DNA from: Phenylobacterium sp.
GTDB lineage: Bacteria; Pseudomonadota; Alphaproteobacteria; Caulobacterales; Caulobacteraceae
DNA length: 47,840 nt
Assembly (NCBI RefSeq): GCF_030651755.1
Contig: NZ_JAUSBZ010000150.1
Coordinates: forward strand, 1 to 47,840
Direction of reading: 5' to 3'
Shown: piece by piece, positions 1-47,840 of the stretch
Layout of the letters: the number at the start of each line of letters is the position of its first letter
Position numbering within the stretch: position 1 is the first letter of the stretch
Position numbers and translations under genes: made by a program
The notes under the pieces: model-generated
Seen by the model: only the letters and a program-made list of their open reading frames with translations
What the model was told of the DNA's origin: nothing
Databases searched by the model: none

Positions 1-2
1 CA

Positions 3-290
3 CGGCTGGGGCAAGCGGCCTATGCCGTCGCCCCTGCTCTCACCGAGCATTCGGTCGGGGCGGTCTTTCGTTGGCTGTTGGGAGGAGCAAAGCCGGCGCC
101 CACCACCGACGGCTCCCTGCTGGTCCCGATCCCAGAAGGCGTGGACACCAGCGGTCACTGGCTGGCCAGGAAGAAGCTGCCTTCGGCCCATGTTATCAGC
201 GGCGGCCTTGCGGCGATGGCTTTGGCGGGGCTGGCCGGGCTCACAGTGCGCCAACTCGCCAAGCGCGCGTCGCCCCATGACCCTCGATGA
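3..290 (+). CDS. C-terminal fragment of a probable short-chain dehydrogenase-like protein (5' truncated by window edge)
   Basis: The reading frame is open from the left edge and ends at TGA 288-290, leaving 95 residues. It reads as the tail of a longer protein. A run containing YAVAPALTEHSVGAVFRWLL is followed by a Pro/Asp-rich linker (VPIPEGVDTSG), then a hydrophobic segment (about 20 residues, rich in Ala/Leu/Gly) and a basic C-terminus, consistent with a C-terminal membrane anchor. SDR proteins of Caulobacterales can carry this kind of extension, and that resemblance is the only basis for the family call. The Rossmann core would lie outside the window, so the assignment is tentative. The coding frame itself is credible because of its GC3 bias and continuity. 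Confidence 0.45.
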   Translation, partial: RLGQAAYAVAPALTEHSVGAVFRWLLGGAKPAPTTDGSLLVPIPEGVDTSGHWLARKKLPSAHVISGGLAAMALAGLAGLTVRQLAKRASPHDPR

Positions 291-323
291 CGTCGGGAGA
301 CCCAGCGGCCTCCCGAGCTCAAC

Positions 324-533
324 TCAGCGATTGTCCCGGCCGCGCTGGTCCGGATTAGCGCCGCCACCCAACCCGGAGTCGTTCTTAACATCGCCTTCGA
401 CGGTGTTGTCGCCTTCAAGAGGCGCCAGCCCCTCGCGGCGGTTCAGGCCAGACGATTGCCCAATGCCAGGATTGCGCTCCAGGTCGTCCGGCGGATTGAC
501 GGGCTGGTTGTCAGGGTCAGGGTGCTTGCTCAT
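324..533 (-). CDS. Small hydrophilic hypothetical protein, 69 aa
   Basis: The protein begins MSKHPDPDNQPVNPPDDLER and is rich in Asp, Asn, Pro and Gly, with no hydrophobic segment or cysteine, so it is probably disordered and cytoplasmic. A good Shine-Dalgarno sequence (CGGAGG) lies 8 nt before the ATG on the minus strand, which supports real translation. It converges on the SDR-like fragment. No function is recognised. Short Pro/Asp/Gly-rich proteins of this look are common as lineage-specific hypotheticals in Caulobacterales; that is a general impression, not a homology claim. Confidence 0.5.
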   Translation of the reverse strand: MSKHPDPDNQPVNPPDDLERNPGIGQSSGLNRREGLAPLEGDNTVEGDVKNDSGLGGGANPDQRGRDNR

Positions 534-1030
534 CTCCAGGGCCTCCGTTCAGGTTCTGCTCTCGTCTGACGTGAACCAGACAGCCGCAGCGAGGTTCCAG
601 CTTCGGCTCCCTCGGCCGCCCTGGACGAGGAACTAGCCTTGAACGATCGGAGGAAGCACCGATGCCGAACGCTTTGTGATCGGCGGGCTGGTCGATGTGA
701 AAGAGCGCTAGCGCGTGCTGGACCAGATTCCGTCACCCTATGCCACGGCCTTGGCCACCACCTCACATTGAAAGTCGGCGCCACAGCGGAAGAAGGCGCG
801 CCTTTCGCCTCCAATCAGGCGGCGTGGGCCGCTGCGCCGCCTTCGATGTCAGTGGGTGCTCGGTTGACTTTAGGGGACGCTAACTGCCGTCCCCCGGACG
901 AGATCTCACCCCTGGGGGGCGTGATCCTGGCAGCGGCGACCGGCCCGCAGTGCGCGTCAAAGGGTCGATTGCTATTGGCGCCGATCGGGCGTCTGATGAC
1001 GGGCCCACATATGGCGTGACGGAGGCGCTC
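534..1030. other. Intergenic stretch without a convincing gene
   Basis: About 500 nt. Several overlapping open frames exist on both strands, but none has both a good start and coding-like composition. One short in-frame piece (about 645-708) reads GSTDAERFVIGGLVDVKER and then stops, without an initiation codon. It could be a gene remnant. Nothing else is supported. Confidence 0.4.
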
Positions 1031-1183
1031 ATGTCGCCTGCTGACCTCAAAAGGCTGAATGTCGAGCACTTCGAGCGCGTTCTTGCGCGGACCACAGACC
1101 TGACAGAGCGCGCGAAAATCGCCAGGTTCATTGTTGAAGAACTCGCCGAGCCAGATCGCGCCTACCCCGTCCCTCGTCCCTGA
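1031..1183 (+). CDS. Small helical hypothetical protein, 50 aa
   Basis: Starts MSPADLKRLNVEHFERVLAR and ends at TGA 1181-1183. GGAGG lies 5 nt before the ATG. It resembles the many short alphaproteobacterial proteins with an N-terminal pattern N-x-x-H-F-x-x-x-L followed by T/D-x-x-x-R-A-x-I-x-x-x-(I/L)-x-E-E, predicted as two amphipathic helices. Function is unknown. The frame stays open back to a GTG at 950, giving a 77-residue alternative, but only the ATG at 1031 has a good ribosome binding site. It lies just outside the putative att repeat at 1545, so it probably belongs to the flanking chromosome. Confidence 0.55.
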   Translation: MSPADLKRLNVEHFERVLARTTDLTERAKIARFIVEELAEPDRAYPVPRP

Positions 1184-1316
1184 CATCCAGCCGTTCAGGT
1201 TCATGCATATGTTCAGCGGCGGCCTTTCGTAAGCACGGGCAATCCTGGGCTCTTGCGATCTACAAGACCGCCGCGAGGCACGCCTCAAAGTGCAAGGCGC
1301 GCGCACGGCTAGAAAG

Positions 1317-1330
1317 GCGCGGGCCCGCGC
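1317..1330. terminator. GC palindrome with AT-rich 3' flank, possible terminator
   Basis: GCGCGGGCCCGCGC is perfectly self-complementary over 14 nt and is followed on the plus strand by TTATTATT. It could end transcription of the small gene ending at 1183. The T-run is interrupted and there is no real loop, so a protein-binding palindrome is equally possible. Confidence 0.25.
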
Positions 1331-1544
1331 TTATTATTCAGGGAACGCCAGCAATATCATGTATTGCGGACTTCATTTTTTTTCGGAGAGCCGAATTTTA
1401 TTTAAATAAGAAATCCGTATTTGAATTTTCACCCGTCTACCCGGGGCTCACCCGTCGCTTAATATTGGTGAGAAACGAAATTATCAGGATCCTTCCGCCC
1501 GTTTTTTCAGGGCACGATCTATACGATTACTTGCAAATAAACCT

Positions 1545-1569
1545 GCTGGTGGGCCCGGCAGGACTCGAA
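1545..1569 (-). repeat. Direct copy of the tRNA-Ile(CAT) 3' end (putative attL)
   Basis: These 25 nt are identical, in the same orientation, to 13,759-13,783, which covers the CCA end, acceptor 3' strand, T-stem 3' half and part of the T-loop of the tRNA-Ile(CAT) gene plus two bases outside it. Identity stops abruptly inside the T-loop. Duplicated tRNA 3' ends are the standard scar of tyrosine-recombinase integration, so this is the likely outer attachment site of the 12.2-kb segment between the copies. Other tRNAs share similar T-arm and acceptor sequences, so a remnant of another tRNA gene is an alternative. Confidence 0.55.
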
Positions 1570-1945
1570 ACGTCTGGAAATTATGTATTCCACACAGATA
1601 GTTAGGGCCTGCGCCCAGTAGACATACCCACACCTCTACCAACCGGGCCAAGAAGGTCGAATCTCGTGGAGCAGAAAACCCTGCCGGCGGCCACCACGAA
1701 CGGAAGGTCCGCAGCGGGCTCAATGGCGACCTTGGGAGAGTCCGCTTTTCGGCAGTCTGCGCAGTCGCTCCGAGAGGAGGCCAATCGATCCACAGCTCAG
1801 GGCGATGGTGACCGTCTGGCCTCGTGGTGAAGAAGCTCGGCCACCGTCGGCGTGGCTTCACCCACTCAGCACGAGAGATTTAGGCGCTTTCAACCTTTGC
1901 GAGCGACATCATCCGCGCTGACCTTATCAGATATGGAGGCCGAAC

Positions 1946-2416
1946 ATGCACTTCGGCAAACGCGTTACCCGTCCGGAAACAATCGCGCCCAATTTGACCA
2001 AGAACCGAATGTCGCTGCTGTCCTGCTTAGCGGGTACCGCCGTTTGTTGCGCAAGCTATATTGGGTTCTCGCCAGCAGTACTTGGCCTTGAAGCCCTCAC
2101 AGCCGACACGGTCGAAAGTTACAACCTTGGGCGGTTAATCTTATCCATGGCGGGTAGCCTGCCTATAATGGCGGTTGTATTTTTCGTTTCTATGCTCACC
2201 TCACAACTGCTACATATAAAATCACGCAACAGTACGGTGATTGTTTTTATCGCATTTCCCGCTCTTGTTGCTGTTCTAATTGTCTCAGCGATGCTGACAA
2301 TTCTGACGGGCAACCCTCCCGATGATCCATGGCTACCCATATTGGTCGCTATAGCTGCATCATCAGGCGGGTTGGCGATGAAGGTCACCCTCCTTCTTCG
2401 CGACACTCGCGGGTGA
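1946..2416 (+). CDS. Hypothetical membrane protein, four predicted TM helices, 156 aa
   Basis: Hydrophobic stretches at about residues 24-45, 63-90, 98-121 and 129-150 suggest a four-helix inner-membrane protein. There is a basic N-terminus (MHFGKRVTRPE) and an intercalated Lys/Arg-bearing loop (HIKSRN). GGAGG lies 6 nt before the ATG at 1946; a second Met at codon 22 could also start it. No family is recognised. Codon use is clearly less GC-biased than the rest of the window (many TTA, ATA, TTT codons), which supports recent acquisition. The next gene begins 104 nt downstream on the same strand, and the two may form a unit. Confidence 0.6.
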   Translation: MHFGKRVTRPETIAPNLTKNRMSLLSCLAGTAVCCASYIGFSPAVLGLEALTADTVESYNLGRLILSMAGSLPIMAVVFFVSMLTSQLLHIKSRNSTVIVFIAFPALVAVLIVSAMLTILTGNPPDDPWLPILVAIAASSGGLAMKVTLLLRDTRG

Positions 2417-2520
2417 AACCCAATTTCCGGAAGGTTGCCAAGAGGCGGTGCCTGGAAATGGCGCGAGATCGACCAAACGCCCAGTACTCCGAGCAGATTC
2501 GATGAAATGGGGAGCCCGCG

Positions 2521-3069
2521 TTGACATGTGTGCTGATTGGCCAAAGCGGCTGCGTGTTTGACTCATCCGCTACGGCTGCGTGGGCGCAAGCTTTCCTGAG
2601 CTTCGTGGCCATCGTCGTTTCGGGATATCTCGCCGCAAAGGTCGCGGGACGGCCAACGCTTACGGCCCGACACCAACGGCTTGCAGCGCTCTCTGGCTTG
2701 GTTGGCGTGGCCCGGCAGATAATTAAGGCAGCACAGGCGGAAGCAAGCGCTGTGGGCAATAGCACGTCGTCAAGCCCAGCCTTTGATCTCAACCGCTTCG
2801 ACCGTACGATCGACGCGCTGAAGACGATCCCTATCCTCGAGGTTTCGCCGGGCATTCTCGTAGAAGACCTGATCGAGCTCCAGGAAAACCTGACGTCAGC
2901 GCGCGACGAGATGGCAAAGCTGCTCCGTGACGCGCCTTCCGGCATAGGCGTCTACAACACCGCATTGTTCTACGAAGGGGCAAGGCGGCACGCCGAAGAA
3001 CTTGAGCGCAAACTGATTATCGAAGCGATGGCGGCAGCAAGGGCTGAACGCCGTTGGTGGCAACCCTGA
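2521..3069 (+). CDS. Hypothetical membrane-anchored protein, 182 aa
   Basis: TTG start with GGGGAG about 7 nt upstream. Residues about 20-42 (AWAQAFLSFVAIVVSGYLAA) form a single membrane helix. The remaining 140 residues are largely helical, with an acidic/basic heptad-like C-terminal part ending ERRWWQP, so a membrane-anchored cytoplasmic helical domain is likely. The N-terminal layout resembles short phage or mobile-element membrane proteins of unknown role, but no family is recognised. It probably forms a pair with the preceding four-helix membrane protein. The start is uncertain: TTG is the only in-frame start that retains the whole TM segment. Confidence 0.55.
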   Translation: MTCVLIGQSGCVFDSSATAAWAQAFLSFVAIVVSGYLAAKVAGRPTLTARHQRLAALSGLVGVARQIIKAAQAEASAVGNSTSSSPAFDLNRFDRTIDALKTIPILEVSPGILVEDLIELQENLTSARDEMAKLLRDAPSGIGVYNTALFYEGARRHAEELERKLIIEAMAAARAERRWWQP

Positions 3070-3224
3070 GCAGGTGCGGCGCCAATGCCGGGTTCCTGGA
3101 AAGGCCCGAACTTCCGCTAGGGGCGCATCCTTGCTGCCCGGTGCCCACCCCCACCCTCAACGGTAGCGAGGCTTAGGGATCGAGACGACCCTCTATGGCT
3201 TACCTCTGGCAATGCCCGTGCACA

Positions 3225-3848
3225 CTATCCCCCCAGAGCGGCCGTCACGAGGTAGCGCGCTGCTGACCCAGGACGGCAGCGGTCGAGCTCTGGGAAGGGG
3301 CCGACCCGCAGCACCCGAAATCCCGCACGCCCGAGCATGGCGGCCACCGGCTGCGCGCTGGACAGGGCGGCGAACGGCTGCCGTTGCAGAGCCTCGGAAC
3401 TCCAGGCCGCTTCGGGCCAAAACCCATCGACGAGCATGAGGCGTCCGTCCGGCGCAATCCACCGCCGCCAAGTTGAGAATGTCTCGAGGGGTTCAGTCAG
3501 GTGACACAACACCTGACGGCAGACAATCCAGTCGAACGTGCCCGGCGCGAAGAGATCCGTCGCGTCCGCTGAGCCGGCGACAAAGTCCTCGCGCGCCAAG
3601 TCTGGGTGGCTTGCGAGACCCTGTTTGATCATCGCCGATGATGGCTCAAGCCCCGTCACCAGAAGGCCTGCGGCCTTGAGGACACGGGTCAGCAATCCTG
3701 TGCCCGCGCCTATGTCGAGTACGCGGCCGGTGAGGTCTGCGTTGGCGAGCCGCCGCAGCTCAGCCAGCCAAAGCGTCCCCTCGCCTTCCGGCAGGGCGTG
3801 CTCATCTTCAGCCTCATACTGGGAGGCGACGGCTTGATCATAGCCCAT
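3225..3848 (-). CDS. Class I SAM-dependent methyltransferase, 207 aa
   Basis: Predicted to transfer a methyl group from S-adenosylmethionine to an unknown acceptor in the cytoplasm. Motif I is clear at residues 43-53 (VLDIGAGTGLL). An acidic motif II end (GLEPSS) and motif III/IV region (DWIVCRQVLCHL) follow at about 65-115, then LMLVDGFWPE. The layout is that of the Methyltransf_11/25 group (UbiE/COQ5-like, Rossmann core) and the length is normal. The C-terminal 60 residues probably form the substrate cap. It stands alone between the membrane gene pair and the TonB/ABC operon on the same strand as the latter, 290 nt downstream of it. No substrate can be inferred. Confidence 0.75.
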   Translation of the reverse strand: MGYDQAVASQYEAEDEHALPEGEGTLWLAELRRLANADLTGRVLDIGAGTGLLTRVLKAAGLLVTGLEPSSAMIKQGLASHPDLAREDFVAGSADATDLFAPGTFDWIVCRQVLCHLTEPLETFSTWRRWIAPDGRLMLVDGFWPEAAWSSEALQRQPFAALSSAQPVAAMLGRAGFRVLRVGPFPELDRCRPGSAARYLVTAALGG

Positions 3849-4138
3849 CGCTTGGCCTCGTCTGGATCGTCAAACCGCGTCCCGCCTCACGGAGCGGACG
3901 CGGGGGAACGGCTTCGCCACGGCAGGGGTTTGAGCGCCGCCGGATGGCCAGTCGTACCGATGGATCAGCCAAGTCGGCAATAGTCGACGGATCGTTGCCA
4001 ACTATGGCGGATGACGGTGCACAGCCCATCGGACGTGCTTGTGATTTATATCATAATAAAAAAACAGCCGAGCTTCAGGTCGTCGAGTTGTCTCGCCAGG
4101 GTGCGGACCTCGCCAGGACCTGTCTGGCGAACGGTGGC
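3849..4138. other. Intergenic stretch with AT-rich patch
   Basis: About 290 nt with no credible gene. It contains an AT-rich patch near 4040-4065 (TTTATATCATAATAAAAAAA), which on the minus strand would give a long T-run after the end of the TonB receptor operon and could help end its transcription, or could serve as a promoter for the methyltransferase. No clear hairpin precedes the T-run. Confidence 0.3.
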
Positions 4139-6175
4139 CTAGAACTTCCCGCTTATGGTCAGGCTGATGAACGCGGGCTTCCTTGTGCTCCGCCTCTCTA
4201 TCCGCAGGGGGGGCCCTGATCGTTCCTCAACGAAGAAGCTTCGCTTGCGCTTTGAACGCTGAACGTCGGCGTTCTTCAGCGCTAAGCGGAGACGAACAGG
4301 TTGGACGGCCGTCGTCTCAATGAAACCACCGAAATACCCGTAGGTGGTCGCCTCATCGATCTGGTCAAGAAAGTAGATCGCGCCTTCATTGATCGCCTTG
4401 TAGGTGAGGCCCCAGGCAAAGGGCCGGCCCGGCGGGTCATGACGGAACTCCAGGTCGATGTTTGGGGAGTAGACTTCTGACAGGGGACGGATCGCGCCTG
4501 TCAGCGGATCATCGAACTCGCTGTCGAATACGGAGCCTGAGCCGGTCAGGCGGGCGCCGGCCAGCAAAGGAGTCAGCGGCACGGTGAAGTTAAACTTGGC
4601 GCCGGTGACGACCGCATCGCCGGCATTGGCCAGACCAGGCGCGCCTGAGGGGAGCAAGATGATCTCCAGCACGTCGGAGCGGTGTTCGCGAAAGAGCTCT
4701 AGATTGACGGCCGTATCACCAGGCCCTCGCCAGTCCACCGAACCATACCAGCGCGTCGTCTGATCCGGCCCAAGATCTGGATTGCCGGCGTTCGCCGTCT
4801 GGTCATTCAGGTCGGCTGAGGCTGCAAAATCGCGGAAGTCGAGCTGTCCCACCGTGCGCCGGACGCCTGCCCTGACGAGGGTACGAGGCTGCGCCCGCCA
4901 GGCAATCGCCGCCGAAGGCTTGACGAAAGTGAAGCGCTGACGGCCTGTCGCGTCACCTCTGAGTGAGATCTCGGAGGTTTCCGCCGCCAGTCCGGCCTCG
5001 AACGACCAGCGGCGCGAAAGCGTCCAGTTCAGATTGGCGAAGACCTCACCTCGCAACTCTTCAACGACGACATTTGCGGCGGGCAAGGCGATAGGCGTCA
5101 GGCCTCCACCGTCGTCGAAAGCCAGATCGAGCTCGCTGTTAAGCCGGTTGTAGGCCAGCTCCCCACCGACTTCGGGCCGCAAGGCGCGAGCTTCGGCGGG
5201 CGTCGCCGTTGTCCGAATGATCGCCTCGAAGGCCTTGGTCTCGGCGGCAAGCGTACTCGCTGTCAGGCGGGTCCCGTCCGCAAGGTAGCGACCGTCGAAC
5301 TGCGCCTCGGAGTCGCCCTGCCCTGACGCCAGGCTGACGAGCTTCCAGTTCCAGCCAGAGACGTCCCTGGCATAGTCTGCGCCGACCTCAAAGGAGAGCC
5401 TGTCCCGGCCCAAGGTGGACATGAGCGCTTGGTCGGGGCCGCCCGTCGCCGGGCGGCCAAGCCACACCTCGCCTGGCTGCTCGAAGTGATAGTCATACCA
5501 CCCGAGCCGCCCGTTGAGGGTCAGGTCACCCGCGGCGAAGGGCCGACGCGCTTCGCCCGCGACATAGGCCTCGGCAAGGGTCGAGGGTAGATTGGTTTTT
5601 ACTACGGAGGTGAGCTGTCCCGCCGCATCACGCAGCACGCGCTCTCCTCGGAAGGGAAACTCCTCCCAATAGGCCCGCGCGCGAACCGAGGTCTCCCAAC
5701 CAGCGATACTGCGGGCATAACTGACCTCCCCCCGGGGATAGATCACGTTGTTGCCGTTCCGCTCCAGCTCGAGCGACCAGGTTCCGGAGGCCCCGCCCCG
5801 GACACGAACCACGTTCAGGATCAATGACTGCCCCTGCGCCTCGGCGGTAGCGGCGTTGCGGACGACATCGATGCGCTCCACCTGCGCAGCCGGAATGCGG
5901 GACAAGGCTTCGGAGATGCTTGACTTGGACGAGGGCCGGGCGCCATCGACCAGGACGTTCCCCCCGCCGGCTCCGAAGCCCCGCAATTCCTGGTCGCCGT
6001 CGTCTAGCGCGAAACCCGGGGTCCGCAACACCATGTCGAGCGCGCTCTGCGGACGGAACTGATCGTAGTAGTCATTGGGATAGCCCACCACATCCCGCGA
6101 CGGGGCCTGGGCCTCTACGGCCGTGCCGTAGTTCATGAGCCCCAGGACAACGGCTGAGACGCCCAGACGACGCAT
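4139..6175 (-). CDS. TonB-dependent outer-membrane receptor, 678 aa
   Basis: Outer-membrane 22-strand-barrel receptor that takes up a ligand using TonB energy. A signal peptide occupies residues 1-22 (ending VEA-QA). A plug domain spans about 35-140 (LDMVLRTPGFALDDGDQELRG, NVLVDGARPSSKSSISEALSRIPAAQVERIDVVR), and alternating amphipathic strands run to a C-terminal Phe (LTISGKF), as expected for BAM recognition. No TonB box was identified with confidence. The ATG overlaps the stop of the upstream ABC ATPase gene (TGATG), so the two are translationally coupled. It is the last gene of a five-gene operon that also starts with a TonB receptor. Having two receptors around one ABC system suggests two ligands or two routes. 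The ligand is unknown. Confidence 0.85.
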   Translation of the reverse strand: MRRLGVSAVVLGLMNYGTAVEAQAPSRDVVGYPNDYYDQFRPQSALDMVLRTPGFALDDGDQELRGFGAGGGNVLVDGARPSSKSSISEALSRIPAAQVERIDVVRNAATAEAQGQSLILNVVRVRGGASGTWSLELERNGNNVIYPRGEVSYARSIAGWETSVRARAYWEEFPFRGERVLRDAAGQLTSVVKTNLPSTLAEAYVAGEARRPFAAGDLTLNGRLGWYDYHFEQPGEVWLGRPATGGPDQALMSTLGRDRLSFEVGADYARDVSGWNWKLVSLASGQGDSEAQFDGRYLADGTRLTASTLAAETKAFEAIIRTTATPAEARALRPEVGGELAYNRLNSELDLAFDDGGGLTPIALPAANVVVEELRGEVFANLNWTLSRRWSFEAGLAAETSEISLRGDATGRQRFTFVKPSAAIAWRAQPRTLVRAGVRRTVGQLDFRDFAASADLNDQTANAGNPDLGPDQTTRWYGSVDWRGPGDTAVNLELFREHRSDVLEIILLPSGAPGLANAGDAVVTGAKFNFTVPLTPLLAGARLTGSGSVFDSEFDDPLTGAIRPLSEVYSPNIDLEFRHDPPGRPFAWGLTYKAINEGAIYFLDQIDEATTYGYFGGFIETTAVQPVRLRLALKNADVQRSKRKRSFFVEERSGPPLRIERRSTRKPAFISLTISGKF

Positions 6176-6873
6176 CAGGCCATCTCGCCCAGATAGAGCG
6201 CCTCAAGTTCAGTGGCGCTGATTTCGGAGGCCGGGAGCTCTCGGCGCAACACGCCGCCCCGCATGATACCGACCCGGCTGGCTACGTCTCTGGCGCGGAA
6301 GATGTCGTGGGTCGCCATCAGCACCGCCACACCCCCTAGCGCCAGTTTCTCGAGGAGGCGGCTGAACTCGTAACTGGCGCTCGGGTCCAAACCACTGGTC
6401 GGCTCATCAAGGAGCAGGCCGCGCGCATGTTTGGCGAGGGCGATCGCCACACCGACCTTTTGCCGCATACCTTTGGAGTAGCCGGAGATGCGCTGATCGA
6501 AGGCCTGTTCCTGCAAGCCAGCCTCGGTCAGCAGCGAGCGCCTCTCCGCGGCGGTCGTTCTGCGTCCGCCCAGCTCGGCGAAATAGGCAAGATTCTCGTC
6601 GCCACTGAGCTGAGGATAAAGGTTCACCTGTTCGGGGATATAGGCGAGCAGGGCGCGCGCGCCCTGAGGGTCAATGGCTGGATCGACGCCATCGACCAGC
6701 ACACGTCCACCGTCCGGCGTGACGAAACCTAGAAAGCAGTTGACGGTCGTCGTCTTGCCCGCCCCGTTGGGACCCAACAGGGCATAGACCTCACCGGCAT
6801 CGACCCTGAGATCCAAGGACTGCAGAGCGACGTGGTCGCCGAACCGCTTGTGCAGCTTTTCCGCTATCAGCAT
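6175..6873 (-). CDS. ABC transporter ATP-binding protein, 232 aa
   Basis: Cytoplasmic ATPase subunit energising the two permeases encoded just upstream. Walker A is GPNGAGKTT (about 36-44), the Q-loop lies in the AYIPEQVNLYPQ region, the signature is SGYSKGMRQK (about 133-142), Walker B plus D-loop is GLLLDEPTSGLD, and the H-loop is MATHD. It resembles the NosF/CcmA-type ATPases that work with ABC-2 permeases. The ATG at 6873 was chosen because it begins the conserved MLIAEKLHKRFG fold start. The frame is open upstream to 6954, but that part overlaps the permease gene and lacks family character. The gap to the permease stop is 10 nt, and the stop overlaps the next ATG. Confidence 0.9.
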   Translation of the reverse strand: MLIAEKLHKRFGDHVALQSLDLRVDAGEVYALLGPNGAGKTTTVNCFLGFVTPDGGRVLVDGVDPAIDPQGARALLAYIPEQVNLYPQLSGDENLAYFAELGGRRTTAAERRSLLTEAGLQEQAFDQRISGYSKGMRQKVGVAIALAKHARGLLLDEPTSGLDPSASYEFSRLLEKLALGGVAVLMATHDIFRARDVASRVGIMRGGVLRRELPASEISATELEALYLGEMA

Positions 6874-6883
6874 CTGTATTCCC

Positions 6884-8329
6884 CTAAGGCCCCGCCCTGC
6901 GAAGGCGCATCCACGCAAGAGCCGCCGCCAACAGGAAGCCGGCCAACAGCCCACCTAAGGGCGTGATCGCCCGCACAAGGCGAACCGCCCCGGCCTCAGA
7001 CACCGGGCTGGCCGTTGGGAGATCGTCATAGTCAGCCAAGGTGAGCGATCGACGGCTGGCGAGTTTCACATCAAAGCGCTCGCGCCAGGCCGCCTGAAAT
7101 TGCTCGGTCGCGTCGAAGGCGGCTAGCCGGCGCTCCGGGGCGAATCCTGCAAGATCATCGGTCAACCGTTTGATCATCAGCGGCGGGCTGAGAAAGGCCG
7201 CCAACCGGAGGCGGCGCGCCTGGGCTACCTGCCTGACGTGAATCTCCCTGGCGTGTGGGAAGAAGACTTGGTCCAACACCACCTGACGCGGGTAATAGGT
7301 CTCTACGAAATACTCCTCGTACTCGCTGAACGGGCCACGGACGGGCCGTCGCTCAGGATTCGCCCCGTAGTAGGTCTCGCGAACCTCGGCGCTGCGTTCG
7401 GCGAGGTCGTTCTGTAGGGCGCGGTACTGGAGCACATAGGTTAGGCGGTCTGGAGCCGCCGCCCCGACCGCAACCCATTGGGCCGCCAAAACGGGCGTCA
7501 CGAGCGAGAGGGTGATCCAGATCGTCAGGAGGGCGACGCCGGCGGCTGCGGCATGCCGCAGCCGCGCATTCAAGCTTGCCGACAGGGCCAGCCAGAAGCC
7601 GATATAGAGCCCAAGCGACCCCAGCCAGACGACGAGGTCGGGCAGGTTGTGCACGAGTTGGTCGAGCGGCGCGGCTGCGACGACTCCGGCCGTGGCGATG
7701 CACCCGATGACCCCAAACGTCGCCAGAAAGACAACCCCCAGCCTTCCAAGGACGATCTTGCTCAGCGGCGTTCCGCTGCTGGCGATCAAGGGCGAAATCT
7801 GAGTCTCGCGATCGCCGGCCAGGACATCGTAGCTGAGGACAAGGAGAACGATCGGCAGCAGCCACGCGACCACGAAGATGAGGTCGAGAGGGCCATCAAC
7901 CCGGTTGGTTGGGTTTTCAATGGTCTCGTTTTGCTGGCCGTATCGACTGGCCATTGAGACCGCAATGATGTCGTTCCCCTCTCGGGCCGGTCCCGCCGAT
8001 AGGGGCGCAAGGGCGCCCGGCGGCGTGACGACAGGGGCCTTGTGGCTCATCACCACGAGGTCGGCACGGGCTGGATTGACAAACATGCCCGTCTCGATGC
8101 GCCCCGCCTGAAGATCGATGAAGGCTGCACGCTTCTGAGCCCAGGTCTCCGCGTGCTGCTCCAACGCTACAGCCTGATGGGCGCGGGTCTCCAATGTCCG
8201 GATCGTGCCCCCAAAAACCGCCCAGCCCGAGATCAACGCAAGCGCAATGATCAGGGCGACGGAAAGCGGCGTCGCCAGAAACGTCCGCGTTTCCAGGACG
8301 AGCAAACGGCCAAGTCGGGCGCCGCTCAT
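6884..8329 (-). CDS. ABC-2 type permease, DUF3526-like, 481 aa
   Basis: Inner-membrane permease partner of the downstream ATPase. One N-terminal TM helix (about residues 15-37) precedes a large extracytoplasmic segment. A block of about five helices follows (about 165-330), then a second soluble segment containing ETYYGANPERRP and a final helix at the C-terminus (LGGLLAGFLLAAALAWMRLRR). This split layout, two helix sets around a long periplasmic domain, fits the DUF3526/NosY-related permeases. The ATG at 8329 overlaps the stop of the first permease (ATGA), which decides the start over the longer open frame. The two permeases share their architecture and probably form a heterodimer. Substrate is unknown. 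Confidence 0.8.
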   Translation of the reverse strand: MSGARLGRLLVLETRTFLATPLSVALIIALALISGWAVFGGTIRTLETRAHQAVALEQHAETWAQKRAAFIDLQAGRIETGMFVNPARADLVVMSHKAPVVTPPGALAPLSAGPAREGNDIIAVSMASRYGQQNETIENPTNRVDGPLDLIFVVAWLLPIVLLVLSYDVLAGDRETQISPLIASSGTPLSKIVLGRLGVVFLATFGVIGCIATAGVVAAAPLDQLVHNLPDLVVWLGSLGLYIGFWLALSASLNARLRHAAAAGVALLTIWITLSLVTPVLAAQWVAVGAAAPDRLTYVLQYRALQNDLAERSAEVRETYYGANPERRPVRGPFSEYEEYFVETYYPRQVVLDQVFFPHAREIHVRQVAQARRLRLAAFLSPPLMIKRLTDDLAGFAPERRLAAFDATEQFQAAWRERFDVKLASRRSLTLADYDDLPTASPVSEAGAVRLVRAITPLGGLLAGFLLAAALAWMRLRRAGP

Positions 8330-9744
8330 GGGCGTAGCCTTTGTGCTGCGAATGCAAGAAGCCCCAGGGCCCCAAACAGCCACGCCACCAGGATGGAAAC
8401 CGCCGGCCACTGGGCGCGAAGCGCCCAGCCAAGCCCTGGCTCCTGATAGGTGAACGGCGGGGCGAGCGCCCATGTCTCCCGCCCGGCATTCATTTCCCAG
8501 GCCTGGCCACGGGTCCCCGCCACGATGGCCTCGTTCATCTGGACGTTGAAGGCGCGGCGATACTCTTCCGCAGCCGCCGCAAAATGCTGGTAGTGCGCCC
8601 AATCCATCCCGGCAAATCCATGGGATGCCGCTCGCGCCGCCAGATAGGGCGCAAAAACACTGAGCACAGTCCGGATCTGCTGTTGGCGGTCGTAGGTTGC
8701 GAGCAGCTGCGCGTGATGCCGGTCGGCGACCTCGTTGGTCCAGGCGTCCATCGCCTGCATCCGTAGACCGGAGAAGCCCACCGGCGCCTCATCGAGCGAG
8801 GACAGGCCGTACTCGGCCTTCACGCTGTCTTCGAGCGCCGCGAGTTGGTCGTCCCAGCCTGGTCTCTCGCCATAACCGCCGTTGAACTCGTCGCGAATAA
8901 CCGACGCGTAAACTGCCGCATCAGGCGTCGGGGCGATCCGCAAGGTCAGAAGCGAGGCGGCCCGCGGGGCTAGAACCGATCCCGCCACCCACAAGCTCAA
9001 CACGACGACAAGGGCGCCCCGCGACGTGCGAGAAAAGGCCGACACCGCCACGCCGATGGCCAGCAGGCCGAGCAGGTAGACAAGGGTCGCGCCAAGCGCC
9101 GCCGCCGTGCGCCCGATCGCCGCCCAGACGGCGCCTTCAGCGGCGGCCCAGGCCGTAGTGGCGATAAGCAAGATGGCGAACGGGACAAGCGGAAGCAGAA
9201 GGGCCGCCACCAGCCCAAGACACTTGCCGCCGATCCAGCGGCGCGGGGAGATCCCTTGGGCCAGGATCTGCCGCATGACCCCGGTCTCGCGGTCCCGCGC
9301 CACCGACAACGCGCCCAACACCATGGCGAACAGCCCCCCGAGCAATTGCAGGAGGGCGGCGCCGCTCGTCTCCCCAAGGCCAGGGGAAGCGGTCAGATCA
9401 TCGTCGGCAGGCGCATGCGAGAACGCCGCATTGCTGTGGGCTTGCAGCCAAAGCGTGCGACCGGCGAATGGCCGCAGACCGGGCTCGAAGACCGCCAGTG
9501 GGGTCTCTGGTTTGGCGACGTACATGCCGTAGGCGGCGGCCCGGTGCGGGTGCTTTGGTCCTTGGTTCAGCCACTGGGCGTAGGACTCCTCAGCAAACCT
9601 CACGCGTTGGGCCTCGCCCTTCTCGTACTGCGCCCAGCCGACAACGGTCGCCGCCGAGAGCAACAGCAAAAGCAACAGAGCCGCTATTGCCAAGCGGCCG
9701 TCTCTGAGCTGAAGCTGAAGTTCACGCCGGGCGACGGAGAGCAC
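8326..9744 (-). CDS. ABC-2 type permease, DUF3526 family, 472 aa
   Basis: Inner-membrane permease. A TM helix at about residues 18-40 (ALLLLLLLSAATVVGWA) is followed by a periplasmic segment, a helix cluster at about 125-265 that includes the conserved block GALSVARDRETGVMRQILAQGISPRRWIGGK, a long periplasmic domain (about 270-430) and a last helix near the C-terminus. The ARDRETG...Q.L..G.S.....GK block is typical of ABC-2/NosY-like permeases, and the C-terminal half resembles DUF3526. Start is GTG at 9744, 11 nt after the stop of the upstream TonB receptor; the Shine-Dalgarno is weak. It is translationally coupled to the second permease. Proteins of this class handle substrates that are usually unknown. 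Confidence 0.8.
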   Translation of the reverse strand: MLSVARRELQLQLRDGRLAIAALLLLLLLSAATVVGWAQYEKGEAQRVRFAEESYAQWLNQGPKHPHRAAAYGMYVAKPETPLAVFEPGLRPFAGRTLWLQAHSNAAFSHAPADDDLTASPGLGETSGAALLQLLGGLFAMVLGALSVARDRETGVMRQILAQGISPRRWIGGKCLGLVAALLLPLVPFAILLIATTAWAAAEGAVWAAIGRTAAALGATLVYLLGLLAIGVAVSAFSRTSRGALVVVLSLWVAGSVLAPRAASLLTLRIAPTPDAAVYASVIRDEFNGGYGERPGWDDQLAALEDSVKAEYGLSSLDEAPVGFSGLRMQAMDAWTNEVADRHHAQLLATYDRQQQIRTVLSVFAPYLAARAASHGFAGMDWAHYQHFAAAAEEYRRAFNVQMNEAIVAGTRGQAWEMNAGRETWALAPPFTYQEPGLGWALRAQWPAVSILVAWLFGALGLLAFAAQRLRP

Positions 9745-9755
9745 CGAGCGGGACC

Positions 9756-11816
9756 CTAGAAGCTGTAGGTGGCGCGAAGCGTGGCCGCCCGCGGTTCCTG
9801 CGGCAGGATCGTCGTGCCGGTGAGATCGTAGATCTTCTCGTCGCCGAGATTGCGGATATTGAGCTGCAACTCGACGTCGCCGAAATCGTAGGCCGCCATC
9901 ACATCGACCCGTGTGTAACTCGGAAGTGTCCAGGCATTGTTGGGGAGCGCTGCCTGACGGTCATCAACATAGTAGGCCCCGGCCCCAACCGCCCAGCCAG
10001 TGAGCGGCCCCTCCAGGAACTCATATTTTGTCCAGACGCTCGCGCTCCATTCGGCCGCGCCCGGCAGCTTCGAGCCCACGGCGATGCGGTTGTCCTTTGA
10101 CACCTCGGCATCGATCCAGGAGGCGCTGGCGATCAGGTCCCAACCGGGCGTCAGTTCGCCCGACACATCCAGTTCGACGCCGCGCGAGCGTTGCTCGCCG
10201 GTCTGGACGCGGAACATCGGGTTGGTGGGGTCGGGCGTGGAGACATTCTCCTTTCGGATCTCGTAGAGCGCCACGCTGACCTTCGCCTTGCCGCCCAGAA
10301 GGTCCTGTTTGACACCGACCTCAACCTGCTCGCCCGTCTCGGGTTCGAGGTTCTCACCTCCCAGTGTGCGGCCACTGGTGATCGGCACGAAAGAGCGGCC
10401 ATAACTGGCATAGAGGCTCGTCGCGTCGCTCGGCTGATAGACGACCCCAATCTGAGGACTGATCGCATCATCGCGGCTGTCACGAACCAAGGCGCCTGTC
10501 ATCAGGTTGACGCTGCGGTTGTCGACCTGATCGTAGCGAACACCGGCCAGGATGTTCCAGCGGGAGCCGATCTTGATAAAGTCCTGAATATAGAGCGCCT
10601 TGGCGTCAGCATTCAGCTGATCAGCAAACAGCCGGAAGCCGGGCTCAGGGCGAGCGCCATAGACCGGCGCAAACAGGTCGATCGAGGCAAGGGGCTGAAG
10701 CAGGAAGTCATAGGCCTGCTTGGTCCTGTATTGTTCAACACCAACCGTCAGCTTGTGCTGAAGTTGGCCCGTTTCAAATGCGACCAGAAGATCAACCTGA
10801 AGGTTGTCAACCATGCTCTTTTCGTCGGTGGCGTAGGCTACTCGGGACACGGTCCGGCCGTTTGTGATCGCCAAGGGCGAGCGCAAATTATAGTCCCCGT
10901 CGGTCTCGGAGTGGCCCAACACAGCCCGTAGGCGCAGAGCATCTGAGAAGGCGTGCTCAAGGGTCGCCGAGGTGAAGATCGACTGAACGTCGTTCACGCC
11001 GTTGGCCTCGCCCAGGAACCTCTCGATAGGAACCGCAAAGCTGACAGGGCTGCGCGGCAGTCCCAGGTCCCAGACGAACTCGCTCTGCTTGTACTCGGCC
11101 TCCAAGGTCAGCTTCGTGCGCTCAGCGATATTGAAGGCCACGACGGGGGCCAGAAATTTGCTGCTGGAAGTCACCTCATCGCGATAGCTGCCATTATCTT
11201 CATAAGCGCCGTTGAGGCGAAAAGCTGCGCGGTCACCGAGCGCGCCCCCAAGGTCGACCTCTCCGCGATAGCGCTCGAAGCTGCCCACCAGGGCCCGAAC
11301 GCGACCGAAGGAATCCGGCGTGGGCTGCTTGGTGACGGTATTGGTGATGCCGCCTGGATTGACTGCGCCGTAAAGAATGGAGGCCGGTCCTTTCAAGACC
11401 TCGAAGCGTTCTACATTGGCGATGTCGCGGAGGGTGTAGAAGCCCGGATCTCGCAGACCATTGCGAAGCGTCAGAAATGATTGGTCGAAGCCGCGAATGA
11501 ACGCGCCAAAATTCTGCGTGCCGCCATAGCCCATCTTGCGCTGAGCGCCCGAGACGTTGTCCAACGCCTCCCCCAGCTGGGTGATTCCGCGGTCCTCGAT
11601 CAGTTCCTGCGGCACGACGCTGACTGAGAGCGGCAGGTCGTCAAGGAGCACCGGGAAACGAAGGCCGGTCACGGTGTCTGCTGCGCTGTAGTTTTCCACA
11701 GGACGCGCGGTGACAAGCAATTCCGCCACCGACGCTACGTCGTCTGCCGCCTGGCTGCCGCTGGCCGTCGCAAGGGTAAACAAACCCGCGCCGATGAACA
11801 AACCCGTCCGAAACAT
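9756..11816 (-). CDS. TonB-dependent siderophore-type receptor, 686 aa
   Basis: Outer-membrane receptor of the FhuA/FcuA-like siderophore-receptor group and first gene of the operon. A signal peptide covers 1-23 (SGSQAADD). A plug follows (LDDLPLSVSVVPQELIEDRG, FIRGFDQSFLTLRNGLRDPGFYTLRDIANVERFEVLKGPASILYG, GGITNTVTKQPTPDSFGRV). The barrel carries the receptor hallmarks YGRSFVP and NLEPETGEQVEVGVKQDLLGG and ends in a terminal Phe (LRATYSF). A palindrome resembling a Zur box lies 28 bp upstream of the ATG and overlaps a plausible -10, so repression by a Fur-family regulator, most likely Zur, is inferred. Siderophore-type receptors can also import other metal chelates, so zinc-chelate uptake is possible. 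Confidence 0.88.
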   Translation of the reverse strand: MFRTGLFIGAGLFTLATASGSQAADDVASVAELLVTARPVENYSAADTVTGLRFPVLLDDLPLSVSVVPQELIEDRGITQLGEALDNVSGAQRKMGYGGTQNFGAFIRGFDQSFLTLRNGLRDPGFYTLRDIANVERFEVLKGPASILYGAVNPGGITNTVTKQPTPDSFGRVRALVGSFERYRGEVDLGGALGDRAAFRLNGAYEDNGSYRDEVTSSSKFLAPVVAFNIAERTKLTLEAEYKQSEFVWDLGLPRSPVSFAVPIERFLGEANGVNDVQSIFTSATLEHAFSDALRLRAVLGHSETDGDYNLRSPLAITNGRTVSRVAYATDEKSMVDNLQVDLLVAFETGQLQHKLTVGVEQYRTKQAYDFLLQPLASIDLFAPVYGARPEPGFRLFADQLNADAKALYIQDFIKIGSRWNILAGVRYDQVDNRSVNLMTGALVRDSRDDAISPQIGVVYQPSDATSLYASYGRSFVPITSGRTLGGENLEPETGEQVEVGVKQDLLGGKAKVSVALYEIRKENVSTPDPTNPMFRVQTGEQRSRGVELDVSGELTPGWDLIASASWIDAEVSKDNRIAVGSKLPGAAEWSASVWTKYEFLEGPLTGWAVGAGAYYVDDRQAALPNNAWTLPSYTRVDVMAAYDFGDVELQLNIRNLGDEKIYDLTGTTILPQEPRAATLRATYSF

Positions 11817-11843
11817 TGGAGACCCCCCGAGGAAGCCGGAAGC

Positions 11844-11861
11844 GTTAAGTTATAACATTAC
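11844..11861. promoter_or_regulatory. Putative Zur box (18-bp palindrome) upstream of the TonB/ABC operon
   Basis: The minus-strand sequence GTAATGTTATAACTTAAC is symmetric at 14 of 18 positions around the perfect core GTTATAAC. This closely matches the GTAATGTTATAACATTAC-type operators known for Zur in alphaproteobacteria; that match is from memory and was not computed. It lies 28 bp before the start codon of the first receptor gene. A TTGTGA / TATAAC pair could act as -35 and -10, so the box would occlude RNA polymerase. No gene starts close by on the other side, so the operon is the only evident target. Confidence 0.6.
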
Positions 11862-12185
11862 GACTCACAAGCGCCCGATTGTCTCGACCGCCTCTTTTCC
11901 CCTCTATGACCCCCTTTGTGCACGGTCGAGACCAAGGTCTGCCCTCCTGGAAGGACTCAGACATGGCCCGCGCGTGGTTGTGGTGACCGATAGATCGGCT
12001 TCGGGACCGCGATGATGGCGGGCATGATCGAGCGACAGTACGCGGTCGTATCGACCGTGCCTGGATCGATCACGGCCTCGCCATTAAGCTCACGGCGCCT
12101 GGCACCATCGAACCCGCCCCGGCCTGACGGTCGGTGCTCTGTGCCCGCTCGTTCAAAACAGGCGAAGTTGCTTAATCAGCCGCTG
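11862..12185. other. Intergenic stretch without a supported gene
   Basis: About 320 nt between the operon promoter and the frameshifted gene. It contains open frames such as one giving ...RIDRAWIDHGLAIKLTAPGTIEPAPA before a stop near 12,127, which has coding-like composition but no good start. It may be the tail of a degraded gene. Nothing firmer is seen. Confidence 0.3.
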
Positions 12186-12508
12186 ATGACGCCGGACGGG
12201 CGGTACATTGTGGTTCGAGGCCGGCTATGGCGCGCCATCAATCCGGGGCTCGCATCAGAGGTGCGTGCGCAGCTTGTACAGGATCTGATGACCGCGCGGC
12301 GCGATGTCCGATCCGCGCGCCGGAAGCCGACCGTACCGCCCTCGCTGACGCTGGCTTCAGGGTGGAGACCGCGAAGATCGGCTTGGGTGAGCGGGGCCCG
12401 GTACGGTGGGAAGACGGCGCGCCCGAGCTTAACCGGCGAATGGCCCGGACGACGCCCTATGCGGAATGGTCTCGGGCGGTCGAGCCCAAGGGAGCAGCGA
12501 CGGCTTAG
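12186..12508 (+). pseudogene. Frameshifted small conserved hypothetical gene
   Basis: The first part in frame 3 (MTPDGRYIVVRGRLWRAINP...TARRDVRSAR, from ATG 12186) and the second part in frame 2 (PEADRTALADAGFRVETAKIG..., stop at 12508) together give one continuous protein. It resembles a small alphaproteobacterial family with the blocks GRYIVVRGRLWR.TNP, KIGLGERGPV.W.DGAP and NTPYAEW. The frame changes within the GC-rich run at about 12,317-12,325 (CGCGCGCCGG), a place where either a true indel or a sequencing/assembly error is likely. If real, the gene is inactivated. Function of the family is unknown. No clear ribosome binding site was seen. Confidence 0.65.
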
Positions 12509-12639
12509 GCGTCAAGTATGGCTCCGGGTGGCCGGCCCCCTCAGACGCGCGATAGGGGCAGCAATTTAGCAAGGTGGACAGCTGAGGCCGGAACGGCTCG
12601 TGCGGGCAGTCGTTGATCTGGCCAGGCAGGAGCTTCCAC

Positions 12640-13050
12640 ATGAAAATTTCTGACGTAATGAGCCGCGCCCCCCAAGTCGCCAAACCCAGCGACACGATCG
12701 CGGCCGTTGCGCGCCGCATGTCGGAGATCGACTCCGGCGTGCTGCCGGTCGTTGAGGGCGACGAGATCGTTGGGGTAATCACGGACCGCGACATCGTTAT
12801 CCGGGTGGTCGGCGAGGACCGCGACAACGAGATCTGCGTCTCGGAGGTCATGACCTCACCAGTCGTGACCTGCGTCGAAAGCGAGAGCCTCAAGGTCGCA
12901 ACCAAGAAGATGGCGGAGTTGCAGATGCGGCGGATGGTCATCGTCGACGGGGCGGGCAAGCTGGTCGGCATCCTGTCGCTGGGGGACGTCGCGCGCGAGG
13001 ACTCGGCCAGGACGGTCGGGCACACCCTGGAAGACATCTCCGAAGGCTGA
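12640..13050 (+). CDS. CBS-domain pair protein, 136 aa
   Basis: Two tandem CBS domains fill the protein: about residues 5-62 (VMSRAPQVAKPSDTIAAVARRM ... GVITDRDIVIRVV) and 70-130 (EVMTSPVVTCVESESLKVATKKM ... LVGILSLGDVARED). Such pairs (Bateman modules) bind adenosyl ligands such as AMP, ATP or NADH and sense energy or stress. Stand-alone copies are common stress proteins. The ATG at 12640 has AGGAG 8 nt upstream and begins the domain exactly (MKISDVMS), so it is preferred over the upstream ATG at 12613. No partner gene is adjacent. A short hairpin (13,119-13,137) lies 68 nt after the stop. Confidence 0.88.
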   Translation: MKISDVMSRAPQVAKPSDTIAAVARRMSEIDSGVLPVVEGDEIVGVITDRDIVIRVVGEDRDNEICVSEVMTSPVVTCVESESLKVATKKMAELQMRRMVIVDGAGKLVGILSLGDVAREDSARTVGHTLEDISEG

Positions 13051-13760
13051 ACTGTCGCGGCGTCGCCTACCTCTATTGGCCTCTTTGCGGGGCTCGAGTG
13101 TCCCTGGATGGCTAGGTAACGGGGCAGGTCGCCCCGTAGGTCGCCTCAATGAGACAGCGTCTGCAAGGTGTCTGGCGCGGATCTGGAAGTGGGCTCCGGC
13201 TGGAGATGGAGGCCATGGCCATTCCTGAGAAGCTTGGCCCCACCTAAGTCAGATCCAGAATGATGGGCGAACAGTTGTCGAGGCCATCCCGGCCGCCGCA
13301 CCCGCATCGACAGCTGCTCCACCTGCCCCGCCGCTCCAGAGGCTGCTGATGGAGGAGCTCCAGTTGAGGTCGATTCCGCCCGACCGAGCGGGCTCGTCCT
13401 GCGCCCGCGTTGGCAGCCTCCCATCGCACTGTAGGATTAGCGCGGGGCGCGCCTGGGCGGCGCTCCCGGGCTGGCGCTCCCGGGCTGGCGCTCAAGCTAC
13501 CACTGCGGGAGGCGGGTCAAGCCGGTGCTGCACTAAGGACGAATCAAGGGACTTGCCGACACCTACGCCCATCGACACACACTATTAAGATGATTTAATA
13601 ATTTGGAGCGCGCAGACAATATAATAACAGCATTGTGGCGCACACTATAGATGACCTAAAGTGCAAACATGCGCTCCGCTCGCTTTGTGCAACCGATACT
13701 ACACTAATTTGCGGACTGTCGTTACTTTTACAATGCGCCGCGTGCAAGTAAGACTTCCGC
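13051..13760. other. 710-nt decayed region between the CBS gene and the tRNA, AT-rich at its right end
   Basis: No credible gene. It contains a hairpin ACGGGGC-AGGTC-GCCCCGT (13,119-13,137), a short ATG frame of 32 codons (13,149-13,247, MRQRLQGVWRGSGSGL...), a tandem repeat (13,461-13,498) and an AT-rich tract at about 13,570-13,750. An integrase gene would be expected next to the tRNA if the segment to the left is an integrated element. None is readable, so it may have been deleted or degraded here. Confidence 0.5.
13461..13498. repeat. 14-nt tandem repeat, 2 full copies plus a partial third
   Basis: The unit CGCTCCCGGGCTGG occurs at 13,461-13,474 and 13,475-13,488, followed by CGCTCAAGCT. 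It lies in non-coding DNA and contains the palindrome CCCGGG. It is probably a replication-slippage product. Confidence 0.7.
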
Positions 13761-13836
13761 TGGTGGGCCCGGCAGGACTCGAACCTGCAACCAGACCGTT
13801 ATGAGCGGCCGGCTCTAACCATTGAGCTACAGGCCC
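13761..13836 (-). tRNA. tRNA-Ile (CAT anticodon, lysidine type)
   Basis: Folds as a complete 76-nt tRNA with encoded CCA: acceptor GGGCCTG/CGGGCCC, D-arm with GGTTA loop, anticodon stem GGCCG/CGGTC, loop CTCATAA, and T-stem GCAGG/CCTGC with loop TTCGAGT. The anticodon is CAT. The loop context CUCAUAA and body resemble the minor isoleucine tRNA whose C34 is changed to lysidine by TilS to read AUA, rather than initiator or elongator Met tRNA. The 3' end faces left and is copied at 1545-1569, so it is the probable integration site of an accessory element. Confidence 0.92.
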
Positions 13837-13984
13837 CATCAGCGGAGGGCTTGCGGTTAGCATGGGCTGCACGCAGCTTAAAGCTCCGGTTCAGGTTCAG
13901 CTTGCGAGGGTGGAACGTGTCGGCTGTCGCGAGGGTTCTCGCTGTGGCCTATGGTCAAGTTTCAAACGGACTGGGAGATCCCCT

Positions 13985-14734
13985 ATGAAGACCCTATTGC
14001 GCGCTGGCGTGCTCAGCCTGAGCCTGGCGGCCCTCGCCCCCGCCGCTCTGGCTCAGACAGCGCCTGCGCCGGCCGCCCCCGCGGCCGACTCCATGTTCCG
14101 TGCCACCACTCTCAACCTGTCGGGCATGGGCGAGGTCGATGTGGCGCCCGACATGGCGATGATCAGCCTGGGCGTGCAGACCGAGGCCCCCACCGCCCAG
14201 GCGGCCATGCAGGCCAATGCGCAGCAGATGACCCGGGTGATGGCCGCGCTCAATCGGGCGGGCATCCAGGCGCGCGACATCCAGACGTCCAATCTCAATC
14301 TGAGCGCACAGTACGACTATGTTCAGAACGAGCCCCCTCGCCTGCGGGGCTATCAGGCCAGCAACCAGGTGACGGTGAAGGTCCGTGACCTGGCCCGCCT
14401 CGGCGCAGCCGTCGACGCCACGGTCAATGCCGGCGCCAACCAGATCAACAGCATCAGCTTTGGCCTGAACGACCGCAGCCAGGCCGAGAACCAGGCCCGC
14501 CAGGCCGCCGTCCGCGACCTGCAGGCCAAGGCCCAGCTCTACGCCCAGGCCACCGGCTACCGGGTCGGCCGCCTGGTGACCCTGAGCGAGGGCGCGACCT
14601 ATTCGGCGCCGCAGCCGCCCATGCCCTACATGGCCATGGCCCGGGCCGAGAGCATGAAGGACTCCACGCCGGTCTCCGGCGGCGAACTGACCGTGCGGGT
14701 GGATGTTTCAGGTCTCTATGAACTAACCCGTTAG
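13985..14734 (+). CDS. SIMPL-domain (DUF541) periplasmic/secreted protein, 249 aa
   Basis: A classical signal peptide occupies residues 1-23 (MKTLLRAGVLSLSLAALAPA-ALAQ), followed by a Pro/Ala linker. The SIMPL/DUF541 domain then runs from about 42 to the end: LNLSGMGEVDVAPDMAMISLGVQTEAPTAQAAM, a NAQQMTRVMAALNRAGIQARDIQTSNLNLSAQYDY block, and the NQVTVKVRDLARLGAAVDATVNAGANQINSISF block. Proteins of this family (E. coli YggE-like) are periplasmic, linked to oxidative-stress tolerance, and form oligomeric rings. GGGAG precedes the ATG by 8-9 nt, and this start gives the signal peptide, unlike the longer frame from 13,862. It converges with the lipoprotein/panD pair. Confidence 0.88.
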   Translation: MKTLLRAGVLSLSLAALAPAALAQTAPAPAAPAADSMFRATTLNLSGMGEVDVAPDMAMISLGVQTEAPTAQAAMQANAQQMTRVMAALNRAGIQARDIQTSNLNLSAQYDYVQNEPPRLRGYQASNQVTVKVRDLARLGAAVDATVNAGANQINSISFGLNDRSQAENQARQAAVRDLQAKAQLYAQATGYRVGRLVTLSEGATYSAPQPPMPYMAMARAESMKDSTPVSGGELTVRVDVSGLYELTR

Positions 14735-14769
14735 GACGACATGGGCCTTCGCTCGTCTTGAGCGGAGGC

Positions 14770-15228
14770 CTACTCCACGCCGGCGGCGAAGGCGCCCGCC
14801 AGCCGGTCGGCCATGATCATCCCGGGCAGGGCCCGGGGACCTTCCATCACCGCAGCGAAGACCAGATCCTGCCCAGCCACGGGGCCCGCCGCCCAGCCGA
14901 CGCTGCGGGAGCCGTCGGCGGCGGTGGGGCAGCTGGTCGTCACCGCCGTCGCTGTGGAGCCCAGCGCCTTCAGCAGATCTTCCACGGTTCGCACGGGCGT
15001 GTCCTGGCACGCGGGGTAGGACCGCGCGCAGACGGTGTTGGAGCCATAGCGATAGACGATCCGGCCGGAGGCGCGGTCGGCCACCAGCACGCAGGTGGAG
15101 GGATCTCCGATCCTTGACCCGATCTCCCGGTCGAGCACGGCGGTGTCGACCCCATCTGGGGCCGTCGGCGCGCAGGCGGCGATCAGGGTGGCGGCGGCCA
15201 GGGCAAGGGCGGCGCGCCAGCGGCCCAT
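14770..15228 (-). CDS. Putative lipoprotein, 152 aa
   Basis: The signal sequence ends in the lipobox LIAAC (Cys about residue 19), so the mature protein would be lipidated. Three further Cys residues (STCVLV, NTVCARS, SYPACQD) may form disulfides in the periplasm. The C-terminal half contains VGWAAGPVAGQDLVFAAVMEGP, slightly reminiscent of the last strand and helix of penicillin-interacting or beta-lactamase-like folds, but no catalytic motif is present. The ATG overlaps the panD stop (TGATG), so it is translationally coupled to pantothenate synthesis. No functional link is evident. Function unknown. Confidence 0.7.
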   Translation of the reverse strand: MGRWRAALALAAATLIAACAPTAPDGVDTAVLDREIGSRIGDPSTCVLVADRASGRIVYRYGSNTVCARSYPACQDTPVRTVEDLLKALGSTATAVTTSCPTAADGSRSVGWAAGPVAGQDLVFAAVMEGPRALPGMIMADRLAGAFAAGVE

Positions 15229-15584
15229 CAGGCGGCCTGCTTCATCTCATTGCCATCGTCCAACAGCACGACGGTCGGGGCGTAGTTGCGAGCCTCTTCG
15301 GCTGGCAGCATGCCGTAGGTCACCACAATGACCTTGTCGCCCTTCTGGACCAGCCGGGCGGCCGCGCCGTTCACGCCGATCACCCGCGAGCCCCGCGGCG
15401 CCTCGATGGCGTAGGTGGTGAACCGCGCGCCGGTGGTGATGTTCAGCACATCGACCTGCTCGTGCGGCAGGATGCCAGAGGCGTCCAGCAGGTCGCGGTC
15501 GATGGCGATAGAGCCTTCGTAGTCCAGGTCGGCCTGGGTCACCGTAGCGCGGTGAAGCTTGGCCTTCATGAGGGTGACCAGCAT
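15228..15584 (-). CDS. panD: Aspartate 1-decarboxylase
   Basis: Converts L-aspartate to beta-alanine for pantothenate and CoA synthesis in the cytoplasm. The 118-residue length is normal. Self-cleavage is expected at Gly24-Ser25 (DYEGS), giving the pyruvoyl group from Ser25. Conserved blocks include [16 protein letters not shown], the catalytic-loop N-terminus K9, [15 protein letters not shown] and [16 protein letters not shown] with Tyr at VVTYG. Met1 is chosen because it places the cleavage site at residues 24/25, as in E. coli PanD. A CoaD-family gene lies 4.6 kb away, so CoA-related genes are loosely near each other. The stop overlaps the following lipoprotein start. Confidence 0.96.
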
Positions 15585-15744
15585 GGGCGGAGCGCGTCCT
15601 TGCGTTCACGAGAACTGACAGGTCCGCCAGCCCGAAGGCTGATGGGGAAGAGGCATATACGCACTTCAACCCTCCGGTTCAATTGCCGCGTTGCAATAGG
15701 CTGACCCAAGGGAAGCGGCGGCTGAGCCTTTACGGCGTAAGGGG

Positions 15745-16653
15745 TCAGGGTGTCTGGCGCGCCGCAACCTTGTCCCCCGGCCCGGCGACCTGGGTGTGCC
15801 GACGCAGGAAGGCGCTCATATCCGCCAGCACCGTCGCCCGCCCCCGCAGGGGCCGGGACAGGGCCAGCAGCACGCCCGCATGGCCAAGACCGGGATAGGT
15901 TTTCGTCTCCACGGCCACACCCTGGGCGCGCAGGGCCGCGGCCAGGGCCTCGGTGTTGCGGGGCCGGACGACGCTGTCGCTGTCGCCGGTGGCCAGGAAG
16001 GTCGGGGGCGCCTGAGCGTCCGCCAGGTTGATCGGCTGGGTGGCGGCCAGATCCTCGGCGGCGCCGAACACCCCGCGCACCGTTTCCCCCTCCAGGGGCA
16101 GGAAGTCATAGGGTCCCGCCAGGCCCGCCACCGCCCGGATGCGGGACGGATCGACGCCGGCCGCCTGCAGATAGCGGCGATCCAGGCCCAGCATCACCGC
16201 ACTATAGGCCCCGGCCGAGTGGCCGATCAGCACGATCTGGCTGGGATCGCCCCCATAGCGGGCGGCGTTCTCCACCGCCCAGGCGACCGCCGCCGCGCCG
16301 TCCTCCAGAAAAGCCGGATAGGCGACCTCGGGATAGAGCCGGTAGTCCGGGGCCAGGGCCAGGAAGCCCTCGGCGGCCAGGGCGCGCCCCACCCAGCCAT
16401 AGTCCTGCCGACGGCCGTCCTCCCAGGTGCCGCCATAGAAGAACACCGCCACCGGCGCCCCCTTGGCGCCCTGCGGCGGGGCGTAGAGGTCCAGGCGCTG
16501 ACGGGGTTCGGGACCATAGGCCAGGCCCTGGCCCGTCTGCTGAGCGCGGTCGGTGGGGGTCAGGGTCGCAAAGGCGGTCAGCGGAGAACAGGCGCTCAGC
16601 GCCAGGCCGAGACAGGCGAGCGCCAGGGCCTGACGCAGGGGCGGCAAGGTCAT
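15745..16653 (-). CDS. Alpha/beta hydrolase lipoprotein (esterase/lipase-like), 302 aa
   Basis: The N-terminus has a signal sequence with lipobox LSAC (Cys about residue 22), placing the enzyme on a membrane facing the periplasm. The hydrolase fold follows. An oxyanion block reads VFFYGGTW, with Tyr replacing the His of the usual HGG. The nucleophile elbow is GHSAG (Ser about 146), with LAPDYRLYPE upstream, and the Asp (ATGDSDSVV) and His (GLGHAGV) complete a triad. This arrangement fits the BD-FAE/carboxylesterase group that acts on short esters. AGGAG lies about 10 nt before the ATG. The natural substrate is unknown. Confidence 0.87.
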   Translation of the reverse strand: MTLPPLRQALALACLGLALSACSPLTAFATLTPTDRAQQTGQGLAYGPEPRQRLDLYAPPQGAKGAPVAVFFYGGTWEDGRRQDYGWVGRALAAEGFLALAPDYRLYPEVAYPAFLEDGAAAVAWAVENAARYGGDPSQIVLIGHSAGAYSAVMLGLDRRYLQAAGVDPSRIRAVAGLAGPYDFLPLEGETVRGVFGAAEDLAATQPINLADAQAPPTFLATGDSDSVVRPRNTEALAAALRAQGVAVETKTYPGLGHAGVLLALSRPLRGRATVLADMSAFLRRHTQVAGPGDKVAARQTP

Positions 16654-16741
16654 GGTCTGGGGTCTCCTGGGTTCGGCTTGACGTCGGCGCGCCGTCCCGG
16701 CGCTATGGCGGCCAGCATCACATGAACGACTCTACGAAGGG

Positions 16742-17986
16742 ATGACACCGATGGATGGGGATTTCTCCGCAAGCGGCATGGAGGCCATCGGTCCGGCGCT
16801 GCAGGGGGTGGTCGATTCCGGCGACCTGTCGGGTTTCGTCACCCTGGTGTGGCGCAAGGGCGAGGTGGTCCAGGTGGATACGATCGGCCGTCGCGACATC
16901 GGCGGCGACAAGCCCATGACCCGGGACACCATCTTCCGCATCGCCTCGATGACCAAGCCGATCACCTCGGTGGCGGCCCTGATGCTGCTGGAGGAAGGCC
17001 GTCTGCAGCTGGAGGACCCGATCACCCGCTGGGCCCCGGAATTTTCCGACATGCGGGTGCTGAAGGCCGCCGACGGCCCCCTGGACCAGACGGTCCCGGC
17101 GAGCCGCGAGATCACCATCGAGGATCTCATGACCCATCGGGCAGGCCTCGCCTATGGATTCACCTCCGTCGGGCCCATCGCTCAGGCCCATGAGAAGGCC
17201 CTGGGGCCGGCGCTCGGCACCCCACTGACCCCCGACGAATGGATGAAGCGCCTGAGCGAGCTTCCCCTCAGCTATCAGCCCGGCGCGCGGTTCCACTACA
17301 GCCACGCCACCGACGTCCTGGGCTTCATCGTCGCCCGTATCGAGGGCAAGCCCCTGGACCAGGTGCTGCAGGACCGGATCTTCGGCCCGCTGGGCATGAC
17401 CGACACCGCCTTCCATGTGCCGCCGGAGAAGCTGGACCGGGGGGCCAAGCTCTACCGGATCAATCCGAAGACCGACGCCATGGAAGAGGTCCCCTTCCCC
17501 TACCATCCGGCCCCGCCGGTCTTCGCCGCCGGCGGCGGGGGTCTCGTCTCCACCGCCGACGACTATCTGAAGTTCGCGCGCCTGATGCTGGGCAAGGGCG
17601 AGGTGGACGGGGTGCGCCTGCTGAAGACGGCGACGGTCGAGATGATGACCGCCGACCGGCTGACTGATGCCCAGAAGGCCATCCCGTTCATGGGCATTCC
17701 CTTCTGGCTGGGCCAGGGCTTTGGCCTCGGCGTCTCGGTGATCACCGATCCGGTGAAACAGGCCTGGATGGGGGCTGGAAACGCCGGCGCCTTTGGCTGG
17801 CCCGGCGCCTTTGGCACCTGGTGGCAGGCCGATCCGCAGGCCGACATGGTGCTGATCTATCTGATCCAGAACTCAATCGAGCTTGGACCTGAGGCCGCCG
17901 CCCAACTGGCCACAGGCCAGCGCATGGGCGGTCGCGCCGCCCTGCCGGTCTTCCAGAAGATGGTCTACGGCGCCCTGGGGAGCTAA
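16742..17986 (+). CDS. Serine hydrolase, beta-lactamase/esterase family VIII type, 414 aa
   Basis: Penicillin-recognising-enzyme fold. The SxxK motif is SMTK (about residues 69-72), and the second motif is Y-S-H (HYSHATD), where class C beta-lactamases have Y-x-N. A Gly/Trp-rich GAFGWPGAFGTWW near 345-358 stands in for the usual K/H-T/x-G motif, as in family VIII esterases. No signal peptide is seen, so the enzyme is probably a cytoplasmic esterase and not a resistance enzyme. Start is ambiguous: ATG 16742 directly follows GAAGGG, and ATG 16751 lies at better spacing from it. It is divergent from the alpha/beta hydrolase gene, with the two starts 88 nt apart. Confidence 0.88.
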   Translation: MTPMDGDFSASGMEAIGPALQGVVDSGDLSGFVTLVWRKGEVVQVDTIGRRDIGGDKPMTRDTIFRIASMTKPITSVAALMLLEEGRLQLEDPITRWAPEFSDMRVLKAADGPLDQTVPASREITIEDLMTHRAGLAYGFTSVGPIAQAHEKALGPALGTPLTPDEWMKRLSELPLSYQPGARFHYSHATDVLGFIVARIEGKPLDQVLQDRIFGPLGMTDTAFHVPPEKLDRGAKLYRINPKTDAMEEVPFPYHPAPPVFAAGGGGLVSTADDYLKFARLMLGKGEVDGVRLLKTATVEMMTADRLTDAQKAIPFMGIPFWLGQGFGLGVSVITDPVKQAWMGAGNAGAFGWPGAFGTWWQADPQADMVLIYLIQNSIELGPEAAAQLATGQRMGGRAALPVFQKMVYGALGS

Positions 17987-18006
17987 TGCCGCCAGGGCGG
18001 TCTGCG

Positions 18007-18363
18007 TCAGCCCCGCGGGGCGACGCAGATCGGCCGGCCCTGGAACGTATCGCCGATCAGGCTTCCGTCCCGGGCGGCTTCGCGACGCGCCATGTTCAGA
18101 GCCACCGTTTCGCCAGGCGGGTTCTGGCCAGGCGCGCAGACGGCGACCTTGGTGCGCATCCCCTGCGGGCAGCTGCAGATGTCCTCGCGCTTGTCCAGGC
18201 GGCTGGCGGGGACCTTACAGATCACCGGTAATGTCGCCCCACTGACGTCGAGACAGACCTCGGTCGTGGTGGGCGTGAGATAATTTTGGGCCGGCTGCGC
18301 CTGGACTGCGCCAGCGCCAAGAGCCAGCAGGGCAAGGGCGGCGACGAGGGATAGGGATTTCAT
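18007..18363 (-). CDS. Small secreted hypothetical protein, 118 aa
   Basis: A signal peptide covers residues 1-24 (LVAALALLALGAGAVQAQ). The mature part has six Cys residues (EVCLDV, PVICKV, EDICSCPQ, AVCAPG, RPICVA), suggesting a disulfide-bonded periplasmic or secreted protein. ATG 18363 is chosen because it starts directly at the signal peptide; the frame is open a few codons further up. It converges with the serine hydrolase gene with only 20 nt between stops. No family is recognised. Confidence 0.7.
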   Translation of the reverse strand: MKSLSLVAALALLALGAGAVQAQPAQNYLTPTTTEVCLDVSGATLPVICKVPASRLDKREDICSCPQGMRTKVAVCAPGQNPPGETVALNMARREAARDGSLIGDTFQGRPICVAPRG

Positions 18364-18459
18364 GTCAGAGTCCTCCAGGCCAAGCATAAGCCCTTAAAAT
18401 ACGGCGCGTTTCGGGCGCGCGGCTTTCCCTTGGTGATCGTGTGATGTAAGCGCCCGATC

Positions 18460-19080
18460 ATGAGCCTGCGCCCCCTGTTCGTCACCCAAATCTATGAAGC
18501 CTCCCTGGCCGGGGAGGCGGGCTTCGCCGACCTCAACGTCGAGTTGGAAGAGGCCGTCGAAATGCTGGCCGCCGAGGACGGCGCCGGGCGGGCCTGGTGC
18601 AAGGCCAATTCCTATGGGGGCTACACCTCCTACGCCTCCCTCGACGACCTGCCGCAGCGGGCGACGGTGTTCTCTCATCTGAAAACCAAGCTGGATCGCC
18701 ACGCCAAGGCCTACGCCGAGGCCCTGCACCTCGACCTTGGCGCCCGACGACTGAAGCTCGACAGCCTCTGGGTCAATCTGCTGAAGCCCGGCGCTGGCCA
18801 TAGCGGCCACATCCATCCCCACAGCGTGCTGTCGGGCACGGTCTATGTGCGCACCCCGCCCGGCGCCAGCGCGCTCAAGCTGGAAGATCCCCGCCTGCCC
18901 CTGATGATGGCCGCCCCGCCCCGCCTGGCCGAGGCGCCGGAGACCGAGCGCAGCTTCGTCTATCTGCAGCCGCAGCCCGGCACGATCCTGATGTGGGAAA
19001 GCTGGCTGCGTCACGAGGTGCCGGCCAACGCCGCCAAGACGCCGCGGATCAGCATCAGTTTCAACTACGGCTGGCGTTAA
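18460..19080 (+). CDS. Putative 2OG-Fe(II) oxygenase (TIGR02466-like), 206 aa
   Basis: Likely a non-haem iron, 2-oxoglutarate-dependent oxygenase. It begins with the typical MSLRPLFVTQIYEASL block and carries the double-stranded-beta-helix metal site: H-x-H in GHIHPHSVLSGTVYV (about 118-132) and a distal His in SWLRHEVPAN followed by R-I-S-I-S-F-N, the 2OG-binding region. Length fits the family of uncharacterised enzymes known as TIGR02466. Substrate is unknown. No Shine-Dalgarno of note precedes the ATG, but the N-terminus is conserved in character. It is followed by the flagellar-rod-like gene 77 nt later. Confidence 0.82.
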   Translation: MSLRPLFVTQIYEASLAGEAGFADLNVELEEAVEMLAAEDGAGRAWCKANSYGGYTSYASLDDLPQRATVFSHLKTKLDRHAKAYAEALHLDLGARRLKLDSLWVNLLKPGAGHSGHIHPHSVLSGTVYVRTPPGASALKLEDPRLPLMMAAPPRLAEAPETERSFVYLQPQPGTILMWESWLRHEVPANAAKTPRISISFNYGWR

Positions 19081-19157
19081 ACGACCGGCGTTCACCATTC
19101 TTGCAAGCGGAGCCTTAACCGCAGGGCGCGCAGAGTGTCTGGGCAGGAGAACCGCCC

Positions 19158-19385
19158 ATGGACCCCATCGCCACCGCCAGCTACGGCATGCTCGCCGCCA
19201 GCCGCCGCTTCGAAGCCTCCGCCCAGCGCACCGCCACCATGGGCGTCGAAGGCTCGACCTCCAGCTATGAGCGGGAGGCCGTTGAGCAGATCACGGCCAA
19301 GCACCAGTTCAAGGCTAACCTCGCCACCATCGGCGCGGCCCAGTCCATGTGGGACGCCCTGCTGCGCCTGCAGGAACGCCGCTAG
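19158..19385 (+). CDS. Small flagellar basal-body rod-like protein, 75 aa
   Basis: The start MDPIATASYGMLAASRRFEASAQRTA matches the N-terminal coiled-coil signature of flagellar rod/hook proteins (S.YGM.A...R.E..A.RTA). The C-terminal half, EREAVEQITAKHQFKANLATIGAAQSMWDALL, resembles their C-terminal helix (V.....Q.AF.AN...I...D.M...LL). The intervening D1 domain is missing. Both helices of a rod protein are thus joined in 75 residues. Small proteins of this design occur in Caulobacterales. A structural or chaperone-like role at the basal body is an inference. Its stop overlaps the stop of the convergent phosphatase gene. Confidence 0.7.
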   Translation: MDPIATASYGMLAASRRFEASAQRTATMGVEGSTSSYEREAVEQITAKHQFKANLATIGAAQSMWDALLRLQERR

Positions 19386-20005
19386 AGCCGCATCGCCGAC
19401 AGCTCGGCCCAGCCGGGGCCCGAGGTGATCGTGTCGATATCGCCCCAGCTGTCGCCAACGCGCCGCAGCGGCGAGGTTCCGAGCAGGAGATAGCCGCCGC
19501 CGCTGGGATTGGGGGCCTTGGACTCCTGTCCGATCGCGACCTTCTGAAGGGCGGCGGTCAGCAACTGGCCGACACCCCCATGGGACACCACGATGGTGAG
19601 GCCAGGCTTGGCCTCCCCTTCGACCCGCTCCATCGCCGCCAGGATTCGGTTCTGGGCGTCCCGGGCGGTCTCCCAACCCAGCACGCTATCGTCTGGATGG
19701 GCGAAGAACGCGGCCACCACCTCCCAGAACCGCGGCGGCGCGATATAGCCGGTGGCCGAGCGGTCGTTCTCCCCCAGCCGGCTATCGACCTGGTGGGGCG
19801 CCCGTAGCCGTTCCGACAGGATCGCGGCCCCATCCATCGCCTTCTGCTCATCGCTCGACCAGACAGCGCGAACCGGCAGACCGGTAAGCGCCTCAGCCAG
19901 GGCTTCCATACGCGCCCGCCCCTTGGCCGACAGGGGCCAACGGGGCACCGGCACGTCGGGATCGATCACGACCTCTGGGTGGGTGACGAAGAGAATTCTG
20001 GCCAT
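19382..20005 (-). CDS. Histidine-phosphatase-family protein with altered RHG motif, 207 aa
   Basis: The layout is that of the phosphoglycerate-mutase/histidine phosphatase superfamily. The N-terminal strand MARILFVTHPEVVIDP carries His where LVRHGE is expected, but the Arg before it is Thr and the Gly after it is Pro. PLSAKGRARMEALAEAL, VWSSDEQKAMDGA, GENDRS and the second catalytic His in IVVSHGGVGQLL all follow the family order. Loss of the first Arg would weaken phosphate binding, so activity is uncertain. Start at 20005 is chosen because it begins the fold strand; the frame is open upstream to 20,077. It converges with the flagellar-like gene, overlapping by 4 nt. Confidence 0.8.
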   Translation of the reverse strand: MARILFVTHPEVVIDPDVPVPRWPLSAKGRARMEALAEALTGLPVRAVWSSDEQKAMDGAAILSERLRAPHQVDSRLGENDRSATGYIAPPRFWEVVAAFFAHPDDSVLGWETARDAQNRILAAMERVEGEAKPGLTIVVSHGGVGQLLTAALQKVAIGQESKAPNPSGGGYLLLGTSPLRRVGDSWGDIDTITSGPGWAELSAMRL

Positions 20006-20187
20006 GACGCGCTCTTGCTGGGACGCGCCTGTTTGCGACAAGGCCGCGCCTGGCGCCAGTCTCCGGCCCGCCCGCAACGGGCCAGTATCCTTGCTCGGGT
20101 CCTTTGTTGGAGGCGATCAGCGCACAAGCCGCCTTGCATCGGGCGGTGGGTCATCGGAGGCTGCGCCCCTGGCCCACAGGTGGTGCG

Positions 20188-20721
20188 ATGCAATTGAACA
20201 AGCCTCAGCGGACGAAAGCCCTCTATGCGGGCTCCTTCGATCCCGTGACGCGCGGCCACCTCGACATCATCCGCAAGGCGCTCATGACCTTTGACGGCGT
20301 ACATGTCGCTGTCGGCACCAATGTGCGGAAGCAGCGGGCCTTCAGCGTAGAGCAGAGCACAGAACTCATTCGCCGCTCGGTGCTGGACCTCTGGCCGGAC
20401 GCCGGCGCAATCCTCGATCAGTCCCTCGAGGTCGGCGAATACGCCCGCCAGAGCCTGGTCCGCTATGCGCGGGCCATCGGGGCCACCCACATCGTGCGCG
20501 GCCTGCGCGAGGCGACCAACTTCCATGAAGAATTCAATCTCCACGGCCTGGCCGAGCGGCTCGACCCCACGATCCCGATGGTCCACTTCATCTGCGACGC
20601 GCAGTTCCTCCACATCTCCTCCAGCACCGCCAAGGAGCTCGAGTCGGTCGGCGAGGACATCAGCTGGCTGGTCATGCCGTCGGTCGAAGCGGCTTTCCGC
20701 GCGCGGCGGGGCCACGGCTAG
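20188..20721 (+). CDS. coaD: Phosphopantetheine adenylyltransferase-family nucleotidyltransferase
   Basis: Nucleotidyltransferase with the CoaD layout: ALYAGSFDPVTRGHLDIIRKAL (T/HxGH-type motif at residues about 11-31), VGTNVRKQRAFSVEQ, ATHIVRGLREATNFHEEFNLHG and LHISSSTAKEL. CoaD transfers AMP to 4'-phosphopantetheine, the penultimate step of CoA synthesis. The sequence departs from typical CoaD (YAGS and not YPGS/T; TNFHEEFNLHGLAERLD where DFEYEFQMA is usual). A divergent second copy or an enzyme acting on a related substrate is therefore possible. The ATG at 20188 is preferred because it begins just before the fold; an upstream start at 20104 would add 28 residues of no family character. 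Confidence 0.78.
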   Translation: MQLNKPQRTKALYAGSFDPVTRGHLDIIRKALMTFDGVHVAVGTNVRKQRAFSVEQSTELIRRSVLDLWPDAGAILDQSLEVGEYARQSLVRYARAIGATHIVRGLREATNFHEEFNLHGLAERLDPTIPMVHFICDAQFLHISSSTAKELESVGEDISWLVMPSVEAAFRARRGHG

Positions 20722-20741
20722 CGCGTAGCGCAAGAAAAGTC

Positions 20742-20834
20742 GGGACACGAAGAACACAAAGGGGCGCGAAGGACACGAAGGACCGGCGGCGTCGCCTTTG
20801 TGTCCTTCGCGCCCCTTCGTGGCCTTTGTGTCCC
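20742..20834. repeat. Long imperfect inverted repeat, 40-nt arms
   Basis: Arms at 20,742-20,781 and 20,795-20,834 are complementary with about six differences and are separated by a 13-nt loop. The central core GGGGCGCGAAGGACAC is matched perfectly by GTGTCCTTCGCGCCCC. Motifs such as ACACGAAG and CCTTTGTGTCC recur within the arms. Similar TTCGTGTCCTTTGTG-type intergenic repeats are scattered through many bacterial genomes (recalled, not searched). It lies between convergent coaD and rpoD and could stop transcription from both sides. Confidence 0.85.
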
Positions 20835-20872
20835 CTCTTATTAGGAGGAACCCCTGGATCGCCTGGCGCAAC

Positions 20873-20900
20873 GAAAAACCCCGCCGTTTCCGGCGGGGTT
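20873..20900 (-). terminator. Rho-independent terminator of rpoD
   Basis: On the minus strand the stem AACCCCGCCG / CGGCGGGGTT closes a GAAA loop and runs into a T-run, 9 nt after the rpoD stop codon. Confidence 0.9.
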
Positions 20901-20908
20901 CTGGGGTT

Positions 20909-22840
<1,932 letters not shown>

Positions 22841-22939
22841 CGAATTCTCCGGTTCGGTCCGCCGCCTCCTGCAAGGAACGGGCCGATTATGACTAACAGG
22901 GGCCGAATGGGCCGTATGGAGTACGACCCGAAACCGGCT

Positions 22940-24832
22940 TCAATCGTTCCACTCTCTGGTCGCGCGTCTGAGTGCGTCGCGTTCCCCCTTGAGACGCTCG
23001 AAGGCTTCCATGTCCGAACGACCTCGAAGGTTTCCCTTCGAGGCGTCGAGCGCCTTGTCGAGCGACGCCAGCCGTGAGAGGCGGGCGAAGGCTTGCGACC
23101 ACTGCGAATTCGCGGCTTCGAGGGAGACATCCGGTTTCAAAAAGGGCGCGCCCGATTTCGCAGCGGCCCGGTCGATGTCTGTCAGCAGCGCATTAAACCC
23201 GCATAGTGCGAGATGGCGCGTCAGGCTGTCGGAGTCAAGGTGGTCAGACTCCAGTCGCAGGCGAATGATTTCCTTGACCAATTCGCAGAGCGCCGGTTCG
23301 CCGAAGCCATCCGTGGCGAAAGCGTCCTCAAGATGGTCCTCCAGGACGGCTGGCCGGGCCAGGGCAAACGCGGCCAGGGCCGCCGCCGCCGGCTCAAGGC
23401 CCCGGGCCAGCTGACCTGCCGCCGCCTTGCCCCGGGCGGTGGGGGGTTGGGCCTGTTCCCAGGCGTTGTCGCGCCCCTTCCAGCGCCCCTGGCGCGGACC
23501 CGCAGGCCGCCAGGGCGGCCGCTGGCCGGGGGCGCTGTCGGCCTTGCGGAACAGGCCATCATAGCGTTCCAGCAGGTCCTGCCGGTAGGCCTGTTGCAGG
23601 TCGCTGTCGGCGATGGATGCGGCGGCTTGTCGCAGACGGCCCTTCAGCCCCGCACGGCGTTCGGGCGTGTCCAGGGGTTCGAGGTCGCGTTCACGCTCGA
23701 ACAGAGCCTGGGCGAAGGGCGTGGTCGTGGCCAGCTGCTGGCGCAGGGCGACTGGCCCCTGCTCACGGAGCACGTCATCGGGATCCTTGCCGCCCTCGAC
23801 CAGAGAGAACTGGAAGCTCTTGCCGGGCTTCAGGATCGGCAGGGCGCGATCCATGGCGCGGAAGGCGGCCTGCCGGCCGGCGCGGTCACCGTCGAAGCAC
23901 AGGGTCGGCTCGGGGTGGAGCCGCCAGAGCATCTCCATCTGCTCTTCGGTCAGGGCCGTGCCCATGGGCGCCACCGCCGCGACGCCCGCCCGATGGCAGG
24001 CGATGGCGTCCATATAGCCTTCCACCACCACCAGGGAGGGGTTCTCGCCCGATGGCGCGGCCCCCAGGATCTTGCGCGCCTCGCCCATTCCATAGAGCAC
24101 ATGGCCCTTGTGGAAGACCGAGGTCTCCGGGCCGTTCAGATATTTGGCCCGGGCCTTGGGATCCATGGCCCGGCCGCCGAAGGAGACGAAGCGCCCTCGC
24201 CCATCGGCGATGGGAAACATGATCCGATCGCGGAAGCGGTCATAGGGCGCCCCGCCGTCCTCGGGCGCGATCAGCAGGCCCGCCTCCACCAGCTCCCCCG
24301 GGCGCGCGCCCTTGGCCACCAGATAGTCCTTCAACGCTGTGCGCCCGCCCGGCGCATAGCCGATGCCGAACCGCGCCCATTCCGCCTCTGGCAGGCCGCG
24401 GGCGGCGAGGTAGTCGCGGGCCTCCCGGCCAACGGGGCGCCTAAGCTCGGCCTGGAACCAGGCCCCGGCCTGCTCCAGCCATTCGGCCAGGCCCTGGCGC
24501 ACCCGGTCGCGCTCAGCCGATTGCGGATCGGGCGCCGGCATGGGCACCCCAGCCTCTGCGGCCAGACGCTCGACGGCCTCGACGAAGGTCAGCCGCTCGG
24601 TCTCCTGCAGGAAGGTGATCAGGTCGCCGGTCTTGCCCGAGGAGAAGTCGAAGAACTGGCCCTTGTCGTCGTTGACGAAAAACGACGGGCTCCGCTCCTT
24701 GGTGAAGGGCGACAGGCCGACGAACTCCCGGCCCTGCTTGCGCAGTTTCACCGTGCGCCCGATCACGTCGGAGGGGCGCAGGCGGGCCTTGATCTCGTCG
24801 AGGAACCGTTCGTCAAACTTCACCCCCGACAT
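22940..24832 (-). CDS. dnaG: DNA primase
   Basis: Makes RNA primers at the replication fork together with DnaB. The N-terminal domain (residues 1-100) keeps the fold and sequence context of the CHC2 zinc ribbon (VGLSPFTKERSPSFFVND ... GQFFDFSSGKTGDLITFLQ). All four zinc ligands are replaced: Ser41, Thr44, Asp62 and Ser65 stand where Cys/His/Cys/Cys are found in E. coli DnaG. The TOPRIM core contains VVVEGYMDAIA with its catalytic Glu and CFDGDRAGR with the DxD pair. The C-terminal domain that binds DnaB follows, and the length of 630 is normal. Start ATG 24832 has a weak ribosome site. It lies 29 nt after the ECF41 sigma gene, so read-through from that operon is likely. Confidence 0.95.
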   Translation of the reverse strand: MSGVKFDERFLDEIKARLRPSDVIGRTVKLRKQGREFVGLSPFTKERSPSFFVNDDKGQFFDFSSGKTGDLITFLQETERLTFVEAVERLAAEAGVPMPAPDPQSAERDRVRQGLAEWLEQAGAWFQAELRRPVGREARDYLAARGLPEAEWARFGIGYAPGGRTALKDYLVAKGARPGELVEAGLLIAPEDGGAPYDRFRDRIMFPIADGRGRFVSFGGRAMDPKARAKYLNGPETSVFHKGHVLYGMGEARKILGAAPSGENPSLVVVEGYMDAIACHRAGVAAVAPMGTALTEEQMEMLWRLHPEPTLCFDGDRAGRQAAFRAMDRALPILKPGKSFQFSLVEGGKDPDDVLREQGPVALRQQLATTTPFAQALFERERDLEPLDTPERRAGLKGRLRQAAASIADSDLQQAYRQDLLERYDGLFRKADSAPGQRPPWRPAGPRQGRWKGRDNAWEQAQPPTARGKAAAGQLARGLEPAAAALAAFALARPAVLEDHLEDAFATDGFGEPALCELVKEIIRLRLESDHLDSDSLTRHLALCGFNALLTDIDRAAAKSGAPFLKPDVSLEAANSQWSQAFARLSRLASLDKALDASKGNLRGRSDMEAFERLKGERDALRRATREWND

Positions 24833-24861
24833 ATGCGCCAGGGTCCGGCCGCCGTCACCCT

Positions 24862-25743
24862 TCAGCGGCTGAGGTGCGCCAGCTTTTCGGGATTGCGGGT
24901 GATGTAAATGGCGGCCAGGCGCCCGGCCTCGTCCGGCTGAAACGCCATGGTCATGGGGCCATCATCCGGTTCCAGGATAAGGCCCGGAAGGCCGTTGATA
25001 CGGACGGCCCGGTAGCGCAGCGCCCCGTCGGTCGAAATGGGCCAGGCGCGACCTCGCCAGGCCAGCCCCTGGATCATCGCAACGATGTCCGTCGCGCCCA
25101 CCAGCGGCCGCAGGGCGGCGCTGCGCTTCCCGCCGCCATCCGTGATCATCACGGCGTCCTCGGCGAGGAGATCGCGCAGACCGGCCAGGTCGCCCTTTGC
25201 CGCAGCCGCCATGAAGGCGTTGGCGAGACGCCCCGCGGCGGCCTGGTCGACGGCGAAGCGCGGCTTCGCCGCCTTCAGATGCGCCTGCGCCCGGCTCGCC
25301 AGCTGGCGCACCGCCGCCTCGCTGCGGCCGAGCGCTCGGGCGACGGCCGCGTAGTCCTCGTCAAATACCCCGTGCAGTAGGAAAACCGCCCGCTCCAGGG
25401 GCGACAGGCGCTCCAGCGCCAGGAGGAAGGCCACCGAGACGTCCTCGGCTCGTTCAAGGGGATCTTCGCTCAGGTCTTCGATCAGCGGCTCAGGCAGCCA
25501 GGGACCACGATAGGTCTCGCGGCGCACCTTGGCCGCCCGCAGGCGGTCAATGCAGAGCCGGCTCGTCGTGCGCACCAACCAGGCGGTGGGGTCCTCGACC
25601 TCCCCCCCGGTCTGACTCCAGCGGATCCATGCGTCCTGCACCACGTCCTCCGCCTCGGTCACCGAGCCCAGCATACGGTAGGCGAGACGCCGCAGCCGCG
25701 GACGCGCGGCCTCGAAGGCGGCGAGATCGGGGGGCGCCGTCAC
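24862..25743 (-). CDS. ECF41-type RNA polymerase sigma factor with C-terminal SnoaL-like domain, 293 aa
   Basis: Alternative sigma factor. Regions 2 and 4 are clear: LRRLAYRMLGSVTEAEDVVQDAWIRW (about 18-43) and LSPLERAVFLLHGVFDEDYAAVARALGRSEAAVRQLASRAQAHLK (about 112-156). They are followed by about 130 residues of an NTF2/SnoaL-like fold beginning LANAFMAAAAKGDLAGLRDLLAEDAVMITDGGG. This fused domain replaces a separate anti-sigma factor in ECF41 members and adjusts activity. GTG 25743 is chosen because it overlaps the stop of the AhpD-like gene (GTGA) and starts at the usual domain boundary. The classic ECF41 partner, a carboxymuconolactone-decarboxylase/AhpD-like gene, is directly upstream, supporting the call. 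Confidence 0.9.
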   Translation of the reverse strand: MTAPPDLAAFEAARPRLRRLAYRMLGSVTEAEDVVQDAWIRWSQTGGEVEDPTAWLVRTTSRLCIDRLRAAKVRRETYRGPWLPEPLIEDLSEDPLERAEDVSVAFLLALERLSPLERAVFLLHGVFDEDYAAVARALGRSEAAVRQLASRAQAHLKAAKPRFAVDQAAAGRLANAFMAAAAKGDLAGLRDLLAEDAVMITDGGGKRSAALRPLVGATDIVAMIQGLAWRGRAWPISTDGALRYRAVRINGLPGLILEPDDGPMTMAFQPDEAGRLAAIYITRNPEKLAHLSR

Positions 25744-26291
25744 AGGCTGCTCCGCCTCGGCGTCAGGACCAGCGGTCCGTCGCCGACGGCCACCTGCGTG
25801 CAGGTCCTTCCGTATCCGAGCGCATATTTCAGCGTCGGATAGAGCCTGGCGGTGGTCAGAGCGAGCGCAATGGCGGCGAGGCCCCGCTCTCCCCACAGCC
25901 GCACGATGTCGTCCCGATGACGGTCAGCCGCCTCGAGGTCGCGATCCAGGGTGGCCCGCGCGAACCGACAGGCGATCGCCGCCTCCTCTCCCATGGCCTC
26001 CAGATCTCCGTCGAGAATGGCGCGCAGCACATCTGGCGAAAGCCCTTCGGCCATGGCCCTGTCGACAACGATCTGGACACAGGAGCCGCAATCCTCGGAC
26101 AATGTGGCGACAATCTCCGCCGCCGCTACGGCGCCAAGGGGCGCGGCGCGCCTTGGCGCCATTCCGCTCACCAGACTGAACTTCAGGACACTCACAGGAT
26201 TGGCCGCCAGCAACCGACGTAGGTAGCTCGCATCATAGGACCAGGCTTGCTCGAAACGGTCGAGCTGCCGTGCCAGAATTGCCTTCAGCAT
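25740..26291 (-). CDS. AhpD-like/carboxymuconolactone-decarboxylase-family protein, 183 aa
   Basis: All-helical fold with the redox motif E-D-C-G-S-C-x-x-I-V-V-D (about residues 86-97), the CxxC pair of alkylhydroperoxidase AhpD-type proteins, preceded by the AAPLGAVAAAEIVATL helix. Such proteins reduce peroxides or act as oxidoreductases. In ECF41 systems a gene of this class is the regular target and neighbour of the sigma factor. The stop overlaps the sigma start by 4 nt, and the start directly abuts the stop of the membrane-protein gene upstream, so the three form a tight operon. Substrate unknown. Confidence 0.82.
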   Translation of the reverse strand: MLKAILARQLDRFEQAWSYDASYLRRLLAANPVSVLKFSLVSGMAPRRAAPLGAVAAAEIVATLSEDCGSCVQIVVDRAMAEGLSPDVLRAILDGDLEAMGEEAAIACRFARATLDRDLEAADRHRDDIVRLWGERGLAAIALALTTARLYPTLKYALGYGRTCTQVAVGDGPLVLTPRRSSL

Positions 26292-26684
26292 TCAGGCCTC
26301 CGTCGCCGCGCGCAGGCCAAGCCCGACCGTCAGGAGCGCCGGCAGGAACACGCCCGGCAGGTCTCGGGCGAGGTCGCCAAGGCTGGAGCGACCGCAGATC
26401 GTGTCCGACAGATGAACCCCTGCATGCAGGCTCAGGAACCCTCCGGCGGCCAGCAGGGCCGGCCAAGCCTTGCGTGGCTTCCAGGCGGAGACCGCCAGCG
26501 CGACGGCGCAAACCAGATAGGCCGCGCCGACGTCGCGCACGAAGTGGCCATTGAACGGCCCGGTCTTCACCACCCCAGGCGTCGCCTCATACCAATCGAA
26601 GGGCGCCCACAGCATAAAGAGCCCGTTGGCCCCGAGGCCCAGACCCAACAGCCCCGCTACGGCCCCTTCCCAATGTCGCAACAT
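26292..26684 (-). CDS. Small integral membrane protein of the ECF41 operon, 130 aa
   Basis: Four hydrophobic helices are predicted: about 8-28 (AVAGLLGLGLGANGLFMLW), 50-68 (FVRDVGAAYLVCAVALAVSA), 74-95 and 108-125. The loop between helices 1 and 2 contains APFDWYEATPGVVKTGPFNGHFVRD, a pattern recalled from small DUF4345/DoxX-like membrane proteins of alphaproteobacteria. It is the first gene of the operon with the AhpD-like protein and the ECF41 sigma factor, which suggests a membrane role in the same oxidative or envelope response. No biochemical role is established. Confidence 0.7.
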   Translation of the reverse strand: MLRHWEGAVAGLLGLGLGANGLFMLWAPFDWYEATPGVVKTGPFNGHFVRDVGAAYLVCAVALAVSAWKPRKAWPALLAAGGFLSLHAGVHLSDTICGRSSLGDLARDLPGVFLPALLTVGLGLRAATEA

Positions 26685-26749
26685 CCCGCGCCTCCCGCAT
26701 GATGCGACAAGGACGCGCGGCGGTGGCCGTGTGTGACACGGGAGGACCT

Positions 26750-27445
26750 TCAGCTCACTTTTTCCAGCCAGGCCGGCAGTTCCGAAATGCTGGCCAGCTC
26801 GGCGAAGCGCGGATGGCCCTTGGGGGTTTCGGCCATCTCGTGGGCCCAGGTCACGGGATACGGCACGTGGGCGGCCCAGGCCCCGGCCTCCAGGGCCGGC
26901 AGGATGTCCGAACGCAGGGAGTTGCCCACCATGGCGGCCTGCGCCGCCCCGGTTCCGTAGCGGGCGAAAACCCGCTCATAGGTCGAGGCGTCCTTCTCGC
27001 TGACGATCTCCACCGCCACAAACAGGTCGCCGAGGCCTGAGGCGGCCAGCTTCTGCTCCTGGTGCAAAAGGTCACCCTTGGTGATCAGGACCAGCCGATA
27101 GCGTTCCGAAAGCTGCGCCAGGGCGTCGTCCACGCCAGGCAGGGGCTCCACCGGCTCGGTGAGCATGGCCCGGCCCGCCGCCAGGATCTCGCGGACAATG
27201 TGCGGCGGCGCCTCCCCGCCCGTCAGGTCCATGGCGGTCTCGATCATCGACAGGGTGAAGCCCTTCACCCCATAGCCGTAGAGCCGCAGGTTGCGATGCT
27301 CCACCTCGGCCAGGCGGGCGCCCAGGGTGTCGATATCAGCGACGTCGGACAGCAGATCAAACAGCCTGGCCTGGGTCAGGCGGAAGATCGTCTCGTTGTG
27401 CCAGAGGGTGTCGTCGGCGTCCAAGCCGAGGGTGGTGATGGTCAT
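26750..27445 (-). CDS. HAD-superfamily hydrolase, 231 aa
   Basis: Phosphatase-type HAD enzyme. Motif I is LDADDTLW (nucleophile Asp9 and general acid Asp11), motif II is VLITKGD, motif III Lys lies in EIVSEKDASTY, and motif IV is MVGNSLRSDILPALEAG. A helical cap of about 70 residues sits between motifs I and II (C1 cap). The family includes phosphoglycolate-type and sugar phosphatases. The substrate cannot be read from sequence. The gene stands alone, divergent from the hybrid signalling protein gene. Confidence 0.85.
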   Translation of the reverse strand: MTITTLGLDADDTLWHNETIFRLTQARLFDLLSDVADIDTLGARLAEVEHRNLRLYGYGVKGFTLSMIETAMDLTGGEAPPHIVREILAAGRAMLTEPVEPLPGVDDALAQLSERYRLVLITKGDLLHQEQKLAASGLGDLFVAVEIVSEKDASTYERVFARYGTGAAQAAMVGNSLRSDILPALEAGAWAAHVPYPVTWAHEMAETPKGHPRFAELASISELPAWLEKVS

Positions 27446-27626
27446 GGCCGCCTCTTAGCGCCAACACCGCGATTTGCGAACCACGCCCGCCCACGGGGCG
27501 CCCGCGCGTCTGGGCGCCCATTATCCGAGCGCACCGTCCCCAAGACCACACTGTGACGTCCCTGGCAGGACTTTCGCAACAACTGTGAGGTCCTGTTGGC
27601 ACACGTCAGGGGTGTTGGAGTTGCGT

Positions 27627-28751
27627 ATGTCAGGGGTGGGGATCGGCGCGGTCGGGCGCGCCTTGGTCCGAACGCTGGATCGGCTGATTGGCGGCGGCGC
27701 GCTGACGCAGCTGCGAAGCGAGGGTGAAGCCGCGCAGGCGCGCCTGCAGGCGGCCATCGACGCCTTCCCCGAGGGCGTCGTGTTTCTGGACGCCGAGGGG
27801 CGCTACATCCTCTGGAACCAGCGCTACGCCGAGATCTATCACCGGTCGGCCGACCTGTTCGAGCCTGGGCGGCTCCTGGCCGACACCCTGCGGATCGGCG
27901 TGGCGCGCGGAGACTATCCTGAGGCCGTCGGCCGCGAGGAAGCCTGGCTCGCCGAGCGCCTGGCGAAGCTGGAGCATCCCACCGGCGAACGGCTTGAGCA
28001 GCAGCTCTCCGACGGCCGCTGGCTGATGGTCGAGGACCGACGCACCGCCGATGGCGGCCTCATCGGTCTTCGGGTGGACATCACCGAGATGAAGGCCCAG
28101 TCCGACGCCCTGGCCCAGGCTCTGTTGCGCGAGGCCGCCGCCAGCCGGGCCAAGAGCGAGTTTCTCGCCGATATGAGCCACGAATTCCGCACGCCCCTCA
28201 ATGGGGTGATGGGCCTGGCCCAGGCCCTGGAGGCCACCCCCCTCAACGAGTCGCAGCAGGCGATTCTCGCCGAGCTGTCAGCTTCAAGCGCGCGCCTGGA
28301 AAGCCTGGTGGCCGGCTTGCTGCAGTACGAACTGGGACCGGTGAGCACGCCCCAGGCGACGGCCGATTCGGTGAGCACGGGGGGGCTTAGGGTCCTGTTG
28401 GCCGATGACAATCCCACCAATCGAAGGGTTGTCGAGCTGATGCTGGACGCCGCCGGCGTGGAGGTGGTCAGCGTGGAAAATGGGGCCGAAGCCCTCACCG
28501 CCCTCGCCGCCAGCGCGTTTGATCTGGTGTTGATGGATCTGCGGATGCCGGTGATGGACGGGTTTGAGGCGATCCGCGCCATCCGTCAGGCCGAGGCCAA
28601 GGGGTATCGCCTGCCGATCATCGTGTTGTCGGCCAATGCTGGCCCTGAGGACAGGGAGGCCAGCGCCCAGGCGGGGGCTGACCGCCATATCGCCAAGCCC
28701 ATCCGGGCCGAGAACCTGTTCGGCGCCATATCCCAGGTGCTGGAGCGCTAG
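27627..28751 (+). CDS. PAS-DHp-receiver hybrid protein lacking the kinase ATPase domain, 374 aa
   Basis: Signalling protein with a PAS-7-like sensor (about 43-155, FPEGVVFLDAEGRYILWNQRYAEIYHR), a HisKA dimerisation domain with the intact phosphorylatable His185 (DMSHEFRTPLNGVMG), and then, after only about 18 linker residues, a complete receiver domain (LRVLLADDNPTNRRV at 254-268, phosphoacceptor Asp304 in LMDLRMPVMDG, conserved Lys in IAKP). The HATPase_c domain that should sit between them (N, G1 and G2 boxes) is absent. It cannot phosphorylate itself and probably relays phosphate from another kinase, or acts as a scaffold. ATG 27627 has TTGGAG upstream and avoids 51 low-complexity residues. 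Monocistronic. Confidence 0.88.
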   Translation: MSGVGIGAVGRALVRTLDRLIGGGALTQLRSEGEAAQARLQAAIDAFPEGVVFLDAEGRYILWNQRYAEIYHRSADLFEPGRLLADTLRIGVARGDYPEAVGREEAWLAERLAKLEHPTGERLEQQLSDGRWLMVEDRRTADGGLIGLRVDITEMKAQSDALAQALLREAAASRAKSEFLADMSHEFRTPLNGVMGLAQALEATPLNESQQAILAELSASSARLESLVAGLLQYELGPVSTPQATADSVSTGGLRVLLADDNPTNRRVVELMLDAAGVEVVSVENGAEALTALAASAFDLVLMDLRMPVMDGFEAIRAIRQAEAKGYRLPIIVLSANAGPEDREASAQAGADRHIAKPIRAENLFGAISQVLER

Positions 28752-29194
28752 CCCCCCTGGCCAAAGCCTCCGCCCGGGGATTGAGGCGCCATCCGGATCA
28801 GCCGGGAGTCTGCGACAGCTGCGGTCCGGTGGGCGACCAGGACCTGATATTCTGGGTCTCTGACCATCGCGATGAAGGCCTCGGCATTGGGATAGGCGGC
28901 GATGAAGGCCAGGTCCCAGGCCTCATTCCGTGGGCCGGTGAGGGTCACCTCTGGCCGCCCCACCCAGACCTGCGCGCCCCCGAGCCGCTGGAAGATCGGC
29001 GCGGTGGTGCGGCCATAGGCCTGATAGGCCTGCAGCCCTGTTAGACCCTTGCCGTGGTCGGGATGATCCTCGGGATAGTCCGCCAGCCCCTTGAGGCGAA
29101 TGAGGTTCAGCATGTGGATCGGCTGATCCCGTGGCAGGGACTTAAACAGGCCCCAGGCGTCGCGGTCGGGATCGACGTGACCTGGCGATGTCAT
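28748..29194 (-). CDS. DUF1330-family protein, 148 aa
   Basis: A dimeric alpha/beta-barrel-like fold is indicated by PIHMLNLIRLKG (beta1), GLQAYQAYGRTTAPIFQRLGGAQVWVGRPEVTLTGP, a strand WDLAFIAAYPNAEAFIAMVRDPEYQ and HRTAAVADSRLIRM, the arrangement of DUF1330 ferredoxin-like proteins. Length is a little above the usual size because of a Gly-rich tail. Function is unknown for the family. Its stop overlaps the stop of the convergent hybrid signalling gene by 4 nt. Confidence 0.75.
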   Translation of the reverse strand: MTSPGHVDPDRDAWGLFKSLPRDQPIHMLNLIRLKGLADYPEDHPDHGKGLTGLQAYQAYGRTTAPIFQRLGGAQVWVGRPEVTLTGPRNEAWDLAFIAAYPNAEAFIAMVRDPEYQVLVAHRTAAVADSRLIRMAPQSPGGGFGQGG

Positions 29195-29296
29195 GGGCGC
29201 CCCTTGCTTTTGATCGGCTTATGGGTGGAAAGCCTAGTGCGACGCGCCGGCCGGGTCACCTGCATTGACCCGGATGGCGGGACTGGAGTACCTACG

Positions 29297-29341
29297 CCGC
29301 CGTTTGCACGGCGGGCGGGGTTCACCCTGGCCCGCCTTTTT
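29297..29341 (+). promoter_or_regulatory. Possible attenuator before carA (alternative hairpins plus T-run)
   Basis: A terminator-like hairpin GGCGGGC (29,310-29,316) / GCCCGCC (29,330-29,336) is followed by TTTTT, 32 nt before the carA start. Its left arm overlaps a competing hairpin CCGCCG (29,297-29,302) / CGGCGG (29,309-29,314). Mutually exclusive stems upstream of an intrinsic terminator are the signature of transcription attenuation, though a plain terminator for an upstream transcript cannot be excluded. No convincing leader peptide was found. Confidence 0.5.
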
Positions 29342-29373
29342 GCGACCATAGCCCGCCCTCAAAGGAGTCCCCC

Positions 29374-30543
29374 ATGACGAGCCAACTTCTCTCCGGCGCG
29401 ACCGGCGTGCTGGCCCTGGCGGACGGGACTGTTCTTCAGGGGATCGGCGTCGGCGCCGTGGGCGACGCCGTCGGCGAGGTCTGCTTCAACACCGCCATGA
29501 CCGGCTATCAGGAGATCCTCACCGATCCCTCCTACATGGCCCAGATCGTCGCCTTCACCTTTCCGCACATCGGCAATGTCGGAACCAATATCGAGGACAT
29601 CGAGCAGATGTCCGGCGCGGCCGAAACCTCGGCCCGGGGCGCCATCTTCCGCGACGTCCCCACAGCCCCGGCCAACTGGCGGTCTGATTCCGATCTCGCC
29701 GGCTGGATGGCCCGGCGCGGCGTCGTCGGTCTGGCCGGCGTCGACACCCGGGCGCTGACCCGTCGCATCCGTGAGCGGGGCATGCCCCACGGGGTGATCG
29801 CCCACGATCCGCAGGGCCGCTTCGATCTGGAAGCCCTGGTGGCCAAGGCGCGGCAGTGGAACGGGCTGGTGGGGCTGGACCTCGCCAAGGAGGCGTCTTG
29901 CCTGCAGCCCTTCGTCTATGGCGAGGGTCTCTGGAACTGGCCCGAGGGCTATGCCCAGCCGGCGCCGGAAGCGAAGTTCGAGGTCGTCGTCATGGACTAC
30001 GGGGTCAAGCGCAACATCCTGCGCGCCCTGACCAGCGTCGGCGCCCGGGCGACCGTCGTGCCCGCCTCGACATCAGCGGAGGATGTTCTGGCCCGCAAAC
30101 CGCAAGGCGTTCTGTTGTCCAACGGTCCGGGCGACCCCTCGGCCACCGGCGCCTACGCTGTCCCGGAGATCCGCAAGCTCGTCGACAGCGGCGTGCCGGT
30201 GTTCGGCATCTGCCTGGGCCACCAGTTGCTGTCCCTGGCGCTCGGCGCCCGGACGGTGAAGATGGACCAGGGCCACCATGGCGCCAATCATCCGGTCAAG
30301 GACCTGACCACCGGCAAGGTGGAGATCGTTTCCATGAACCATGGCTTCACCGTCGATCGCGACAGCCTGCCCGAGCCTGTGGTGGAAACCCATGTCTCGC
30401 TGTTTGACGGCACCAACGCCGGCGTCGCCCTGAAAGACCGGCCCGTCTTTTCGGTCCAGCACCATCCGGAAGCTTCGCCTGGCCCCACGGACTCCCTCTA
30501 CCTGTTCGACCGCTTCGCCAAGATGATGGCGGACGCCGGCTGA
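29374..30543 (+). CDS. carA: Carbamoyl-phosphate synthase small subunit
   Basis: Glutaminase subunit of carbamoyl-phosphate synthase, supplying ammonia to CarB for arginine and pyrimidine synthesis. The N-terminal domain has [14 protein letters not shown]. The class I amidotransferase domain has the nucleophile Cys in GICLGHQLL, an SNGPGDPSA block, the [10 protein letters not shown] block and the catalytic His/Glu in [10 protein letters not shown]. Length 389 is normal. AAAGGAG precedes the ATG at good spacing. Unlike many bacteria, carB is not adjacent but 2.6 kb downstream, with four unrelated genes between them. Confidence 0.97.
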
Positions 30544-30547
30544 CCGG

Positions 30548-31276
30548 TTAGATTTGGCCGAGGGCCCCGATAGCGGCCACCGGTCCGCTCGGGCCGGGCT
30601 GCGGCGAGCCGCCCAGGGGCTCCACCGAGACGGCGATCTCCGTGCCCTCGTGGGCCAGCTGTGAGATGGAGGCGTCCAGAGGAACGGTCTTGGCCGTGCC
30701 CGGCTCCACCATCCCCAGCGACCGCGGCACGCCGTCCTCCGGCGCGATCAGCCAGACCTGGTGGACGTGCAGCGGATCGGTTCCGGGCGGCACCAACGAG
30801 GTGATGATCAGGGCCTGCCGAACCGGGTCATAGGACGCCACGAACAGGGGCTGGCCCCCTTCCGTATTCAGACTGGCGTTCAGCATGGGCACGGCCGCGG
30901 GCGCCTGCGCCGGGATCACCACCGGCGGGCGATTGCCCAGATAGACAGCCGCCATCAGGCTCGCCGCCGCAAGGCCCATGGCGCCCACCGTAGCCCCCCG
31001 CCAGAAGACCAGCCGCCGCGCCAATTGCGGATTGTTGTCATTGACCGGCAAGGCGCGCTCGATCCGCGGCCAAACCTCATTGGAGGGCGTGACCGGAGCG
31101 ATCTCCATGACCAGGGGGGCGAGACGTCGACGCCAGGCGTCCACCGCTTGGGCGAAGGCGGGCTCCGCCGCCATGCGACGCTCGGCGGCGGCCCGCTCGG
31201 GCGCCGTCAGGACGCCCAGGGCGTGCTCCGCGGCCAGGGCTTCTGGCTCGTTCAATTCAGGACCCGTGTCGCTCAT
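30548..31276 (-). CDS. Anti-sigma factor (RskA/anti-sigma-K type), 242 aa
   Basis: The cytoplasmic N-terminal anti-sigma domain (EALAAEHALGVLTAPERAAAERRMAAEPAFAQAVDAWRRRLAPL) is of the anti-sigma-K kind without the zinc HxxxCxxC motif. One TM helix follows at about 90-110 (GATVGAMGLAAASLMAAVYLG), then a periplasmic RskA domain (QALIITSLVPPGTDPLHVHQVWLIAPEDGVPRSLGMVEPG). It holds the co-encoded ECF sigma factor inactive at the membrane until an envelope signal. ATG 31276 overlaps the sigma stop (ATGA), which sets the start. Confidence 0.88.
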   Translation of the reverse strand: MSDTGPELNEPEALAAEHALGVLTAPERAAAERRMAAEPAFAQAVDAWRRRLAPLVMEIAPVTPSNEVWPRIERALPVNDNNPQLARRLVFWRGATVGAMGLAAASLMAAVYLGNRPPVVIPAQAPAAVPMLNASLNTEGGQPLFVASYDPVRQALIITSLVPPGTDPLHVHQVWLIAPEDGVPRSLGMVEPGTAKTVPLDASISQLAHEGTEIAVSVEPLGGSPQPGPSGPVAAIGALGQI

Positions 31277-31824
31277 GGCTCCAGGCACCCTTTCAGCTTC
31301 ATCAGCCCCCGCCGAATCCAGCTCTTGACCGTGCCCAGGGGCGTATCCAGCCGTTGGGCCAGGGCCTCGTAGGTGACGCCCTCAAAAAAAGCGGTGCGGA
31401 TCGCCTGTTCAGTGCGGTCGTCCAGTTCAGAGAGACAGCGCTGGAGAGCTCCGACCTGCTCGGCCGATTCCAGGAGGGCCGTGGCGCTCGGGGCCCCATC
31501 GGCGATCTCCATCTCCTCGATCTGCTCGGCGTGGGCCAGCGGCCCCCGGGCGCGGAGCCGGTCGATGGCGCGATTGCGAGCGATGGTGGAAATCCAGGTC
31601 ATCACACTGGCCCGCCCGGCGTCAAACCGGTCAGCGCGCCGCCAGATCGTGACATAGACCTCCTGCAAAACGTCCTCACTCTCATCCTTGTCGGAGAGGA
31701 TACGCAGGCAGACGCCGAATAGCTTCGATGAGGTGGCCTGGTAAAGTTGTCGCAGCGCCTCGCGATCGCCGTCGGCGATCTTGGACATCAGGACGGAGAG
31801 GTCGTCGGCGGTCACGGCGGGCAC
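31273..31824 (-). CDS. ECF RNA polymerase sigma factor (SigK-like), 183 aa
   Basis: Region 2 is EALRQLYQATSSKLFGVCLRILSDKDESEDVLQEVYVTIWRRADRFD, with AAxSVMTWISTIARNRAIDRLR. Region 4 is LDDRTEQAIRTAFFEGVTYEALAQRLDTPLGTVKSWIRRGLMKLK. This places it with the ECF group paired with anti-sigma-K/RskA proteins. It probably controls an envelope or oxidative-stress regulon. Start is uncertain: GTG 31824 has GAAGAG upstream and begins VPAVTADDLSVLM; the frame is open to 32,016, but that part is low-complexity. It overlaps the anti-sigma gene by 4 nt, and the cupin gene lies 116 nt upstream on the same strand. Confidence 0.9.
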   Translation of the reverse strand: MPAVTADDLSVLMSKIADGDREALRQLYQATSSKLFGVCLRILSDKDESEDVLQEVYVTIWRRADRFDAGRASVMTWISTIARNRAIDRLRARGPLAHAEQIEEMEIADGAPSATALLESAEQVGALQRCLSELDDRTEQAIRTAFFEGVTYEALAQRLDTPLGTVKSWIRRGLMKLKGCLEP

Positions 31825-31940
31825 GGCGTCTCTTCGGAATGAGCGGCAGGTGGAATCTGCGCTGGCCAACCTGCCGGGCTGGCCAGCCTGGGGCAAGACT
31901 CTATGCGTCGATGCGAACGGCTCGCGCCAGGCCGCTAGCC

Positions 31941-32345
31941 TCAAAGGTCGGCGGGGGCCTGTTCGATCAGGAGAATTTCGGCCGGTTCGGCGCCCATGGC
32001 CTTGCCGGTGTGCCATTGGCCGGCGGACTCCACCGCGAACTCCCCGGCCTCGACATCCTGCCGGTCGCCGGTGACCAGGTTGGAGACCTGCAAACGACCG
32101 GACTTCACGTAGATGTAGCGCAGGGCGGTGCGGGCGTTGTCGGGGAGGCTCTCGCCAGGCGCGAGGGTCGTCTGAACAACGGTCATGCGGACCTTGTCCC
32201 CTTGCCCAGGCTCATCATCCTGCGGGAGGGCGAGGCTCAGCGGCGAGCTTGGCTGGGCGTTCAGGGCGGGCCCGGCGCTCGGCGCGGCCATGGCCAGCCC
32301 CGGAAGCGTCGCGGCAAGCATGCTGACAAGGATTAATTTTCTCAT
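31941..32345 (-). CDS. Secreted cupin-domain protein, 134 aa
   Basis: A signal peptide covers residues 1-21 ([17 protein letters not shown]). A cupin barrel follows: [51 protein letters not shown] gives the first motif, and [22 protein letters not shown] the second, with a His likely to bind metal. Both motifs are weaker than in metal-replete cupins. It lies upstream of the ECF sigma/anti-sigma pair on the same strand and may be part of, or a target of, that regulon. Function is unknown. Confidence 0.75.
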
Positions 32346-32682
32346 AATGGTCCTCCCGCATGACCCCGTAGCACGCGGCGGGCCAACCCAGCCATTCCTA
32401 ACTGGCGAGGCGCGTTCCCGTCGCACGGGAACCGGCAACATCGTCGCAGCCGCCCTGCCCGTCCCGGAGCGGGACCCGAGACAGGGGGGCGGCGCGAGGG
32501 GATTCGACTTGCCGGTCTGCGAATTTTCGGCGAGATTTTTCAGGTCAGGTTCGCAAGGCGATGGTCGACGTCTCCCGTGTCTGTTTGGACGGAATTCGTT
32601 ACGCCACAAGCCTCTGCGGCCATTGATCCCCCGCAATGAAACGGTTCGCGGGCGGCTGATTTCTCCAAGGACTGATACCTCC
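32346..32682. other. Divergent intergenic stretch (cupin / cold-shock gene)
   Basis: 337 nt without a credible gene. It must hold the promoters for the cupin gene (leftward) and the cold-shock gene (rightward), the latter with a long 5' leader as is common for csp genes. No specific promoter motif was recognised with confidence. Open frames across it are low-complexity shadows. Confidence 0.4.
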
Positions 32683-32889
32683 ATGTCTACCGGCACCGTA
32701 AAGTGGTTCAACGGCCAGAAGGGCTTCGGCTTCATCACCCCCGATGAGGGCGGCCCCGACGTTTTTGTGCATATTTCCGCCGTTGAGCGCGCTGGCCTGC
32801 GCACGCTCAATGAGGGCGACAAGATCACCTTCGAGCTGGAGCGCGATCGCCGCAGCGGCAAGATGGCGGCTTCAAACCTGCAGGTCTGA
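32683..32889 (+). CDS. cspA: Cold-shock-domain protein, 68 aa
   Basis: Small RNA/ssDNA-binding protein and RNA chaperone. The complete five-stranded fold is present with RNP1 KGFGFITP and RNP2 VFVHISAV, plus [11 protein letters not shown] at the start and [16 protein letters not shown]-like C-terminus. Length is standard for CspA-type proteins, and the ATG begins [11 protein letters not shown], the usual start. A purine-rich AAGGA lies 11-12 nt upstream, a little far. A strong terminator follows at 32,933-32,962, so it is monocistronic. Alphaproteobacteria carry several csp paralogues, so the letter is only a family label. Confidence 0.92.
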
Positions 32890-32932
32890 TCCGCCGCGGG
32901 GGCCGATGGGGCCCTGCCGTCAGGACCTCTCA

Positions 32933-32962
32933 GGGGCCGACGTTTCGGCGTTGGCCCCTTTT
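32933..32962 (+). terminator. Rho-independent terminator of the cold-shock gene
   Basis: A 10-bp stem GGGGCCGACG / CGTTGGCCCC (one G-T pair) closes the loop TTTCGG and is followed by TTTT. Confidence 0.85.
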
Positions 32963-33113
32963 CATTGTCGGGCTCACCTGGCGCCAGTTAACCTCCTGGG
33001 CGCATGAGGCGCTTGCACGCCCCCGACTCCGTCTCTAAACGGGCGCCTTAACCTGCATTCTGATCGGTGTCGGGCGCGCTCAGCGCGCGGCCGTCCTTGC
33101 GCGCGGAAGAAAC

Positions 33114-36410
<3,297 letters not shown>

Positions 36411-36692
36411 GGCCGCTCCCGCGACGCTTTTTTATCAATTATGTCAGAAATGACGCTTTTTTGCCTTTGTCGGCAAAAACAACGTTCGGTTGACGTTGAC
36501 GCCGGCCTGAGTCGGGCGCAGGCTTTTTTCAGTCGCCTGGCTTAAACAGGCACGGGCGCTTGAGGGCGGCCCAGTACAGACTACGCGGTCGCCCGCAATA
36601 CAGTGTCTTCCCGTGACCCTGTCACAGTCCGGCATCGAGCCCTGGCCCCCTGGCCAAGGCTCGCAACCAGAAGACTGTTTAGGGAGCACGCC
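36411..36692. other. Intergenic stretch after carB: direct repeat, inverted repeat, terminator
   Basis: GACGCTTTTTT occurs twice (36,423-36,433 and 36,452-36,462). An AT-ended inverted repeat TTTTTGCC / GGCAAAAA (36,458-36,465 with 36,472-36,479) follows; since it lacks a T-run after the stem, it is not a terminator by itself. The clear terminator is at 36,505-36,529. The remainder must contain the promoter of the small membrane gene. Confidence 0.5.
36505..36529 (+). terminator. Rho-independent terminator downstream of carB
   Basis: GCCTG / CAGGC stem with a 9-nt loop, followed by TTTTTT. The stem is only 5 bp, but the T-run is strong. Confidence 0.6.
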
Positions 36693-36863
36693 ATGCATAT
36701 GGATGAAGGTCACGAAACCGACCATCCGCCGCGGCGCCGTCATCTGCTGCAAAGGTTCGAGGGCGCCACCGACCTCATGATTGTCGCGCTGATCGTCCTG
36801 CTGGGAGGAGCCATGCTGTTTGGCTTGCTCACGGCCGGGGGCAGTCCGTCCTATATGCGGTGA
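36693..36863 (+). CDS. Small single-pass membrane protein, 56 aa
   Basis: Begins MHMDEGHETDHPPRRRHLLQRFEGATD, a hydrophilic, His/Arg-rich N-terminus, followed by one hydrophobic helix (about 28-46, LMIVALIVLLGGAMLFGLLTA) and a short tail. Arg-rich residues before the helix predict N-in topology. GGGAG lies 8 nt before the ATG, which is preferred over the open frame from 36,603. No family is recognised; it may be a subunit or regulator of a membrane complex. Confidence 0.6.
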   Translation: MHMDEGHETDHPPRRRHLLQRFEGATDLMIVALIVLLGGAMLFGLLTAGGSPSYMR

Positions 36864-37119
36864 GTTGAAGGGGTTTCCGGGATAGCCTGAGCGGTTCCGC
36901 CTCTGAGGTTTTCCCTGGATTCACCTCCAGGTCCGTCAGCCCATCACTATGCCGGATGGGCCTTGAACCTCGCCAATCGAGGCGAGGGTTCAAGCCGTCG
37001 ACCATCGATCTGTCGCCTTCCACCGCCGCCTTGATCCACAAGGCCAGGCTTCCCTCTCTGGCGCGCCTGGGTTAGGCCCGTCCTCAAAGCGCACTCAGAC
37101 GCAAGGGACGGAGACGATC
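36864..37119. other. Intergenic stretch with two stem-loops
   Basis: Two hairpins stand out: CCTGGA / TCCAGG (36,914-36,931) and a longer one, CTTGAACCTCGCC / GGCGAGGGTTCAAG with a single bulged G (36,962-36,994). No T-run follows, so they are not simple terminators. They could belong to a small RNA or an mRNA leader of the SDR gene. No ORF here is credible. Confidence 0.45.
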
Positions 37120-37920
37120 ATGGCGGGACGGGTTGAGGGCAAGGTGGCCCTGGTTACAGGCGCGGCCAGTGGTATTGGGCGAGCCTGCGCCGAACGGTTG
37201 GCGGCTGAAGGCGCACATGTCGTCCTGACCGATCTTAGCGACGGGGCCGGTCACGAGGTCGCCGCCGGGATCGCGTCCCGAGGCGAAAATGCGAGCTATC
37301 TGCACCAGGACGTCACCGATGAGGCTCAATGGGCCGAGGTGATCGAGGCTGTGCGCAAGGCGCACGGCCGGTTGGACATACTGGTCAACAACGCCGGCAT
37401 CGGCCTGGGCGGCTCGGTGATCGAGATGAGCCTATCCGACTTCCGCCGCCAGATGGCGGTCAATGTCGAGGGCGTCTTCCTGGGCGTGAAGCATGCCCTG
37501 CCGCTGATCCGCGCCAGCGGCGACGGCGGCAGCATTATCAACATGTCGTCGGTGGCGGGCCTGAAGGGCGCCGCCTCCCTGGCCGGTTACTGCGCCAGCA
37601 AGGGCGCGGTGCGCCTGTTCACCAAGTCCGTAGCCCTGGAGTGCGCGGCGGCCCAGGACAAGGTGCGGGTCAACTCCGTCCATCCCGGAATCATCGAGAC
37701 GCCCATCTGGGACACCATCATCGGCACGGGCGGGCCGGGCGCCAACGTCGCTCCGCAGCGGGCGGCGACCCTCGACGCCATGGCTGGAGCAGCCACCCCC
37801 CTGGGCTTCAAGGGCGATCCCTCCGATATCGCCGAGGGGGTGCTCTGGCTGGCCAGCAACGAGTCCCGCTATGTGACCGGCGCTGAACTGGTCATCGACG
37901 GCGGGCTTTCGGTCCGCTAA
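37120..37920 (+). CDS. Short-chain dehydrogenase/reductase, 266 aa
   Basis: NAD(P)-dependent oxidoreductase of the classical SDR family: Rossmann nucleotide motif TGAASGIG (about 14-21), NNAG at about 91, catalytic Ser in NMSSVAG, YCASK active site (Tyr/Lys about 160-164) and the C-terminal GGLSV. An Asp at the end of beta2 (LTDLS) favours NAD over NADP. It resembles cyclohexanol/3-alpha-hydroxysteroid or 3-oxoacyl-type dehydrogenases, but the substrate cannot be told. The ATG has GGAG upstream. The P-loop kinase-like gene follows only 9 nt after the stop, so they are co-transcribed. Confidence 0.9.
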
Positions 37921-37929
37921 GCCCCCCTG

Positions 37930-38430
37930 ATGACCGCCACGCTGCATGTGATCTTCGGGCCCCAGGGGGCCGGCAAGTCCACCTATGCCCGCGACCTTGC
38001 GCGCAGGCTTCCAGCCGTCGCCTTCGCCATAGATGACTGGATGGGCCGACTGTTTGGCCCCGACATGCCCGAACCGCTGGAATTCCAGTGGATGATGGAG
38101 CGGGTCGATCGCTGCGAAGCGCAGATCTGGTCGACGGCCGCTGCGGTGCTGGCGGCGGGAACCTCGGTTATTTTGGACCTCGGCCTCATGCGTCGCAGCG
38201 ACCGCCAGCGGGTGGCGCAGATCGCCGAGGCCGTCGAGATTCCTCTGCAGTTCCACTTTGTCACCGCCCCGGCTGAGGTGCGTCGGGAACGGGTTCTTGG
38301 GCGGCAGGAAGTGAGTGGCGAGGGGTTTCGCCTTCTGGTGACGCCGGAAATGTTCCATTTCACCGAGAAGGCCTATGAGGCGCCCGACGAGGCCGAACTC
38401 CGCGGCTGCGTCGTCAGCGAGAGCGCCTGA
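37930..38430 (+). CDS. P-loop kinase-like ATP-binding protein (AAA_33), 166 aa
   Basis: Walker A is GPQGAGKST at about residues 10-18. The sequence then shows FAIDDWMGRLFG (often the nucleotide/substrate region of small kinases) and VILDLGLMRRSDRQR (Walker-B like), followed by LQFHFVTAPAEVRRERVLGRQEV, the lid arginine region. This is the layout of AAA_33 kinases, related to zeta-toxin, shikimate/gluconate kinase and polynucleotide kinase folds. The phosphate acceptor is unknown. It lies directly after the SDR gene and may modify the product or a regulator of that pathway, which is speculative. Confidence 0.8.
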   Translation: MTATLHVIFGPQGAGKSTYARDLARRLPAVAFAIDDWMGRLFGPDMPEPLEFQWMMERVDRCEAQIWSTAAAVLAAGTSVILDLGLMRRSDRQRVAQIAEAVEIPLQFHFVTAPAEVRRERVLGRQEVSGEGFRLLVTPEMFHFTEKAYEAPDEAELRGCVVSESA

Positions 38431-38577
38431 CCGGCCGGTCCCGGGGACCGCTCACAACCGCTCCGCCGCGTCCGCCACTTGCGTTTCGCAGCGCACACTC
38501 ATATCGTCTCCCCCCCGGACGTTGGCGCCCGCGGCCGGAGAATTCCCTTAGGCGCACTACCCGAGTCCTCATCCGCC

Positions 38578-39051
38578 ATGGAAAAAGTCCCGATGACCGT
38601 CGGGGGCTATCAGGCTCTCGACGAAGAACTGAAGCGTTTGAAGACGGTCGAGCGGCCGTCTGTAATCGCTGCGATCTCTGAGGCCCGCGAGCACGGCGAC
38701 CTCTCGGAGAATGCTGAGTACCATGCCGCCAAGGAGCGGCAGGGCTGGATCGAAGGCCAGATCGCCGAGATCGAGGACAAGCTTGCCCGCGCTCAGGTGA
38801 TCGACGTTTCCAAGCTGTCTGGCAAACAGGTGAAGTTCGGCGCCACGGTCTCCCTGGTGGACGAAGACACCGAGGAAGAGGCCCGCTACCAGATCGTTGG
38901 CGAGCACGAGGCCGACGTGAAGGCCGGTCGCATATCGATCTCCTCTCCGATCGCCCGCGCCATCATCGGCAAGGAAATCGGCGACGTGGTCGAGGTCAAT
39001 GCGCCGGGCGGCGTCCGCTCCTATGAGCTGCTCAGGGTCGACTGGATCTGA
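38578..39051 (+). CDS. greA: Transcription elongation factor GreA
   Basis: Rescues backtracked RNA polymerase by stimulating transcript cleavage. Coiled-coil N-terminal domain (1-75): [55 protein letters not shown], with the two catalytic acidic residues in the tip GDLSENAEY. The globular C-terminal domain (80-157) is [50 protein letters not shown]. Length of 157 and Met1 fit the family. The longer frame from 38,479 was discarded. Confidence 0.97.
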
Positions 39052-39116
39052 GTTCGCCACGTCGGCGCCGCAATGATCCGACATCTCCCGATCCGCAGCG
39101 CCCCTGAGGCGCTGGG

Positions 39117-40121
39117 ATGGAAAGTCCTGTGAACGCTCTTCCTGCGTCCCCTCTCCGGGTCTGGGTGGTTTCCGATGGCCGGGCGGGCATCGAGAACCAG
39201 GGTCTGGGCCTCGCCGAGGCCCTGGGGGCTCTGCGCCCCATCGCGCTGTCGGTGAAGCGCATCGGTTGGCGCGGCCAGATGGGCGCCCTGCCCTGGTGGC
39301 TGAACCCGGCGCCCCTCAGGGCCCTGGCGCCCGGCGCCGACATCGCGCCACCCTGGCCCGACATCTGGATCGCCGCGGGCCGGGCCACCCTGCCCCTGTC
39401 CCTTCGGATGCGCCGCTGGAGCAAGGGCCAGACCTTCGTCGTTCAGTTGCAGGACCCCCGGGTGCCCGCCGGCGCCTTCGACCTGGTCATCCCGCCCAAG
39501 CATGACCGCCTGCAGGGCGAGAATGTCGTCCCCATCGTCGGCGCCCCGCACCGGGTCACCCCCGCCCGCCTGGCGGCCGACTACGCCCGTTTTGAGGATC
39601 AGCTCGCGCTGCTCCCCCAGCCGCGGGTGGCGGTGCTGATCGGGGGCAAGTCAAAGGCCTTCGGCCTGTCCGCCGAGCGGGCCGCGGCCATGGCCCACGA
39701 GATCGAACTGCCCGTCGCCCAGGAGGGCGGGTCGGTCATGGTGACATTCTCCCGCCGCACACCCGACGACGCCAAGGCCCTGCTCAGCGCGCGTCTGCGG
39801 CACCTGCCTGGATTGATCTGGGATGGCGAGGGGGACAATCCCTATTTCGCCTTCCTGGCGGCGGCCGACTATGTCCTCGTCACCGAGGAATCCACCAATA
39901 TGACCACCGAGGCGGCGTCCACCGGCAAGCCGGTCTTCATTCTCAAGATGGAGGGCGAGAGCCTGAAGTTCCGCCTCTATCATGAGGAGCTGGAACGGCT
40001 GGGCGCCGCCCGGCCCTTTGGCGGGGCCTTCCACAGCTGGACCTACGAGCCCCTGGCCGAAACCGAGCGGGCCGCCGCGGAGGTTCTGCGCCGCTTTGAT
40101 GACCGTGCGGGGAACGGGTAG
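39117..40121 (+). CDS. Mitochondrial-fission ELM1-family (DUF1022) protein, 334 aa
   Basis: The family pattern VWVVSDGRAGIENQGLGLAEAL at the start is followed by RIGWRGQMGALPWWLNPAPLRAL, PDIWIAAGRATLPLSLRMRRW, QLQDPRVPAGAFDLVIPPKHD and a C-terminal part rich in GGKSKAF..S....M. These blocks are shared with alphaproteobacterial proteins homologous to plant ELM1; the bacterial biochemical role is unclear, and a glycosyltransferase-B-like fold has been suggested (from memory). It lies 65 nt after greA and 54 nt before fbp. Start: the ATG at 39117 is used, with GAGG upstream at about 7 nt; a GTG lies four codons on. Confidence 0.85.
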   Translation: MESPVNALPASPLRVWVVSDGRAGIENQGLGLAEALGALRPIALSVKRIGWRGQMGALPWWLNPAPLRALAPGADIAPPWPDIWIAAGRATLPLSLRMRRWSKGQTFVVQLQDPRVPAGAFDLVIPPKHDRLQGENVVPIVGAPHRVTPARLAADYARFEDQLALLPQPRVAVLIGGKSKAFGLSAERAAAMAHEIELPVAQEGGSVMVTFSRRTPDDAKALLSARLRHLPGLIWDGEGDNPYFAFLAAADYVLVTEESTNMTTEAASTGKPVFILKMEGESLKFRLYHEELERLGAARPFGGAFHSWTYEPLAETERAAAEVLRRFDDRAGNG

Positions 40122-40175
40122 ACAGTCCGGCCCTGGCGCGATACCCGCCACCGGCTGATCAACCCGAGGTGAGAC

Positions 40176-41168
40176 ATGAGCACGACCAATCTGGCCGCCT
40201 TCCTGTCGCGTGCGTCTGTTGATCCGCGCCTGAGCGCCATCGTCGGCGTGGTCGCCGAGGCCTGCGTCGCGATCAACCGCCACGTCCGCCGCGGCGCCAC
40301 CGGCCAGGCCATGGGCGCCCTGGGCAGCCAGAACGTCCAAGGGGAGGTCCAGCAGAAGCTGGACGTCCTGTCCAACGACATCATGCTCGAGATCTGCGCC
40401 CGGGCCCCAGGGCTCTGCGCCATGGCCTCAGAGGAGATGGAGACCATCCATCCGGTGCGCATGGTGGAGCCCGAGGGCGGCTACCTGCTGCTGTTCGACC
40501 CCCTGGACGGGTCCAGCAACATCGCGGTGAATGTCTCCATCGGCACCATTTTCTCGATCCTGCCGACCCCGGAAGACGCCGCGGGCCGGGCGGTGACGGA
40601 GGCAGACTTCCTGCAACCCGGACGTCGGCAGCTCGCCGCGGGTTACGTGGTCTATGGGCCTCAGACCCAGATGGTGCTGACCCTGGGGGCCGGCGTCAGC
40701 GCCTTCACCCTTGATCCCGAAAACGGCGACTGGGTGCAGACCAGCGCGACGATGACCATTCCCGCCGAGACGCGGGAATTCGCCATCAACACCGCCAACA
40801 CCCGCCACTGGGCGGCCCCGGTGAGCCGCTATGTGGACGAGTGCCTGGCCGGCGTCGAAGGTCCGCGGGGCAAGGACTTCAACATGCGCTGGGTCGCCTC
40901 CATGGTCGCCGACGTCCACCGGGTGATGAGCCGCGGCGGGGTCTTCATGTACCCGTGGGACAAGCGCGAGCCGAACCGGGCGGGAAAACTGCGCCTGATG
41001 TATGAGGCCAATCCCATGGCCTTCCTGGTGGAGCAGGCTGGCGGCGCCTCCTTCGACGGCCAGGGCGACACCCTCGACGCCCCTGTCATCGCCCTGCACC
41101 AGCGGGCCTCGGTCATGCTGGGCTCCTCGGCCGAGATCGCCCGTCTGCGGGCCTATCACGCCCCCTGA
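40176..41168 (+). CDS. fbp: Class I fructose-1,6-bisphosphatase
   Basis: Dephosphorylates fructose 1,6-bisphosphate in gluconeogenesis and the Calvin-type reactions. Signatures present: [10 protein letters not shown], the metal-binding EE in [19 protein letters not shown] (DPLDGS), [31 protein letters not shown] and [21 protein letters not shown]. Length 330 is typical. GAGGTGAG precedes the ATG. The class I form, rather than GlpX, is shown by the DPLDGSSN block and the substrate loop. Confidence 0.96.
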
Positions 41169-41184
41169 CGACCTTACGACCTGA

Positions 41185-41799
41185 TCAGCCAGGCGGCTTC
41201 GGGATCACCACGACCACGCGGCGGTTGAGCGCCCTGCCCTGAGGATCGTCGGCGCCGCTGGCGGTTTCATTGGGGGCGACGGGTTCGCTCTCGCCTCGCC
41301 CCGACGCCGCCAGCCGCGAACTGGGGACGCCGCCGGCCTGGCTAAGCCAGTCCGCCACGGCCCTCGCCCGGCGCAAGGAGAGCGCGAAATTGTAGTCCGC
41401 CTCTCCAACCGAGTCGGTGTGTCCGATCACCTGGATAGCGGTCTCCCCCGGGGCGACAAGCGCCGCGGCGCGGCGCAACTGCTCAGGGGCCTGCGGGGAA
41501 AGGTCCGCGCTGTCGAAGTCGAACAGCACGTCGGCGGCTAGTTCGACGATGAAGGCCGTGGCGGTCCCCTGCACCTTGAACGCCGTCACCGCGCCGGTGA
41601 GACCGCCCACCGACCCCGCAAGACCCGCCCCAGAGCCCAGGGGCGAAGCCGCAGGCGCAGCGGCGACCGGGGGCGAGGCGATGGCCGGGTCGGGCGGCGG
41701 CGCACCTGCACCGTCCTGGCGCTGCTCAGGCGGCGCCCCGCAGGCGGTGAGAACCAGCAGGCCCAATCCCCACGCCGCCTGGGCCGACGGTCTGATCAC
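41185..41799 (-). CDS. OmpA-family lipoprotein, 204 aa
   Basis: A lipobox LTAC (Cys about residue 20) marks it as a lipoprotein. After a Pro/Ala-rich linker there is a C-terminal OmpA peptidoglycan-binding domain: ELAADVLFDFDSADLSPQAPEQLRRAAALV, then IQVIGHTDSVGEADYNFALSLRRARAVADWLSQAG and SRLAASGRGESEPVAPN with the peptidoglycan-binding Asp and Arg. It would tether the outer membrane to the cell wall, as Pal does. GTG 41799 overlaps the stop of the upstream lipoprotein (GTGA). fbp converges on it. Confidence 0.85.
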   Translation of the reverse strand: MIRPSAQAAWGLGLLVLTACGAPPEQRQDGAGAPPPDPAIASPPVAAAPAASPLGSGAGLAGSVGGLTGAVTAFKVQGTATAFIVELAADVLFDFDSADLSPQAPEQLRRAAALVAPGETAIQVIGHTDSVGEADYNFALSLRRARAVADWLSQAGGVPSSRLAASGRGESEPVAPNETASGADDPQGRALNRRVVVVIPKPPG

Positions 41800-42353
41800 C
41801 GCTGAACCACCACCCCGTCAAAGGGGCTGACATTGGGAATATTGATCGACACCGTGGGAGAGCTTGCGGGCGGCGCGGGGAATTTGAACCAGACCACGCC
41901 GGGGCGACCACCCCGAAGCTGCACCGACAGCCGGTCACGGGAGGCCGACTGCAGGGGCGCGGCCATCCACTGGTTGGCGTCGTCCCGCAGCACGCCATAA
42001 CGCTGGGAGGTGGTGTCGTCGATCACGCTCACCTCGTCCGCGTCCAGATAGACCCACTGGGTGGCGTTGCCGACCGGCCGGTAGCTGAGCTCAACGGTCA
42101 GGACATTTCCGGTCACACGAACACGGGTCAGGTCCACCTGGGCGCCGTCCGGGCCGGCGGCCGTCTGGATGGCGCCAGCCACGGGCCCCTGAACCGGCGG
42201 CGAAGTCGTCTGAGCGGCCAGGGTGGAGGGGGCCGCCCGGGCCGCGGCGGCCTCGGCGACCGGATCGACAGGCTCGGCGGGTTCATCACGGCCGCCGCAG
42301 CCCGCCAGAAGTAAGACGCAGGCCGCGCCAAACAGGGTCGGTCGGATCATCAC
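41796..42353 (-). CDS. Hypothetical lipoprotein, 185 aa
   Basis: A signal sequence with lipobox LLAGC (Cys about residue 19) is followed by an Ala/Pro-rich spacer (about 30-60). A beta-rich C-terminal domain follows, containing VTGNVLTVELSYRPVGNATQWVYLDADEVSVIDDTTSQRYGVL and WFKFPAPPAS. This resembles small periplasmic Ig-like or interaction domains but matches no family I can name. The pair with the OmpA-like lipoprotein (4-nt overlap) suggests a shared envelope role. Confidence 0.7.
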   Translation of the reverse strand: MMIRPTLFGAACVLLLAGCGGRDEPAEPVDPVAEAAAARAAPSTLAAQTTSPPVQGPVAGAIQTAAGPDGAQVDLTRVRVTGNVLTVELSYRPVGNATQWVYLDADEVSVIDDTTSQRYGVLRDDANQWMAAPLQSASRDRLSVQLRGGRPGVVWFKFPAPPASSPTVSINIPNVSPFDGVVVQR

Positions 42354-42439
42354 GCATCCCTCGCTGGTTGGTTGTCCCAGAAAAGCGCCGCCATGACGGC
42401 TCTGGTTCCCAGGCCCGACTTTGACGCCGGCAGGTACGG

Positions 42440-42454
42440 TTAACAGTTGCTTAG
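42440..42454. promoter_or_regulatory. CtrA-like box (TTAA-N7-TTAG)
   Basis: TTAACAGTTGCTTAG lies 49 nt before the PhyH-type gene start. The consensus for CtrA, the cell-cycle regulator of Caulobacterales that controls flagellar and motility genes, is TTAA-N7-TTAA, and this site has one mismatch in the last half. It fits a flagellin-sugar cluster, but a single one-mismatch site could be chance. Confidence 0.3.
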
Positions 42455-42502
42455 AGGCGCCGCCCTAGCCTGGGGGGGTTGTTCCAAGCGCCGGAGCCCG
42501 CC

Positions 42503-43303
42503 TTGACCGCCCACCCCCTCGTCAAAGAGCTGAAGGGCCTGCTGCCCTCGTCGCTCGTGGCCGAGGCGCTGGAGACCTTCTTGGACATGCTCCGGGCCCG
42601 GGGCGCGGTGGAATCCGCCGACGCCGACGTGGACGCCCTGGTCGACGCCCTCAGGGCCAGCGACCGCGGCGCCCTCGCTCAGGTCTATGACGCGATGCGA
42701 GAGACCGACGTCTTCCGTCGCATTGTCACCGCCGAGCCGCTCCGCCAAGCCGCCCAGACCATGACCGGGGCCAAACGCCTGCACAGTCCGTTCCAGCACG
42801 CGGTGTTCCGCATGGACCTGGCCGGCGAACCCTGGCGCGGCTTCGACTGGCACCAGGACTATCCCTACAACATGCTCTGCGACCGCTCGGTCACCGCCTG
42901 GACGCCGCTGACGCCCTCCGGGGCGGTCAATGGCGGGGTGGACGTGGTCGAGACGGCTGAAGGCCGCCTCTATCCGGTCGATGTCCGCCTCAAGCGCGAC
43001 GCCGAGGGCCGCCCCCTGGGGGGCCGGGACGCCTTTATCGCCGAGGCCTTCCACGCAGGTTTCGAGGCCCAGAGCCGCAAGCCCGAACTTCAGCCCGGCG
43101 ACGTGCTGATGTTCCACAACACTGTGCCGCACCGGTCGGGACGCAATCCCGGCCCGCGGCATCGCTATTCCATCCAGGTCCGGTTCGGCGACCTGCTGGC
43201 GCCCGAGGTCATCTCGCGCGGCTGGCGCAACCGCCGGGCCGACGGGTTCGAGGCCTTCGCCGCCCTGCATCCGGACCTGATCGCCTCTGAGGAACGCCCA
43301 TGA
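42503..43303 (+). CDS. Phytanoyl-CoA dioxygenase (PhyH)-type protein, 266 aa
   Basis: Putative Fe(II)/2-oxoglutarate-dependent hydroxylase. The metal-binding facial triad is seen in FDWHQDYPYN (H-x-D, about 112-121) and the distal His in TVPHRSGRNPGP, with 2OG-binding R in HRYSIQVRF. The size and order fit PhyH-family enzymes used to modify polysaccharides and small metabolites. TTG 42503 is chosen because GGAG lies 6 nt upstream; TTG 42479 has no such site. It overlaps the methyltransferase gene by 4 nt, placing it as the first gene of the sugar-modification operon. Confidence 0.8.
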   Translation: MTAHPLVKELKGLLPSSLVAEALETFLDMLRARGAVESADADVDALVDALRASDRGALAQVYDAMRETDVFRRIVTAEPLRQAAQTMTGAKRLHSPFQHAVFRMDLAGEPWRGFDWHQDYPYNMLCDRSVTAWTPLTPSGAVNGGVDVVETAEGRLYPVDVRLKRDAEGRPLGGRDAFIAEAFHAGFEAQSRKPELQPGDVLMFHNTVPHRSGRNPGPRHRYSIQVRFGDLLAPEVISRGWRNRRADGFEAFAALHPDLIASEERP

Positions 43304-44031
43304 GCCCCGCCCCCAAGATCCCCGCTGACGAGACTCTGCGCAGCCTTCTGAAGGCCCATCTGGATGATCACGACCTGATCGCCAACCTGGCCTCCTTCGG
43401 CCGCCGGATGCACTTCATGAAGGCCTTCGCCCACTACGAGGTCTTCAAGCTGATCGAGGACATGCCCGGCGATATCGTCGAGTGCGGCGTCTATAAGGGC
43501 GCCTCGCTGCTGACCTTCGCCCGCTTCCTGGAGACCTTCAGCCCAGGCGACCGCACCCGCAAGGTGCTGGGCTTCGACCACTTCAAGGGTCTGGCCGATC
43601 GCTCGGAGAAGGATGGCCTGGATGCGCGGGTCGGCAACACCGCCGAGGGCTGGAACCCGGCCCAGTTCCGCGACACCCTGTTTTCCCTGGTGGACGCCTT
43701 CAACGCCGACTCCTTTGTCCCGCAGCGGCCCCGGGTGGAGCTGATCGACGGGGATGTGCGCCAGACGGCGCACGCCTATGTGGCCGAGCATCCCGGCCTG
43801 CGCATCGCGCTCCTGCACCTGGACATGGACCTCTATGAGCCGACCCTGGAGGCCCTGAAGGCCTTCTGGCCGCGCATCCTCACCGGCGGCGTGGTGCTGC
43901 TGGACGAATACGCCATCCGCGAATGGCCCGGCGAGAGCGAGGCGCTTGAGGAGTTCTTCGATGGCGACCCGCCGCGGATCGAGAAATTCGGCTGGGCCTC
44001 GGCCCCAGGCGGCTTTTTCGTCAAGGAATAG
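43300..44031 (+). CDS. TylF/MycF-type sugar O-methyltransferase, 243 aa
   Basis: SAM-dependent methyltransferase of the TylF family, which methylates hydroxyls on deoxysugars. The N-terminal helix block is HFMKAFAHYEVFKLIEDMPGDIVECGVYKGASLL (SAM motif I: VECGVYKG). A GFDHFKGLADRSEKDG block follows, then the metal-binding/acidic LLHLDMDLYEPTLEALKAFWPRILTGGVVLLDEYA with DxD and an Asp near the end. Length is typical. Its start overlaps the PhyH-type stop (ATGA), so both probably act on the same sugar, hydroxylating and then methylating it. Confidence 0.85.
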   Translation: MSPAPKIPADETLRSLLKAHLDDHDLIANLASFGRRMHFMKAFAHYEVFKLIEDMPGDIVECGVYKGASLLTFARFLETFSPGDRTRKVLGFDHFKGLADRSEKDGLDARVGNTAEGWNPAQFRDTLFSLVDAFNADSFVPQRPRVELIDGDVRQTAHAYVAEHPGLRIALLHLDMDLYEPTLEALKAFWPRILTGGVVLLDEYAIREWPGESEALEEFFDGDPPRIEKFGWASAPGGFFVKE

Positions 44032-44102
44032 ACCCCATCCCGACGCAGGGCGGCGCCTTGCCGCCGCAATGAGGGCTACCCTGCGCGCACAGGAGCCCAC
44101 TA

Positions 44103-44819
44103 TTGATTCTTGCCCTTCTTCAGGCCCGCCTCAGTTCCACCCGTCTGCCCGGCAAGGTGTTGCTGCCTCTGGCCGGCGCGCCCATGCTGCTGCGCCAGAT
44201 CGAGCGGGTCAGGCGCGCCCGGCGTATTGACCAGATCGTGGTGGCCACCAGCCTGGAGGCCAGCGACGATCCCCTGGTCCAGATCCTGGAAGCGGCCGGC
44301 CTGGCCGTCCATCGCGGCCCCCTGGCCGACGTCCTGGCCCGCTTTGTCGGCGCCCTGGAGGTCTGGCCCGCCGACCATGTGGTGAGGCTCACCGGCGACT
44401 GCCCGCTGATCGACCCTGAGGTGATCGACGCCACCATCGACCTGCATCTGGCCAAGGGCGCGGACTACACCCACAACCGCTATGACCCCTCGGGCTACCC
44501 GAAGGGCCAGGACGTGGAGGTGATCGCCGCTGCAGCCCTGCGGCGCACGGCGGCTGAGGATCAAAGCCCTGAGGCGCGGGAGCATGTCACCTGGGCGGTG
44601 CGCAACGCCTCGGACCGCTATCGTATCGCCCGACTGGATCCGCCGGCAGACGAGGGCCAGGTCCGCTGGACCGTCGACACCCCAGACGACTATGAGTTCG
44701 TCCGCAGGGTCTATGAGGGGCTCTACCCGGCCAATCCGGCCTTTTCCTCCGACGATGTCCGCGCCTACGTGCGGGCCAGACCGGATCTGATCACCTTTGG
44801 CGGAGCGCCACGCCTATGA
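44103..44819 (+). CDS. Cytidylyltransferase-like protein (SpsF family), 238 aa
   Basis: Nucleotidyltransferase fold with the start ILALLQARLSSTRLPGKVLLPLAGAPML (the Q-A-R-x-x-S-x-R-x-P-G-K motif of SpsF and CMP-sugar synthetases), an acidic VVRLTGDCPLIDPEVIDATI block and ADYTHNRYDPSGYPKGQDVEV. Members transfer CMP to acidic sugars or phosphates, so it may take the role of PseF (CMP-pseudaminic acid synthetase) in this cluster, though its sequence is of the SpsF and not the classical PseF kind. TTG 44103 has AGGAG 7 nt upstream. Its stop overlaps the pseG start (ATGA). Confidence 0.83.
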   Translation: MILALLQARLSSTRLPGKVLLPLAGAPMLLRQIERVRRARRIDQIVVATSLEASDDPLVQILEAAGLAVHRGPLADVLARFVGALEVWPADHVVRLTGDCPLIDPEVIDATIDLHLAKGADYTHNRYDPSGYPKGQDVEVIAAAALRRTAAEDQSPEAREHVTWAVRNASDRYRIARLDPPADEGQVRWTVDTPDDYEFVRRVYEGLYPANPAFSSDDVRAYVRARPDLITFGGAPRL

Positions 44820-45847
44820 CCCCGCGGGTTCTCTTCATCGCCAATGCCGGCCCCCAGGTGGGTGGCGGCCACGTCATGCGCAGCCTCACCCTGGCCGCGG
44901 CCCTGACCGAGCGCGGGGCGCGGTGCGAATTCATGGCCGACGCCCATGTGGAGGCCATCCTGGCGGCCTACGCCCCGGACCTGCCCCGAAGGGCGGTGGC
45001 CTCAATGGCGCCAGAGATACTGTCCGATCTGACCAGTCGACAGGCCTTCGAGGCGGTGGTGTTCGACCATTATGGGTTGGGTCGCCCAGAGCATCAGGCG
45101 ATCGCTGATGGGCGACCGGCCCTGGTCATAGATGACCTGGCTGACCGCGCGCTGGGGGGAACCCTGGTCCTGGACTCCGGTCCGGACCGCACCGCCACCG
45201 ACTATCGCGGCCTGACGGAAGGCGCGCGCCTCCTGCTCGGACCCAACTACGCGCCGGTGCGACCGGCCTTCGCCGCCCTGCGCAACGCCGCCCTGGCCCG
45301 GCGCCAGGGATCGCCACGGCGGGTGTTGGTCTCCATGGGCCTCACAGACCTGGACGGGATCACCAGCAAGGTGGTGGAGCAGCTAAGGCGGCGCTATGGC
45401 GAGACCGAGCTCGATGTGGTGATCGGCGGGAGCGCCCCCAGTCGCAAGGGGCTCACTCGGATCGCCGCCCATGACCCGCGCCTGACCCTGCATGTGGACA
45501 CCCCGATGATGGCCGAGCTGGCCATGGCCGCCGACCTGGCCGTGGGCGCTGCGGGTTCGGCCATGTGGGAGCGCTGCGTCCTGGGCCTCCCCAGCGTGGT
45601 CGTCACCATCGCCGACAATCAGGTCCCCGCCGCGGCTGCCCTGGCCAAGGCGGGCGCGGTCCTGACCGTGGACGGGCGCGCCGAGAGCTTTGGGCCAGAC
45701 TTCGACCGGGCGATGACGCGCCTCTTCATTGATGAGGAATTGCGCGCCAGCCTGGCTGAGCGCAGCGCCGAACTGTGCGACGGCCAGGGCGCCGCCCGGG
45801 TGGCCGACGCCTTCTGGCCCCTGCTCGTCCAGGCCGCGACCGTCTGA
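44816..45847 (+). CDS. pseG: UDP-2,4-diacetamido-2,4,6-trideoxy-beta-L-altropyranose hydrolase
   Basis: Removes UDP in pseudaminic acid synthesis (FlmD-like in Caulobacter). The GT-B-like fold begins RVLFIANAGPQVGGGHVMRSLTLAAAL (GGGH-V-M-R motif with catalytic His), then an Asp-rich FEAVVFDHYGLG, VIDDLADRAL, LLGPNYAPVRPAF, VLVSMGLTDLDGITSKV, and the UDP-binding AVGAAGSAMWERCVLGLPSVVV. Length 343 is close to that of the family. Overlap with the SpsF-type gene and the nearby PseH and PseI make the pathway assignment firm. Confidence 0.93.
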   Translation: MTPRVLFIANAGPQVGGGHVMRSLTLAAALTERGARCEFMADAHVEAILAAYAPDLPRRAVASMAPEILSDLTSRQAFEAVVFDHYGLGRPEHQAIADGRPALVIDDLADRALGGTLVLDSGPDRTATDYRGLTEGARLLLGPNYAPVRPAFAALRNAALARRQGSPRRVLVSMGLTDLDGITSKVVEQLRRRYGETELDVVIGGSAPSRKGLTRIAAHDPRLTLHVDTPMMAELAMAADLAVGAAGSAMWERCVLGLPSVVVTIADNQVPAAAALAKAGAVLTVDGRAESFGPDFDRAMTRLFIDEELRASLAERSAELCDGQGAARVADAFWPLLVQAATV

Positions 45848-45922
45848 CGCAGACGCCTTAACCGAGTTTTCTGACCTTCACCTGCAGTCTGCCCGCTCAC
45901 AGGCAGGTCGGGGAGGCCGAGG

Positions 45923-47119
45923 GTGACCAGGGTTCGTATTATCGGCGGGGGACTGACCGGCATTCTCGCCGCCTTTGAGGCCCATCGTCTGGGCGCCCGC
46001 GAGATCGTCCTGGAGGACGCCCTCGACCGGCTCGGCGGCTGGAGCCTGCCCCGGGTCTCCCATGGGGTCGAGCTGCGGGACGGCGAGTTCGCCTTCGGCC
46101 CGGCCCAGGACCCCATCCGCCAGGCCTTGGAATGGCGTGGGGTGGCCTTCGATGAGGTCGACCTCCATGCCGGCGCCATCAGCCCCTCCCCCTCCGGCGC
46201 CCGCGCGACCTGGGGCGAGGGCCCTGTCCTCGCCGCCGAGATGGCGCCCCCTCCGTCCGGCCCGGCGCCCGAAACCCTCAGTGACATCCTGCGCGCCTAT
46301 CCCCGCGCCGCCGCCGACCCCCTGGCCCACTACTGCCAGTGGCGGCTGGGCGTGTGGCTTGATCAGGTTCATGCCAGCGCGGCCCCGGCGCTCGGTCTGC
46401 ATCAGGTCCGCCTCGTCCCGGTGAGCGAGGGCGCCGCAGCCAATGTCTCCGCCCCCCGGCGTGGCGCTGTGCCCCGGGACGGCCTGAACGGCCTCTTCTC
46501 CTCGGCCAGCCGCGCCCTGGCCCGCCTGGGCGTCGAGATCCGCCTGCACAGCCTGGTCTCCCCGCGGGAGGCCGCCCAGGCCTGCGCCGATGACGCCTTG
46601 GTCGTCTGGGCCGCCGACCCGATGCCCCTGTTCGACCTGGCGACCCAGAAGGCGCCCAAGCCCCGACTGATCGGCGAGCGGGTGGCGAGCTATGTCTTCC
46701 GAGCCCGGCTGGAGGCGCCCCTGCCGCTCACCGTCCGCAACTATACAGGCGAGGGCAAGGTCAGCGCCCTGCGGGTCTATCAGAGCCGCGGTGAGACCCT
46801 GGTCAGCGTCGAATGCGTCGATGAGGTGGGCGACGAGCCCCTGCGCGCCGAGGTCCTGCGCCTGCTCGCCCCCTTCGCAAGGCGCCCCATGATCCTCGAC
46901 GCCTGCGTCCTGACCAATATGCGCACACGCTTCGCCTGCCCCTCGGTGGAGGCCGTACAGCGACTGGGGCGGCTCGAAGCCGAACTCGATCACCTCCACC
47001 AAGGCCGCTTCATCGTGGCCGGCTGGGAGTCCGCCGACACCGACGCCCGTATCGGCGCCCTGACAGAGCGGATGGCCAGGAGCCTCGGCCCGGCGGCCAG
47101 GATCTCGGCGGTCGCCTGA
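45923..47119 (+). CDS. FAD-dependent oxidoreductase/amine-oxidase-like protein, 398 aa
   Basis: The N-terminal dinucleotide-binding motif RIIGGGLTGILAAFEAHRLGAREIVLED (GxGxxG-like) and DRLGGW are those of flavin monoamine oxidases and protoporphyrinogen-type enzymes. The middle part lacks recognisable substrate-site residues, and the C-terminal FAD block ends at FIVAGWESADTDARIG, the usual final Gly-rich fold. It lies between pseG and pseH with 75 nt before and a 1-nt overlap after, so it is likely part of the same operon. Similar NAD(P)/FAD-binding proteins occur in surface-sugar clusters, but no precise role is known. GTG 45923 has GAGG about 4 nt upstream. Confidence 0.78.
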   Translation: MTRVRIIGGGLTGILAAFEAHRLGAREIVLEDALDRLGGWSLPRVSHGVELRDGEFAFGPAQDPIRQALEWRGVAFDEVDLHAGAISPSPSGARATWGEGPVLAAEMAPPPSGPAPETLSDILRAYPRAAADPLAHYCQWRLGVWLDQVHASAAPALGLHQVRLVPVSEGAAANVSAPRRGAVPRDGLNGLFSSASRALARLGVEIRLHSLVSPREAAQACADDALVVWAADPMPLFDLATQKAPKPRLIGERVASYVFRARLEAPLPLTVRNYTGEGKVSALRVYQSRGETLVSVECVDEVGDEPLRAEVLRLLAPFARRPMILDACVLTNMRTRFACPSVEAVQRLGRLEAELDHLHQGRFIVAGWESADTDARIGALTERMARSLGPAARISAVA

Positions 47120-47685
47120 TGGCTAGCCCGCAGGTCCAGCTGCGCGAGGTCACCCCGGCCGATCGCGAGCGCCTGCGCGCCTGGCGCAACCAGCCCGACG
47201 TCGCCCAATGGATGTATACCGACGCCGCGATCAGCGAGGCTGACCACGCCCGCTGGTTCGCCGCAGCGCTGTCAGACCCGACCCGCCGCTACTGGATCAT
47301 CGCGCTGGACGGGGAGCCCGTGGGACTCGCCAATCTGGCCGACATCTCACCGACGAACCACCGGTGCGCCTGGGCCTACTACCTCGCCTCGCCCTCGGTG
47401 CGCGGCAAGGGCGTCGGCGCCTATGTGGAGTACTGGGTGATCGAGCACGTCTTCGGCGCGCTGGGCCTCTCCAAGCTCTGGTGCGAGGTGCTGGTGGAGA
47501 ATGAGGCCGTGTGGAAGCTGCACGAGTCTTTCGGCTTCCGGCGCGAGGCCCTGCTGCGCCAGCACGTCTGGAAGAATGGCGAGCCCCGCGACGTGGTGGG
47601 CCTCGGCCTCCTGGCCGCCGACTGGGCCACCGTGCGGGAGGCGAGTCGCGAGCGCCTGCGGGGCAAGGGCTACGTCCTGGACTAG
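47119..47685 (+). CDS. pseH: UDP-4-amino-4,6-dideoxy-N-acetyl-beta-L-altrosamine N-acetyltransferase (PseH-like GNAT)
   Basis: GNAT acetyltransferase that adds the 4-N-acetyl group in pseudaminic acid synthesis. LREVTPADRERLRAWRNQPDVAQWMYTD is the typical PseH start. A GNAT core follows with VGLANLADISPTNHRCAWAYYLASPSVRGKGVGAYVEYWVIEHVFGALGLSKLWCEVLVENEAVWKLHESFGF, where R-G-K-G-V-G binds the CoA pyrophosphate. The ATG overlaps the oxidoreductase stop (TGATG). The stop overlaps the stop of convergent pseI. Confidence 0.92.
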   Translation: MASPQVQLREVTPADRERLRAWRNQPDVAQWMYTDAAISEADHARWFAAALSDPTRRYWIIALDGEPVGLANLADISPTNHRCAWAYYLASPSVRGKGVGAYVEYWVIEHVFGALGLSKLWCEVLVENEAVWKLHESFGFRREALLRQHVWKNGEPRDVVGLGLLAADWATVREASRERLRGKGYVLD

Positions 47686-47840
47686 GACTCTTCCAGCATA
47701 TCCCAGGCCAGGGGCTCGCCCCGCTGGAGGTCCCTCACGGCGACACGCCCGATCGCCGCCTCCCTGTATTGCGGCGCCAGGCCATGGCCAGGACGGATGG
47801 AGCGAACGTCATCAGAGGTGAGCTGCGCCCCGGCCTTCAC
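47682..47840 (-). CDS. pseI: Pseudaminic acid synthase, C-terminal fragment (5' cut by window edge)
   Basis: The frame is open from the right edge for 52 residues to TAG. The peptide has LTSDDVRSIRPGHGLAP, then AAIGRVAVRDLQRGEPLAWDML, which is the SAF (antifreeze-like) C-terminal domain of NeuB/PseI synthases, containing the conserved RSIRPG and GEPL-x-W-x-x-L blocks. PseI condenses the altrose intermediate with phosphoenolpyruvate. It lies on the opposite strand to pseH and overlaps it tail to tail by 3 nt. Confidence 0.85.
   Translation of the reverse strand: MKAGAQLTSDDVRSIRPGHGLAPQYREAAIGRVAVRDLQRGEPLAWDMLEES

Follow-up and report, generated by a model that had tools for sequence, protein, structure and literature searches.

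The CAT tRNA and the segment beside it

The window analyzed here is the whole of contig C163 (47,840 bp) of the Phenylobacterium genome G000; since it spans the entire contig, position 1 is a contig end. ARAGORN finds a single tRNA, with anticodon CAT (labelled "Met" in the tool output), which we take to be tRNA-Ile2. The features around it are collected in Table 1.

The first-pass annotation had reported a same-orientation repeat of the tRNA 3' end, matching at 25 of 25 nt. DNA searches return this repeat as two directly oriented copies with 100% identity, and it is the sole exact pair in the G000 genome, where a 21-nt search allowing up to three mismatches recovered both exact copies and one copy with three mismatches. 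Within the window, the 23-nt motif from the tRNA 3' end occurs exactly twice (1547-1569 and 13761-13783).

Table 1. Features at the left end of the window and around the CAT tRNA
Feature	Position	Strand	Basis or remark
Left flank	1..1544		50-aa ORF at 1031-1183
Distal attachment-site copy	1545..1569	-	23 nt of tRNA 3' end plus 2 nt beyond
Candidate arm-type integrase site pair, TACC at 1625 and 1637	1625..1643		Sequence motif
Hypothetical gene	1946..2416	+	No family above cut-off
Hypothetical gene	2521..3069	+	No family above cut-off
SAM-dependent methyltransferase	3225..3848	-	Family scan
TonB-dependent receptor	4139..6175	-	Family scan
ABC transporter ATPase	6175..6954	-	Family scan
ABC-2 type permease with DUF3526	6884..8602	-	Family scan
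ABC-2 type permease with DUF3526	8326..9744	-	Family scan
TonB-dependent siderophore receptor	9756..11816	-	TIGR01783, 365.6 bits (cut-off 223.5)
CBS-domain protein	12613..13050	+	Family scan
AT-richer right end	13051..13758		GC 0.606; place of integrase in relatives
tRNA-side attachment-site copy	13759..13783	-	Motif count and DNA searches
tRNA, anticodon CAT (read as tRNA-Ile2), integration target, intact	13761..13836	-	ARAGORN
SIMPL (DUF541) gene, first right of tRNA	13862..14734	+	Collinear with tRNA in relatives

The interior had been described as accessory, and its identified genes agree with this: a methyltransferase, a TonB receptor, an ABC ATPase, two DUF3526 permeases, a TonB siderophore receptor and a CBS protein. 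Judged from the predicted families, the cargo looks like siderophore-type transport and the operon at 4139-11816 like iron uptake. The first permease gene probably has its listed start too early, overlapping the neighboring gene. A search of the 100 other genus genomes found a match to the second in 21, with a top identity of 52% (G011). Composition also sets the interior apart from the core, in both GC and tetranucleotide profiles. GC is 0.631 in 1570-13758 versus 0.679 in 13837-47840, falling to 0.577 in 1570-3224, the stretch that holds the first hypothetical gene. Six overlapping 4-kb windows with starts from 1 to 10001, the first of which takes in the left flank, have tetranucleotide distances of 0.227-0.315, all exceeding the maximum (0.217) of 16 core windows.

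An integrase family at the same tRNA in relatives

A tyrosine integrase with at least 62% identity is encoded in 11 of 101 genus genomes, and in 10 of these it lies 124-175 bp from the CAT tRNA; the eleventh (in G017) adjoins a variant attachment-site (att) copy. Integrase fragments with 38-63% identity are found beside the tRNA in four further genomes (G045, G068, G104 and G108). This sister integrase, presumably of P4 type, contains the Pfam domains Arm-DNA-bind_3, Phage_int_M and Phage_integrase (arm-binding, central and catalytic, respectively). The integrase segments of G080 and G095 share 98.6% identity, whereas the core DNA to the right of the tRNA shares 81.5%. A 24-nt motif occurs in 91 of the 101 genomes, in 11 of them more than once, and in G019 and G047 both att copies bear the genome's own tRNA variant.

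Five att-bounded segments share a contig with the tRNA, or with part of it in G080, where the tRNA is split across two contig ends. Four of the five (in G000, G019, G047 and G087) have no PF00589 match inside; therefore, integrase-less units are common at this tRNA. The segment in G080 runs 67 kb from the distal att copy to the tRNA and encodes an integrase, a TrwC relaxase and RND efflux. The relaxase, detected in relatives only, occurs at the same tRNA in G080 and, in part, in G073.

The window itself has no PF00589 match anywhere on C163; this profile was used in place of a regular-expression search for integrase motifs, which was uninformative. In 13051-13760, where the first-pass annotation had suggested looking for tyrosine-recombinase remnants, a tblastn search with the sister integrase detected nothing better than E 14. 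Across 1-13900, the best match (E 0.20, not clearly better than the 0.66 of a reversed control) sits to the left of the island. That the island has no visible integrase, as originally stated, is upheld by these searches. Nor was any Pfam domain of a relaxase or type IV secretion system (T4SS) found in the seven identified genes and four more ORFs of 1570-13758 that were scanned. The window thus shows neither the integrase plus relaxase that define an ICE or IME nor the integrase beside the tRNA expected of an autonomous island.

Arm-type sites

The TACC pair of the window, with a spacing of 12 nt, lies 56 nt inside the distal att copy, in the same place as in relatives, and is the only such pair in the 47,840 bp. 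Among 12 distal att copies tested in relatives, seven have paired TACC sites and five lack the strict pair, against an expectation of 0.0009 pairs per 110 nt (from a background that includes those very pairs). The att copies in G017 and on contig C627 of G087 were omitted from this count; G008, G001 and G095 have variant AGGAGCCC copies, which entered none of the counts. On the tRNA side, no arm-type site occurs in the last 300 nt of the window's island, in contrast to three each in G080 and G073.

Island boundaries compared with relatives

At the right boundary, the 7 closest of 67 named loci align from 13750-13757 rightwards with 78-90% identity, and none of the 67 has a blastn match (E up to 1e-5) beginning left of 13700. 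From 1719 to 13749, there is no DNA-level match in the relative loci compared. At the left boundary, G092 and G073 hold the DNA left of 1545, then an att copy and then different DNA. Given the homology on the right and the left-flank DNA of these two genomes, both outer flanks are common to relatives and the middle is not. Both boundaries of the island are thereby confirmed, and the proposal of an integrative element at the tRNA gains from shared outer flanks, an unrelated interior and an integrase family at the same tRNA in relatives. The compared genomes are drafts, several of them metagenome-assembled. The tblastx output appeared to be mostly composition noise, except for matches to G095, G092 and a related operon in G080.

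An empty site, in which the left flank joins the tRNA through a single copy of the repeat, had been predicted for some relatives. None was found when positions 1-1600 of the window were searched against 101 genus genomes: in no case does the left flank directly abut the tRNA. Therefore, the left flank is unproven as original chromosome. One candidate, G096, was rejected. In this genome, genes read as nitrate assimilation adjoin the tRNA, and the 3.4 kb available contains no att copy. Contig C106 of G000, however, has the same genes, running into genes read as core (both labels are readings of translations, not scans), and two att-like copies lie on another contig of G096.

Origin of the island and alternative explanations

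Taken at the level of sequence, the segment 1545-13783 is very probably a 12.2-kb island that entered the 3' end of the CAT tRNA via a P4-type tyrosine integrase and later decayed. An integrase of the family found beside this tRNA in relatives would have carried out site-specific recombination at the tRNA 3' end. A fuller element, with an integrase and perhaps a relaxase, may have integrated first and subsequently lost its integrase, the arm sites on the tRNA side and whatever transfer genes it had. The outcome would be a remnant resembling a cis-mobilizable element (CIME) and carrying siderophore-type transport cargo. The island is thus probably decayed, immobile and CIME-like, and the earlier guess of an immobilised element is consistent with the missing integrase and the missing tRNA-side arm sites. 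Excision on its own has probably been lost, and movement would be expected only after a sister element bringing the matching integrase has integrated alongside.

The island could well be one unit of a longer tandem array, though we lean slightly against this; such an array would add to the explanation above rather than exclude it. The DNA left of 1545 would then be another att-bounded unit, continuing on contig C154 of G000, and the true chromosome would lie further left. Pieces of 818-1207 are kept in G092, G095 and G073, where they adjoin a segment that we read, from translations and not from a family scan, as nitrate respiration (nar). Most of this putative nar segment is flanked by two att copies in G059 (39.0 kb apart) and G092 (30.8 kb apart), and neither interval contains a PF00589 match; C154 is homologous to it, and the two att-like copies of G096, each bearing one mismatch, lie 4.0 kb apart on a contig other than that of the tRNA. 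In G095, on the other hand, the left-flank stretch is not followed by an att copy (searched with up to 5 changes). The window contig ends at position 1, and C154 stops about 5.5 kb short relative to G059; because both contigs end, the link between them is only inferred.

A broader reading, which we consider unlikely, is that the tRNA-Ile2(CAT) locus of Phenylobacterium is a cassette-exchange site at which blocks, most without an integrase of their own, are reshuffled between species. One integrase family, the 25-nt att core and TACC arm sites would serve such a site, somewhat like an integron at a tRNA end, and the integrase-less, att-bounded blocks might comprise nitrate respiration, siderophore transport, efflux and defence.

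It is also improbable that the segment is still mobile, being excised at the 25-nt copies by an integrase supplied in trans, or working in cis once a sister element has accreted. Both cores are intact, and integrase-less att-bounded units are common at this tRNA (four of five), which speaks for this reading. Against it stand the tRNA side, where the nearest 300 nt lack the arm-type sites present in G080 and G073, and the sister integrase's single listed relative in G000, which is 34% identical and encoded on contig C55.

That the left copy belongs to an old tRNA gene or a duplicated tRNA, rather than being an att site, is very hard to credit. A tRNA-like structure was considered because the arm site resembles a D-loop; moreover, tRNA sequence accounts for 23 of the 25 nt, and the folding of a 106-nt stretch is better than that of most shuffles (z -2.33; -2.95 for one relative's end and 0.00 for another's). 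ARAGORN finds nothing at the left copy, however, and Rfam (E up to 10) finds no tRNA in 1480-1720 of the window or in the ends of two relatives, so that an old tRNA gene at 1545-1569, which would have spoken against the element, is not borne out. The distal ends of nine relatives and of the window align with one another in the arm sites; outside the core, they do not align with the tRNA. From the Rfam, folding and end-alignment results, a tRNA-like left end was rejected.

Equally far-fetched is a chance repeat in ordinary, fast-diverging chromosome. Of 18 genus members compared (for three, on less than 1 kb), most do differ from one another in the DNA 3' of the tRNA. Chance is excluded, however, by the shuffles, since none of 100 gave a match to the 23-nt motif; in addition, homology in the closest relatives sets in where the tRNA ends or 8-11 nt from there at most, and integrases occupy the same place in relatives.

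Relation to known elements and significance

CIMEs were defined for Streptococcus as elements that keep their att sites and carry cargo without integration or transfer genes; the classical CIMEs of S. salivarius are given there as 1.2-13 kb (PMC5704250, PMC7563491). The 12.2-kb island is similar: attL and attR are kept as direct repeats, cargo is present without integration or transfer genes, and it sits at the 3' gene end that sister elements use. It differs in that its ICE or IME origin is inferred from relatives, with no remnant in the window, in that it also lacks tRNA-side arm sites, and in that no sister element is adjacent on its contig. With P4-type integrase islands at tRNA 3' ends it shares the target logic, including a second copy of the tRNA 3' end at the far boundary, and relatives have the integrase adjoining the tRNA; unlike them, the window has no integrase. 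The 67-kb segment of G080 has the same tRNA, the same 25-nt core and a distal att copy, and differs from the window's island in having a relaxase and an integrase and in its cargo.

The island is ordinary in kind, a well-supported case of a known type of genomic island. A limited search of open papers returned no description of integration at the CAT-tRNA locus; one paper (PMC4482086), by its title, reportedly concerns integrases at the dusA gene. The island is now delimited: its target and both ends are known and a candidate integrase family has been identified. The end of the CAT tRNA is a used, active integration site in the genus. Integrase-less, att-bounded units at a single locus would make island accretion and decay testable outside Streptococcus.

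The repeat at the tRNA gene and the composition of the island

A direct repeat of the 3' end of the tRNA-Ile gene had been proposed in the first-pass annotation, and it is exact: the last 23 nt of the gene and the 2 nt beyond it recur in the same orientation at the distal attachment (att) copy. None of 100 shuffles produced such a match, and a search of the whole genome (G000; 3.24 Mb in 164 contigs) found no third exact copy. The window takes up contig C163 of this genome from end to end. The composition check proposed with it agrees. GC content is 0.631 between the copies (1570–13758) versus 0.679 right of the tRNA gene (13837–47840), and the six overlapping 4-kb windows starting from 1 to 10001 all lie outside the tetranucleotide range of 16 core windows.

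Features of the island and its attachment sites
Feature	Position	Strand	Remark
Distal att copy	1545–1569		Identical to 13759–13783
TACC pair	start 1625		56 nt inside the core; one pair in 47,840 bp
Cargo	3225–11816		Methyltransferase, two TonB receptors, ABC ATPase, two DUF3526 permeases
CBS-domain gene	12613–13050		Lone gene near the right end, opposite in direction to the transport operon
tRNA-side att copy	13759–13783
tRNA, anticodon CAT	13761–13836	-	ARAGORN, one call

One of the two TonB receptors exceeds the siderophore-receptor cut-off, and the protein families suggest that the operon may transport iron chelates. The second permease has matches in 21 of the 100 other genus genomes, the best at 52% identity (G011) and most others at 30 to 34% or as short pieces. 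The operon is thus accessory, as first described. A distantly related operon (33%) lies about 4.7 kb left of an att copy in G080.

Boundaries of the island

Alignment with relatives supports the proposed island: both outer flanks are common and the inside is not, but no single-copy empty site was found among the 101 genus genomes, the compared assemblies being drafts. Right of the tRNA gene, the DNA of G073, G080, G092, G095, G096, and G059 is 82 to 90% identical to the window. We compared 67 named loci, fetched using the protein of the SIMPL (DUF541) gene, by blastn (E up to 1e-5); no match started left of 13700, and the seven closest loci matched from 13750–13757 rightwards at 78 to 90% identity. 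The loci of G095, G080, G059, and G092 have the same right boundary. On the 3' side of the tRNA gene, the DNA mostly differs from member to member among 18 genus members (up to 20 kb each; three below 1 kb), and a few pairs have stretches in common; G008 and G001, for instance, share 865 bp at 92% identity.

On the left flank, window positions 962–1184 are 87% identical to G095, 1014–1167 are 78% identical to G092, and 1014–1122 are 75% identical to G073. In G092 and G073, as in the window, an att copy comes next; past it, likeness to the window ends at 1718 for G092 (71%) and at 1584 for G073 (90% of 40 nt), and beyond these points the three carry different DNA. The att copy of G073 is followed by a module of 2.3 to 3.0 kb common to G059, G017, G080, and G096 at 94 to 96% identity. 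Common DNA left of 1545 and right of the tRNA gene, with unlike inner sides, is what the exchange of a segment between fixed ends should leave. In G095, as a counter-case, no att copy follows the left-flank stretch.

Anatomy of the attachment site

A 24-nt att motif occurs in 91 of the 101 genus genomes (G000 included), with more than one copy in 11. GC precedes the 23-nt core in all 15 distal copies compared, the window's included, which makes the 25-nt repeat the unit common to them. Both copies in G019 and in G047 bear that genome's own tRNA variant. On the integrase side, G080 and G073 (locus L121) have arm-type sites GTTGGTAT at -174, GTTGGTAT at -153, and GTACCAAC at -133 from the tRNA end; the series recurs in variant form in G092. 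Of 12 distal copies tested in relatives, 7 have two TACC sites 12 nt apart, at 34 to 56 nt inside the core, the expected frequency of such pairs being 0.0009 per 110 nt. The window's distance of 56 nt recurs in copies of G092, G080, and G059, and arm positions align among nine relatives' ends and its own (G073b is gapped over one site). The tRNA side of the window has no arm-type site within 300 nt, which suggests that the island is now immobile. G047 and locus L125 likewise have none there, and a single site is present in each of G019 and G087.

A variant repeat, TGGTGGGCCCGGCAGGAGCCCAA, lies 1.3 to 1.9 kb from the tRNA gene in G008 and G001 and occurs in G095 too (L031, L032, and L082); perhaps it represents an att copy that is older or serves in a different way.

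Integrases and possible parent elements in relatives

No integrase had been visible in the window, and a search of its contig with the tyrosine-integrase profile PF00589 gave no match. In relatives, a 418-aa protein whose domains are those of tyrosine integrases (arm-binding, central, and catalytic) lies directly beside the tRNA gene. It is present at 62% identity or more in 11 of 101 genus genomes, and for 10 of them the match reaches to within 124 to 175 bp of the tRNA gene; in the eleventh, G017, it lies beside a variant att copy. This site (contig C216; L085 around 8464) is att-like, with four changes, and is not the tRNA gene in question, a possible case of secondary-site integration or mis-assembly. 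Stops are listed in the integrases of G115 (two) and of G073, G059, and G017 (one TAG each); a 416-aa frame is open in G059. Only fragments lie beside the tRNA gene in G045, G068, G104, and G108, and G056 has fragments beside a distal att copy.

The integrase segments of G080 and G095 are 98.6% identical versus 81.5% for the core right of the tRNA gene; in G080, the integrase segment and the core lie on separate contigs, both ending at the tRNA gene. Being far more alike than the core, the integrase segment suggests recent transfer between species. G080 has a 67-kb segment from distal att copy to tRNA gene (contig C31; L061, L118, L119, and L062) with the integrase, a TrwC relaxase (E 3.9e-80), RND-type efflux, a multicopper oxidase, and a Fic protein. 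The first 485 nt of the G073 contig with tRNA gene and integrase match part of this relaxase gene at 95% identity. A segment of the G080 type may show what the parent element looks like. Of five att-bounded segments whose contig also carries the tRNA gene in whole or in part, that of G080 has a PF00589 match inside; the other four, in G000 (12.2 kb), G019 (34.1 kb), G047 (15.6 kb), and G087 (3.5 kb), have none.

The integrase proteins of G080 and G095 (L062:12320-13576 and L081:6918-8174) are 100% identical, with core DNA at about 82%. Near the tRNA gene, G059, G095, and G092 (L077, L081, and L083) have genes probably involved in defence, encoding a TIR protein, an nSTAND3 protein, a PRTase-type protein, and a HamB-like helicase.

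Classification of the island

A segment of about 30 kb, nitrate-respiration-like as read from translations, lies between two att copies in both G059 and G092 (L058, L059, L064, and L065) and is also present on contig C154 of G000 (L115), where its ends are not visible; it may form a second att-bounded block. This is the segment left of the island, and because it is itself enclosed by att copies in these relatives, the island may be one block within an array. Passages in two papers (PMC5704250, PMC7563491) describe cis-mobilizable elements (CIMEs) as decayed elements that retain attL and attR and have lost their integration and transfer genes, and describe their accretion with sister elements. 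The island agrees with this class in the features tested, apart from descent from an ICE or IME, which is only a possibility. The island first placed at this tRNA gene is judged correct as a finding, its interpretation is supported, and it is a known kind of element.
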